A stretch of DNA of 39,034 nt from a virus: IMG/VR virus record IMGVR_UViG_3300017917_001537, positions 1 to 39,034 of that record; one strand, written 5' to 3'. The stretch's first letter is position 1. Every line of letters begins with the position of its first letter. This document shows, one piece after another, positions 1 through 39,034 of this stretch. The notes beneath the pieces were generated by a model, which worked only from the letters and a program-made list of their open reading frames with translations, made no database searches and had not been told where the DNA came from. The translations under genes and the position numbers were made by a program.

Positions 1-2
1 CA

Positions 3-122
3 CCATCTGGTGGTACTCCACCATCTGGAGGCTCGCCAACTCCCAAGCCATCTCCAGCACCTGCTCCAGCACCATCAGGCGGTTCAGCCCCAGCAAGTCC
101 TGTTACAGTTGTTGATTTAAAC
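3..122 (+). other. Pro/Ser/Gly-rich linker at the left edge of the tape measure gene
   Basis: These codons encode a Pro/Ser/Gly/Ala-rich stretch that starts with two hexapeptide repeats, PSGGTP and PSGGSP. It then becomes acidic and helical just before the Met at 183. Such linkers join folded domains, so more coding sequence very probably lies upstream of the window. Confidence 0.7.
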
Positions 123-3100
123 GATATTATTGCTGAACCGGGTGATGAGATTAAAAAAGAACTGAGCGCCTTTGAGAAGGCAATGGAAGATCTTAAAGGT
201 CGTACAAAGGCTGAACTTGTTGAACTTGCAAAGAGTTTAAATATTGAAAAGATCGGCGGTCTTAAAGTAGATAGTCCAAAATTGTTAGTTAAGAGATTGA
301 AGAAAGCAATTGCAGAAGCAATGTCAAGTCCAGTTGAAAAGGTTAAAGAGGCTGCTGAAGCTGCTGCTGATGAGGCTAAAGAAGTTACAAAGTCCATTAA
401 GCCAAAGGCTCCTCCAGCAACAGGAAAGAAAACAAAAGAAACTTCAGAAGCAGTGACGGAAAGTGTTGCTGAGGCTCAAGAGGAAAAAGATGTTGAGGCT
501 GTAAAAGAGCAGGCGGAAAAAGATAAAAAGTCTGTCGCATCAGACAAGCCAGAGGGAAAGCCATCAGGTAAGGCAAAAAATACTTCTAAAAAGAAAACTG
601 AAGAGGTCGCTGAAGCTCAAGAAAAAGTTGATCTTGAAGCCGTTACAGAACAGGCTGAGGAAGACAAGGTTGCTGTAAAAACTGGTGGTAAGAAACCTAC
701 TGGTAAGAAATCCACTGTTAAGAAAAAAGTTGAACAGGCTGTTGAAGAAGTTGCATCAGATGTTGCTAAAACAATTGAAAAGACAGTTGCAACAATTGCA
801 GATATTAAAGGTGTTCTTAATGCTCAAATGGCAGCAGCTCTTGCGTTTGCTGAAGATACTGGGTCATCAAGTGCTGCTTTAAATGTATCTAATAAAGAAG
901 CAAAATCAAAACAAAAACAAGATCGCAAACTAAAAAGAACAGTTATTGGTTCTAGTAGTGAAACAAGTTCTATCAAATATGAATTAGCCAGAAGACTTTC
1001 TTCTGTTCAAGAACTGTTTATTAATGCTGCTATGGCTCAAGCAATGAGTGTTGATGAAGTAATTGAATCACTAAAGACATTGGAATATAGTGCTGGTAAA
1101 AATGGTGTAAGAACATTCAAAATAACAAAAGAAAGATTTTTTGAATTAGCAAATCTATTAGGCGTGAGACTGCCACCAATATTCAATGAAATGGGCGAAC
1201 TCCTCAGTAAAACTGGTGGTGTATTAAGAATAGAAGAAGCAGCCCTTAAAGATTTAATATCTGCATTAACAAAAACAACACGAATCAAACCGGATTCAGC
1301 TTTGGCAAGGGCATTCCCAGAACTAATTAATAAAGTTGTTCTTGAATTTGAAGCAGAATTAATTAGGGCATTGTCATTTGGTGAAGCTGGAAAAGATATA
1401 TTCAATCTGCCATTCGCCACCAGATCATCTGGTCAAGGCTTTAGTTCAAGATTTAAAGCGGCATTTCAACCCATTCTTGATCTTGCTAGAAAACCAAGTA
1501 AACAGCAAAGAGAGGAAGCGGAAGCATTAGCTGCAAGAAGAGGATTTGTATCTACAGAGGATAAAGCAGAAAAGGATGCTCAAGCAAGAGACCGACAAGC
1601 AAAAGCTTTCAGGGATAGGCAAAGAGCTCAAAAGAAAGAGCAGGAAACTAAGAGGGCCGAAGAGGGCAAGATTGTTGATGGTATGAGCAAAGAGGTAACT
1701 GGAGGGGTACCTGCCTATGCTCCACCAAGCAAAGATAGAAGACAATTGTTTAATATCAAAGAAGAAGTTGATAAAGAACTGAAAAAAGCTTATGCAACAA
1801 TTGAAGAAAATTTTAAAGGCGATGCTGAAACAATTAAACAGCTAAAAAAGATTGCAGACGAAACAATTGCCGGTCCTAAAATCCGAGAATTTGTAAGAAT
1901 TCTTAGAAAACAATTGGCAGCTATTTCTTTATCAACATCAAAAAGCCCTGCCGAAAAAGCAAGTGAAATAAAAGCCTTAGTATCACAAGCAAAGAAGTTG
2001 TCAAAAGGATTTAAGTTGCCAAACTTGGCAACAGGAGAAAGCGTATTTACACCACCAACAATTGAAGGTAAACAACCTACAGGTGAGGGTTTTAAACCAA
2101 CAGGTCTTGGATATCCAGAAAGACCAAGAGCTGGTAAAAACAAAGAAGGTGAAGAGTATGATGCAATAAGTAAAGTCAATTTTGAAACAGCAGAAAAACT
2201 TGATGAAGCTGTTGAAAATGCAAAGAAACAACTTATTGAAGCACAAGATGCATTAAGACAAATTGAAGGTCTAAAGACAGACCTCTCTAGCGCAAAGAAA
2301 ACATCAACTAATCCGTTTAAACAAAGTGCATTTAAGAGACTGCAAGAAGGATTGAAGAAATTTGGTATTGAATCCAAAGTTACATTTGAAAAAGTTGATG
2401 AGGCTGAGGCAGAACTTCTTATTGCGATTGAAGAAAGAATCAAACAAGCAAAACTTGATCTTGAACAAGCACAGGCTAATTTGCAACAAGCATATAAGAA
2501 GCCATTTGGCGGTGGTGGATCGGGTACAACATCATTTGGTCTTCCATCAATGGAAATGCTTGACCCATTTGGAATGCCAATTGGTGGGCAAGGAAGAGGA
2601 AGTAGAAGAGCGCCACGAATTGGTCCAATGTCTGTTGCATTTGTTGATAAGGGTGATATAACAGGAAGCCTTACAACTGTATATGAAGCTATAAGACAAA
2701 AACTTAATATCCCAGTTGAAATTATGGATCAAGTTCTTAACCAATTAAGAACTGGCTATACAGATGCGGAAGGTAATGTTCGAAAAGCTCAAAATAAAAT
2801 CAATGAGGTTGGCGATCAAATGTCAACCCAGATTAGCGCCGGTCTTGATGAATTAGTAAAACAATTGCAAGAAACAATTGGGACATCTACTGACAGTATT
2901 GAAATCGTTAGAACAGCAATTATTAATGCTAGAAACAAATTCTATGCTCTTGAAAGGAAGGCTGCTAAAGAAGAAGCTGATGCTGGAAATCAGCAATTTG
3001 GTTTCAACATAGACAGATCTCAAAGACTTAATTTAGCAGCCGAAGTAGCAAATAGAATTAGAGAAACAAAAACTGCATCAGACAACTTCTTAGAATATCA

Positions 3101-6100
3101 AATCGACACTCTTAGATATATTGCAAGACAATTTGGTTTCACTGGATCTGGAACAAAAGAGCAAATGCGTAATTTCATAATTGCTCGACTTAATGAATTA
3201 GAGTTTGCAATTGAAGGAGCAACTGCTGAAACAGTCAATGCTGCAATTGAGGCTTCAAAAGATGCAACAGCAAAGGTTAAAAAGAAAAACGAAAAAGCTG
3301 AAAAGGCTGCAAAGAAAGCGGAAGAAGCAGAGCAAGAAGCAGATGCCACTACAGAAAAACCAAAGAAAGCACCAAGAAAGAAAAAAGAACTACCAGCCAT
3401 TTCTCCAAGTCAAATAAAAGCACTCATTAATGCTCAGATGGCAGAATCTCTCAAAACACTGCCAGTCGCTCCTGTTGAACCAACAAAGGTGGAGCCAGTT
3501 ACTCCTATCAAACCTAAATCTGTAAGGCTTCCAAGAGGTGTTAAGAAAGCACAAATTGATCAATTAATGCTTACTGTTAAACCAGCATTTGATGCAACTG
3601 TTGAAGATTTTTCCGCTAAGACAAAGGAAGAATTACTTTCAAGCCTTGGTATATTCAAGGCTATTCAGAGAGAGACAGCAATCCTCAACTATATTCTAGA
3701 AAAATACGGAATTGACATTAATGAATTAATTAAAAAGACTGTTGATGAGATAAGAGGCAGAAGTGCAAAGATTAAGTCTTCTGCAATGGGTATTTCAATC
3801 CCTGATTCCAAGATTATCCCAGCAAATATTTTGGGAAGTGACGCATTTAAACAACTTTTGAATGCGGGTGTTCCTCTTCAAGATCTGGAAGAGCAATTCC
3901 AATATATGAATAAGATCATAAAATTAAGTGTTAATGATTTAACTTATGAATCAGAAGACGCTCTTAAAGAAATTCTTAATACATTCTTGTTTATAAGCAA
4001 TGATGTTGATCTTGTTGGAAAATTATTTAAGGAAATGGGTATCAGTGTTGATATGGCTATTGACGACCTTCGTGCTGCCCTAAATATGATTGCTGAAGAA
4101 AGAGCATTTGCTGGTGGAACAGTGCGCCCCGCTGGTGGCGGTTCATTCCCTCCAGTTACATCTCCAACAACTCCTCCAACAACACTAAGAACTCCTCCAG
4201 CATCAGCGACTGCAACGACTACAGCAACAACTGCTGCCACAAAATCTACATTTAACTTTATTGGTGCTCTCTCCAAACTTGGATCGGCTCTTGGTGTTGT
4301 ATCTCTTGCTCCATTCAAAGCCTCTATTGCTATCACCGGTTTTGCATTTAAGATAACTGGAATTACTAAGTTATTCAATTTTGCTTTTCCCAAGGTTACT
4401 AAGGCTGATGCTCTCAACGCTCAAGGTGATTTGAAGAATACTATTATTGGTTACTTCTCTTTCTTAGGTGACATGATTAAAACTGGTTTCAAGAGCCTTG
4501 CTAATCGTCAAACATATGTTAAGGCATTAACTGGTTTAGCATCCATAAGTGGAGCAATGTTTAAAGTCTACGATGCAGCTATTGCTGCATCAATGCGTTT
4601 AATTCCTTTTGGAACAACTCTTTACAAAATTGTATCCGGCCCAATTAAACTGTTTGGTGGCGCTATTGCTGAAGCCGCTAAAGAATCAAGATCTGCTAAA
4701 ACAGGAATATCTGGGTTCTTCAAGGAATTTAGAAAGTCTTTGGGTACAAGTCTTTCTGGTATAGCCGGAGATATTAAATCAAAACTAGGTACAGCATTAA
4801 AGGGAGTTGGGGGTTCATTATCTGGATTTGGCTCATCAATTAAGGGCGGTCTGGTTTCCAACATTGGAATGAGCGCTGGAATGCTAGGAACAAGTCCTCT
4901 TGGAATGTTTGGTGGAAACATGCTTCAGAGCCTTATTACAAGTCTTTCATCTATTCCTGTAATTGGCACACCTGTTGTTCTGACACTAACACTAATAACA
5001 GGAGCGATAGCAGCTCTTGTAAAAACTCAAGACACATGGGGTGCAAAGAGCGAGCAAACTTCTAAAAACTTCAAAGAGGCGTTTAATAACATCAAGGCTG
5101 CTGCTGGCGCTCTGCTAAAGCCGATTGAGGATATGTTTGGTGTTTTCATTGGTGGAAATGAAGAATCAGGTAGCGCAACAGAAAGAGCGAGAGGTCGATT
5201 TGAAAAGTTCTCTGAATCAGTCGTCTCAATATCTAAAAAGATTAGAGTGTTTGTTGAGACCACACTGGTTCCAGCATTTAGAATTCTCCTTGCTTCAATC
5301 GTAGTCCTCATTAGAAAAGCCATCCCTGTTTTGTCATCTTTCTTTGGCTTATTAAAAGCTTTGTATGACAAATATGTAAATACAGCAGAAAAACAAATGG
5401 AAAAGGTTGGAAAAGCTTTTGAAAACGGCTTCACACCTGGAAGTTCTGCTCAAATGCGATTTGTTGAAGAGAATATTAAAAATGTAAAATCTGTTGGCGA
5501 AGCTTGGTCTGATTTCGTTTCTAAATTCGGCACTCTGCTCGCAGCATTTGGCATTTTGGTAAATGGCTTTATTGGAAACTTGGTTATTGAGATTGTTAAA
5601 GTTATTACAAGACTTCTTATTGATGCTCATGAACAAATTTTTATTGGCATTAATAACTTAATTGTTCTAGTCCTAAAAGGTATTGTTGCTTTAGTTGTTG
5701 AAGTTGTTAAGATACTTGTTTTAACAGTTACAAGAGGAATTAGTGCTCTACTAACGCCATTGACATGGTTGCCAAGAATTGGTGGAAAAATTAAAAATGC
5801 ATTAAATTCAATGAATGATGGTGTTGGATCTTTCTTTGATGGGATGAGGGATGGCGCTGTTAATGTTGTTGACGGTCTTTTGACTCCATCGTTTGACAGG
5901 GTTAATGCTGCTATTGGTAGCTGGAGTGACGCTTCTGATAACGCATTCGACAAGCTAAAAGAAAACAATAGAAAGACATTCACAAAGCAAGCTTTGGATA
6001 TGATTAAGGGTGTTCTTCCTGAAGGCGCTGGCTCTGGATTGTTTAAATCTTTCACCAACCTTATGAAGCAGGCTTTCCAAGATCCTGCTGCTGCAAAAGC

Positions 6101-9100
6101 TGCTGGTCAAGCAATTCAAAACTCAATTAAAGAAGGTTTGAAGAATCTTAAGGAATCTTATTTTGAATCTGTAATTGGTAACTTGGCTAATGCCATTGGA
6201 AATATTGGAGATGATCTTTCTAAGATTCTTAGTGAGCAAAGAGATGAAGCTCTTAAAGCCTATGATGACCAAATTGCAGGTATTGAGGCTCTTGCAGAAG
6301 CAGAAGAAAGATTAACTGCAACAGAAGAATACGAATCAAATAGAAGACAAAGAATTAAAGATAGAGAGTTGCAAAGAAACAACTATCAAAAAGAAAGGGC
6401 TTTGGCTATTTATGAAGGTCGAGTTGATGATGCAAGAACTCTTGACCTTGAAGAATTAAAGAATGTTGATGATTACAATAAAGAAATTGCCGATATGGAT
6501 AGATCAAGGCAAAGAGATTTGCAAGGTCAAAATAGACAAGATGCAATTTCTATTATTCAAAGAAATAGAGATGAGGCTGCAAAACTATTTGATGAGGCTA
6601 TTCAAGAATTTGAAGATTATGTTGAAGAAGTAACCAAGAATGGAACGATTTCTGAAACTCAATTAACTGAGCAATTTAAAAGAATTGCTGCTGAAGCCGA
6701 AAAGAAGTCGGGAGCAATTAATACTGCATTCCAAACATCATTCTCAAAATTGCCAGAGTTAATTAGAACTGGATTAGATCCAACAACATCATCATCTGGA
6801 TTTTTCTCAACTGAATTAGGAAAACTTGTTGAAACCGCAAAGGTTCGTTTTGGTCTTTCAACCGGGACTGGGGCAAATGCTGGATCAATTCTTGGTGTCA
6901 CATCAGAAATGCTCACAAGCGCATCGACTGGTATTCCATCTGTAATTTCAAACGCCTTTGGTTCTGGTGGAGCAATTCAAAATGCTTATGGCACAGCTCT
7001 TTCAAATCTTTCTACTTATATTGCAAATAAGAACGACTCTGGAGATGAAAAGAGTTTAACTGGAATTTTCAAAAAAGCAATTGCTGATGCAAACGCAGCA
7101 ATGGAGCAAGAAATTCTTAAATCACAAAGAGGAATTGGTAGTGCATTTGAATCAGTTGTTAACACGATTAATGAAAAGGTTAAAAAGCTTTCTCTTGCCG
7201 AAGCAGTTAAGAAGGGAATGGAAGAGGCAATTGCTACTGCAAAGAAAGGTGCGGGCGATATTGGCGATGCTATTGGTGGTGGAGGAGGTTCATCTGCTAA
7301 TAAGCCAAGAATAGTTGTTTCATATTGGAAGAGAGAAAAAGACTCCCTTGCATTCAGAAGATCAAAGGGCAGAGCACCAAACGAAACGGACTGGATTGGA
7401 ATATCAGAAACATCTGTTGACAGATATGTTGGTAGCACAACTCATGATGTAACAAGTACACCTGTTGGAACAAGACCGGCATTCTTCAAGGGTGGAAGAA
7501 TGTTCTATGGAAATGGTGGTCCAACGAAAGGGCCTGTTCAACAGGGCATTCCAGCAACATTGCATGGTGGCGAATATGTCATAAGAAATTCTGCTGTAAA
7601 GAAGTATGGCTGGGGCATGATGCAACAAATCAACCAAGGCTCTTATAAACCAAAAGAATATAAGAATGGTGGAATGGTAAAAGGCAAAAAGGCAATTACA
7701 GGCAGTATAAGAAGCATTGAGTCTAAATACTCTTCATCAAATATTAAAGATATTATTGAAAAAGCAGAAAATGAATTAATTAGTAAAGATAGAATAATTA
7801 ATTATTCAAAAGAAAATGAAAAGAAATTTAAAGATTATATTTCAAAAGGATATGTAAATCCAAATAATGTCTATGAATCTCCATTTGGAAATGACGGTCC
7901 GTTCCCTAATGTTCCTTATGCTGGTTTTAGATGGATGCCACAAGATTCTTTGTCAAAGAAAGATAAAACAAATTGGAGTCTAAGACAATTCAATGGTCTT
8001 GAGCCAATGTGGAAAGGTGGTAAAGGGGCTGGCAAGGATTGGAATGTTTGGAATGCCAAAGCCCAAAATGCAAAAAATCAAAATTCATTAATGGGAGATG
8101 TCAAGAGTACATTATTTGGTCTTACCGCTATTGTGACAGATATAAAGCATTCTGGCAGAAGAGCTTTTGGCGGAGAAGACATCAAGCAAATCTTTAATGA
8201 AAACGCTCCTACTGCAGCAAGAGTCGGTTCAGGAATCAACTTTGCATCAAATGTTCTTCCCTTTGTGCAGGCTGGTTACAAAGCAGGAGCTGGTGTAATT
8301 ACTAAGAATATTGGCAACTTGGGTGCTGGAACAATTGGTCAAGGTTTAGAAGCAAAAGCTCCTTGGTTAAATGCAATAGGAATGGAATATGACCCAATAA
8401 CTAAAACATGGGGCATGGCAGGATCTGCTATAAAACCAAATGTTGCTTCTGCTGTCACAACACCAAAAAATAAAGCAGCAGTGGAGTTGTTTAGAAAGCC
8501 TATTGTTCCTCAAAGAGTATCATATGATAAATCTCGTATGGTAACTGATTGGCGAGATGAAGTGTCTCAAAAAATTGCTGAAATTTACGATATTAATGGT
8601 GAAAGAGTCGCATTTGGTGCAGATGATTCCTTTAAGAGAAAGTTCCCATTTGTAAAAGTATTAAATAGAAATCCATTTGAAATTTCTGGCTTACCTTTTA
8701 ATTCTCCAAAAGGAATTCAATTAGCTAATGACTATATGCATGCACTTTTTGCTAATAAAGCACAACAAGGGTATGCGACTCAGGTTGATGCTTTGCTTTA
8801 CGCAATGATGCGTGGAGATATGAAGGCTGCTCTTGAATTTAATAGATTAGCAGGTGTAGGTCGTAGAACAAAACCAAAAGAAGAATCTGCTGCACAATTT
8901 ATGTCATATTTAAAGGAAAAGTTCCCTTATGTTATATCAGGAATGAGTGAACAAGGTATTGATAAATTTAATCCTAAAAATTTATTCTTAGTTCATGAAA
9001 CAATACATAAGCCTAAGATAGACAAAGATGGAAATCTTCTACTAGGACCAACTTCAAACTTCCAAACATATTTCCCAGAAATTGATAATATTGATGACTT

Positions 9101-11498
9101 AATAAAAGTTCATTTAGGTTTTCTTGGTAGGAATTTAGACCCAATTCCATATGCTCTTGAAGTCAAAGAAATAAAGCAAAGAATACTTGAAAACGCTAGA
9201 GAACAAGGTAAAGGAATTGTTAATAACACTATTTTTGGTCAAGGCAGAGACTACTATAGAGATACTGTTCACTTTGCATTAAATCATTTAGTTATGGGTC
9301 ATGGTCAAAGAGAAAGTCTAAAAGAGGGCTATGTTATAGTGGCTAATCTGATGGATGCTTTGAAAGCAAACCCTGGTGCTTTGACAAATCTTTATGCAGT
9401 TGATACATGGATGACACCCAAGCCGGGCGAGGCGCTGAAGTTCCCAGCTGGAACTTTTGATGTATTACCAGCAGGTGATGGTGCAAGCGATGCTGTTTCA
9501 AGACTTTTGTTTGACAAGGTATATCCAAAAGATAAATTAGGATACAATACAAAACCACAAGGTGCGCCTTATCCAACCATACCTGGTGGTGTACACGGCT
9601 CAGAATCTACTGAGTGGACAGCATACATTAGAAGATTGGCAAAAGCATTTAAAGTTCAATCAGGTCCGCATTTTGAATCTGCAAGTCAAAGAGCATCTGC
9701 AATTGAAAACTATTCATTATTCAATGAACTTCCAAGTTATTGGTATACTCTTTCCCCTAATGAGATTGCAAGACTCTTTTATAAGAGAAATATTTTTACT
9801 GGTGTAGAAAATAAAATCAAAAATATGAGGCAACCTGATATGTTTAAGGGTGGTCTAATTCCTAGCTTTGCAAAGGGAGGTTTTGTAAAGGGTAATGCCA
9901 ATGTTCCTAATGAGGATAATTATAATATATCTGATTTCCCAGATCCTCCGTTAGTCCCTGGAATGATTCGCCGTAGTAATCCTTATTTGGGATTCGGTGA
10001 GGACAGCAAAAAGGCGTTCTTTGAAAGTGTCCTTGAAAAGAGTTATCGTGCAGCAGAGGAAATGATTGGTTTTGGTTTGAAAGGATATCCAAAATATAAT
10101 TTCACTTCTTATGATGACGGTAGTGCTGCTATGCAAATAATTACTAATGAAAAAGATAAATATCTTACATGGTCTAACTCAATTAGTGGAAAATCTTCAA
10201 TTATGAATAATCCAAAAATAAAAAATTATTTAATTAAAGTTTTAAAAATGGCATATGACAAGGTGTACAAGGTCGCTTCGTTTACAGATAAATACTTAAT
10301 AGATAAAAATATACCAATTGAAGATATTCCACAATCTCCAAGTGGTGTCTTTGATGTAAGTCGAGTTGCAACAAATCAACTTGGAGATAACATTGATGAT
10401 AACGCAAAATTTCTTGGATATAATAATAAATTTAAAAAATTAAATATTGGATTTGTTTTTGATAAATTAATGATGGCGACATTTGGAAAAGACAAACGAA
10501 ATATGATGGGAGATATTTCCCCAACAGATTATGCTGGGTATAGAATGGGTCATGAAGTATTTTTTGATTCATTGAAGATGGCTCTTGAGAGATTTAATCT
10601 TTTAACAGGAATCCCATATAATTTGAAAGATGGTTATTCAAATATCTCTTCTAAAATTCTGAAAGCAAAAAACCAATTGCAATTAAATATTGTTCCATTT
10701 GGTAAATTTTTTGGTCGCAACAATGCAAAAATGGATGCTACTGATTTTGATAATTTAACAGCAAGAATTAGATATGACACGGATCCATTTACATTCCTTA
10801 GTAGTTCTTATATTGGTGAAGATTACATTGATAAACTGAAAAAATCAATTTCAGGTGTATTCCAGCATGAATTGGGTCATACTATTGGTTTATATCATTC
10901 GCACTACTACGGAGATCAGGCAAGTAGTGTTGATTTTATAAATGATCAAGGAGAAAGCATTATGTCATATAGTGCACCTCGAAGTCAGGGTTATCTTGCT
11001 GGAGATGTTGCTTACTTCCAAGCTTTGCGTAAGGCTGTTGGAATTAAGCCAACTAAGAAAAAGAAAATTCCTAAGAAGTTTGGTGGTGGAATAATTCCAT
11101 ATTTTGATGGCGGTCAAACATTTGGTCCAATGGGTCAAGGAATTCCAGCAATTCTTCATGGTGGAGAGTTTGTAATAAGAAAGGCTGCTGTTGACAAGTA
11201 TGGACTTGATCTTCTCAAGCAGATTAATAATGGAATTTATGCTCCAAAGGTTCCTAAGTTTAATATGCCAATGTCTAACTATACAAAGATTTCTGGAGTG
11301 AGCGGTTCTCCACAAATGTCCTCTTCAGAAACTACCCATAATTACAATTTCTATGTCGATAACTTTATTGGAGAAACCGAATGGTTCAACTCCATGATGA
11401 AGGAATATAATATGAAGGTAGTCCCTGCAAACCAAAAGCAAGCAGGTCTTGAATCTCGTGTCATTAAAACTTATAATGGTATCAACAGAGGAATGTAA
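3..11498 (+). CDS. Tape measure protein, 5'-partial, with C-terminal cargo modules
   Basis: This protein sets tail length and is normally released with the DNA at infection. The frame is open to the window's left edge: 60 codons without a stop precede the ATG at 183, so that Met is probably internal and the visible part is 3831 residues. Counting from the ATG at 183, residues 3-43 resemble a Rho-N/SAP fold. Residues 45-200 are Lys/Ala/Glu-rich with a 47-residue tandem repeat. Long coiled-coil stretches follow. Hydrophobic segments lie near 1587-1613, 1699-1727, 1782-1813 and 1820-1857, as usual for tape measures. A charged coiled coil spans about 2030-2190. The C-terminal third has LHGGEYVIR at 2460-2468, an unrecognised module, a metzincin signature at 3562-3572 and a second LHGGEFVIR at 3658-3666. 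Its stop overlaps the next start (TAATG). The tape measure call rests on length, composition, hydrophobic segments and position before the tail-tip genes; the extra modules are unusual. Confidence 0.85.
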   Translation, partial: PSGGTPPSGGSPTPKPSPAPAPAPSGGSAPASPVTVVDLNDIIAEPGDEIKKELSAFEKAMEDLKGRTKAELVELAKSLNIEKIGGLKVDSPKLLVKRLKKAIAEAMSSPVEKVKEAAEAAADEAKEVTKSIKPKAPPATGKKTKETSEAVTESVAEAQEEKDVEAVKEQAEKDKKSVASDKPEGKPSGKAKNTSKKKTEEVAEAQEKVDLEAVTEQAEEDKVAVKTGGKKPTGKKSTVKKKVEQAVEEVASDVAKTIEKTVATIADIKGVLNAQMAAALAFAEDTGSSSAALNVSNKEAKSKQKQDRKLKRTVIGSSSETSSIKYELARRLSSVQELFINAAMAQAMSVDEVIESLKTLEYSAGKNGVRTFKITKERFFELANLLGVRLPPIFNEMGELLSKTGGVLRIEEAALKDLISALTKTTRIKPDSALARAFPELINKVVLEFEAELIRALSFGEAGKDIFNLPFATRSSGQGFSSRFKAAFQPILDLARKPSKQQREEAEALAARRGFVSTEDKAEKDAQARDRQAKAFRDRQRAQKKEQETKRAEEGKIVDGMSKEVTGGVPAYAPPSKDRRQLFNIKEEVDKELKKAYATIEENFKGDAETIKQLKKIADETIAGPKIREFVRILRKQLAAISLSTSKSPAEKASEIKALVSQAKKLSKGFKLPNLATGESVFTPPTIEGKQPTGEGFKPTGLGYPERPRAGKNKEGEEYDAISKVNFETAEKLDEAVENAKKQLIEAQDALRQIEGLKTDLSSAKKTSTNPFKQSAFKRLQEGLKKFGIESKVTFEKVDEAEAELLIAIEERIKQAKLDLEQAQANLQQAYKKPFGGGGSGTTSFGLPSMEMLDPFGMPIGGQGRGSRRAPRIGPMSVAFVDKGDITGSLTTVYEAIRQKLNIPVEIMDQVLNQLRTGYTDAEGNVRKAQNKINEVGDQMSTQISAGLDELVKQLQETIGTSTDSIEIVRTAIINARNKFYALERKAAKEEADAGNQQFGFNIDRSQRLNLAAEVANRIRETKTASDNFLEYQIDTLRYIARQFGFTGSGTKEQMRNFIIARLNELEFAIEGATAETVNAAIEASKDATAKVKKKNEKAEKAAKKAEEAEQEADATTEKPKKAPRKKKELPAISPSQIKALINAQMAESLKTLPVAPVEPTKVEPVTPIKPKSVRLPRGVKKAQIDQLMLTVKPAFDATVEDFSAKTKEELLSSLGIFKAIQRETAILNYILEKYGIDINELIKKTVDEIRGRSAKIKSSAMGISIPDSKIIPANILGSDAFKQLLNAGVPLQDLEEQFQYMNKIIKLSVNDLTYESEDALKEILNTFLFISNDVDLVGKLFKEMGISVDMAIDDLRAALNMIAEERAFAGGTVRPAGGGSFPPVTSPTTPPTTLRTPPASATATTTATTAATKSTFNFIGALSKLGSALGVVSLAPFKASIAITGFAFKITGITKLFNFAFPKVTKADALNAQGDLKNTIIGYFSFLGDMIKTGFKSLANRQTYVKALTGLASISGAMFKVYDAAIAASMRLIPFGTTLYKIVSGPIKLFGGAIAEAAKESRSAKTGISGFFKEFRKSLGTSLSGIAGDIKSKLGTALKGVGGSLSGFGSSIKGGLVSNIGMSAGMLGTSPLGMFGGNMLQSLITSLSSIPVIGTPVVLTLTLITGAIAALVKTQDTWGAKSEQTSKNFKEAFNNIKAAAGALLKPIEDMFGVFIGGNEESGSATERARGRFEKFSESVVSISKKIRVFVETTLVPAFRILLASIVVLIRKAIPVLSSFFGLLKALYDKYVNTAEKQMEKVGKAFENGFTPGSSAQMRFVEENIKNVKSVGEAWSDFVSKFGTLLAAFGILVNGFIGNLVIEIVKVITRLLIDAHEQIFIGINNLIVLVLKGIVALVVEVVKILVLTVTRGISALLTPLTWLPRIGGKIKNALNSMNDGVGSFFDGMRDGAVNVVDGLLTPSFDRVNAAIGSWSDASDNAFDKLKENNRKTFTKQALDMIKGVLPEGAGSGLFKSFTNLMKQAFQDPAAAKAAGQAIQNSIKEGLKNLKESYFESVIGNLANAIGNIGDDLSKILSEQRDEALKAYDDQIAGIEALAEAEERLTATEEYESNRRQRIKDRELQRNNYQKERALAIYEGRVDDARTLDLEELKNVDDYNKEIADMDRSRQRDLQGQNRQDAISIIQRNRDEAAKLFDEAIQEFEDYVEEVTKNGTISETQLTEQFKRIAAEAEKKSGAINTAFQTSFSKLPELIRTGLDPTTSSSGFFSTELGKLVETAKVRFGLSTGTGANAGSILGVTSEMLTSASTGIPSVISNAFGSGGAIQNAYGTALSNLSTYIANKNDSGDEKSLTGIFKKAIADANAAMEQEILKSQRGIGSAFESVVNTINEKVKKLSLAEAVKKGMEEAIATAKKGAGDIGDAIGGGGGSSANKPRIVVSYWKREKDSLAFRRSKGRAPNETDWIGISETSVDRYVGSTTHDVTSTPVGTRPAFFKGGRMFYGNGGPTKGPVQQGIPATLHGGEYVIRNSAVKKYGWGMMQQINQGSYKPKEYKNGGMVKGKKAITGSIRSIESKYSSSNIKDIIEKAENELISKDRIINYSKENEKKFKDYISKGYVNPNNVYESPFGNDGPFPNVPYAGFRWMPQDSLSKKDKTNWSLRQFNGLEPMWKGGKGAGKDWNVWNAKAQNAKNQNSLMGDVKSTLFGLTAIVTDIKHSGRRAFGGEDIKQIFNENAPTAARVGSGINFASNVLPFVQAGYKAGAGVITKNIGNLGAGTIGQGLEAKAPWLNAIGMEYDPITKTWGMAGSAIKPNVASAVTTPKNKAAVELFRKPIVPQRVSYDKSRMVTDWRDEVSQKIAEIYDINGERVAFGADDSFKRKFPFVKVLNRNPFEISGLPFNSPKGIQLANDYMHALFANKAQQGYATQVDALLYAMMRGDMKAALEFNRLAGVGRRTKPKEESAAQFMSYLKEKFPYVISGMSEQGIDKFNPKNLFLVHETIHKPKIDKDGNLLLGPTSNFQTYFPEIDNIDDLIKVHLGFLGRNLDPIPYALEVKEIKQRILENAREQGKGIVNNTIFGQGRDYYRDTVHFALNHLVMGHGQRESLKEGYVIVANLMDALKANPGALTNLYAVDTWMTPKPGEALKFPAGTFDVLPAGDGASDAVSRLLFDKVYPKDKLGYNTKPQGAPYPTIPGGVHGSESTEWTAYIRRLAKAFKVQSGPHFESASQRASAIENYSLFNELPSYWYTLSPNEIARLFYKRNIFTGVENKIKNMRQPDMFKGGLIPSFAKGGFVKGNANVPNEDNYNISDFPDPPLVPGMIRRSNPYLGFGEDSKKAFFESVLEKSYRAAEEMIGFGLKGYPKYNFTSYDDGSAAMQIITNEKDKYLTWSNSISGKSSIMNNPKIKNYLIKVLKMAYDKVYKVASFTDKYLIDKNIPIEDIPQSPSGVFDVSRVATNQLGDNIDDNAKFLGYNNKFKKLNIGFVFDKLMMATFGKDKRNMMGDISPTDYAGYRMGHEVFFDSLKMALERFNLLTGIPYNLKDGYSNISSKILKAKNQLQLNIVPFGKFFGRNNAKMDATDFDNLTARIRYDTDPFTFLSSSYIGEDYIDKLKKSISGVFQHELGHTIGLYHSHYYGDQASSVDFINDQGESIMSYSAPRSQGYLAGDVAYFQALRKAVGIKPTKKKKIPKKFGGGIIPYFDGGQTFGPMGQGIPAILHGGEFVIRKAAVDKYGLDLLKQINNGIYAPKVPKFNMPMSNYTKISGVSGSPQMSSSETTHNYNFYVDNFIGETEWFNSMMKEYNMKVVPANQKQAGLESRVIKTYNGINRGM
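465..746 (+). repeat. Tandem 47-residue repeat in the tape measure gene
   Basis: Two consecutive units of 141 bases begin at 465 and 606. Both start with VAEAQE, continue with [VL]EAV.EQAE.DK, and end in a Lys/Gly/Thr-rich tail. The units differ at many positions, so the duplication is not recent. The encoded region is highly charged and probably an extended helix or linker. Confidence 0.75.
7491..7677 (+). repeat. Glycine-rich tape-measure element, copy 1 (LHGGEYVIR)
   Basis: This segment encodes GGRMFYGNGG, then a QGIPA.LHGGEYVIR core, then AVKKYG and MMQQIN. It matches the copy near the C-terminus at about 11085-11240, which has QGIPA.LHGGEFVIR, AVDKYG and LLKQIN. Elements of the LHxGEYV type are common near the C-terminus of tape measure proteins. 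Two diverged copies in one protein mark the borders of an inserted region. Confidence 0.8.
7690..9840 (+). other. Unrecognised module of the tape measure protein (cargo 1)
   Basis: This segment of about 700 residues lies between the first glycine-rich LHGGE element and a short Gly-rich linker (GGLIPSFAKGGFVKG) at about 9849. It does not look like coiled-coil tape measure sequence; it is rich in aromatic, Pro and His residues like a globular domain. Two conspicuous motifs are LVHETIHKP near residue 2936 and RDTVHFALNHLVMGHG at 3026-3041 (numbered from the ATG at 183). I do not recognise the family. The paired His motifs could mark a catalytic or metal site, but that is inference. Confidence 0.45.
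9900..11075 (+). other. Metzincin-like zinc protease module of the tape measure protein (cargo 2)
   Basis: Residues 3562-3572 (10866-10898), numbered from the ATG at 183, read HELGHTIGLYH. This is a full HExxHxxGxxH zinc-binding and catalytic signature. Twenty-two residues later is SIMSY with Met3594 (10962-10964), the form of a metzincin Met-turn, followed by a polar helix (LAGDVAYFQALRKAVG) as in matrixin/serralysin-type enzymes. The preceding roughly 330 residues would hold the N-terminal subdomain but are not recognisable by eye. The fold is inferred from the motif pair. The module is flanked by glycine-rich linkers. Confidence 0.7.
11085..11240 (+). repeat. Glycine-rich tape-measure element, copy 2 (LHGGEFVIR)
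   Basis: The segment encodes GGGIIPYFDGG, QGIPAILHGGEFVIR, AVDKYG and LLKQINNG. It closely parallels copy 1 at about 7491-7677. It lies about 110 codons before the stop, the normal place for this element in tape measure proteins. Copy 1 is therefore the displaced or duplicated one. Confidence 0.8.
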
Positions 11499-11896
11499 TG
11501 TCAGTTATTAGTTTTTTATCATTAAATAATCAGGAAATTACCGAGCAAGGTCGAAAAATATCAGACACTGTAACAATCAATGCCGGTCAGGTTGAGCTTG
11601 ATAACGGAGCATCAAGGCGTTATCTAAAAACAAATAAAAGAACCTTCACATTCCAATGGGATTGGCTTCCATCCCTAGAATCACATACAATTGATAACCG
11701 TAAAGGTAGAGATTATATTAAAGATTTAGCATTAACAGTTAGAAATAAAATTTTAATGAAAATTAAAATGGATCACAATGAAGAAGCCGAGTTGATTTAT
11801 GTTTATATAAATGATTATAGTGAAGATCTTGTAAGAAGAGATCCTTCAACCGGGTGTGATTATTTCACAGTTTCTCTTACAGTTGAGGAAGCATAA
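11498..11896 (+). CDS. Tail protein, distal-tail-like (paralogue of next gene)
   Basis: A 132-residue protein with ATG overlapping the tape measure stop (TAATG) and an AGAGGA Shine-Dalgarno site upstream. It is predicted to be mostly beta-strand. Its central FQWDWLPS..., TIDNRKGRDYIKD and NDYSEDLVRRD match the C-terminal half of the next protein, where the equivalents are LSWEWLPS, TIDKRQARNFIKE and TNYSEDLIRRD. The pair looks like an old gene duplication. Its place straight after the tape measure is where distal tail (Dit) proteins sit, so a tail-tip ring or adaptor role is likely. The exact family was not recognised. Confidence 0.65.
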   Translation: MSVISFLSLNNQEITEQGRKISDTVTINAGQVELDNGASRRYLKTNKRTFTFQWDWLPSLESHTIDNRKGRDYIKDLALTVRNKILMKIKMDHNEEAELIYVYINDYSEDLVRRDPSTGCDYFTVSLTVEEA

Positions 11897-12720
11897 TGGC
11901 AAATGATCCAACTTATAACATAAGTCCTTTATTAAGAAGCGCTCTTTTTAACGGTGGTGCTGTTATATATCTTGGTGCTGCTAATTTAACGATTGAATCA
12001 GACATGTCTGTTTCTTCTTACGACTTATACAAACTAGGCGCTGCTGATTTAACAATTGAATCTGATGTTTCTGCATCTGGTTTTGGAATACTTTTTGAAA
12101 GCGTTTTGCTGGATGGTGAGGCAGACTTAACGGCATCTGGGTTTGCCATAAGAACAGCCTCAGCCATTCTAGATGGCCTTCTAGATGTGTCCATAGCCTC
12201 TCCAGTGCTTATTGATATCGTAGGGGCTATATCTTTCTCGATTTCTAGTAATTTTATAATTCCAGATCTTATTAGGTTTACCCCAACTGCACAGAATCCC
12301 GGCTCTTATATTCCTTTGGTTCTTCTTGATGGCATTCCTTTGACAGATCAAAATCGTAAATTTAATAATTCAAATAAACCAGTTTTTGTAGAGAAGTCAA
12401 ATTGGAACAGTTCAAAATCTAGATATTATAAAAGATCAACAAGTGGTAAACAATCTTTTAAGTTATCTTGGGAATGGCTACCTTCAGAAAAGGAAAATAC
12501 GATTGATAAAAGGCAGGCTAGAAACTTTATAAAAGAAAAGTCAATGGATCCGGATTATCACACTTTGACTGTTATTAAATATGGGGCAAATCCAGAAGAT
12601 GTTTTTGAAGAAACAGAGTATAATGTTTTTATTACTAATTATTCTGAAGATTTGATTCGTAGAGATTTGATTTCTGGCACATATTTTTGGAGATGTGATG
12701 TGGAACTTGAGGAGATTTAA
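11896..12720 (+). CDS. Tail protein with repeat N-terminus and distal-tail-like C-terminus
   Basis: A 274-residue protein starting at an ATG that overlaps the previous stop (TAATG), with GAGGA upstream. Residues 1-130 are hydrophobic and Ser/Ala-rich with diverged repeats of about 21 residues; LGAANLTIESDMS and LGAADLTIESDVS are the first two. Residues about 135-274 are homologous to the whole preceding protein (WEWLPS, TIDKRQARNFIKE, NYSEDLIRRD). The layout suggests a duplicated adaptor domain that gained a repeat-built extension, perhaps for contact with the tape measure or the tail-tip protein. The role comes from context. Confidence 0.6.
   Translation: MANDPTYNISPLLRSALFNGGAVIYLGAANLTIESDMSVSSYDLYKLGAADLTIESDVSASGFGILFESVLLDGEADLTASGFAIRTASAILDGLLDVSIASPVLIDIVGAISFSISSNFIIPDLIRFTPTAQNPGSYIPLVLLDGIPLTDQNRKFNNSNKPVFVEKSNWNSSKSRYYKRSTSGKQSFKLSWEWLPSEKENTIDKRQARNFIKEKSMDPDYHTLTVIKYGANPEDVFEETEYNVFITNYSEDLIRRDLISGTYFWRCDVELEEI
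11971..12130 (+). repeat. Diverged repeats of about 63 bases in a tail gene
   Basis: The units beginning near 11971 and 12034 encode LGAANLTIESDMSVSS and LGAADLTIESDVSASG, 63 bases apart. A shorter third unit near 12115 encodes GEADLTASGF. The translation is conserved better than the DNA, which suggests selection on a repeated beta-strand or hairpin pattern. Confidence 0.6.
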
Positions 12721-15700
12721 TGATTAATAAAGATATTTATGGTAAACCTCTGTCAAACACTTTTTTATCAGCTATAGATGCCTATGCTCAAAAAGTAAAG
12801 CCAAAAATTTTAGTAACTTTTTTAGACAGTAGACATGTTGATAATCTAACTGTTACAACAAACGATCCATATCCTTCAAACTCAAGAGGCACCTATGCCC
12901 AGCAAATGAGTGGCAACTCTCTCTTAGGTGGTTATTTCTTTAAACCAGAACAAAGTATGAACGGAACTGTTAGACAAGCCTACACATGGGCTGTTATTGG
13001 CGATAAAGACAACATGAATAAAGTTATTCGTGCTGATGGAACTTGGCACTGTATGCCTAGCGACCTTGAAGATAATTATGAATTTGGCTGGAGATCATAT
13101 ACCGCATCAACGGCAAATGCTCATGCAAACGGAGGGTATGAGTTCACAACCCCAATAACTCTTGATTATAATTTTACGGAAAGAAAAGTAAATAAAATTA
13201 GAGTTACAACATCAGAATTTTCAGGAAAGATAAGTGCATATAAAATTGAAGTGTATAATAATACACTATCTGCTTTTTACAATACATATTCATCAATTTC
13301 TGTTGATGAATATTACAACGAGCACATATTGCCATCAAATATTTCTAATGATGTAAGCAGAATTCTATTAACAATTTATAGTACACAAAATCCTAATGAT
13401 TACGCAAGAGTTCATGAAGTTGAACCTATATATGAAGTCGATATTACTGATTATGCAATTTCTCATAGCGTTAATAGACAAGGTGAGTTATGGGAAAATT
13501 CAATTCCTATTGCTGGAACCGGGTCATCAAGTGCTACAATAACTCTTGATAATACAACAAGAGCTTTTAATCCATTTGATAATTCTTCTTTATATGGAAA
13601 ATATATGAAGAAGGATTTAAAAATAAAAATTTATAATGGTTGGAGAATTGTTAAAACAGATGATGTGATTGTAAATACACAACTTATGAGCAATATCACA
13701 TCTGTATCAAATACAATCACTGTATCTGATGCTTCTAAATTTCTTAATGGTAATGCAACTAATACATTTACTCTAATAATTGAGCCTAATACTCCTAATG
13801 AAGAGATAATTCTTTGCTCAACAAGAACAGATGTGGTTGTTGATATTTTAGAAAGAGGTTATGCGAATACGATTGCAAGATCACACAGTTCGGGTGCTAC
13901 AGTTTCTTTTGACCCATACGAATATGTGAATGCTGGAGAATTTTATGTCGATGAGTGGACAGGTGGTACTTCTATGGAGGTTTCTGTCAAATGTTTAGAT
14001 AAAAGTAAATTCTTGACAGAGAAACAAATTACAAAAGGCTTTTATGTTCAAAATTCAACAGTTGGTGATGCTATTGAAAAAATGTTGATGAGCATAAATA
14101 TTTCTAAAAATGAATATATTCAAATAAAACCTTATACAAATTTTGCAAAAGAAAATGCTATATTACTTTATTCCTTTGATACTCCAATTCAAAGGGATGA
14201 AACCTCTATTTTATTAAATCAAGGATTAAGATATCGAATTTGGAAAATTGCAGTAGGAAAAGAGAATGAGGTTAAAGATATTAAAGCAGATGCTCTTGAT
14301 GTGATTCTTTCTAAATATGACAAGGCTATGGGGGCAAAAGCATACATACCACCAACATATGTTGGTTATGATATTGATGTATCCGATCCTCTAAACCCCA
14401 AAGCTGTCAATCTATCTAATTACTCTTTTGTAGAGGGTTCTAATACTCATAGTGAATATTACAATGGTGTTATTGATGGATATTTCATACCTCCGGCTAC
14501 CTCTGGGTATAACTTAAATATAACAACAATTAATTCCGGTGTTAGAGCGTTTATTGATGATACCCTAGTTCTTGACACTTGGACAAGATTAAAAACAAAT
14601 ACAGACACAATAAGTCTTTCATCTTATGATTATCTTGGAGATAATATTGACCTTGATGCTGGCGTTCCATATAAGATAAGAATTGAATTCTATCATGCTG
14701 AAGGTCCAAAAGATTCTGGGAAAGCGATGACCCTCAGATTGGGAATGGAACAATCTTCAGGGGCAGCTTCAAATTATGCTGCTTCTCCTGCAAGTCAATT
14801 TACAACAGTTGTTGCTAAAGATTATGTTGGATCAAGAAATTCTACTTTTGCAACTGTAACAAGTTCAAGCCCATATGCAATTAATAAAAATTTAAAAAAT
14901 AGAAATCATTATCAAAATGATGCTGTTTATGTTAATGGACCAACATTAAATCAAGTAACAGGTTTAGTTTCCGAACCCAACAATAAATCTGTATTAGTAG
15001 GTCAAGTTACAAGAAATGCAATTAATTATAATACATATATAAGAATTCCATACAGCGAATCTTTAAATTTAGCAAACAATCAATCTTCAAATTTTACTGA
15101 TGAATGGACAATTGAGTTGTATGTTAAATTACCTTACACTTTTTCTAATAGTGGAGAATATGTCAGCAACTGGAATAATTCATCGTCAACAAGCGGATTT
15201 GAATTCTTCAACACTTCTTCTTCAAATGGTTTTCGTGTTGTAAAAAATAATGGAGATGTTAAAACTGTATCGTCAAACACAGCATTATCGACAACTCAAT
15301 ATTCTCATATTGTTGCAAAGCATACTGATGGGGCAATTCATTATTATGTTAATGGCGTTAAGTTAGGGCAGACAGACGGCGTTGGTACGCAGGCTAGTTG
15401 GGTAAATGATATAACAATTGGTGGCCGAGGAGCATCGTTTTCTGCTGGAGCCGAGGTCGCACCATCAACGGTTAGAGATTTCTATATTGATGAATTTGCC
15501 ATGTATAACAGGGCTTTAACAGATGATGAGGTTTTGAATAGATATATATCAACGCAGATTAGAGAATTAACCAATTTCCCTCATCTTTATGGTAATGAAC
15601 AGAGTGCAAAAGCTGTTGTTGATGCCATTACATTAGCAGATTTTGGTAGATTTTATGTTGATGAAGAAAATAAGTTTAAATATATACATTTTTATAGATA

Positions 15701-16691
15701 TTTTGAATCATCAATATCCCAGCATGCTAATGTTCAGAAAACAATAAGTAGTAATTCTCACATTATATCTGGAGATTATAATGTCCAATTGCAAACTAAT
15801 AAGGTTACTATAAATGTAACTGAACAAAACCCTCTAATATCAAACAGACAAGGTATATGGACAGCAACACCAGACCCATCTACTCTTGGTGTTGTCAAAT
15901 TAACATCAAATATAACATCAACTTCAAACACAATACCTGTTACAACAACAGATAGACCACCATTTCCGACAAGCGGTTATATTAAAATTGATCAAGAGAT
16001 TATGAAATATGAGTCAATTAATTCTACAAATTTCCTGTCGGTTACTAGAGGAGAATTTGATACAACACCTGTTGCTCACTATGCAAATGATCTGGTTAGA
16101 GAGGTGCGTTATTATGATATTAAATACGACAACGCCCCTGCTTTTAATATTCAAAAACCTTTTATAACATCCATATCAAATACTTATCCACCAAGAATTG
16201 AATTGGTAAGATTTTCAACCGGCCCGTACAATGCTCAACTAATATTGGCTGCATCATCGTCTGTCCCAGAAGGGGAGTTGGCATTTATACAGGGGACAAA
16301 CCCTCAAACTCAAGAAGTTAATTACACATCAATAGCAGGTACACCTGTTATTAAGCAAAGTACAAATAATTTAATTAAAAAACAAACAGCTACTCTTTCC
16401 GATGATATTAGAAAATATGGATTAAAAGAAGTTGTTATTGATAATGAATATATATATAGCGCGGCAAAAGCCCAACAAATTGCTGATTTTTTAATAAGTA
16501 AATTTGCTACTCCTGTTCCTGTATTGCAAATAGATTCAATGGCAATACCAATTTTACAAATTGGTGATAGAATTAGAATATCTGACTTTACAAGTCTTAA
16601 TATTTCAAATACAGATTATTGGGTTGTTTCTCATGACTTAAATGTTGGAGAAACCTTAGATCACAAAATAACACTAAGGAAGGTGGTGTAA
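12720..16691 (+). CDS. Tail-tip protein with PA14-like and LamG-like domains
   Basis: A 1323-residue protein, ATG overlapping the previous stop (TTTAATG), with GAGGAG upstream. It occupies the tail-associated (Tal/baseplate hub) position. Residues about 575-680 resemble a PA14 domain: VRAFIDDTLVLDTW, then DAGVPYKIRIEFYHAEG. Residues about 770-945 resemble a LamG/concanavalin jelly roll: WTIELYVK, HIVAKHTDGAIHYYVNG and a closing DEFAMYNRALTDDEV. Both folds commonly bind carbohydrates. A small beta-domain occurs twice, at about 320-395 and 1056-1126 (SNITS.SNTI.V ... RG ... H...). The C-terminal WVVSHDLNVGETLDHKITL resembles the end of tail hub proteins. A role in surface glycan recognition is inferred. 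Confidence 0.75.
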   Translation: MINKDIYGKPLSNTFLSAIDAYAQKVKPKILVTFLDSRHVDNLTVTTNDPYPSNSRGTYAQQMSGNSLLGGYFFKPEQSMNGTVRQAYTWAVIGDKDNMNKVIRADGTWHCMPSDLEDNYEFGWRSYTASTANAHANGGYEFTTPITLDYNFTERKVNKIRVTTSEFSGKISAYKIEVYNNTLSAFYNTYSSISVDEYYNEHILPSNISNDVSRILLTIYSTQNPNDYARVHEVEPIYEVDITDYAISHSVNRQGELWENSIPIAGTGSSSATITLDNTTRAFNPFDNSSLYGKYMKKDLKIKIYNGWRIVKTDDVIVNTQLMSNITSVSNTITVSDASKFLNGNATNTFTLIIEPNTPNEEIILCSTRTDVVVDILERGYANTIARSHSSGATVSFDPYEYVNAGEFYVDEWTGGTSMEVSVKCLDKSKFLTEKQITKGFYVQNSTVGDAIEKMLMSINISKNEYIQIKPYTNFAKENAILLYSFDTPIQRDETSILLNQGLRYRIWKIAVGKENEVKDIKADALDVILSKYDKAMGAKAYIPPTYVGYDIDVSDPLNPKAVNLSNYSFVEGSNTHSEYYNGVIDGYFIPPATSGYNLNITTINSGVRAFIDDTLVLDTWTRLKTNTDTISLSSYDYLGDNIDLDAGVPYKIRIEFYHAEGPKDSGKAMTLRLGMEQSSGAASNYAASPASQFTTVVAKDYVGSRNSTFATVTSSSPYAINKNLKNRNHYQNDAVYVNGPTLNQVTGLVSEPNNKSVLVGQVTRNAINYNTYIRIPYSESLNLANNQSSNFTDEWTIELYVKLPYTFSNSGEYVSNWNNSSSTSGFEFFNTSSSNGFRVVKNNGDVKTVSSNTALSTTQYSHIVAKHTDGAIHYYVNGVKLGQTDGVGTQASWVNDITIGGRGASFSAGAEVAPSTVRDFYIDEFAMYNRALTDDEVLNRYISTQIRELTNFPHLYGNEQSAKAVVDAITLADFGRFYVDEENKFKYIHFYRYFESSISQHANVQKTISSNSHIISGDYNVQLQTNKVTINVTEQNPLISNRQGIWTATPDPSTLGVVKLTSNITSTSNTIPVTTTDRPPFPTSGYIKIDQEIMKYESINSTNFLSVTRGEFDTTPVAHYANDLVREVRYYDIKYDNAPAFNIQKPFITSISNTYPPRIELVRFSTGPYNAQLILAASSSVPEGELAFIQGTNPQTQEVNYTSIAGTPVIKQSTNNLIKKQTATLSDDIRKYGLKEVVIDNEYIYSAAKAQQIADFLISKFATPVPVLQIDSMAIPILQIGDRIRISDFTSLNISNTDYWVVSHDLNVGETLDHKITLRKVV

Positions 16692-18148
16692 TGACAATTT
16701 CAGAAAATGGCGTATCTTTCTTTGGTGCTGGTGGTCATAGCCATAACGGTGTAAATTCAACAATTATCGATGTTGGCTCTTACTCTCTTTTTGATTTTTC
16801 TTTGGGTTATGTTGGATCTCAATCAAGAATTAATAGACAAAGTACTAACCAAACAGCAATGGAAGAGTGGATAATTAGAATTGTTAATTCAAAGGTATTG
16901 ACTCCTGCTGGATTGAACATGGCACCAAATACACTAAATGGCAAGATTATACGAGCAGATACCATAACCGCTACTCAAATCCAAGCAAATACTATTACTG
17001 CTAATGAATTGTCTTCTAATATTGTTCTAATAAATAATGTAATTAGAAGCAATAATTATGATGGTACAATCGCTGCTAATGGCGTAATAACAACAGAGGG
17101 GACTGCTGGATGGGCAATTACATCAGCAGGTGATGCAGAGTTTTCAAGTGCTTCTATTCGTGGAGCTATAACAGCCAATTCTGTCAGCACACCGGGAATA
17201 GATATTCTTGCAAATGGTGCAATAGTTAGTACCAACTTTAATGTAACCGCAGACGGAAATCTTACAGCAACTGGTGCTAATATATCAGGAACTATTACAT
17301 CGAGTTTAGGCACAATTGGTGGATGGTTGATAAATGATGGGAGTATCACAAATACATCTGAGGGATCTCCTGGGTATAATCAATTTATTGAATTAAGTCC
17401 TGCTGATGGTTTTTATTCACAAAAATACACTGGCTCTATTTGGGGTGCTGGATTTTATACAACAGTTAAAATTAACTATAGCACAACTGCTGGAATTGAT
17501 GTAGAAGGCACCGCTAGTGGTAATTATAAAATAACAGAAATAAGATCTTCCTATGTTGATTCAGAAAAAGTTTTTGTTAATGATTTACAATCAAATAGTA
17601 CAGTTACTGTAGGTAATCCATTAAACTTAGCAGCCAACACTACAGTTGATTCTCAAGGCGTATATATTGCATCTGGGGTTATTGGAATTGCAAGACCCGG
17701 CAATAATATTGTTTTGAACGCAACTGCAGCCGGTAATGCATCTGTTCAAGTTGCCGAGTTTAGACGCAGAGGTGTCCAGCCAGGAAGTTCTGGTATTTAT
17801 GTTTCAAACACAGCCGTTGCTTACTCAACAACTTCTGATTATAGATTAAAAACAAATATTAAGATAATTCCTAAAAGTATAGAAATACTAGATCAATTAA
17901 AACCAGTAATTTTTGATTGGAAAAATGGTGGAGGTGATAATGTTTATGGGTTCCTTGCTCACGAATTACAAGAAGTTGTACCGTATGCTGTTATGGGTGA
18001 AAAGGATGGTAAAGATGAAGACGGTACTGATAAATATCAGTCAGTAGATGTTTCTTTTGTTGTCCCAATCTTAACAGGGGCTTTAAAAGAAGCTGTCTCC
18101 AGAATTGAGCAATTAGAGGCTAGATTGCAAGCCTTAGAGGGAGTATAA
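16691..18148 (+). CDS. Tail fibre with C-terminal S74 intramolecular chaperone
   Basis: A 485-residue protein, ATG overlapping the previous stop (TAATG), with AAGGAAGG upstream. The N-terminal and middle parts hold short Thr/Asn/Ala/Gly-rich beta repeats (DTITATQIQANTITANELSS region), typical of trimeric fibres. From about residue 380 the sequence matches the peptidase S74 chaperone: SDYRLKTNI, FDWKNGG, GFLAHELQEVVPYAV, YQSVDVSFVVPIL, and a final coiled-coil helix. Ser382 and Lys387 would be the catalytic dyad, with cleavage expected just before Ser382 after trimer folding. The mature fibre would then be about 381 residues. It probably contacts the host surface. Confidence 0.85.
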   Translation: MTISENGVSFFGAGGHSHNGVNSTIIDVGSYSLFDFSLGYVGSQSRINRQSTNQTAMEEWIIRIVNSKVLTPAGLNMAPNTLNGKIIRADTITATQIQANTITANELSSNIVLINNVIRSNNYDGTIAANGVITTEGTAGWAITSAGDAEFSSASIRGAITANSVSTPGIDILANGAIVSTNFNVTADGNLTATGANISGTITSSLGTIGGWLINDGSITNTSEGSPGYNQFIELSPADGFYSQKYTGSIWGAGFYTTVKINYSTTAGIDVEGTASGNYKITEIRSSYVDSEKVFVNDLQSNSTVTVGNPLNLAANTTVDSQGVYIASGVIGIARPGNNIVLNATAAGNASVQVAEFRRRGVQPGSSGIYVSNTAVAYSTTSDYRLKTNIKIIPKSIEILDQLKPVIFDWKNGGGDNVYGFLAHELQEVVPYAVMGEKDGKDEDGTDKYQSVDVSFVVPILTGALKEAVSRIEQLEARLQALEGV

Positions 18149-18149
18149 T
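18144..18149 (+). promoter_or_regulatory. Candidate leaderless promoter -10 box (TATAAT)
   Basis: A perfect TATAAT overlaps the TAA stop of the fibre gene and ends 8 bases before the ATG at 18158. There is no Shine-Dalgarno site at normal spacing; GGGAG lies more than 13 bases upstream. No convincing -35 box is seen. The geometry puts transcription start at or next to the ATG, the arrangement of leaderless mRNAs in actinobacteria. Confidence 0.5.
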
Positions 18150-18157
18150 AGATAGAT

Positions 18158-18829
18158 ATGGCTTATGAGAATTATGTACAAGTTGCTTGGACACTAGGAA
18201 CCCCGATCTCTGCTGACCGTCTTCAGCAGATGACTGAAAATATCCAGCAGGTAAAAGATGCTACTGATGATAACCCAAGGGGTTTGATTAAAATTAAAGA
18301 AGTGACAAGTGCTGTTACTACAAACTCAATGGATACTTATAGTGAAATTATTAATCTTAAAAATGAAGGATCTGGTAATCCAGATAATTCAGTAACACTT
18401 CCTGGTAGTCGTTATATTAAATTAACTCTTACATTTCCTGGAATTAAAGTATCTACACCGGGACAAGAAGATTCTGTTTATATTCTAAGAGTAAGTCAAG
18501 GAAGCAATGCCAATACCGCTACTACACTTTACACTTGGAAGATTAGTCAACCAATTCACACATATTTAGATGCATCAACAACAAATCCACCAACAACTGC
18601 TAACACAAGAATCAAGAGCTCCTCATACCCAGCATATTTTGGCGCTGGCTCTTATAGTTTTGTAACTACAACTGGCACAGGGATTACAGGATCTAATGGA
18701 ACTGGTGTATTTAATGTTGAAATCTTTAGAGACAGTGGTAATAGCGCTGCTAACCCATCAACATTTGTGATTCCATGTAATGAATCAAAGATGCAATTCT
18801 ACATTGAAGACATTGGTGGACAAGGATAA
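18158..18829 (+). CDS. Minor tail protein (probable)
   Basis: A 223-residue protein. The N-terminus, WTLGTPISADRLQQMTENIQQV, resembles the short helical attachment region of actinophage minor tail proteins. The rest is Thr/Ser/Gly-rich and predicted to be a beta-sandwich (YIKLTLTFPGIK, GVFNVEIFRD). It is separated from the fibre gene by 9 bases and ends just before the HNH gene. It may be a fibre accessory or tip protein. The start follows a TATAAT box with no Shine-Dalgarno site, so it may also have its own transcript. The function is inferred from position and composition. Confidence 0.6.
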   Translation: MAYENYVQVAWTLGTPISADRLQQMTENIQQVKDATDDNPRGLIKIKEVTSAVTTNSMDTYSEIINLKNEGSGNPDNSVTLPGSRYIKLTLTFPGIKVSTPGQEDSVYILRVSQGSNANTATTLYTWKISQPIHTYLDASTTNPPTTANTRIKSSSYPAYFGAGSYSFVTTTGTGITGSNGTGVFNVEIFRDSGNSAANPSTFVIPCNESKMQFYIEDIGGQG

Positions 18830-18831
18830 TT

Positions 18832-19272
18832 ATGCCCCCAAGACCACTTGCATCTAAAAGAGATGACATTGAGTGGAGTGACCGAACTGGTTTGGGAGAA
18901 ATGAACTCAAACTATAATGGCGGTAAGTACATTGATGATAAAGGTTATGTGAGGGTTTTAAGACCAGAGCATCCGGCCAACATTAAAGGCTATATTTATG
19001 AGCATAGGGCTTTGATTGAAGAAGTTCTTGGTCGCTATCTTAAGAGTTGGGAAAGTGTTCATCACATTAATGAAATCAAAGCTGATAATAGGTTAGAAAA
19101 TCTGTTTCTTTGTTCTCAACAAGAACATAGCGCAATTCACCGTGAAGGTAAAAGACCATCTCAAGAACATCGTGATAAGCTCAGGAAGAATATGAATGAG
19201 CGCCAGAAGCCGGTTAAAAAACCTCTTAAAAAAAGAACATCAATGCCTAGAAAATATAATTCAATGGATTGA
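18832..19272 (+). CDS. HNH homing-type endonuclease
   Basis: A 146-residue protein with AAGGA before the ATG. Residues 60-104 carry an HNH motif, VHHINEIKADNRLENL at 76-91 followed by EHSAIH, with His77/78 and Asn86/90 as candidate metal and catalytic residues. Residues 104-125 (REGKRPSQEHRDKLRKNMNE) resemble a NUMOD3 DNA-binding segment, common in free-standing homing endonucleases. The C-terminus is Lys/Arg-rich. It sits at the border between the tail and replication modules, a usual site for mobile endonuclease genes. It could act as a homing enzyme or a DNA nicking enzyme; nothing shows its target. Confidence 0.85.
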   Translation: MPPRPLASKRDDIEWSDRTGLGEMNSNYNGGKYIDDKGYVRVLRPEHPANIKGYIYEHRALIEEVLGRYLKSWESVHHINEIKADNRLENLFLCSQQEHSAIHREGKRPSQEHRDKLRKNMNERQKPVKKPLKKRTSMPRKYNSMD

Positions 19273-19291
19273 GGAAAGTCTGCCCAGAGGG

Positions 19292-19300
19292 TGTTATAAT
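19292..19300 (+). promoter_or_regulatory. Candidate leaderless promoter, extended -10 (TGtTATAAT)
   Basis: TATAAT at 19295-19300 is preceded by TGT, giving an extended -10. It ends 7 bases before the ATG at 19308, and the gap (TATCCCT) has no ribosome binding site. A TTGAGG lies 20 bases upstream, too far for a good -35. The spacing matches the boxes at 18144 and 33905, supporting a leaderless transcript for the phosphoesterase gene. Confidence 0.6.
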
Positions 19301-19307
19301 TATCCCT

Positions 19308-20510
19308 ATGAAAATTTGCGCAGCAGAAAATTGCAACGAGAAATTTGAGCCAAACACTGCTAATCAGCGTTATGCCGATGCTTCTTGTCGCAAGAGCATA
19401 GACTCTTTGGGTCTATGTAAATTTAGAAAAGAAAATGGAATTATAGATATGCCAATTGATATCAAAACTGGTAAGGAGATCAGTACTGAGTCAGAATTGA
19501 AAGTTAGTTATACAAAATTACTTCAAGAATACGATAAACTTAAGAGTAAAGAAGTTCACTTAGCAGATGCTGTTTACAGAGCTGTTAAGGAAGAGATTGA
19601 ACAAGGAAGTTTGTATACTGTTCCTAAAGTACCAGCACCAAAGAAAGACACAAGAAAAGCTTCTGAAGAAGTCGCTGTTGCTGTCTTGGCTGACTGGCAA
19701 CTAGGAAAGGTAACTCCTGATTATAACTCAGCAGTTTGTGAACAGAGAATCAATCAATATGCAGATAAGATTATTCATCTAACTGAGATTCAACGACAGG
19801 ATCATCCTGTTAGAGAATTAAGAATTTGGTGTCTTGGAGATATTGTAGAGGGTGAACTTATTTTTCCCGGTCAAGAGTTTTTGATCGATAGCGGTCTTTA
19901 CAGGCAGGTTACTGTTGATGGACCAAGAATTATGAAGAACTTTATCAACAAGATGTTAGAAAACTTTGAGACAATTACATTTACTGGTGTGATTGGAAAT
20001 CATGGTGCAATTGGTGGAAAGTCAAGAAGAAACCATGATCCTGAAACGAACGCTGACAGAATGCTGTACAGAATTGTTCAGTTAATGTTTGAAAGCAATC
20101 CTAGAGTAAAGTTCAATATCCCAGATGGTCGTGGAGAACGATATTGGTATGCTATTGATGCAATCGGTAATTATAAGTCTTTGCTTATTCACGGAGATCA
20201 GTTTGGTAGCCTTTCTTCATTCTATTCATTCCAAAAGAAAGTTTATGGATGGAAGATTGGCGGTATTGAGCGCAAAGATAAAGATGGCAATTTAGTTGAT
20301 GCGTTTGATGATGTTTATTTTGGACATTTCCATACACCGACTAAGATGACATTCAATACTGTCCAGTGCCGTATTTCAGGTAGTCCTGAATCAACTAATA
20401 CATATGCAATTGAGGTTCTGGGAGCAGTAGGTCGTGCATCTCAACCATTGATGTTTGTACATCCAATTAAAGGCATTGTTACTGCTGAATATAACTGCTG
20501 GTTGGATTGA
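19308..20510 (+). CDS. Metallophosphoesterase with N-terminal zinc finger
   Basis: A 400-residue calcineurin-like phosphoesterase. The motifs run in family order: ADWQLGK near 126, GDIVEG near 177, GNHG near 230, HGDQ near 295 and GHFHTP near 339, giving the Asp/His/Asn set that binds two metals. Residues 4-28 form a zinc-finger-like C-x4-C-x3-F-x8-Y-x4-CR, but the Cys expected after the Tyr is Ala23, so one ligand may be missing. I chose ATG 19308 over TTG 19269 because a TATAAT ends 7 bases before it and the zinc finger begins just after it. It may be a nuclease or nucleotidase in phage DNA metabolism; the substrate is unknown. Confidence 0.8.
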   Translation: MKICAAENCNEKFEPNTANQRYADASCRKSIDSLGLCKFRKENGIIDMPIDIKTGKEISTESELKVSYTKLLQEYDKLKSKEVHLADAVYRAVKEEIEQGSLYTVPKVPAPKKDTRKASEEVAVAVLADWQLGKVTPDYNSAVCEQRINQYADKIIHLTEIQRQDHPVRELRIWCLGDIVEGELIFPGQEFLIDSGLYRQVTVDGPRIMKNFINKMLENFETITFTGVIGNHGAIGGKSRRNHDPETNADRMLYRIVQLMFESNPRVKFNIPDGRGERYWYAIDAIGNYKSLLIHGDQFGSLSSFYSFQKKVYGWKIGGIERKDKDGNLVDAFDDVYFGHFHTPTKMTFNTVQCRISGSPESTNTYAIEVLGAVGRASQPLMFVHPIKGIVTAEYNCWLD

Positions 20511-20511
20511 T

Positions 20512-20706
20512 ATGCATGCAATAAAACTTAAGTGTTCAAATTGTGGAGGCCTAAAGTTTATTGGTGATCAATACTATGCATATGGTAAATACTATGTTGA
20601 TGTAACATGTGTTATATGTGCAGACTCCAAAGATATTGAAGTCTCAAGACTGCAAAGGTTTCTTAAACTTTTAGCAGAGAAGAGAGGCGGTCATGGTCAG
20701 AAATAA
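20512..20706 (+). CDS. Small zinc-ribbon protein
   Basis: A 64-residue protein beginning one base after the phosphoesterase stop. It has two CxxC pairs, CSNC near residue 8 and CVIC near residue 33, about 25 residues apart, a classic four-Cys zinc ribbon. The rest is a charged helix. Longer upstream starts would run into the phosphoesterase gene, so the ATG at 20512 is preferred. It overlaps the next gene by 14 bases. It may be a transcription or DNA-binding accessory; the function is unknown. Confidence 0.7.
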   Translation: MHAIKLKCSNCGGLKFIGDQYYAYGKYYVDVTCVICADSKDIEVSRLQRFLKLLAEKRGGHGQK

Positions 20707-21118
20707 TCTGACGACAAACAAGTTTTATACTTATGCGGATATTATTGTCAAGTTGAAAAAGATTAATAAAAAAGCTAATAAGATTTATGTTGAAAGATTG
20801 GATACAAACGAAATAATAGAACTTCCATACCAACAGAACGAATTGATTCTTTATCGAATCTATACTGTTGGAGAAGTTGCTAAGATTGTTGAGAAAAGAC
20901 CGGACACCATAAGAAAATATGAAAAAAGATCTTTAATTCCTAGTGCAGAGAAGTTTGGAGATATGTATAATGGGTACTCCTCATGGAGATTCTACAGAGA
21001 ACAAGATGTTTACACTATGGTAGAATTCTTTAATTCAAGGGTTCCTGGGCGACCAGTGAAAAAAAATATAAATATAAAACTGCTTGAGCAGAAAATAGAA
21101 AATAAAATAAAGGAATAA
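20693..21118 (+). CDS. MerR-like helix-turn-helix regulator
   Basis: A 141-residue protein. Residues 57-110 resemble the MerR DNA-binding domain: YTVGEVAKIVEKRPDTIRKYEK, then a winged portion with WRFYREQDVYTMVEFF. The N-terminal 50 residues are unassigned and the basic tail is short, with no sign of an effector domain, so it may resemble excisionase or small phage regulators. The start overlaps the zinc-ribbon gene by 14 bases, with GAGAGGCGG upstream. It lies ahead of the WhiB and replication genes and could control them; that is inferred. Confidence 0.7.
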   Translation: MVRNNLTTNKFYTYADIIVKLKKINKKANKIYVERLDTNEIIELPYQQNELILYRIYTVGEVAKIVEKRPDTIRKYEKRSLIPSAEKFGDMYNGYSSWRFYREQDVYTMVEFFNSRVPGRPVKKNINIKLLEQKIENKIKE

Positions 21119-21119
21119 C

Positions 21120-21320
21120 ATGTCAGAAAATAATGAAGTAGAAATTTGGGCATCTGTCGGGATTACGAAAAATCTTGGCAACTACGAATCTCTAAGGCTT
21201 GATGCTGGTGCTAAATGCAAAGCCTCAAGTTTAGATGATGAAGCAGCTTGGCAAAAATTGTGGAACTCAATTGATGAGCAAATTGAAGCCAAACTGCAAG
21301 AACTAGACGATGCAAAGTGA
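21120..21320 (+). CDS. Small conserved phage-type protein with NLGNYES motif
   Basis: A 66-residue acidic protein with AAAGGA before the ATG. ITKNLGNYESLRLDAGA near residues 15-31 resembles a short motif in many small phage and plasmid proteins of unknown function. The C-terminal half is an amphipathic acidic helix. It overlaps the WhiB gene by 11 bases, suggesting translational coupling. No function is assigned. Confidence 0.6.
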   Translation: MSENNEVEIWASVGITKNLGNYESLRLDAGAKCKASSLDDEAAWQKLWNSIDEQIEAKLQELDDAK

Positions 21321-21603
21321 TTGGAAAGAATCAGCACTCTGTCTAGATCACGAAAATAGAAACTTGTGGTTTTCTTATAAAAAAGAAGATGTTGACAGTG
21401 CTAAAGAAATTTGTAAAAAATGCACAGTCCGTACTGAATGTTTTGTTAGTATGTGGAATACTGGAAACTTCTACGGTGTGAACGGTGGAATATCAGAGTT
21501 TGAATACCTTCAATTAACATGGAAGGAGGTGAGTAGTGAGAAAGCAAATAACAGGACAAGAGCTAGTTCAGTGCTTAAAGGAATCCTGCAAAAAATCAGG
21601 TAA
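21310..21603 (+). CDS. WhiB-family iron-sulfur transcription regulator
   Basis: A 97-residue protein with the WhiB signature: Cys11, then Cys35-x2-Cys38-x5-Cys44, four cysteines that would hold a 4Fe-4S cluster, followed by the turn G56-V-N-G-G60 (usually GVWGG). The C-terminal basic tail, NNRTRASSVLKG, resembles the DNA-binding tail. WhiB proteins are restricted to actinobacteria and their phages, which makes this gene the best host clue here. It overlaps both neighbours. A role in altering host or phage transcription through the principal sigma factor is known for the family and inferred here. Confidence 0.85.
   Translation: MQSDWKESALCLDHENRNLWFSYKKEDVDSAKEICKKCTVRTECFVSMWNTGNFYGVNGGISEFEYLQLTWKEVSSEKANNRTRASSVLKGILQKIR
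21523..21530 (+). promoter_or_regulatory. Strong Shine-Dalgarno site for a GTG start
   Basis: AAGGAGGT lies 5 bases before GTG 21536, inside the WhiB gene. It is among the strongest ribosome binding sites in the window and decides the non-ATG start of the overlapping gene. Confidence 0.75.
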
Positions 21604-21847
21604 ACTTTTTATTCCAGATTCGCCTCGTCAAGAAGCGGTTGCTGATGCTCTGGCTGAGCATTATGATGGTGATTTGTTGATGGAGACTGTGCAGTATTTC
21701 GTCAAAAGCAAATCAGGTCCATTTTTGATGTTTGATTTTGCTATCGAATCAAAAAAATTTACTGAAAAAGTAAAACAAGAAAAAGAGTCCAAAGAAAAAT
21801 TTAGACAAATCGTGAGAGACACTCACGATAGAATGGTTAACGAATGA
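21536..21847 (+). CDS. Possible helicase loader or replication accessory protein
   Basis: A 103-residue protein with GTG start, supported by AAGGAGGT 5 bases upstream. It overlaps the WhiB gene by 68 bases in another frame, and its stop overlaps the helicase start (ATGA). It is predicted to be helical, with PRQEAVADALAEHYDGDLLMETVQYFVK in the middle and a very charged C-terminus. Small helical proteins directly before a DnaB-type helicase are often loaders or replisome organisers. That is an inference from context; the sequence was not recognised. Confidence 0.45.
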   Translation: MRKQITGQELVQCLKESCKKSGKLFIPDSPRQEAVADALAEHYDGDLLMETVQYFVKSKSGPFLMFDFAIESKKFTEKVKQEKESKEKFRQIVRDTHDRMVNE

Positions 21848-23061
21848 ATTACGAAGTTAGATTATTGAATTCTCTTATTCAATCTAATGATTATGTAACG
21901 GCTGTAAATGAAGGTGTTGAAAATGTCTTCATTGAATATAGAGATGTTTGGAATTTCATCGTTGCTCACTATGACGAGCATAAAAAAGTTCCCTCAAAAG
22001 AAACTGTAAAGCAACATCACCCTGAGTTTGAGTTTTATGCTACTCCTGAGCCTATTAAATACTATATTGATGAGGCTAAAAGGGAGTCACTTTCTTATCA
22101 GACTAGAGTGCTTGTATCAAAGACAAATGGGCTTCTCAGCGAAGCCGGACCAAAAGAGGCGTTAGCCTATTTGATGGAAAATACATCTGCTTTGTATAAG
22201 TATTCAAGCAATCTAAAAGACACTGACTTGGTAAGTGAGTGGAGAGATAGAGCAAATGACTTGCGTGAAAGATCTGAAAAAGGTCTTGGAGAATTGCAAG
22301 GTATTCCTAGTGGTATTAAGGTTATTGATAAGCAGTTTGGTGGTTGGCAACCGGGAGACTTTATTGTTCTCTTAGGCTGGACAGGCGTTGGTAAGTCATT
22401 TATTGCAAGACTATTTGCTGTCAATGCTTGGCGAGCTGGATACAGACCATTAATTATTTCATTAGAAATGAATAAGCAACAAGAGGGGCAGAGGCTTGAC
22501 ACTCTTCTCACAAACGGAGATGGTACTTTTACTAATACAGATCTCGTTCGTGCTAATCCATCTGTTGTTGACAACTATGAGAAATGGGCTGAAAAGACAT
22601 TTGAAGGCAAGCACCCAATCTATCTAGTTACATCAGAGGGTCTTGAAACAGCAGATCAAAACATGGTGCAAGCGAAGATTGACCAATATAGGCCGGACAT
22701 TGTTATCTTGGATTATCATGGTTTGTTTGATGATGCCTCTGGTGCTAGAAACGAAACAGAGAAAGCAAAGAACTTATCAAAAGCATTCAAGAGAATGGCT
22801 GTTAAAAACGGAGTACCTATTATCGATGTTGCTGCTGTAACAATGAATGAAGGTCACTCAGAAAGACCGCCCGAATTGGAAGAGGTTGCGTGGAGTAAGC
22901 AATTGGCTTACGATGCTGACTTAGTTCTTGCAATTCAGCGTGAATATAATTCAGACTTATTTCAAGTCGTATCAAGAAAGGTTAGAAGATCAACTCAGTT
23001 TGGGTTCTTCTTAAGATGGAATTTAGAAACAGGAAAATGGGAAGAAGAATGGGACATTTAA
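21844..23061 (+). CDS. DnaB-type replicative helicase
   Basis: A 405-residue protein with a short N-terminal helical domain (about 1-150) and a RecA-type ATPase core. Walker A, GWTGVGKS, is at residues 178-185; the switch SLEMNKQQEGQRLD follows; Walker B, IVILDYHGL, is near 282. The later DADLVLAI and the Arg-rich SRKVRRST fit the DnaB C-terminal domain. The protein is somewhat shorter than cellular DnaB (about 450-470), as is common in phages. Its start overlaps the upstream stop (ATGA). It should unwind DNA at the phage fork with the primase encoded downstream. Confidence 0.8.
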   Translation: MNYEVRLLNSLIQSNDYVTAVNEGVENVFIEYRDVWNFIVAHYDEHKKVPSKETVKQHHPEFEFYATPEPIKYYIDEAKRESLSYQTRVLVSKTNGLLSEAGPKEALAYLMENTSALYKYSSNLKDTDLVSEWRDRANDLRERSEKGLGELQGIPSGIKVIDKQFGGWQPGDFIVLLGWTGVGKSFIARLFAVNAWRAGYRPLIISLEMNKQQEGQRLDTLLTNGDGTFTNTDLVRANPSVVDNYEKWAEKTFEGKHPIYLVTSEGLETADQNMVQAKIDQYRPDIVILDYHGLFDDASGARNETEKAKNLSKAFKRMAVKNGVPIIDVAAVTMNEGHSERPPELEEVAWSKQLAYDADLVLAIQREYNSDLFQVVSRKVRRSTQFGFFLRWNLETGKWEEEWDI

Positions 23062-23063
23062 AA

Positions 23064-23243
23064 ATGAAGAATAAAAAAGTTATTGAAGGTGAAGCTAAAG
23101 ACATTGAAACCATCGCAAGATTAAGACCTTGGATGGAAGATGAATGGAAAGCCATTAATGGTAAGTTCAATAAAACAATTTTAAGGACTGATTATGATGC
23201 CAATCGGGATATCTTCAAATTTAAAATCATATTCTGTATATAG
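23064..23243 (+). CDS. Small hypothetical protein between helicase and primase
   Basis: A 59-residue frame starting 2 bases after the helicase stop and ending 50 bases inside the primase frame. It is charged, with IETIARLRPWMEDEWKAINGK in the middle and a hydrophobic end. There is no clear Shine-Dalgarno site, so coupling to the helicase is likely if it is expressed. The 130-base gap would otherwise be unusually long for this operon, which supports a real gene. No function is assigned. Confidence 0.45.
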   Translation: MKNKKVIEGEAKDIETIARLRPWMEDEWKAINGKFNKTILRTDYDANRDIFKFKIIFCI

Positions 23244-24138
23244 CATGGAATCACAAATTCGTGAACTTTTTGAGAAATCAAACATAATGATTGAATCTCA
23301 GAATGGTCAAGAGTTTAATTTATATTGCCCATTCCATAAGAACAGAAATAGTCCGGCATTTTTTATCAACACAAAGACAGGATTATGGCAATGCTTTAAT
23401 CCATCATGTGGTAAGAAAGGCAACTTCAGACAGTTATACAAACATATAACTGGAAAGCCTTACGGTAAGGATGTTCGCCTAGATCCTGTAGCGATTCAGA
23501 AGCAAATTGAAAATGGTTTTCGGAAGAATGATTACATTGAAGAGTTAGATATTTCTGATATTGAGATTGATTATTCAAACGAAGAAGATCTTTTAAGTAT
23601 CCAAATGTTTTACGATAGAGGTCTCAGTTATGAGACATTGGAATATTTTGAAATTGGATATTCAAAAGTAAAAGAAAGAATTGTCATACCTGTAAGAAGT
23701 CAAAACTATAAATTGGTTGGATTCATAGGTAGGGCAATACGACCAGAGCAAGAACCTCGTTACCTTTATAACAAAGGTTTTAAAAGAGCAGATGTGCTGT
23801 TCAATATACAAAATGCAAAGAAACATGATTCTTGCATAATTGTTGAGGGCAGTGTTGATGCCATGATGGTTCACCAAGCTGGTTTCCCAAATGTTGTATC
23901 AACACTAGGTGCTCAAGTATCTGCAAATCAAATAAAAATCATTAAAAGGTGCTTTGACAAAATCACCATATTTTCTGACAATGATGATGCCGGAAATGCC
24001 ATGCGTGATGATATAATAAATCTCTGCCAAGGTAAAGAAATTTATGTGGTAGAAAACAACACTGGGTGTAAAGATCCTGGTGAAATGACAAGTAAACAAA
24101 TACAAGAAATTGTAAATAACAAAAAACATACATTATAG
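23194..24138 (+). CDS. DnaG-type primase (CHC2 zinc finger plus Toprim)
   Basis: A 314-residue protein. The zinc finger is Cys45-P-F-His48 then Cys67-x4-Cys72, the CHC2 type used in template recognition. The Toprim catalytic centre has VEGSVDAM (Glu218, Asp222) and SDNDDAG (Asp262, Asp264). There is no C-terminal helicase-binding domain, so it is a minimal primase of normal phage size. AAGGA lies 6 bases before ATG 23194, favouring this start; Met 23245 is an alternative that would avoid overlap with the small upstream gene. It should make primers for the helicase and DnaE-type polymerase of this locus. Confidence 0.85.
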   Translation: MMPIGISSNLKSYSVYSMESQIRELFEKSNIMIESQNGQEFNLYCPFHKNRNSPAFFINTKTGLWQCFNPSCGKKGNFRQLYKHITGKPYGKDVRLDPVAIQKQIENGFRKNDYIEELDISDIEIDYSNEEDLLSIQMFYDRGLSYETLEYFEIGYSKVKERIVIPVRSQNYKLVGFIGRAIRPEQEPRYLYNKGFKRADVLFNIQNAKKHDSCIIVEGSVDAMMVHQAGFPNVVSTLGAQVSANQIKIIKRCFDKITIFSDNDDAGNAMRDDIINLCQGKEIYVVENNTGCKDPGEMTSKQIQEIVNNKKHTL

Positions 24139-24146
24139 GAGAAAAA

Positions 24147-24794
24147 ATGTTTCAATCAATTAAATCATTAAAAGACCTGGAAAAGAATGTCGTTCCAGCA
24201 CAGAGCGGACAGAAAACAGGTGCCAAGAAATACTTTACGGTTGGCTCAGGAGAGTCATACCGTATTCGATTCCGTCAGGAATTAACAGAAGATGCTCATC
24301 ACTATGATGAGGAAGTCGGAACTGCTAAGACAATCCCAGTCGTTACTTCACCAATTAATTGGAAGTGGCGAGCAGCATCAACAGCTGGTTTGTCAAAGTT
24401 TAACTATCGTTGTTGGGCTACAGAGCAATCTGTTCATGATAAGGCTTGGCGTTCAAAGCCTCACTTGGTAATCAACATTGCTGTTGAAGTTGAACCGGGT
24501 GTTTGGGAGCCTAGAGTTCTTGACACTACTTTTAATCAACGCCATGTAGGTCTTATCCTTATTGAATACGCAAAGGAGTTCGGTACAATCACTGACCGCT
24601 ACTTTAAGATTGCTAGAACAGGATCCGGCCCTTCTGACACTAACTACACTTTGATTCCATTGGAATCAACTGAGATGCCAGAGGATATTAAGTCATTGCC
24701 AATGCATGACCTTGATTCTCTTTATATGACATTGCCATATGAGAAGCAAGAGAAGTTCTTCACTACTGGTGAAGTTGCTAAGGATTCTTGGTGA
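24147..24794 (+). CDS. Probable single-stranded DNA-binding protein
   Basis: A 215-residue protein with AGGAG upstream. It begins with a Lys-rich N-terminus and has a beta-rich middle (YRIRFRQEL, LVINIAVEVEPG, WEPRVLDTTFNQRH) consistent with an OB-type fold. The acidic C-terminal segment PEDIKSLP, and its place right after the primase and before a terminator, fit phage ssDNA-binding proteins. No single diagnostic motif was seen, and there is no clear acidic C-terminal tip. It could instead be another replication structural protein. Confidence 0.5.
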   Translation: MFQSIKSLKDLEKNVVPAQSGQKTGAKKYFTVGSGESYRIRFRQELTEDAHHYDEEVGTAKTIPVVTSPINWKWRAASTAGLSKFNYRCWATEQSVHDKAWRSKPHLVINIAVEVEPGVWEPRVLDTTFNQRHVGLILIEYAKEFGTITDRYFKIARTGSGPSDTNYTLIPLESTEMPEDIKSLPMHDLDSLYMTLPYEKQEKFFTTGEVAKDSW

Positions 24795-24810
24795 TTTAAT
24801 TCGGGAGGTG

Positions 24811-24840
24811 GAGGGGTCTGGTAAAACAGACCCCTCTTAA
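24811..24840 (+). terminator. Intrinsic transcription terminator
   Basis: GAGGGGTCTG (24811-24820) pairs perfectly with CAGACCCCTC (24827-24836), a 10-bp GC-rich stem with a 6-base GTAAAA loop. It is followed by TTAACCTTTT, a broken T-rich tail. It lies in a 61-base gap between the ssDNA-binding protein gene and the nucleotidase gene, and probably ends or attenuates the replication transcript. Confidence 0.8.
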
Positions 24841-24855
24841 CCTTTTAAGGAAACA

Positions 24856-25389
24856 ATGAAAGAATCAATTGTATTAGATTTAGATGGAGTGATTGCAGAT
24901 ATTGCATCATCCATTGATCAATGGCTATTTCGTCATGACGATATTAAAAGTGGCGATTTAGACTATTCCCATTGGTTGATTACAGACTCAAATGATGACA
25001 AAGCAATGCAGATCTTCAATGATCCATTGTTTTGGAAGAACTTAAAGCCATACGAGGATGCGTGGCACCAAATCAACTATTGGTTTGAAAGTGGCATTGA
25101 TGTTCATGTGGTAACGGCGAGGCGCTGTCCTGCTGCTATGAAGCATACAGAACCTTGGCTGGACTTTTGGCGTATCGGAACGCAACGACCAATTTTTACG
25201 AACATTCACGAAAAGCATCATGTGATTAGTGAATTGAATCCACGCTTCGTTGTAGAGGATAATCCTAACGAGGTTGAGATTTTATTAAATGAAGGTATCA
25301 ACGCATTTCTGCGTAAACAATGGTACAATCAAAAAGACTGGGAGAGACTCCCAACAATAGATACGCTTTACGACTTAGATTGGAATTGA
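24856..25389 (+). CDS. HAD-superfamily 5'(3')-nucleotidase
   Basis: A 177-residue protein with AAGGA upstream. HAD motif I is Asp8-L-Asp10-G, motif II is VVTAR (Thr87), and motif IV is VEDNP (Glu134, Asp135). The cap region holds FWKNLKPYEDA, as in NT5C-type deoxyribonucleotidases. These remove phosphate from (deoxy)nucleoside monophosphates, and phage versions are thought to tune nucleotide pools. It directly precedes the polymerase gene, one base apart. The exact substrate cannot be read from sequence. Confidence 0.75.
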   Translation: MKESIVLDLDGVIADIASSIDQWLFRHDDIKSGDLDYSHWLITDSNDDKAMQIFNDPLFWKNLKPYEDAWHQINYWFESGIDVHVVTARRCPAAMKHTEPWLDFWRIGTQRPIFTNIHEKHHVISELNPRFVVEDNPNEVEILLNEGINAFLRKQWYNQKDWERLPTIDTLYDLDWN

Positions 25390-25390
25390 A

Positions 25391-28300
25391 ATGGACTTTG
25401 TGCATCTGCACTGTCACTCGGAATACTCACTGCTTGACGGAATGAGTACTCCACAGGAGATTGCTAACATCACAAGCCTCAACGGTCAGTATGCTGCTGC
25501 TATTACTGATCACGGAACAATGGGCGGTGTATTGAAGTTTCAATACGCTTGCAAGGACAAGGGCGTTAAGCCCTTGTTTGGTGTTGAAGCATATTTCGTT
25601 CCATCAATCGGCGCTGACGAGCAAACAAAATATGAGCGGTTCCACCTCATTTTGTTGGCAAAGAATAATGCTGGCTTGAGCAAGCTCTTTAAGATTTCCC
25701 AACTTGGTTGGACAAAGAACTTTTATTATAAACCACGCATTGACTTTGACTTGCTGGAGCAAATGGTGGACAATGACATTATTGCATTGTCCGGTTGTAT
25801 GGGTGGTGCAATCTCAAAGGCGATTGAAGCAAAGGACTACGCAAAGGCTGACCGGCTTGCTGAAAGATTTATCAATATCTTTGGTGATGATTTCTATTTT
25901 GAGATTCAAGCATGGAACCCCAAGAGTCTGAATAACAAACTAATTGAAATGGCAAAGGCATATGGCAAAAAGGTTGTTGCCACTGCTGACTGCCACTTTC
26001 CTGATCATCAACATCGTGGTGCTGAAGAGGTGTTGTTGATGGTATCTCAATATCCATCGCTAAATGCTGGAGACATTCGTATCGCACAGGCAAATCTTGA
26101 TGCATTGAAAGACCCAGCAAATGACATTGTTGACAAGATGAACGCTCTCTATCCTGAGCGCTTTTTGCGGTTTGATGAAATTAACCCATATATCGCAGAT
26201 GCACAGACGGTTCACTCTTGGTTTAAGGAAGTCGGCTATGACGACATTGAGTATCTTGAAAACACAATGGAAGTCGCTGAGAAATGCACAGCAGAGATTG
26301 TTACAAAGCGTAACCTTCTTCCCAAATACTCAAAGGTTCTAGATTCAAACGATTACCTGCGTGAGATTGCAGAGTTTGCAATTAAGAATCAAAAACTCGG
26401 ACCGGAGTATCAGGAACGACTTAATGAAGAACTTGGCATTATTCAACAACTTGGATTCTCAGATTACTTCCTCATTGTTTGGGATTTGGTGAAATGGGCT
26501 GACAAGAATGGAATTGGTCGTGGAACAGGTCGTGGTTCTGTCGGTGGTTCGGTATTAGCTTATCTGTTGGACATTACAAAAGTTGATCCACTAAAGTACG
26601 GTCTGTTGTTTGCTCGATTTATTAACCCTGAGAGAAACGACTACCCAGATATCGACTTAGACTTTGAAGATAAGCGTAGAGGTGAAGTCCGTAACTATCT
26701 TCGTGAAAGATGGGGAGCAGATAATGTTGCTGCTATTACAACTTATGGTGAATTCAAAGCCAAGAGTGCTGTAAAGGATGTTGCTAGAGTATTCCAAGTT
26801 CCTTATCAAGAGATTAATGCAATCACACCATACTTTGAAACAATTGATGAACTTGTAACATCAGAAAAGGGAAAGATCTTCTGTCGTAAGTATCCCGATG
26901 TATCCGACATTGCAAGAGTAATTGAAGGTCGTATTCGTAATGCTGGAGTGCATGCTGCTGGTATGGTTGTTTCCTCAATTCCTCTTAGTGAAGTGTGTCC
27001 TGTAGAAACAAGAAAAGACTCATCAACAGGAGAGCGTTCTGTTGTTACAGCATTTGATATGGAAGATGCTGAAGCAGTTGGATTGATCAAGATCGATGTT
27101 CTTGGATTGAAGACAGTATCTGTTATTAAAGACTGTATTAATAAGATTAAAGAAACAAGGGGCGTTGATGTTGGTGAATTATCATTAACACTTGACGATC
27201 CAAAAGTTTATGAGAACTTTAACGCTGGCAACACAGTCGGTGTATTCCAAACAGATGCTGCTGCTTATCGTAATCTTATTGAAAGAATGGGTATTGACAA
27301 CTTTAACGACTTAGTTGTGTCAAACGCATTGGTAAGACCGGGAGCATTGCTATCACAAGGTCAGAGATATATTGATTGTAAGAAGGGTGTTGCAAAGCCT
27401 GAGTACCCTCACGCTGTTGTTAAAGATGTTCTAGAAGAAACATACGGAACAGTTATTTTCCAAGAGCAGTTGATGCAAATGGCAGTGCTTCTTGCAGACT
27501 TCACATGGTCAGATGCTGACCGTTTGCGTAAGATCATTGGTAAGAAGAGAGATGCTGCTGGCTTTGATGAGTTTAAAGAGAAGTTTGTCAATAACAAGTA
27601 TATTGGTAAGGCTCAAGCCAAAAAGATTTGGTCAGAGTTTGAAATGGCAGCTTTGTATATGTTCAACAAGTCTCATGCTGTCGCATACTCAATGCTTTCA
27701 TACCAAACAATGTGGTTAAAGATCAATTATCCGATTGAGTTTGTGTGGTCATTGCTCTATAACGAATCTGCAACGGACAAGATTACTGCTTATCTTATGG
27801 AAGCTCAGAGAATGGGTGTGAATATCCTGCCTCCAGATATTAATCTTTCAGAAGAGTTCTTCTCAGTGGAAGTCCGTAGCGATTATGAGGCAATCCGTTT
27901 TGGTCTGTCAAATGTCGCCTCATGTGGTAAATCTGCCATTGAGGAAATTCTAAGTAAGCGCCCCTTTGACTCATACGAGGAATTTGCTAATAAATGCCGT
28001 AAAACGGCTGTCAAGAGCACTCTGAGGGAGAATTTCGACAAGGTTGGAGCATTCCAAAATATCGGTCATGTCTCTAGTTTTGACCATGAGAAGTACTACC
28101 TGCCGGTTTTGGGATTTCCTATCAAGATTTCAGACGATACGAATGAGATGGATGCCTTCGTAGGGAATATTGCAGACTTCCACGAAATCACCTCTCCATT
28201 GACGCTAGTTAAGGCTGTGGTGCGTTCTACAAAGAAAACACCACAATACCTCCGTATTGAATTTGAAGACCATTCAGGCTCTACCACAGTGTTCGCTGAA

Positions 28301-28783
28301 AGAAACACCGAACTTGCAACAAGAGACTTCGTTTATGCGTTGATAGGTGACAGAACACTGCACTCATTTTGCGATGCATATGAATATCACAACACTGATC
28401 TTTACAACTTAATGATGTTAAGAAGTAAAGGGATGGAGCATGAAAATTCGTGGTTATACAACACAGGCCTTGGATTGGTTGATGATGAAAAAACTTTAAT
28501 GTATGTATTCCATCAGAGAACATTTATGACTTCTAAAGATAAAGAAATGTCAAATCTCTATTGTTGGGATGGTCAGAATATTTTTAAAGTTGTTATCTTC
28601 CCTGCACCATTTAAGAAAATTAAGCACATTGTCAAACCGGGCAATTGGTTTGCTGTTAGACTTAATAAGATTGAAGACCAGAAGACTTTGACAAGATTGG
28701 ATTCATACAAGATTGAAAGCGATACTGGCATTATCTCTATTGAGAACTATATTGAAAGAAAAGGATTGAAAAAAAATGATTAG
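25391..28783 (+). CDS. dnaE: DNA polymerase III alpha subunit (DnaE-type)
   Basis: A 1130-residue C-family polymerase, near the length of bacterial DnaE. The PHP domain opens with HLHCHSEYSLLDG (residues 5-17) and has ITDHGTMGG and ATADCHFPDHQ. The finger/palm part has GRGTGRGSVGGS near 375, PDIDLDF at 419-425 (Asp422 and Asp424 catalytic) and IDVLGL with Asp569 as the third carboxylate. GVHAAGMVVS and KSHAVAYS are also family hallmarks. An OB-fold segment (LVKAVVRSTK...LRIEFED) lies near 936. No separate proofreading exonuclease or beta clamp is seen in the window. It is probably the phage replicative polymerase. It overlaps the next gene by 8 bases. Confidence 0.92.
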   Translation: MDFVHLHCHSEYSLLDGMSTPQEIANITSLNGQYAAAITDHGTMGGVLKFQYACKDKGVKPLFGVEAYFVPSIGADEQTKYERFHLILLAKNNAGLSKLFKISQLGWTKNFYYKPRIDFDLLEQMVDNDIIALSGCMGGAISKAIEAKDYAKADRLAERFINIFGDDFYFEIQAWNPKSLNNKLIEMAKAYGKKVVATADCHFPDHQHRGAEEVLLMVSQYPSLNAGDIRIAQANLDALKDPANDIVDKMNALYPERFLRFDEINPYIADAQTVHSWFKEVGYDDIEYLENTMEVAEKCTAEIVTKRNLLPKYSKVLDSNDYLREIAEFAIKNQKLGPEYQERLNEELGIIQQLGFSDYFLIVWDLVKWADKNGIGRGTGRGSVGGSVLAYLLDITKVDPLKYGLLFARFINPERNDYPDIDLDFEDKRRGEVRNYLRERWGADNVAAITTYGEFKAKSAVKDVARVFQVPYQEINAITPYFETIDELVTSEKGKIFCRKYPDVSDIARVIEGRIRNAGVHAAGMVVSSIPLSEVCPVETRKDSSTGERSVVTAFDMEDAEAVGLIKIDVLGLKTVSVIKDCINKIKETRGVDVGELSLTLDDPKVYENFNAGNTVGVFQTDAAAYRNLIERMGIDNFNDLVVSNALVRPGALLSQGQRYIDCKKGVAKPEYPHAVVKDVLEETYGTVIFQEQLMQMAVLLADFTWSDADRLRKIIGKKRDAAGFDEFKEKFVNNKYIGKAQAKKIWSEFEMAALYMFNKSHAVAYSMLSYQTMWLKINYPIEFVWSLLYNESATDKITAYLMEAQRMGVNILPPDINLSEEFFSVEVRSDYEAIRFGLSNVASCGKSAIEEILSKRPFDSYEEFANKCRKTAVKSTLRENFDKVGAFQNIGHVSSFDHEKYYLPVLGFPIKISDDTNEMDAFVGNIADFHEITSPLTLVKAVVRSTKKTPQYLRIEFEDHSGSTTVFAERNTELATRDFVYALIGDRTLHSFCDAYEYHNTDLYNLMMLRSKGMEHENSWLYNTGLGLVDDEKTLMYVFHQRTFMTSKDKEMSNLYCWDGQNIFKVVIFPAPFKKIKHIVKPGNWFAVRLNKIEDQKTLTRLDSYKIESDTGIISIENYIERKGLKKND

Positions 28784-29444
28784 TAAATTTGAAGAAGAAA
28801 TGAATGCTATAAATTGGTGGCATCAGATCAAGATTGGTGATTACACAACACCAGGGCAAAATCCAGAGTCGCAAGACACATTTGATAATCTTGGATTACC
28901 ATTAGATATGACTGGAAAAACAGTTTTGGACATTGGGGCATGGGATGGATTTTATTCTTTTGCTTGTGAACAAAGAGGTGCTACTGTAACAGCAAGCGAT
29001 AAATTCGTATGGATAGGAAGAGAAATCAGTGGTGGAATGATTGCAAGCGATGCTGGTTTTGATTTTGCTCATCGCCATCTCAATTCAAAAGTTAAAAAGT
29101 TGTTTGCTTCAGTTGAAGATTTAGACCCCGAAAATCACGGAACATTTGATTATGTTCTAATGCTTGGAGTGATTTATCATGCAACGGATCCAATTGGGTA
29201 TTTGAAAAAAGCAAAAGAAATGTGTCATGGAATGGTATGTATTGAAACACATGTTGACATGATGGATTATCCACAACCAGCAGCTCGGTATTATATTTCA
29301 AATGAATTGAATAATGATAATACTAATTTTTGGGGTCCAAATGCACTAGCTGTTCGTGGTATGATGACTGATCTTGGATATAAAGATATAACTGAGCATA
29401 GACTTCATACAGGAAGAATGATTTTTACAGGAAAGGTTAAATAA
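28776..29444 (+). CDS. CmoB/DUF1698-like SAM-dependent methyltransferase
   Basis: A 222-residue class I methyltransferase with AAGGA upstream and an 8-base overlap with the polymerase gene. Motif I is VLDIGAWDGFYSF (50-62); residues 12-27 read INWWHQIKIGDYTTPG, like the WHxIxLGDGxxTPG of CmoB-like enzymes. LMLGVIYHATDP (129-139) matches the LGVLYHxxxP motif. CmoB itself acts on tRNA wobble uridine with carboxy-SAM, but relatives act on sugars and small molecules, so the substrate is open. It may pair with the glycosyltransferase downstream or modify a nucleic acid. Its stop overlaps the next start. Confidence 0.7.
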   Translation: MISKFEEEMNAINWWHQIKIGDYTTPGQNPESQDTFDNLGLPLDMTGKTVLDIGAWDGFYSFACEQRGATVTASDKFVWIGREISGGMIASDAGFDFAHRHLNSKVKKLFASVEDLDPENHGTFDYVLMLGVIYHATDPIGYLKKAKEMCHGMVCIETHVDMMDYPQPAARYYISNELNNDNTNFWGPNALAVRGMMTDLGYKDITEHRLHTGRMIFTGKVK

Positions 29445-30358
29445 TGTTAGTTGTAGATAAGAGAAAAGGTGATTACATGCCGATGCATGAAATCATTCCA
29501 ACTCCAAGTGTTGGATTGAATCGTGCATTGAATGGTGGTTTATATACAGGTGCAAGTCATTTATTTTGGGGCACACCTTCTGCTGGTAAATCAACAATGT
29601 CTTTTAGAATTTTAGCAAATGCACAAGAGATGGGGTATCGGCCTGTAATTATTGACTCTGAATATTCTTTTAACGAAGAATATGCTGCTAAATGTGGTGT
29701 TGATACTGATGATATTGTTGTTGTCCAATCAACAATCGTTGAAGATACTTTAAAGAGTATTTATCCATATTTAACTCATGAAGAGGAAAAGCATGTATTC
29801 CTATTTGACTCTTTATCAAATCTTTTAAGAGCAGAGGCTTATGATAAGCCGGAAGGCAGTAAAGCAATTGGTTTAGCAGCAAGATCTCAAGGTGCATTAG
29901 TGCAACAATTATTAAATTATTTGCATAAAGAGCGTAACATGATGATTTTTATTGCTCATCAAACTATGGATTTAAGCGGGATGTACGCTGTCACAAAAGC
30001 AAAGATTGGTAATGAAGTCCGTCATAATATGCATAATATTGTAAAACTGTTTCTTTCTATGTCTTCTAAAGAGATGGAGAGGGATGATAGGAATATGATT
30101 ACTTCTCAGCGTGTAACTTGGGAAATTGAGAAAACAAAACAAGGTGCTACTATTGGAACTAAAGGGCAGTACTACCTTAGACCTCAAGATGCAATGCTTG
30201 ATCAAATGAGAGAATTGCTTGATATAGCTGTAGAGATGAATATTATTGAGCGCAGGGGCGCTTGGTTCTTTTATGGTGAAGAAAAATGGAATGGTATTGG
30301 CAAGATTGAATTGTCAGAAAAGCAAGTTTTAGAAATTAGTGCTAAAATATTAGAATGA
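29444..30358 (+). CDS. RecA-like recombinase
   Basis: A 304-residue protein. Walker A, GTPSAGKST, lies at 43-51; PVIIDSEYSF and VFLFDSLSNL are the later catalytic and Walker B strands. Near the C-terminus, LDIAVEMNIIERRGAWFFYG strongly resembles the RecA end region (GAWYxY). It is shorter than cellular RecA (about 350) and lacks its C-terminal domain, like UvsX-type phage enzymes. GAAAGG precedes ATG 29444; a second candidate start at 29477 has AAAGGTGAT, so the N-terminus is uncertain by 11 residues. It should carry out strand exchange, with the RuvC-like resolvase and nuclease encoded downstream. Confidence 0.8.
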   Translation: MLVVDKRKGDYMPMHEIIPTPSVGLNRALNGGLYTGASHLFWGTPSAGKSTMSFRILANAQEMGYRPVIIDSEYSFNEEYAAKCGVDTDDIVVVQSTIVEDTLKSIYPYLTHEEEKHVFLFDSLSNLLRAEAYDKPEGSKAIGLAARSQGALVQQLLNYLHKERNMMIFIAHQTMDLSGMYAVTKAKIGNEVRHNMHNIVKLFLSMSSKEMERDDRNMITSQRVTWEIEKTKQGATIGTKGQYYLRPQDAMLDQMRELLDIAVEMNIIERRGAWFFYGEEKWNGIGKIELSEKQVLEISAKILE

Positions 30359-30477
30359 AACTTCTTTTTAAAGTGATTTTTAGTCTAGTGATGCTTGCTG
30401 GATTTTCAATGTTCACACTGTATTCCATTCTTGTAGCATTTGCAGCAGCAGATGATCACGATTATTTCTACGAATAA
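30355..30477 (+). CDS. 40-residue single-pass membrane protein
   Basis: A small frame with start overlapping the recombinase stop (ATGA). It encodes a short basic N-terminus (MKLLFK), one hydrophobic segment of about 25 residues (VIFSLVMLAGFSMFTLYSIL and on), and an acidic, aromatic tail (DDHDYFYE). The ATGA overlap is the coupling used throughout this operon, which supports translation. The hydrophobic pattern argues against chance. A membrane role is clear from sequence; the function is unknown and there are no holin hallmarks beyond the single span. Confidence 0.55.
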   Translation: MKLLFKVIFSLVMLAGFSMFTLYSILVAFAAADDHDYFYE

Positions 30478-30496
30478 ATTTGATAAAACCCATTTT

Positions 30497-30519
30497 CCGA
30501 TATTCATCGGTGCTATGCT
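30497..30519 (+). promoter_or_regulatory. Candidate promoter with operator-like inverted repeat
   Basis: CCGAT-ATTC-ATCGG (30497-30510) is a short perfect inverted repeat, followed at once by TGC and TATGCT (30514-30519), an extended -10 of TAnnnT type. No strong -35 is present. The AAAGGAG at 30527 and the ATG at 30538 follow. The inverted repeat may bind a regulator that controls this promoter. The whole lies in a 60-base gap, one of only a few in the window. Confidence 0.4.
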
Positions 30520-30537
30520 CAAAACGAAAGGAGCATT

Positions 30538-30984
30538 ATGCAAACATTTTTACCGTATCCGGATTTTAGGGAATCGCTTCAAGTCCTTGATTATAGAAGG
30601 CTTGGCAAACAGCGTGTTGAGACTCATCAAGTCTTAAATATTCTTCTTGGTCGTGCAAAACCCAAAATAAAAAAAGACGGAACTTTTTATTATGGTTGGG
30701 AAAACCATGTTGTTACAAGAATGTGGAGGGGCTATGAAGAAGCAATGAAATTGTATTTTAATATCTCTGTAGAAGAATGGATTAAGCGTGGTTATAACAA
30801 CACTATGAAATTTGAAGTTGTTAATTATGATAAGTTAGTTATGCCAAGCTGGTTTGGTCGTGAAGATATACACAAATCTCATAGACTAAAATTATCTTGG
30901 AAACAATGGGATTGGTATTATGATAAATTTGATGATGTTACTTCAGAGCCATCTGAAGAGCCAGATTATGTATGGCCGGTATAA
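30538..30984 (+). CDS. MSMEG_6728-like protein (possible pyrimidine-dimer glycosylase relative)
   Basis: A 148-residue protein with AAAGGAG before ATG. It shows the family's signature: MQTFLPYPDFRESLQVLD, RRLGKQRVETHQVL, a middle W..H...MWRGYE, PSWFG...HKSHR, and a terminal YVWP. This family is common in actinobacteria and is usually annotated as a cytoplasmic protein or linked to pyrimidine-dimer DNA glycosylase (T4 DenV-like) superfamilies. The conserved N-terminal and Arg/His residues fit such a DNA repair role, but activity is not established. The start is well placed, with no upstream alternative of merit. Confidence 0.7.
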   Translation: MQTFLPYPDFRESLQVLDYRRLGKQRVETHQVLNILLGRAKPKIKKDGTFYYGWENHVVTRMWRGYEEAMKLYFNISVEEWIKRGYNNTMKFEVVNYDKLVMPSWFGREDIHKSHRLKLSWKQWDWYYDKFDDVTSEPSEEPDYVWPV

Positions 30985-30987
30985 GAA

Positions 30988-31287
30988 ATGAAAAGAACAG
31001 AAAAAGAAGAAATTAAAAAAGATAAAGCAAAGCCTGTAAAAAATTCTGGAAGGGGGTTTAGAAAAGGTGATGCAGAGTTCCATGAGTTTTTATTGGACTA
31101 CAAGCACAATGGTGCTTCCTTCACTCTTACACGAACAGCGTGGATAAAAATGAGAAAAGATGCATGGAAACAGAACCATAAATATCCATGCATTTCTGTT
31201 GTATTAGGCGAGGATTCTGATGTGAAGGTCGCTATTATTGAATGGCATGTGTTCAAAGAACTAATTAAGGATAGCGATTATGAATAA
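30988..31287 (+). CDS. Hypothetical protein, faint Hjc/PD-(D/E)XK likeness
   Basis: A 99-residue protein with a Lys/Glu-rich N-terminal 25 residues. The middle has LLDYKHNGASFTLTRTAWIKM then CISVVLGEDSDVKVAIIEW. This order (xxxKxxxxxSFxLxxxxW, then two hydrophobic strands) recalls the core of Hjc-like PD-(D/E)XK endonucleases, where a Glu-x-Lys strand precedes the Ser/Leu segment. Here the position reads DYK, and no earlier catalytic Asp strand is clear, so it could be a reduced, non-catalytic or wholly unrelated protein. It overlaps the methyltransferase start by 8 bases. Confidence 0.5.
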   Translation: MKRTEKEEIKKDKAKPVKNSGRGFRKGDAEFHEFLLDYKHNGASFTLTRTAWIKMRKDAWKQNHKYPCISVVLGEDSDVKVAIIEWHVFKELIKDSDYE

Positions 31288-32584
31288 ACCAACATACGGT
31301 TCCCTGTTTGCAGGAGTAGGCGGTTTCGATTTAGGATTTGACTCTGCTGGTTGGGATTGTAAATTCCAAGTTGAATGGGATAAACATTGTCAAAGTGTCT
31401 TAAGAAGACATTGGGCTAATGTTCCTAAGTTTGAAGATGTAAGAGATGTAAAAGGCTCCGAGTTAACACCAGTGGATTTGATCTCGTTTGGTTCGCCATG
31501 TCAAGACTTATCTGTAGCTGGTAAGCGTTCCGGTCTTGATGGAGAAAGATCGGGATTATTTTTTGAAGCAATTAGAATAATTAAGGAGATGCGTGATGCA
31601 ACCAATGGACAATATCCAAAATGGGCAATCTGGGAAAATGTCGCAGGTGCCCTCACAAGTAATAAAGGGAATGACTTCGGGGAAGTCCTCAACCAAATGG
31701 CTAACATCGGGGCATTGGGAATTGAATGGCACATCTTGGATGCACAATGGTTCGGAGTCGCCCAGCGAAGAAGAAGAGTATTCGTCATCGCTAGTTGGGA
31801 TCCTTCAGCCGTTGCAAGAAGTGGAGGAAAAATACTATCTGTCCCAGAAGACAGCAGGGGGGATATTAAGAAGAGCAGAAAGAAAAGGAAACCTCCTACC
31901 AGAGCCTCTAAGAACGGCGTTGGTGAATCTATCTGGTACGGACAATCAGGACATGGAAAGTGGTCAGAAGGGGGAATAACCCTTGCTGCTAGTGATTATA
32001 AAAGACCAGAGAGAAACTTTATTCTTGAGCCTTTTGTAAAATCTAGAAGAGCGCAAAATACTCAAGATGACGAATCATGGGTAGACAATGCCGTAGCTCC
32101 AACACTTAATGCTTTTGATAATACCGGAGAAAGTCGTTCAACAGTGTTAATTGTTGATGGAACAAGAGTTAATGATGTTCGCATTTATGATGATGGAATA
32201 ATGCCAACTCTTAAACACAGAATGGGTACTGGTGGTGGACAAGTTCCTCTTATCGCTGAGGAAGTTGCTATCCCAATTCAAGGAACAATCATTGGTCGAT
32301 CAGATACAGCAGGACCACAAGGAAAAGGTTTTGGTGAAATTGGAGATCCTTCCTATACTTTGGATACGGTTTCACAGCATGGTGTGATGACACCAGAATT
32401 AATTTTAAGAAGATTAACACCATTGGAATGTGAAAGGTTAATGGGCTTCCCAGATGACCATACAAAGTTCACAGATGATGGTAAGATAATTGCAGATACA
32501 AATCGTTACAAAATGTGTGGCAATGCTATTGCTTCACCAGTCGCTCAATGGATAGGAAAGGAATTGAAGAAATGGCTGATATAA
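31280..32584 (+). CDS. DNA cytosine-5 methyltransferase (Dcm-type)
   Basis: A 434-residue protein with AAGGA upstream. It has every core motif: SLFAGVGGFDLGF (motif I), GSPCQDLSVAG with nucleophile Cys74 (IV), WENV at 118-121 (VI), QRRRRVFVIA (VIII), and YKMCGNAIASPVAQWI at the end (X). The roughly 200 residues between VIII and IX form the target recognition region, so the site cannot be predicted. No restriction endonuclease gene lies alongside, so it looks like an orphan methyltransferase, a usual phage way to resist host restriction. It overlaps the next gene by 13 bases. Confidence 0.92.
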   Translation: MNKPTYGSLFAGVGGFDLGFDSAGWDCKFQVEWDKHCQSVLRRHWANVPKFEDVRDVKGSELTPVDLISFGSPCQDLSVAGKRSGLDGERSGLFFEAIRIIKEMRDATNGQYPKWAIWENVAGALTSNKGNDFGEVLNQMANIGALGIEWHILDAQWFGVAQRRRRVFVIASWDPSAVARSGGKILSVPEDSRGDIKKSRKKRKPPTRASKNGVGESIWYGQSGHGKWSEGGITLAASDYKRPERNFILEPFVKSRRAQNTQDDESWVDNAVAPTLNAFDNTGESRSTVLIVDGTRVNDVRIYDDGIMPTLKHRMGTGGGQVPLIAEEVAIPIQGTIIGRSDTAGPQGKGFGEIGDPSYTLDTVSQHGVMTPELILRRLTPLECERLMGFPDDHTKFTDDGKIIADTNRYKMCGNAIASPVAQWIGKELKKWLI

Positions 32585-32892
32585 TCGTTGATGAAGAGTT
32601 CTTAGCATCACAAATGGGTGATCGTGCTAAGGAGTTTGTTGAGTGTATGAGAATCGTACAGGATATTATTGACAATCCGGATCATTATGTTGGAATGCAA
32701 GCAATTAAGTATGCAAATGTATTAGCAGCTTATAGAACGCAGATGATTGTTAAATCACAGGCTTTCAAGAGGCGCTCAACAATAATGAGTGAACAAGATA
32801 AACTTGTTAATGATATTTGGAAAACAATGTATGAGGCACTGACAGAGAATATCAATGCTCTTAAAATCTCAGGTAGAGGAATGTTTAGTTGA
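32572..32892 (+). CDS. Helical hypothetical protein upstream of nuclease
   Basis: A 106-residue all-helical, charged protein starting at ATG 32572, just inside the methyltransferase end, with GGAAAGGAA upstream. An upstream in-frame Met would overlap the methyltransferase more and is less likely. The core is VECMRIVQDIIDNPDHYVGMQAIKYANVLAAYRTQM-like in character. Its stop overlaps the nuclease's TTG start, so the two are coupled and may act together. The family was not recognised. Confidence 0.55.
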   Translation: MADIIVDEEFLASQMGDRAKEFVECMRIVQDIIDNPDHYVGMQAIKYANVLAAYRTQMIVKSQAFKRRSTIMSEQDKLVNDIWKTMYEALTENINALKISGRGMFS

Positions 32893-33608
32893 AATCCTTA
32901 AATGCTTTAAGAAAACCAAAAGAAGAGAAGATCTTAAAATCTCATGAGCAGATTACTGCTGAACTTTTGACAGCTATTGATCAAAACTTAGAAAAGAGAA
33001 ATACTCCTACAATTAAAAAAGTAGGTGGTTTCCATCCAAGTTATACAAATCAATGTCCTAGATACTGGCATTACATTTTTGAAGGTACAGAGGTAACAAC
33101 TTCATTTCAGCCTCAGACTTATCGTATCTTTGATAATGGTCATGCAGTGCATGAAAGGCTTTATAGTTATCTTAGAGAGATGGGTATTCTTGTTGCAGAA
33201 GAAATCCCGGTTACTTATGATGAACCGCCAATTGAGGGCACTGCTGATGGTATAATTGATTGGTACGGACATAAACTGATAGAATTAAAATCAATTAGTG
33301 CCGAAGGTTTTCATTACAGACAGTTGTATCAAAAGCCAAAGGATGACCATTACAGACAGGCTCAAATTTATATGCGCTGTCTTGATCTTCCAAGTGGATA
33401 TGTTATATACGAAAATAAAAATAATCAAGAATTACTCCCTATCTTTATTGAAAGGGATGAGGTCTTTATAGATAAGTTATTTAAGAAATACAATAAAATC
33501 TATGAAGACTTCAAACAAGGCAATATGCCGACTCAGCCTTACAAGAGAACATCTGCAAAGTGTGCGAATTGTGATTTGGCTGATAAATGCTGGTCAGAGG
33601 ATGTTTAG
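32889..33608 (+). CDS. Cas4/RecB-like PD-(D/E)XK nuclease with four-Cys cluster
   Basis: A 239-residue protein from a TTG start (TTGA overlap with the upstream stop; AGAGGA 8 bases before). The nuclease motifs are DNGHAVHE (82-89), GTADG with Asp120, IELKS with Glu132 and Lys134, and YRQAQIYM (about 155-162), the RecB-family order. Cys56 in QCPRYW and Cys225, Cys228 and Cys234 near the C-terminus give the four cysteines of a Cas4/AddB-type Fe-S cluster. Known relatives are 5'-3' ssDNA exonucleases, so it may trim DNA ends for the RecA-like recombinase. No CRISPR array or other cas gene is present. Confidence 0.85.
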   Translation: MKSLNALRKPKEEKILKSHEQITAELLTAIDQNLEKRNTPTIKKVGGFHPSYTNQCPRYWHYIFEGTEVTTSFQPQTYRIFDNGHAVHERLYSYLREMGILVAEEIPVTYDEPPIEGTADGIIDWYGHKLIELKSISAEGFHYRQLYQKPKDDHYRQAQIYMRCLDLPSGYVIYENKNNQELLPIFIERDEVFIDKLFKKYNKIYEDFKQGNMPTQPYKRTSAKCANCDLADKCWSEDV

Positions 33609-33909
33609 AGAAGAGAAAAGATTATGCGAAAATCCAGATTGTTGCAAAGAGTTTACCGCAAAAGTTTACAATGCCATATATTGCAGCGCAGAATGTAGAA
33701 GAGTAATTACTAATAAAAAATTATTAGATAAATACTACGAAAATAAAGCTAATAAAAGTAAGAAAAGAATTTGTAAAACAAATTCATGTGGAACTGTATT
33801 GTCAAAATATAATAAAGAAAATATATGTGAACAGTGCAAAAAAGAAAGATATATAAAAAGACTCGTTTCTTGGGGTTATGACGAAGAAAAGCTGAGAAAA
33901 GAGGTATAA
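33601..33909 (+). CDS. Double zinc-finger protein
   Basis: A 102-residue protein starting at ATG 33601, which overlaps the nuclease stop; upstream Met choices lie inside the nuclease gene. The first finger is Cys9-x4-Cys14-x3-F-x8-Y-Cys28-x3-Cys32-RR. The second has Cys58-x4-Cys63 and Cys76-x2-Cys79. The first has exactly the spacing of the finger at the phosphoesterase N-terminus, but with the full Cys set. The Lys-rich linker suggests nucleic-acid binding. The function is unknown. Confidence 0.65.
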   Translation: MFREEKRLCENPDCCKEFTAKVYNAIYCSAECRRVITNKKLLDKYYENKANKSKKRICKTNSCGTVLSKYNKENICEQCKKERYIKRLVSWGYDEEKLRKEV

Positions 33910-33910
33910 T
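33905..33910 (+). promoter_or_regulatory. Candidate leaderless promoter -10 box (TATAAT)
   Basis: TATAAT overlaps the TAA stop of the zinc-finger gene and ends 7 bases before GTG 33918. The gap (ATATCTT) has no Shine-Dalgarno site. AGAGG lies directly before the box, as it lies a few bases before the boxes at 18144 and 19295. This supports leaderless transcription of the RuvC-like gene from a GTG. Confidence 0.55.
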
Positions 33911-33917
33911 ATATCTT

Positions 33918-34493
33918 GTGAGTTTGAAGAATATTGTCAAAAAAGAAAAGTGGAATAGGGTTCTTGCTATTGATCCGGCATCTCATTCTTTAGCTTGGGC
34001 AATTCTTTCTTATGACAAGGATTTAATAGCAACTGGAAAGATTGATTTAACAAAAGAAAAGGAACAATCTCAAAAGTTTAATAAAATAAAAAAAGAACTT
34101 CTTGATGTTGTGAATACTCATTCTCCAGATGTTGCTGTAATTGAGCAATCTGTTTATATCCAGAACTTTCAGACAAGCCGGATTATATCTTATATTATTG
34201 GATTCACATGGGGGATTATTTCAGATCAATGTGATGCTATTGAAGATGTTAGCCCTTTAATGTGGAAGCCAGCAATTGGTTATAAAAATGTAACTAAAAA
34301 AGATTCTGAGTATCTGGCAAAAAATGGTAAAAAAGGCACTGTTCAGGCCAAGATGAAGAATGAAAGAAAAGAAAGAGTAAGAGAAATAATATCTGTTGCT
34401 TTTGGTAAAGATACACCTGGACTTGAAGATGATGATATAGTAGATGCAATAGGTATTGCCCTATGGTATTGGAAGGTTAAAGGAAATGGCTGA
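33918..34493 (+). CDS. RuvC-like Holliday junction resolvase
   Basis: A 191-residue RNase H-fold protein with GTG start. VLAIDPASHSLAWA places Asp19 as the first carboxylate, VAVIEQSVY gives Glu76 as the second, and DDDIVDAIGIALWYW gives Asp173/Asp176, matching RuvC. Length is close to E. coli RuvC (173). It would cut four-way or branched DNA made by recombination or replication, often before packaging. The start is set by the TATAAT 7 bases upstream. It overlaps the next gene by 8 bases. Confidence 0.8.
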   Translation: MSLKNIVKKEKWNRVLAIDPASHSLAWAILSYDKDLIATGKIDLTKEKEQSQKFNKIKKELLDVVNTHSPDVAVIEQSVYIQNFQTSRIISYIIGFTWGIISDQCDAIEDVSPLMWKPAIGYKNVTKKDSEYLAKNGKKGTVQAKMKNERKERVREIISVAFGKDTPGLEDDDIVDAIGIALWYWKVKGNG

Positions 34494-34782
34494 CGAACCA
34501 TATAAGCAAAAAGAATGGCTCTACGAACATTATGTCAAGAAGAGAATGAACTTGACTGATATTTGTAAGGTTTTGAAACAATCTTACAATGTTGAAGTGA
34601 CACCGCAGGCTGTTTATAACTGGTGTAAAAAATACGATCTTTTAAAGTTTAGAGGCAAGGGAAGAAACCTTGCTGCTACTGCTTTAAGAAGACCAAAATC
34701 CCCTTTACAACTTGAAGTTGAAAGAAGAAGAAGGGATGCTGCCAAGCTTAGAAGAAAGAAAAGGAAGGGACTTGGGCGATGA
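34486..34782 (+). CDS. Small basic helix-turn-helix protein
   Basis: A 98-residue protein starting at ATG 34486 with AAAGG upstream. Residues 8-55 form a helix-turn-helix: WLYEHYVKKRMNLTDICKVL then TPQAVYNWCKKYDL. The C-terminal 35 residues are strongly Arg/Lys-rich (RRRRDAAKLRRKKRKG). Such layout fits a DNA-binding adaptor. It could be a regulator or a terminase-associated DNA-binding factor; the 193-residue protein at 36585 is a better small-terminase candidate. It overlaps the next gene by 4 bases (ATGA). Confidence 0.6.
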   Translation: MADEPYKQKEWLYEHYVKKRMNLTDICKVLKQSYNVEVTPQAVYNWCKKYDLLKFRGKGRNLAATALRRPKSPLQLEVERRRRDAAKLRRKKRKGLGR

Positions 34783-35534
34783 AAAGAAGCGTAACTGCTA
34801 GAGACATATCCACATTTGCAAAGTTGGATATGGTTTACAATCAAATTAGAGTGATTGAAGCAAAACAGAATACAACACAATATAAGTGTCTTGGATCTGG
34901 TAAGTGCTGTCATATTGGTTTAGTTATCCCAATGACAGAATGTGCAAATATTGCATTTAAATTGAATCAGCAATACTACTTAGTAATGGAAGATAAAGGT
35001 CAAGATGAAGCTGATAAGTGGTTTAAAGGAATTGTTGACGCATTAACGGATGCTATGTATGACGAAACATGGCAACATGGTGGAGAGTCAAAAAGGCTTT
35101 GTGCCTTCTATAAGGGTGGTTGCACAATATATGGTTATAGACCAATGGTGTGTAGAACATTTGGAACAATTACATCAGTAGATAGTTATTGTCCAAGAAT
35201 TAGAAATGCAAATGGCGAGATTGATCATTTTACCGGGGAGCCAGTAAAGGCAATTATCAAGCAATACCAAGATTTGCTTGCAGAATATGCCAAAGACAAG
35301 CATGAAAATTATGATATGACTGTTTATATGCCTTTGGGTGTCCTTAGTTTCCTTCTTTCTACAGAAGAACTGCAAAAATTAGCAGACGACACAGACCCCA
35401 AGTTTTGGGTAGGAACATCTGGTTGGTTTAATTATCGTGTTCAATATACAAAGATGCATGGTTATTCTCTAGTTGAACTTAAAAAATCAGCAGAAGCTGC
35501 AGGAAAAATTTTAGCTTTTGATCCAGAAGAATAA
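34779..35534 (+). CDS. YkgJ-like Zn/Fe-chelating Cys-cluster protein
   Basis: A 251-residue protein whose start overlaps the upstream stop (ATGA). It shows the YkgJ/PF03692-type pattern: CLGSGKCC (Cys37, Cys43, Cys44), then LCAFYKGGCTIYGYRPMVCRTFG (Cys108, Cys115, Cys125). Members are thought to bind Fe-S or zinc and are annotated as metal-chelating; their biochemical role is poorly known. It is long for the family because of a helical C-terminal half with no recognised domain. The gene context (resolvase, glycosyltransferase) gives no clear link. Confidence 0.75.
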   Translation: MKRSVTARDISTFAKLDMVYNQIRVIEAKQNTTQYKCLGSGKCCHIGLVIPMTECANIAFKLNQQYYLVMEDKGQDEADKWFKGIVDALTDAMYDETWQHGGESKRLCAFYKGGCTIYGYRPMVCRTFGTITSVDSYCPRIRNANGEIDHFTGEPVKAIIKQYQDLLAEYAKDKHENYDMTVYMPLGVLSFLLSTEELQKLADDTDPKFWVGTSGWFNYRVQYTKMHGYSLVELKKSAEAAGKILAFDPEE

Positions 35535-35535
35535 T

Positions 35536-36621
35536 ATGTCCCCAAAGATTTTTTGGTCGGGGTATAACCCAACTCTTAAGAAAAATGAAGGCTATAAAAA
35601 CTCACAAGATGAGATAATCCTAGGTCTACAAAAATTAGGTCTTGATATTGAATCTAAATATACAATATCTGATGAAATAAGACCAATCCTTGATGCTGGT
35701 GTAAACATTGAATATGTGAAAGACCCAGAAGTTGATACTAATGCTGACATATTGATTAATAATAGATTACCAACTGAATACCGCTTGTGTAATGGTTACA
35801 ACATTGGATTTACTTATTGGGAAACTGAACAACTTCCCAAAATATGGGTTGAGAGAATGAACATGATGGATGAGATTTGGACTACATCCAAATGGGCAGA
35901 GGAAATGTTTATTAGATCCGGTGTCAAAGTCCCTGTTTATAGTTTTCGTTTAGGTGTTAATATAGACTTGTTCTTCCCTAAAAAGAGGGTTGCAAGAAAA
36001 CCATTTACTTTTATGAGTATTGGAGCTCCATCAACTAGAAAGAATAGTCAAATTGCTGTTAGTGCTTTTACAAAGTTATTTGGGCATGATGAGAATTACC
36101 GACTTTTATATAAGTGTATTGGAGAGCCAGACGCTCGGCTCCATCCTAATTCTCCTTTGAGAGCCTCCATTTATAATCATTCGAGAATAGATGTAGTGGA
36201 AAAGGATTTGCCTATTGATGAGTTGTCTGATTTGTACGATTCTGTCGATTGCGTTCTCTACCCTACAAGCGGTGAAGGTTGGGGCCTTATGCCGTATCAA
36301 TCAATCGCTAAAGGTATTCCGACAATATGCACTAATGCAACATCATGTACAGAATTTGCAGAATGGTCAGTTCCATTAAGTTTTAAATATAGTCAGTATA
36401 ATATGTCTGGTATATATTCTGATGCTGGAGTTTGGGCTGAACCAGATTTTGATGATTTATGTGATAAAATGTTATATGTTGTTAACAATTATGAAGATGT
36501 TGCAACACATACATATAATAATGCTGTAAATAATTTCCCTATTATGGGTTGGGATTACGCGGCGAAAGGGTACTACGATAGGATATGTCAAATATTGAAA
36601 AATCTGAAAATAAAACTTTAA
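35536..36621 (+). CDS. GT4-like glycosyltransferase
   Basis: A 361-residue protein starting at ATG 35536, one base after the previous stop; a TTG at 35518 is a weaker option. It shows GT-B features: an N-terminal half with TYWETEQLPKIW and WTTSKWAEEMF, RLGVNIDLFFP, a sugar-nucleotide-binding half with SIGAPSTRKN, and a C-terminal donor motif, VLYPTSGEGWGLMPYQSIAKGIP (the ExxxxxxxE-like region around GEGWG). No signal peptide or membrane span is seen. It may glycosylate phage DNA, a virion protein or a host component; the substrate is unknown. It overlaps the small terminase gene by 37 bases. Confidence 0.8.
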   Translation: MSPKIFWSGYNPTLKKNEGYKNSQDEIILGLQKLGLDIESKYTISDEIRPILDAGVNIEYVKDPEVDTNADILINNRLPTEYRLCNGYNIGFTYWETEQLPKIWVERMNMMDEIWTTSKWAEEMFIRSGVKVPVYSFRLGVNIDLFFPKKRVARKPFTFMSIGAPSTRKNSQIAVSAFTKLFGHDENYRLLYKCIGEPDARLHPNSPLRASIYNHSRIDVVEKDLPIDELSDLYDSVDCVLYPTSGEGWGLMPYQSIAKGIPTICTNATSCTEFAEWSVPLSFKYSQYNMSGIYSDAGVWAEPDFDDLCDKMLYVVNNYEDVATHTYNNAVNNFPIMGWDYAAKGYYDRICQILKNLKIKL

Positions 36622-37166
36622 TAGAAAAATTAAAAGATGTTGAGGATGTTGGTACTCTTCATGTAAAGGGTTATTCAATGCATGAGATTGCATCGTTAAT
36701 GGCAATGAAAACAAACGATGTAAAGATATATATTGAGGAATATAAGAAGATTCTAAACAAGCAGGTTGAAGAGGATCCCTATTTCTTAGAAAGAGTGCAA
36801 TTTAACACCATTAAGGCTCTTCAGGAGTTTGATCAATTAAGCAAGGAAGCTTGGGAAACAATAAATATTGCAACCGATCACGGAATGGTGCCAGCAAGAA
36901 TCCAAGCAATTAAATTGGCCGGAGAACTTGCAACCAAGAAAGCCCAGTTGCACAAGCTTTTGGGTGTAAACACTTCCGATGGAGAATACATCCAAAGAAT
37001 GCAGAAGGCAGAAAATGTTAACCAGATCCTTTCTAGAGTTTTGCGAGATGTTATTTCAAAGCACCCGGAAATTGCTGACGCTGTAAGAAGAGAACTGGCA
37101 GTAGCTTTTGAGATTATGGAGAAGGAAGAGGCGATTGATGTTGAATCTGAAGAGGTTGAGTCATAA
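36585..37166 (+). CDS. Probable small terminase subunit
   Basis: A 193-residue protein just before the large terminase, the usual place for a small subunit. Residues 27-53 form a helix-turn-helix-like segment (VKGYSMHEIASLMAMKTNDVKIYIEEY). Residues 60-150 are long helices of coiled-coil type, as in the oligomerisation core, and the tail is acidic. GGCGAAAGGG lies about 14 bases before the ATG, so the ribosome site is weak and coupling to the glycosyltransferase gene is likely. It would bind the packaging site and stimulate the large subunit. Confidence 0.6.
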   Translation: MSNIEKSENKTLIEKLKDVEDVGTLHVKGYSMHEIASLMAMKTNDVKIYIEEYKKILNKQVEEDPYFLERVQFNTIKALQEFDQLSKEAWETINIATDHGMVPARIQAIKLAGELATKKAQLHKLLGVNTSDGEYIQRMQKAENVNQILSRVLRDVISKHPEIADAVRRELAVAFEIMEKEEAIDVESEEVES

Positions 37167-37251
37167 TTTGAGAATTTGTTTTTTGTCCTTACCTCATCAT
37201 AAGATGAGAATGCAAAAATCGACCTTACCTCATAATTTGAGAATGCAAAAA
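37161..37251 (+). repeat. Direct and inverted repeats between the terminase genes
   Basis: CCTTACCTCAT starts at 37187 and again at 37223, 36 bases apart, each followed by a TGAGAATGCAAAAA segment. A third partial copy, TCATAATTTGAGAAT, occurs at 37161-37175 across the small-terminase stop and recurs at 37230-37244. Copy 1 holds CTCATC-ATAA-GATGAG, a perfect 6-bp stem. Copy 2 has lost three bases in the centre but keeps CTCA/TGAG pairing. The 114-base gap holds no gene. Possible roles are an operator or a terminase recognition (pac/cos) site. Confidence 0.7.
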
Positions 37252-37264
37252 CCGGGCATACGGT
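37237..37264 (+). promoter_or_regulatory. Possible promoter for the large terminase gene
   Basis: TTGAGA (37237-37242) and TACGGT (37259-37264) are separated by 16 bases, a plausible -35/-10 pair of the TAnnnT type. AGGAG at 37269 and ATG 37281 follow, so this transcript would carry a Shine-Dalgarno site. The -35 lies inside the second repeat unit, so a protein bound there could regulate it. The match is modest. Confidence 0.35.
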
Positions 37265-37280
37265 ATTAGGAGAATAAAAA

Positions 37281-39023
37281 ATGACAGACTTTATGGGAAT
37301 GAATCTTCGATTTGAAGATTTTGATAATTTATTAAATCAAGACGAACTTGTAGAAGTACCAGTTCCTATTGAAGTATTTGTAACTGATAAAAAATATTTA
37401 GGTTTACCAAATCTATCACCAATTCAATTGGAAATAGTCAGGCATAGCACCCAAATCTTGAAAGAGCATACACTAAAAAAGATCATGGGGGAGGAAGAAG
37501 GCGCAGAATATTATAAAAAATATACCGATAACGAAGTTATTTGCATGTTAGGTAAAGGTTCTGGTAAAGACCACTGTGCAAGAATCTCGATTGCATATAC
37601 AGCTTACTTATTGCATTGTTTGAAAGATCCATTAAGTTATTTCGGTAAAGCAAATGGAGTTTATATTGACCTTCTTAACTTGGCTGTTAACGCACAGCAA
37701 GCACAAAGAGTTTTCTTTGAGCCTTTGAAGAATCTTTTGCTTAGTTCTCCTTACTTTAACCAAGTTGGTTTTGAACCGAGAGTTTCAGAAATCTTTTTCT
37801 TTAGTAGACCAGTAAGATGTTTCTCCGGTCACTCAGAAAGTGAAGGTTGGGAAGGTTATGAAGTATTAACAATTATCCTTGACGAAATTGCTGCCTTTAA
37901 AACTGACGCTGAGGTTAAGGGAGACACTAGATCAAAAGGTTCTGCATCAGCGATTTATAACATGAGTAAGTTATCTGTTATGTCTCGTTTCCCAGAAGTC
38001 GGTAAAGTTATTCTTTTGTCATTCCCTCGTTACAAGGGTGACTTTATTCAGCAGAGATTTTTTAGTTCCAGAGAAAAGGAAGAACCAAAAACTTGGTCAA
38101 TTAAAGCTGCTACTTGGGAAGTTAACCCAACCATAAAAAGAGAGCAATTAGAATCGGAATACATTAGAAATCCAATTGAAGCAAGAGCGAGATTTGAATG
38201 TGAACCACCAAATATGGAAGACGCTTATTTTAGAGATCCAGATTTAGTCAGAAAATCTTTTATGTATGGAGAGAATCCATTAGATGAAGATGGAATATAC
38301 AAGCCTTGGTTTAATAATCAAGATGGTCATAGAAGATTTATTCATGTTGACCTTGGATTAAAGAGAGACAGATCTGCTTTATGTATGTCTCATTGTTCAG
38401 GATTTAAAGAATTAAAAACATCAATGGGAGTTGAAACATTGCCGGTGATTAATGTTGACTTAATTCATTCTTGGGAAGCTCAGCCGGGAGCTGAAATTAA
38501 CTTTGCATCTGTTAGACAAATGATTGTTGAACTATGTAGAAAGTTTGATGTTGCAAAAGTAACTTTTGACCGTTGGCAATCTATCGAGATGATCCAAAGT
38601 TTAAGATCGTTGGGTATTAATGCAGATTTTCATAGCGTTAAGAAAACGGATTACGACACATTAACTGGTGCAATTTATGATACTCGTTTGCGTGGATATT
38701 GGAATGAACTTCTTGTTGAAGAAGAACTTTTGAAATTAAGATTGTTTTCAAACAATAAGATTGATCACCCAAACTCTGGAAGTAAAGACTTAGCTGATGC
38801 TTTGGCCGGTTCTGTTTATCAAAGTGTTCAACATATGGCTTTTGAGGCTGAGGTTGATATTGAGATTATTGGAACCGACTTTAAACAATTTGAAGATATG
38901 GATGAAGACAGCGATTATGGAACTGTCAAAGTGTATAATCCAGATATGGAACAATTTGTTCCTGGATATTCAAAATATGAATTATCAACAGAGAATGGAG
39001 AAAAATGGCTAGAAAACCTATAA
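37281..39023 (+). CDS. Large terminase subunit (packaging ATPase/nuclease)
   Basis: A 580-residue protein with AGGAG 7 bases before ATG. The ATPase has Walker A GKGSGKD (91-97) and Walker B LTIILDE with Asp201-Glu202. The C-terminal nuclease has the RNase-H-like acidic residues HVDLGLKRD (Asp357), VTFDRW (Asp430) and SKDLADAL (Asp503, Asp506). It pumps genomic DNA into the prohead and cuts the concatemer. Length and motif order are normal. It overlaps the next start by 19 bases. Confidence 0.9.
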   Translation: MTDFMGMNLRFEDFDNLLNQDELVEVPVPIEVFVTDKKYLGLPNLSPIQLEIVRHSTQILKEHTLKKIMGEEEGAEYYKKYTDNEVICMLGKGSGKDHCARISIAYTAYLLHCLKDPLSYFGKANGVYIDLLNLAVNAQQAQRVFFEPLKNLLLSSPYFNQVGFEPRVSEIFFFSRPVRCFSGHSESEGWEGYEVLTIILDEIAAFKTDAEVKGDTRSKGSASAIYNMSKLSVMSRFPEVGKVILLSFPRYKGDFIQQRFFSSREKEEPKTWSIKAATWEVNPTIKREQLESEYIRNPIEARARFECEPPNMEDAYFRDPDLVRKSFMYGENPLDEDGIYKPWFNNQDGHRRFIHVDLGLKRDRSALCMSHCSGFKELKTSMGVETLPVINVDLIHSWEAQPGAEINFASVRQMIVELCRKFDVAKVTFDRWQSIEMIQSLRSLGINADFHSVKKTDYDTLTGAIYDTRLRGYWNELLVEEELLKLRLFSNNKIDHPNSGSKDLADALAGSVYQSVQHMAFEAEVDIEIIGTDFKQFEDMDEDSDYGTVKVYNPDMEQFVPGYSKYELSTENGEKWLENL

Positions 39024-39034
39024 CAAGTGAAGAC
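39005..39034 (+). CDS. Start of the next gene, probably portal protein (3'-partial)
   Basis: ATG 39005 opens a frame of ten codons (MARKPITSED) that runs off the window. It overlaps the large terminase end, with GGAG about 5 bases before the ATG. The gene after a large terminase is most often the portal protein; this is inferred from order alone. Confidence 0.45.
   Translation, partial: MARKPITSED

Follow-up and report, generated by a model that had tools for sequence, protein, structure and literature searches.

Exchangeable enzyme modules between two copies of a conserved element in the tape measure protein of a distant relative of actinobacterial siphophages

The stretch of DNA analysed here, hereafter the window, is a virus record of 39,034 bases. 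Its largest ORF, located upstream of minor tail genes in the same order as in Streptomyces phage LukeCage, encodes a tape measure protein (TMP). This assignment is based on the great length of the ORF, the occurrence of minor tail genes just downstream, and a profile match of residues 2131-2503 with PHROG 3547, tail length tape measure protein (E 1.8e-9). The large terminase (37281-39023) is closest to those of Streptomyces phages, such as LukeCage (41% identity), with which the window has a common gene order comprising TMP, minor tail genes, helicase, primase, DnaE, recombinase, RuvC, and terminase. Based on this terminase similarity and common gene order, the virus is a distant relative of actinobacterial siphophages, and its host is likely actinobacterial. 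Bacterial genomes scanned twice with a few patterns revealed no copy of module A (see below) or of the TMP tail, so that no host was assigned through these regions, and a PADLOC search gave no match. The TMP N-terminus (window 183-800) displays a Rho_N/SAP-like helix pair, whose counterpart in the relative L002, near residues 120-144, matched PF07498 below the cut-off (E 0.0055). The TMP and its surroundings comprise the following features:

183-11498, + strand: TMP ORF, 3771 aa, recognised by its PHROG 3547 match, size, and gene order.
7476-7640, + strand: element E1, the upstream border, 55 aa (residues 2432-2486 by profile), with 34 of 57 aa identical to E2.
7665-7685, + strand: Gly-Gly hinge NGGMVKG just after E1, read from the sequence; similar hinges follow E1 in relatives.
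7692-8492, + strand: N-terminal part of module A, which includes a hydrophobic stretch (INFASNVLPFVQAGYKAGAG) and gave no Pfam or PHROG match.
8493-9845, + strand: module A, candidate ADP-ribosyltransferase (ART)-fold domain with an invariant HET (core 8775-9701), from AlphaFold2 models and homologues.
9849-9893, + strand: Gly-Gly hinge GGLIPSFAKGGFVKG between module A and the metzincin, resembling the first half of the element.
9900-11069, + strand: predicted metzincin-type zinc protease module, from matches with Reprolysin_4 and a serralysin profile.
11070-11234, + strand: element E2, the resident downstream border (residues 3630-3684 by profile), most similar to the lone element found in cassette-less relatives.
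11235-11495, + strand: fixed C-terminal TMP tail (SETTHNYNFYVDNFIGE...), 82-93% identical to that of the cassette-less L002 and L005.
11498-11896, + strand: next tail gene, 132 aa, a conserved neighbour found in 13 relatives (61-89% identical).

The preliminary description had reported two copies of an LHGGE[YF]VIR motif with near-identical surroundings, and both copies were recovered in frame within ORF 183-11498 (LHGGEYVIR at 7560-7586 and LHGGEFVIR at 11154-11180), together with the flanking QGIPA, AV.KYG, and QIN. The common stretch is wider than had been described, extending over 57 ungapped columns of which 34 are identical (60%); two 210-aa pieces containing E1 and E2 matched each other by BLASTP (E 6e-20), and both copies score about 91 bits against an element profile. 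Profile searches indicated that the element is usually single in related TMPs and located near their C-terminus. A consensus query identified similar sequences in 462 named phage records, mostly from Mycobacterium phages, and most of the matches listed lay in features carrying a tape measure protein annotation. The element itself is thus a common TMP motif, and the unusual part is the occurrence of two copies with large cargo between them. Two elements were also found in the isolated phages GMA4 (Gordonia) and LeBron (Mycobacterium); LukeCage has one element, followed by cargo that looks by eye like lysozyme and M23 domains.

This layout had been interpreted as a duplication of the end element with insertion of swappable cargo. 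A recent duplication is ruled out by codon agreement at chance level and by identity comparisons. E1 and E2 have 99 of 165 bases in common, and their identical residues use the same codon in 14 of 32 cases, which is no higher than the 15.4 expected from codon usage alone. The closest sequences to window E1 are upstream elements in other TMPs with a cassette (L047, 74%; L023, 70%), and those closest to E2 are elements that occur singly in cassette-less phages (71%, versus 58% between E1 and E2). Since each copy is closest to its positional counterpart in other phages, E1 and E2 appear to be old paralogues, with the element tree serving only as a guide given the short length of the element.

The Gly-rich linker described as splitting two modules corresponds to the hinge at 9849-9893, with module A and the metzincin on either side. 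Module A has no match in Pfam or PHROGs, and querying named phages and viral contigs directly with both window modules returned nothing. Its relatives occur in other TMP cassettes and in two kinds of giant non-TMP protein, and nine module A sequences have in common an invariant pattern of HET, R, H...NH, GH..R, NP, and D. The catalytic triad pattern of ARTs has a histidine in strand 1 (H-Y-[EDQ] or a variant); the invariant HET histidine of module A is located in the first core strand, more invariant H and D residues occur later, and these may correspond to the ART residues. AlphaFold2 models were obtained for the window module A (pLDDT 71, pTM 0.71) and for the L089 module A core (pLDDT 80, pTM 0.77). 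The best structural alignments of the window model were with Tpt1, AvrPphF ORF2, pertussis toxin S1, and OspC3 (Z 5.2 to 3.8, weak), and those of the L089 core with CopC, Tpt1, DarT, cholera toxin A1, and pierisin (Z 5.2 to 3.1, weak), most of the remaining alignment rows of the latter spanning the N-terminal helices only. Because the two models agree on the class, the single Z values being weak, module A is regarded as a candidate ART-fold domain. This call could be wrong, in which case the effector reading would be weaker and the cassette finding unaffected. Foldseek searches of module A against the PDB and viral models gave no match at E<=0.001, the best viral hit being an uncharacterised phage protein (E 1.5e-3). 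A specific assignment as RNA 2'-phosphotransferase (Tpt1/KptA) was not supported by profile comparison, the hhalign scores falling within the range of shuffled columns. Hydrophobic or glycine-zipper stretches are found in L066 and L067 at a place similar to that in the N-terminal part of the window module A.

The giant phage proteins with module A carry one or two copies and are encoded by ORF 1754-15448 of L102-L105 (4564 aa) and ORF 5333-11176 of L101 (1947 aa). The 4564-aa protein adds GNAT and exonuclease domains, and repeated short FSSG-type stretches occur between its parts.

The second window module exhibits both the HExxHxxGxxH/D zinc motif (HELGHTIGLYH, 10866-10898) and the Met-turn (SIMSY, 10956-10970) of metzincins. 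It matched Pfam Reprolysin_4 over its cut-off (E 4.4e-7), and a profile of three metzincin relatives matched serralysin-type protease C (E 6.5e-6); a scan of the collection with the metzincin returned nothing. Serralysin/reprolysin-type metzincins have the same zinc motif and Met-turn, but are secreted, whereas the present module lies inside a tail protein, with the catalytic part alone recognisable.

If the cargo between the elements is a cassette, as the preliminary description put forward, related TMPs should differ by exchange or absence of modules while their flanks stay aligned, and this was found, including in pairs that are 95-97% identical in DNA. Relatives were gathered through the next tail gene and the TMP C-terminal tail, by sequence patterns, so that their numbers should not be read as frequencies; all close relatives with a cassette are metagenomic contigs. 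In L002 and L005, the alignment with the window runs through the TMP body as far as residue 2491 and resumes at about residue 3628, continuing to the end; these two have a single element and no intervening sequence. In L012 and its copies, two elements enclose a different cassette, of 1196 aa and with an Rpf-like domain, and L023 has three elements and two cassettes, one combining Rpf-like, C2H2 finger, and metzincin modules, the next a sortase and another module. The DNA of L127 and L129 is 95% identical over 9.2 kb upstream and 6.6 kb downstream, with 2137 bp between the elements in L127 (a 703-aa cassette with module A) versus 32 bp in L129 (9 aa). L125 and L126, whose DNA identity is 96-97% on either side, differ over most of the cassette beyond the lysozyme part. 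L093 and L094 have E1, lysozyme, module A, E2, and tail in common, one with a DELD module and the other with STIR.

Among the relatives compared, the window flanks are nearest to those of the cassette-less L002 (upstream 67%, tail 93%), and its module A is nearest to those of L131 (62%) and L127 (59%), whose upstream flanks are 26-28% identical. Likewise, the lysozyme of L023 is 75% identical to that of L131, versus 25% for the upstream flank. Because the nearest relatives differ between the flanks and module A or the lysozyme, these sequence comparisons indicate separate histories for cargo and backbone. Home-made profiles distinguished about 18 arrangements of Rpf-like (RPF), metzincin (ZIN), ART, sortase (SRT), STIR, and DELD modules, a number that varies with the thresholds and is affected by contigs truncated at their ends. 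The Rpf-like lysozyme, of the transglycosylase type, is the commonest cargo, and in all complete cases with at least two elements and long gaps the cargo lies between elements. A swappable cassette between the elements is supported by these alignments, so that the swappable cargo of the initial interpretation stands and the recent duplication does not. Two elements just 3-9 aa apart were observed in the L165 group and in L047 and L129, apparently as empty bays keeping both borders.

Many module borders are marked by Gly-Gly hinges that are similar to the first half of the element. In 18 TMPs, the hinge pattern matched 58 times in 20,917 cassette residues and not once in 38,690 residues of the TMP bodies, the pattern having been written post hoc, the sequences being related, and some of the 58 matches overlapping. 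The L127/L129 alignment breaks within the Gly-Gly hinge between the elements. Not every breakpoint coincides with an element or a hinge, part of the DELD/STIR junction in L093 and L094 lying elsewhere, and a causal part of the hinges in recombination is hypothetical.

TMP wall hydrolases, polyvalent proteins, and the reconfigurable TMP-like effectors of contractile systems are already known. Mycobacteriophage TMPs hold peptidoglycan-hydrolase motifs, including motif 3 of TM4 and the Rpf motif of Barnyard, and the TM4 hydrolase motif can be deleted, tails then being about 20 nm shorter (PMC1796659). These likewise represent an enzyme domain in an actinophage TMP, with Rpf-type kin, which in their case is dispensable in the laboratory; they differ in being single and small, described without bracketing elements, arrays, ART, metzincin, or sortase (PMC1796659). 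Polyvalent proteins likewise combine several unrelated enzyme domains per polypeptide, ART and zincin being among the commonest, in shuffled order (PMC5512222), and module A itself is found in giant polyvalent-type phage proteins. Here, in contrast, the carrier is a TMP and the array lies between fixed elements, PMC5512222 making no mention of tape measure proteins. With its ART-like and metzincin modules, the window TMP unites unrelated enzyme domains in a single protein of an invading element, and more mixes occur in relatives; as in polyvalent proteins, the window cargo may be delivered into the host with the DNA.

Sle1/Tme of actinobacterial contractile injection systems likewise combine a TMP-related carrier with an exchangeable functional part, and Sle1 was reported to be packaged and released (PMC13277306, PMC11126660). 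These are cellular injection systems with a variable C-terminus, whereas here the carrier is a phage TMP whose cargo is internal and precedes a fixed tail, and the window, with its terminase, polymerase, and tail genes, is a phage genome and not a contractile injection system cluster. The MuF-VIP2 fusions of Microbacterium phages also place an ART-type domain on a virion protein, deliverable at infection, but their carrier is a head protein and their ART is VIP2-like; this domain is missing from one close relative (PMC7302621). The layout also differs from that of polymorphic toxins, the cargo being internal and followed by E2, a conserved tail, and a conserved tail gene, with no C-terminal toxin/immunity pair. 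In the part of the open-access literature covered by our searches, we found no bracketed swappable effector array inside a phage TMP, and no description of a TMP with a sortase, metallopeptidase, or ADP-ribosyltransferase in this arrangement.

Siphophage TMPs lie within the tail tube and leave it at infection. As the reading that we consider fairly probable, the C-terminal region of the TMP would form a cargo bay with an exchangeable enzyme array, borne by the tail and leaving with the TMP at infection. This bay would be composed of E1, a variable Gly-Gly-hinged enzyme array, the resident E2, and a fixed tail that is probably an anchor at the tail tip. As the sequence comparisons show, recombination between phages swaps, removes, or adds the array and leaves the ruler part and the tail region where they are. 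The Rpf-like lysozyme, sortase, and possibly the metzincin may act in the envelope, glycine-zipper (and DUF6861) stretches such as those present in the L066 and L067 cassettes may help membrane passage, and the ART-like module A would act on the host once inside. In the window, where the predicted cargo is ART and metzincin, the latter may free its neighbours by cutting the polypeptide or cut host surface proteins. Iyer et al. suggested that the zincins of polyvalent proteins either process their own polypeptide or target proteins of the host (PMC5512222), and by analogy either role could hold for the window metzincin. Neither an immunity gene nor a host target was found. The ejected effectors suggested in the preliminary description are plausible, since the cargo is enzymatic and module A also occurs in giant polyvalent-type phage proteins.

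Several alternatives account for part of these observations. It is conceivable, if somewhat doubtful, that the elements are ordinary functional TMP repeats, such as docking or hinge motifs, with no part in exchange, the cargo changing by illegitimate recombination. Such a role would fit the frequency of the single-copy element in named phages (462 records), the breakpoints outside elements and hinges at part of the L093/L094 DELD/STIR junction, and the DNA of window E1 and E2 (99/165), too different for homologous recombination between them; it fits less well with the L127/L129 break in a hinge and with the location of cargo between elements in all complete multi-element cases with long gaps. 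It is unlikely that the modules are aids to envelope entry only, every one of them acting on the wall or surface and being swapped as host walls differ, with the ART a wrong call or a structural domain. The abundance of the Rpf-like lysozyme speaks for such a restricted role, as do the ability of sortase and metzincin to work at the cell surface and the known TMP wall hydrolase motifs, which aid infection of stationary cells (PMC1796659), whereas module A is ART-like in two models, does not resemble wall enzymes, and is found again in giant proteins of the polyvalent type.

Tail length is set by TMP length, a TM4 TMP lacking 114 aa giving a tail about 20 nm shorter (PMC1796659), and the insert might accordingly be mainly a spacer whose extra length tunes the tail, its domains being remnants. 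This is very improbable: the zinc motif, Met-turn, and HET pattern are kept across divergent copies, and near-identical phages differ by 700 aa, which in an all-ruler insert would alter tail length greatly. Least credible of all is a misassembly of metagenomic reads. Repeats can cause misjoins and the close cassette-bearing relatives are all metagenomic; yet the same architectures were recovered from different metagenomes (E-RPF-E in the L012 group, E-STIR-ART-E in L089-L092), uninterrupted reading frames span nearly all cassettes, E1 and E2 are alike at just 99 of 165 bases in the window, and two elements also occur in LeBron and GMA4, which are isolated phages.

Exchangeable arrays of this kind in a tail-length protein suggest that phage tails bring exchangeable protein cargo into bacteria, and bear on whether phage TMPs bring effectors into cells, beyond wall-cutting domains. 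We see about even chances that the TMP is a general delivery vehicle of tailed phages, with a border-marked internal bay from which interchangeable envelope enzymes and host-modifying effectors (ART, protease, sortase) would enter ahead of or with the DNA. If true, this would represent a phage counterpart of polymorphic effector systems. The present case connects three separate lines of work, on TMP wall hydrolases, on polyvalent proteins that are injected, and on the recently described effectors of contractile injection systems that resemble TMPs. Naturally occurring near-isogenic pairs, which differ in whether cargo is present or in which cargo it is, make effector delivery by TMPs directly testable.

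A sortase and a metzincin within a tail-length protein are unexpected in themselves. The sortase of L023 (8276-9994; PF04203, E 4.8e-22, nearest to class E/C) lies between two TMP elements with its His, Cys, and Arg kept, and sortases were also found in the TMP cassettes of L022, L116, and L117. In L022 (also L116), a relative of L023, the TMP is split after the sortase into ORFs 3-9407 and 9386-10471, by a natural break or a sequencing error. Within 5051-8113 of L023, a C2H2 zinc-finger-like stretch (CGICGKGFANGGLLRAHQHTGH) occurs between the Rpf-like and metzincin modules, its PF00096 match being below the cut-off (E 0.005). The kinase-like look, by eye, of the cargo end in L123 and L124/L125 (DNLMLDALGNPIRIDPGASMFYR) was unsupported by Pfam, NCBIfam, and PDB sequence searches. 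The small STIR module (GGxSTIRSxxF...VLIPTV...GxHLGVY) was observed as TMP cargo in L066, L067, L089, and L094, and also outside the TMP, in another large tail-region ORF of the related phages L032, L034-L039, and L041.

Follow-up and report, generated by a model that had tools for sequence, protein, structure and literature searches.

The window analysed here is a 39,034-nucleotide stretch of viral DNA (IMG/VR record IMGVR_UViG_3300017917_001537), and an open reading frame at its 5' edge encodes a phage tape measure protein (TMP). The identification rests on a profile match of the 3771-residue ORF to PHROG 3547, on its hydrophobic segments and on the tail genes that surround it; location in the tail tube and a length-setting role have not been shown in virions. 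Residues were counted from the ATG at 183, and the start codon is uncertain because the ORF is open at the window edge. TMP relatives were present in 44 of the 50 records tested. Promoter and terminator scans of positions 7000 to 12000 yielded promoter matches at chance level only. The features are collected in Table 1.

Table 1. Features of the tape measure protein gene in the window (L numbers, related loci)
Feature	Positions	Residues	Strand	Basis or remark
Tape measure protein (TMP), 3771 aa	183..11498		+	PHROG 3547, E 1.8e-9; ORF 5'-open at window edge
TMP core stretch, six hydrophobic segments	4287..5756	1369-1858	+	hydropathy scan
Linker copy 1	7500..7643	2440-2487	+	linker HMM built from TMP set
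Cargo region	7644..11093	2488-3637	+	absent in L156, L159 and L192
Weak glycine-zipper-like segment	8214..8348	2678-2722	+	within cargo region
D1 cargo domain, function unknown	8496..9839	2772-3219	+	common to at least 12 other TMPs
Short FKGG/FAKGG spacer, D1 to metzincin region	9840..9893	3220-3237	+	read from translation
Metzincin domain	10566..11051	3462-3623	+	profile match; Pfam Reprolysin_4; serralysin profile match
Zinc site HELGHTIGLYH	10866..10898	3562-3572	+	in-frame translation
Met-turn SIMSY	10956..10970	3592-3596	+	in-frame translation
C-terminal helix GDVAYFQALRKAVGI	11001..11045		+	predicted helical; aligns with DIAxxxxL helix of other TMP metzincins
Linker copy 2	11094..11237	3638-3685	+	linker HMM
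Conserved TMP C-terminus	11238..11495	3686-3771	+	comparison with related TMPs

The sequence-only reading had noticed a metzincin signature inside the TMP, consisting of a zinc site, a Met-turn and a helical tail. Both motifs, the sequence hallmarks of the metzincin clan MA(M), proved to be in frame, with 22 residues from the third zinc-site histidine to the methionine of the Met-turn, and the tail is predicted to be helical. The glutamate of the zinc site is residue 3563. Profile searches also supported the signature. Pfam Reprolysin_4 (PF13583) matched the whole TMP with an E value of 4.7e-6 and 26.8 bits (30.3 bits for the domain), exceeding the curated cut-off of 22 bits, over profile positions 138-185 of 203 only; six further metzincin Pfam models matched the TMP, each below its own cut-off. 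A single-sequence phmmer search of the window domain against the PDB gave only E 0.2, so a multi-sequence profile was needed. When the profile was built from the window domain and the other TMP metzincins, it matched serralysins with an E value of 1.1e-6, followed by astacin and matrix metalloproteinases (MMPs). No family for the TMP metzincins was found in PHROGs at a useful E value.

The strict pattern HExxH...H...S[IV]M[SD]Y did not occur in 5000 shuffles of the window TMP. With a looser metzincin pattern and 2597 distinct ORFs from related phage loci, all 16 matches fell in TMP ORFs; these account for 34% of the residues in that set, and the shuffle expectation was 0. Using the window domain as a query against 96 TMPs, we found that the best matches were other metzincin TMPs. 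We consider it highly probable that a metzincin domain sits in the TMP.

The window domain shares HExxHxxGxxH, the Met-turn and the C-terminal helix with the serralysin and matrixin metzincins (MEROPS M10 and neighbours; Pseudomonas alkaline protease 1akl, snapalysin 4hx3 and karilysin 4in9). However, it lacks the RTX repeats of the serralysins (the M10B trait GGxGxD is absent from the TMP), the cysteine switch of the matrixins (the M10A trait P[RK]CGxP is likewise absent) and cysteines (none in residues 3251-3640). It is also embedded in a 3771-residue putative virion protein, and its N-terminal half is unmatched by sequence.

An AlphaFold2 model of the metzincin region had modest confidence (pLDDT 56, pTM 0.57). 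The order of structural elements in the model fits the metzincin fold, in which a twisted sheet and the active-site helix are followed by a helix-bearing C-terminal subdomain, and Foldseek returned no significant match for the model. All 50 entries listed by a second aligner for the same model were metzincins, with Z scores of 7.9 for snapalysin, 7.5 for karilysin and about 7 for MMPs and serralysin, but a Z score of 7.9 can be reached by unrelated models. The structure prediction is favourable to the fold first read from the motifs, if only weakly.

Near the TMP C-terminus lies a linker of about 48 residues with the motif QGIPAxLHGGEYVIR. While the window TMP has two linkers that flank the cargo, cargo-free close relatives have one. 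Several interchangeable modules can occupy the space between the linker copies, the metzincin among them; further cargo types in related TMPs are Rpf-like transglycosylases, a sortase that retains its catalytic residues, glycine-zipper segments and D1. One profile search and two fold searches found no credible match for D1, although the 470-residue model can mask a domain match. Both the swappable nature of the cassette and D1, a second conserved domain upstream of the metzincin, had been missed in the sequence-only reading.

Cargo exchange was seen at the DNA level between near-identical phages, in which the metzincin was replaced by unrelated cargo while the DNA on both flanks remained 94-99.7% identical. 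Locus L269, which carries a metzincin, and L259 are 99.7% identical downstream and about 97% identical upstream of the cargo; for the metzincin locus L255 and L254, the flank identities are 97.4% and 95.8%. The joints of the swaps lie at the linker, no more than 6 bases away from it on the downstream side. That the TMP harbours an exchangeable cargo site is hardly in doubt.

Metzincins were found in at least eight distinct cargo types of related uncultured phages, every one within a TMP. The identity of the other types to the window domain is only 20-30%. In the alignment of eight types, the first two histidines and the glutamate are invariant, the third zinc ligand is histidine in seven and, in L134, aspartate; the Met-turn is retained throughout as S-[IV]-M-[SD]-Y. 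The homologue check set in the sequence-only reading thus turned out favourable. An IMG/VR scan for which only three of the metzincin domains served as seeds confirmed six loci, each of them a TMP in which linkers flank the domain. IMG/VR scans with the window metzincin region or the TMP core found no relative, and the related loci were reached instead by searches with DnaB and the TMP C-terminus. No metzincin relative was found when the metzincins of the window, L255 and L113 were compared with named phages by tblastn. A weak tblastn match in cyanophage S-CAM4 was dropped, as no HExxH was present in the 1708 residues inspected. A scan of genome contigs with the metzincin alignment found none; the TMP C-terminus as query gave one record only, whose label is that of an archaeon MAG, which is too little for host assignment. 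The closest named relatives of the polymerase are from Streptomyces phages and are only 38% identical; the host of the phage is unknown.

We propose that the domain is a metzincin-type (M10/serralysin-like) zinc endopeptidase that forms part of the exchangeable TMP cargo and cuts a host envelope protein at entry. We give this reading a probability of roughly 0.6, with activity and substrate inferred. Taken on its own, the cutting of an envelope protein at entry is about evenly balanced, and there are no activity or substrate data. The cargo would travel in the phage tail and exit with the tape at infection. Once outside the tail, the metzincin could fold, bind zinc and cleave a surface-layer, wall-anchored or membrane protein of the host cell envelope, giving passage to the tape and DNA. 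The linkers may serve as flexible spacers and as recombination homology, which would allow the entry tool to be changed with the rest of the tape unchanged. Companion cargo that acts on envelopes, namely the Rpf-like transglycosylase and the sortase that retains its catalytic residues, speaks for this reading. It is also established that TMPs can carry wall-cutting domains (PMC6116005). Against the reading, D1, the glycine zippers and the sortase could equally suit intracellular effectors, and it is unexplained how such a domain is accommodated in the tail tube.

On the other hand, the metzincin may cross the membrane and cut an intracellular host protein, such as a defence or regulatory protein, with the swapped cargo forming an arms-race repertoire similar to that of polymorphic toxins. 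We regard this as rather unlikely, since the companion transglycosylase-like and sortase domains work outside the membrane and bacterial metzincins are, to our knowledge, mostly secreted enzymes. However, cargo swaps fast between near-identical phages, several cargoes contain glycine-zipper segments comparable to those of a T6SS effector and Burkholderia TMPs (PMC10240207), and actinobacterial injection systems have TMP-like effectors with variable domains (PMC13277306).

It is improbable that the domain is a pseudo-enzyme or spacer, a zinc-binding fold merely binding a host protein or lengthening the tape. The highly divergent sequences, the aspartate ligand in L134 and the modest structural model would fit such a role, but the glutamate and first two histidines have been kept in all eight types despite the low identity. 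The L255-L267 comparison gave a dN of 0.50 and a dS of 1.25, and the resulting dN/dS of about 0.4 also opposes a spacer, though dS is near saturation. Selective constraint could not be measured for the window metzincin itself, which lacks a close homologue. Least likely is a maturation protease that trims the tape near its C-terminus in tail assembly, as the phage lambda tape is trimmed and as the earlier idea that the metzincin processes the tape itself would have it: the domain directly precedes the conserved C-terminal 130 residues, but the linker and C-terminus are the same in relatives with no cargo or unrelated cargo, which means that trimming cannot require the metzincin.

An envelope-cutting metzincin would resemble the peptidoglycan-cleaving TMPs of T5 (pb2), mycobacteriophage TM4 and phiIPLA35 (PMC6116005), in which an enzyme likewise lies within the tape and is presumed to work on the cell envelope when the phage enters. 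By contrast, the predicted substrate of the window cargo is protein and not cell wall, and such cargo, bracketed by duplicated linkers, is exchanged among near-identical phages. In the literature searched, we found no description of a metzincin or other protein-cutting class in TMPs, or of clean recent TMP cargo swaps. Wall-cutting enzymes in tapes are known, and the protein-cutting class appears to be an undescribed addition. If the reading is true, some phages enzymatically breach protein barriers on entry. More tentatively, and with somewhat less than even confidence, the tape could be a polymorphic delivery vehicle whose linker-flanked sites are loaded with exchangeable enzymes (metzincins, sortase, transglycosylases, D1 and others), which would be ejected into the host before the DNA, there to take apart or reprogram proteins of the envelope or the cell interior; the first proteases known in a phage tape would then be these metzincins.

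The actinobacterial contractile injection system effectors Sle1 and Tme are similarly TMP-like with variable functional domains (PMC13277306, PMC11126660). However, they belong to bacterial nanomachines rather than phages, their domains are C-terminal and not between linkers, and no protease domain is noted in the portions of these two sources that were consulted. The linker-flanked site marks where a tape tolerates an enzyme domain, which bears on the origin of injection-machine effectors from phage tapes. A survey of protein-fragment shuffling in phages described domain mosaicism in tail proteins and flagged TMPs by sequence, but could not confirm recent mosaicism in them (PMC10684548). Recent exchange of this kind is seen in the L269/L259 and L255/L254 pairs, where the replacement of cargo at the linker-flanked site is resolved nearly to the base.

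By its sequence, the first ORF of the window, a virus record of 39,034 bases, is a tape measure protein (TMP). It has six hydrophobic segments (aa 1369-1858), and downstream of it is a gene for a tail fibre with S74 chaperone; in a relative, L270 (L numbers denote related virus loci gathered for comparison), genes for a head-tail adaptor and for the major tail protein precede the TMP on its upstream side. The sequence-only reading had picked out a metzincin zinc site and Met-turn in this protein, and both were correctly located and lie in the TMP frame. The Pfam model Reprolysin_4 matches the window TMP above its curated cut-off, and six further metzincin models match, each below its own cut-off. 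The motif pair was absent from 5000 shuffles of the window TMP, and all 16 pattern matches among 2597 distinct ORFs of the related loci were in TMP ORFs.

Features of the window and of related virus loci
Feature	Position	Description	Support
Tape measure protein	window 183-11498	3771 aa, first ORF, open to window edge	PHROG 3547, E 1.8e-9
Zinc site HELGHTIGLYH	window 10866-10898	in TMP frame	
Met-turn SIMSY	window 10956-10970	in TMP frame	
D1, unnamed domain preceding the metzincin	window 8496-9839	found in at least 12 other TMPs	
Linker copies	window TMP aa 2440-2487 and aa 3638-3685		
Protein of 1323 aa	window 12720-16691	3' of TMP; has domains of the PA14 and concanavalin A-like (Laminin_G_3) types, likely binds glycans	
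Sortase	L113 13465-14100	cargo slot after metzincin, inside TMP	Pfam E 4.9e-22; PDB sortases to 1e-12
C2H2-type zinc finger (CGICGKGFANGGLLRAHQHTGH)	L113 11014-11082	single finger, within the metzincin-containing cargo	Pfam E 0.005, below cut-off
Tryptophan halogenase gene	L270 7264-8736	5' of tail genes	PHROG E 1e-99

Direct searches of named phages and IMG/VR with the window metzincin domain found no relatives. Using the window DnaB as a query, we obtained 80 related virus loci, with a related TMP in 44 of the 50 records tested, and queries with the TMP C-terminus brought in further related TMPs. All relatives are uncultured contigs. These TMPs have in common a core, at about aa 1440-2380 of the window TMP, and the C-terminus, at about 3630-3771, while the region between varies. 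Each contains at least one copy of a linker of about 48 aa that includes QGIPAxLHGGEYVIR. Two or three copies are present in 38 of the 96 distinct TMP sequences and one in the rest, some of which are fragments ending within the variable region, or cargo. The cargo between multiple linkers spans about 360 to 1860 aa in nearly all 38 TMPs. In L156, whose C-terminus is the most similar to that of the window among full-length relatives (82% identical), the alignments to window aa 1365-2491 and to aa 3628-3771 run over one and the same linker, and the cargo is therefore absent. A stretch of about 1000 aa common to one clade (L123, L125, L130-L133 and L135), between the core and the single linker, was left out of the swapped cargo; unlike that cargo, it looks internally repetitive in self-alignments. 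In genome_contigs, a relative of the TMP C-terminus was found only once (L274 589-921); the record is titled as an archaeon MAG (NZBO01000058.1) but may be a virus contig that was binned wrongly.

The metzincin-like sequence occupies an exchangeable site in the TMP. L269 (the L129 phage, with metzincin cargo) and L259 (glycine-zipper cargo) are 97.3-97.5% identical over 6.4 kb upstream and 99.7% identical over 9983 bases downstream, yet their cargo is mostly unrelated. L255 (metzincin) and L254 (D1) have no cargo in common; their flanks are 95.8% (7.9 kb upstream) and 97.4% (3.5 kb downstream) identical. In a third case, L260 has the first 142 cargo residues in common with L255 and then D1, between flanks of 94% (upstream) and 91% (downstream) identity. 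By arithmetic from the alignments, downstream identity restarts at 10723 in L269 (linker 2 start near 10718) and at 9992 in L255 (linker 2 start near 9986). These alignments are most simply read as the outcome of recombination, with the linker common to both partners providing the downstream homology. Chimaeric assembly could account for one contig, but it is implausible for repeated independent cases, since L255, L256 and L257 come from separate records and are mutually consistent.

The metzincin itself recurs among these tape measures: at least eight types of cargo contain it (window, L113/L168, L121, L129/L268, L134, L146/L195, L255/L256 and L267). A scan seeded solely by three metzincin domains confirmed six loci, L267 among them, all TMPs with flanking linkers. 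The metzincin domains of L267 and L255 are 50% identical, yet their TMP C-terminal types differ; the dN/dS ratio for this pair is about 0.4 (dN 0.50, dS 1.25), a rough value because dS is near saturation. In L134, the third zinc ligand is Asp (HELMHAIFGAPD).

As a lone query against the PDB, the window domain reached metzincins only at E 0.2. A profile of this domain and six other TMP metzincins matched serralysins at E 1.1e-6, across the zinc site, Met-turn and C-terminal helix, followed by astacin and MMPs. The AlphaFold2 model built from the TMP metzincin alignment (pLDDT 56, pTM 0.57) has a helix, three strands, the zinc helix and a C-terminal helix, which is the metzincin order. Foldseek gave no significant match for this model (top row, TACE). 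Among Foldseek's 389 candidates, VIA-align listed 50 entries, all metzincins, the best being snapalysin (Z 7.9, 109 residues, rmsd 3.3); in contrast, when the neighbouring D1 was modelled likewise, a single row exceeded Z 2. Because a Z of this size is not proof by the tool's own caveat, the model makes a metzincin fold likely only. The window domain is neither a serralysin proper, as it lacks RTX repeats, nor a matrixin proper, as it lacks the cysteine switch and any cysteines.

D1 also occurs in L134, L141, L199, L202, L203, L208, L239, L254 and L260. Counted from window position 8469, its invariant residues are His176, Glu177, Arg264, His268 and His401, in the H, E, R, H, H pattern LFLVHET... 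RDTIHFALNHLV.GH. Pfam, profile and fold searches found no recognised relative of D1, which may represent a new enzyme family. In the L113 sortase, GGHR and FSCHPLGSTKLR were found, so the His, Cys and Arg needed for catalysis appear to be present. L141 and L147 have a transglycosylase-like domain (PF06737; E 5.7e-8 and 5.1e-6, respectively). Strong glycine zippers occur in L128, L262 and L121, and weak ones in the window.

On ejection, the tapes of siphoviruses enter the envelope, and wall hydrolases are part of some of these tapes (PMC6116005). We infer that the protease would exit with the tape, fold after leaving and clear a protein obstacle from the host envelope; its activity, substrate and timing are likewise inferred. 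This envelope role is favoured because the companion cargo includes a transglycosylase and a sortase. The metzincin could instead be an intracellular effector, a role left possible by glycine zippers (PMC10240207) and by TMP-like effectors of injection systems (PMC13277306); we keep this option open. The earlier suggestion that the protease processes the tape itself is disfavoured, since relatives manage without it.

Enzyme-bearing tapes are already known. The sequence-only reading knew of no established group of metzincin-bearing tape measure proteins, and a literature search that combined tape measure proteins with metzincins or metalloproteases gave no relevant paper, as judged by title and abstract; this is weak evidence because most subscription papers fall outside its coverage. 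Elsewhere in the window, positions 23194-36621 hold genes for a DnaG-like primase, DnaE-type polymerase III, a methyltransferase, a RecA-like protein, pyrimidine dimer glycosylase, cytosine methylase and a glycosyltransferase.
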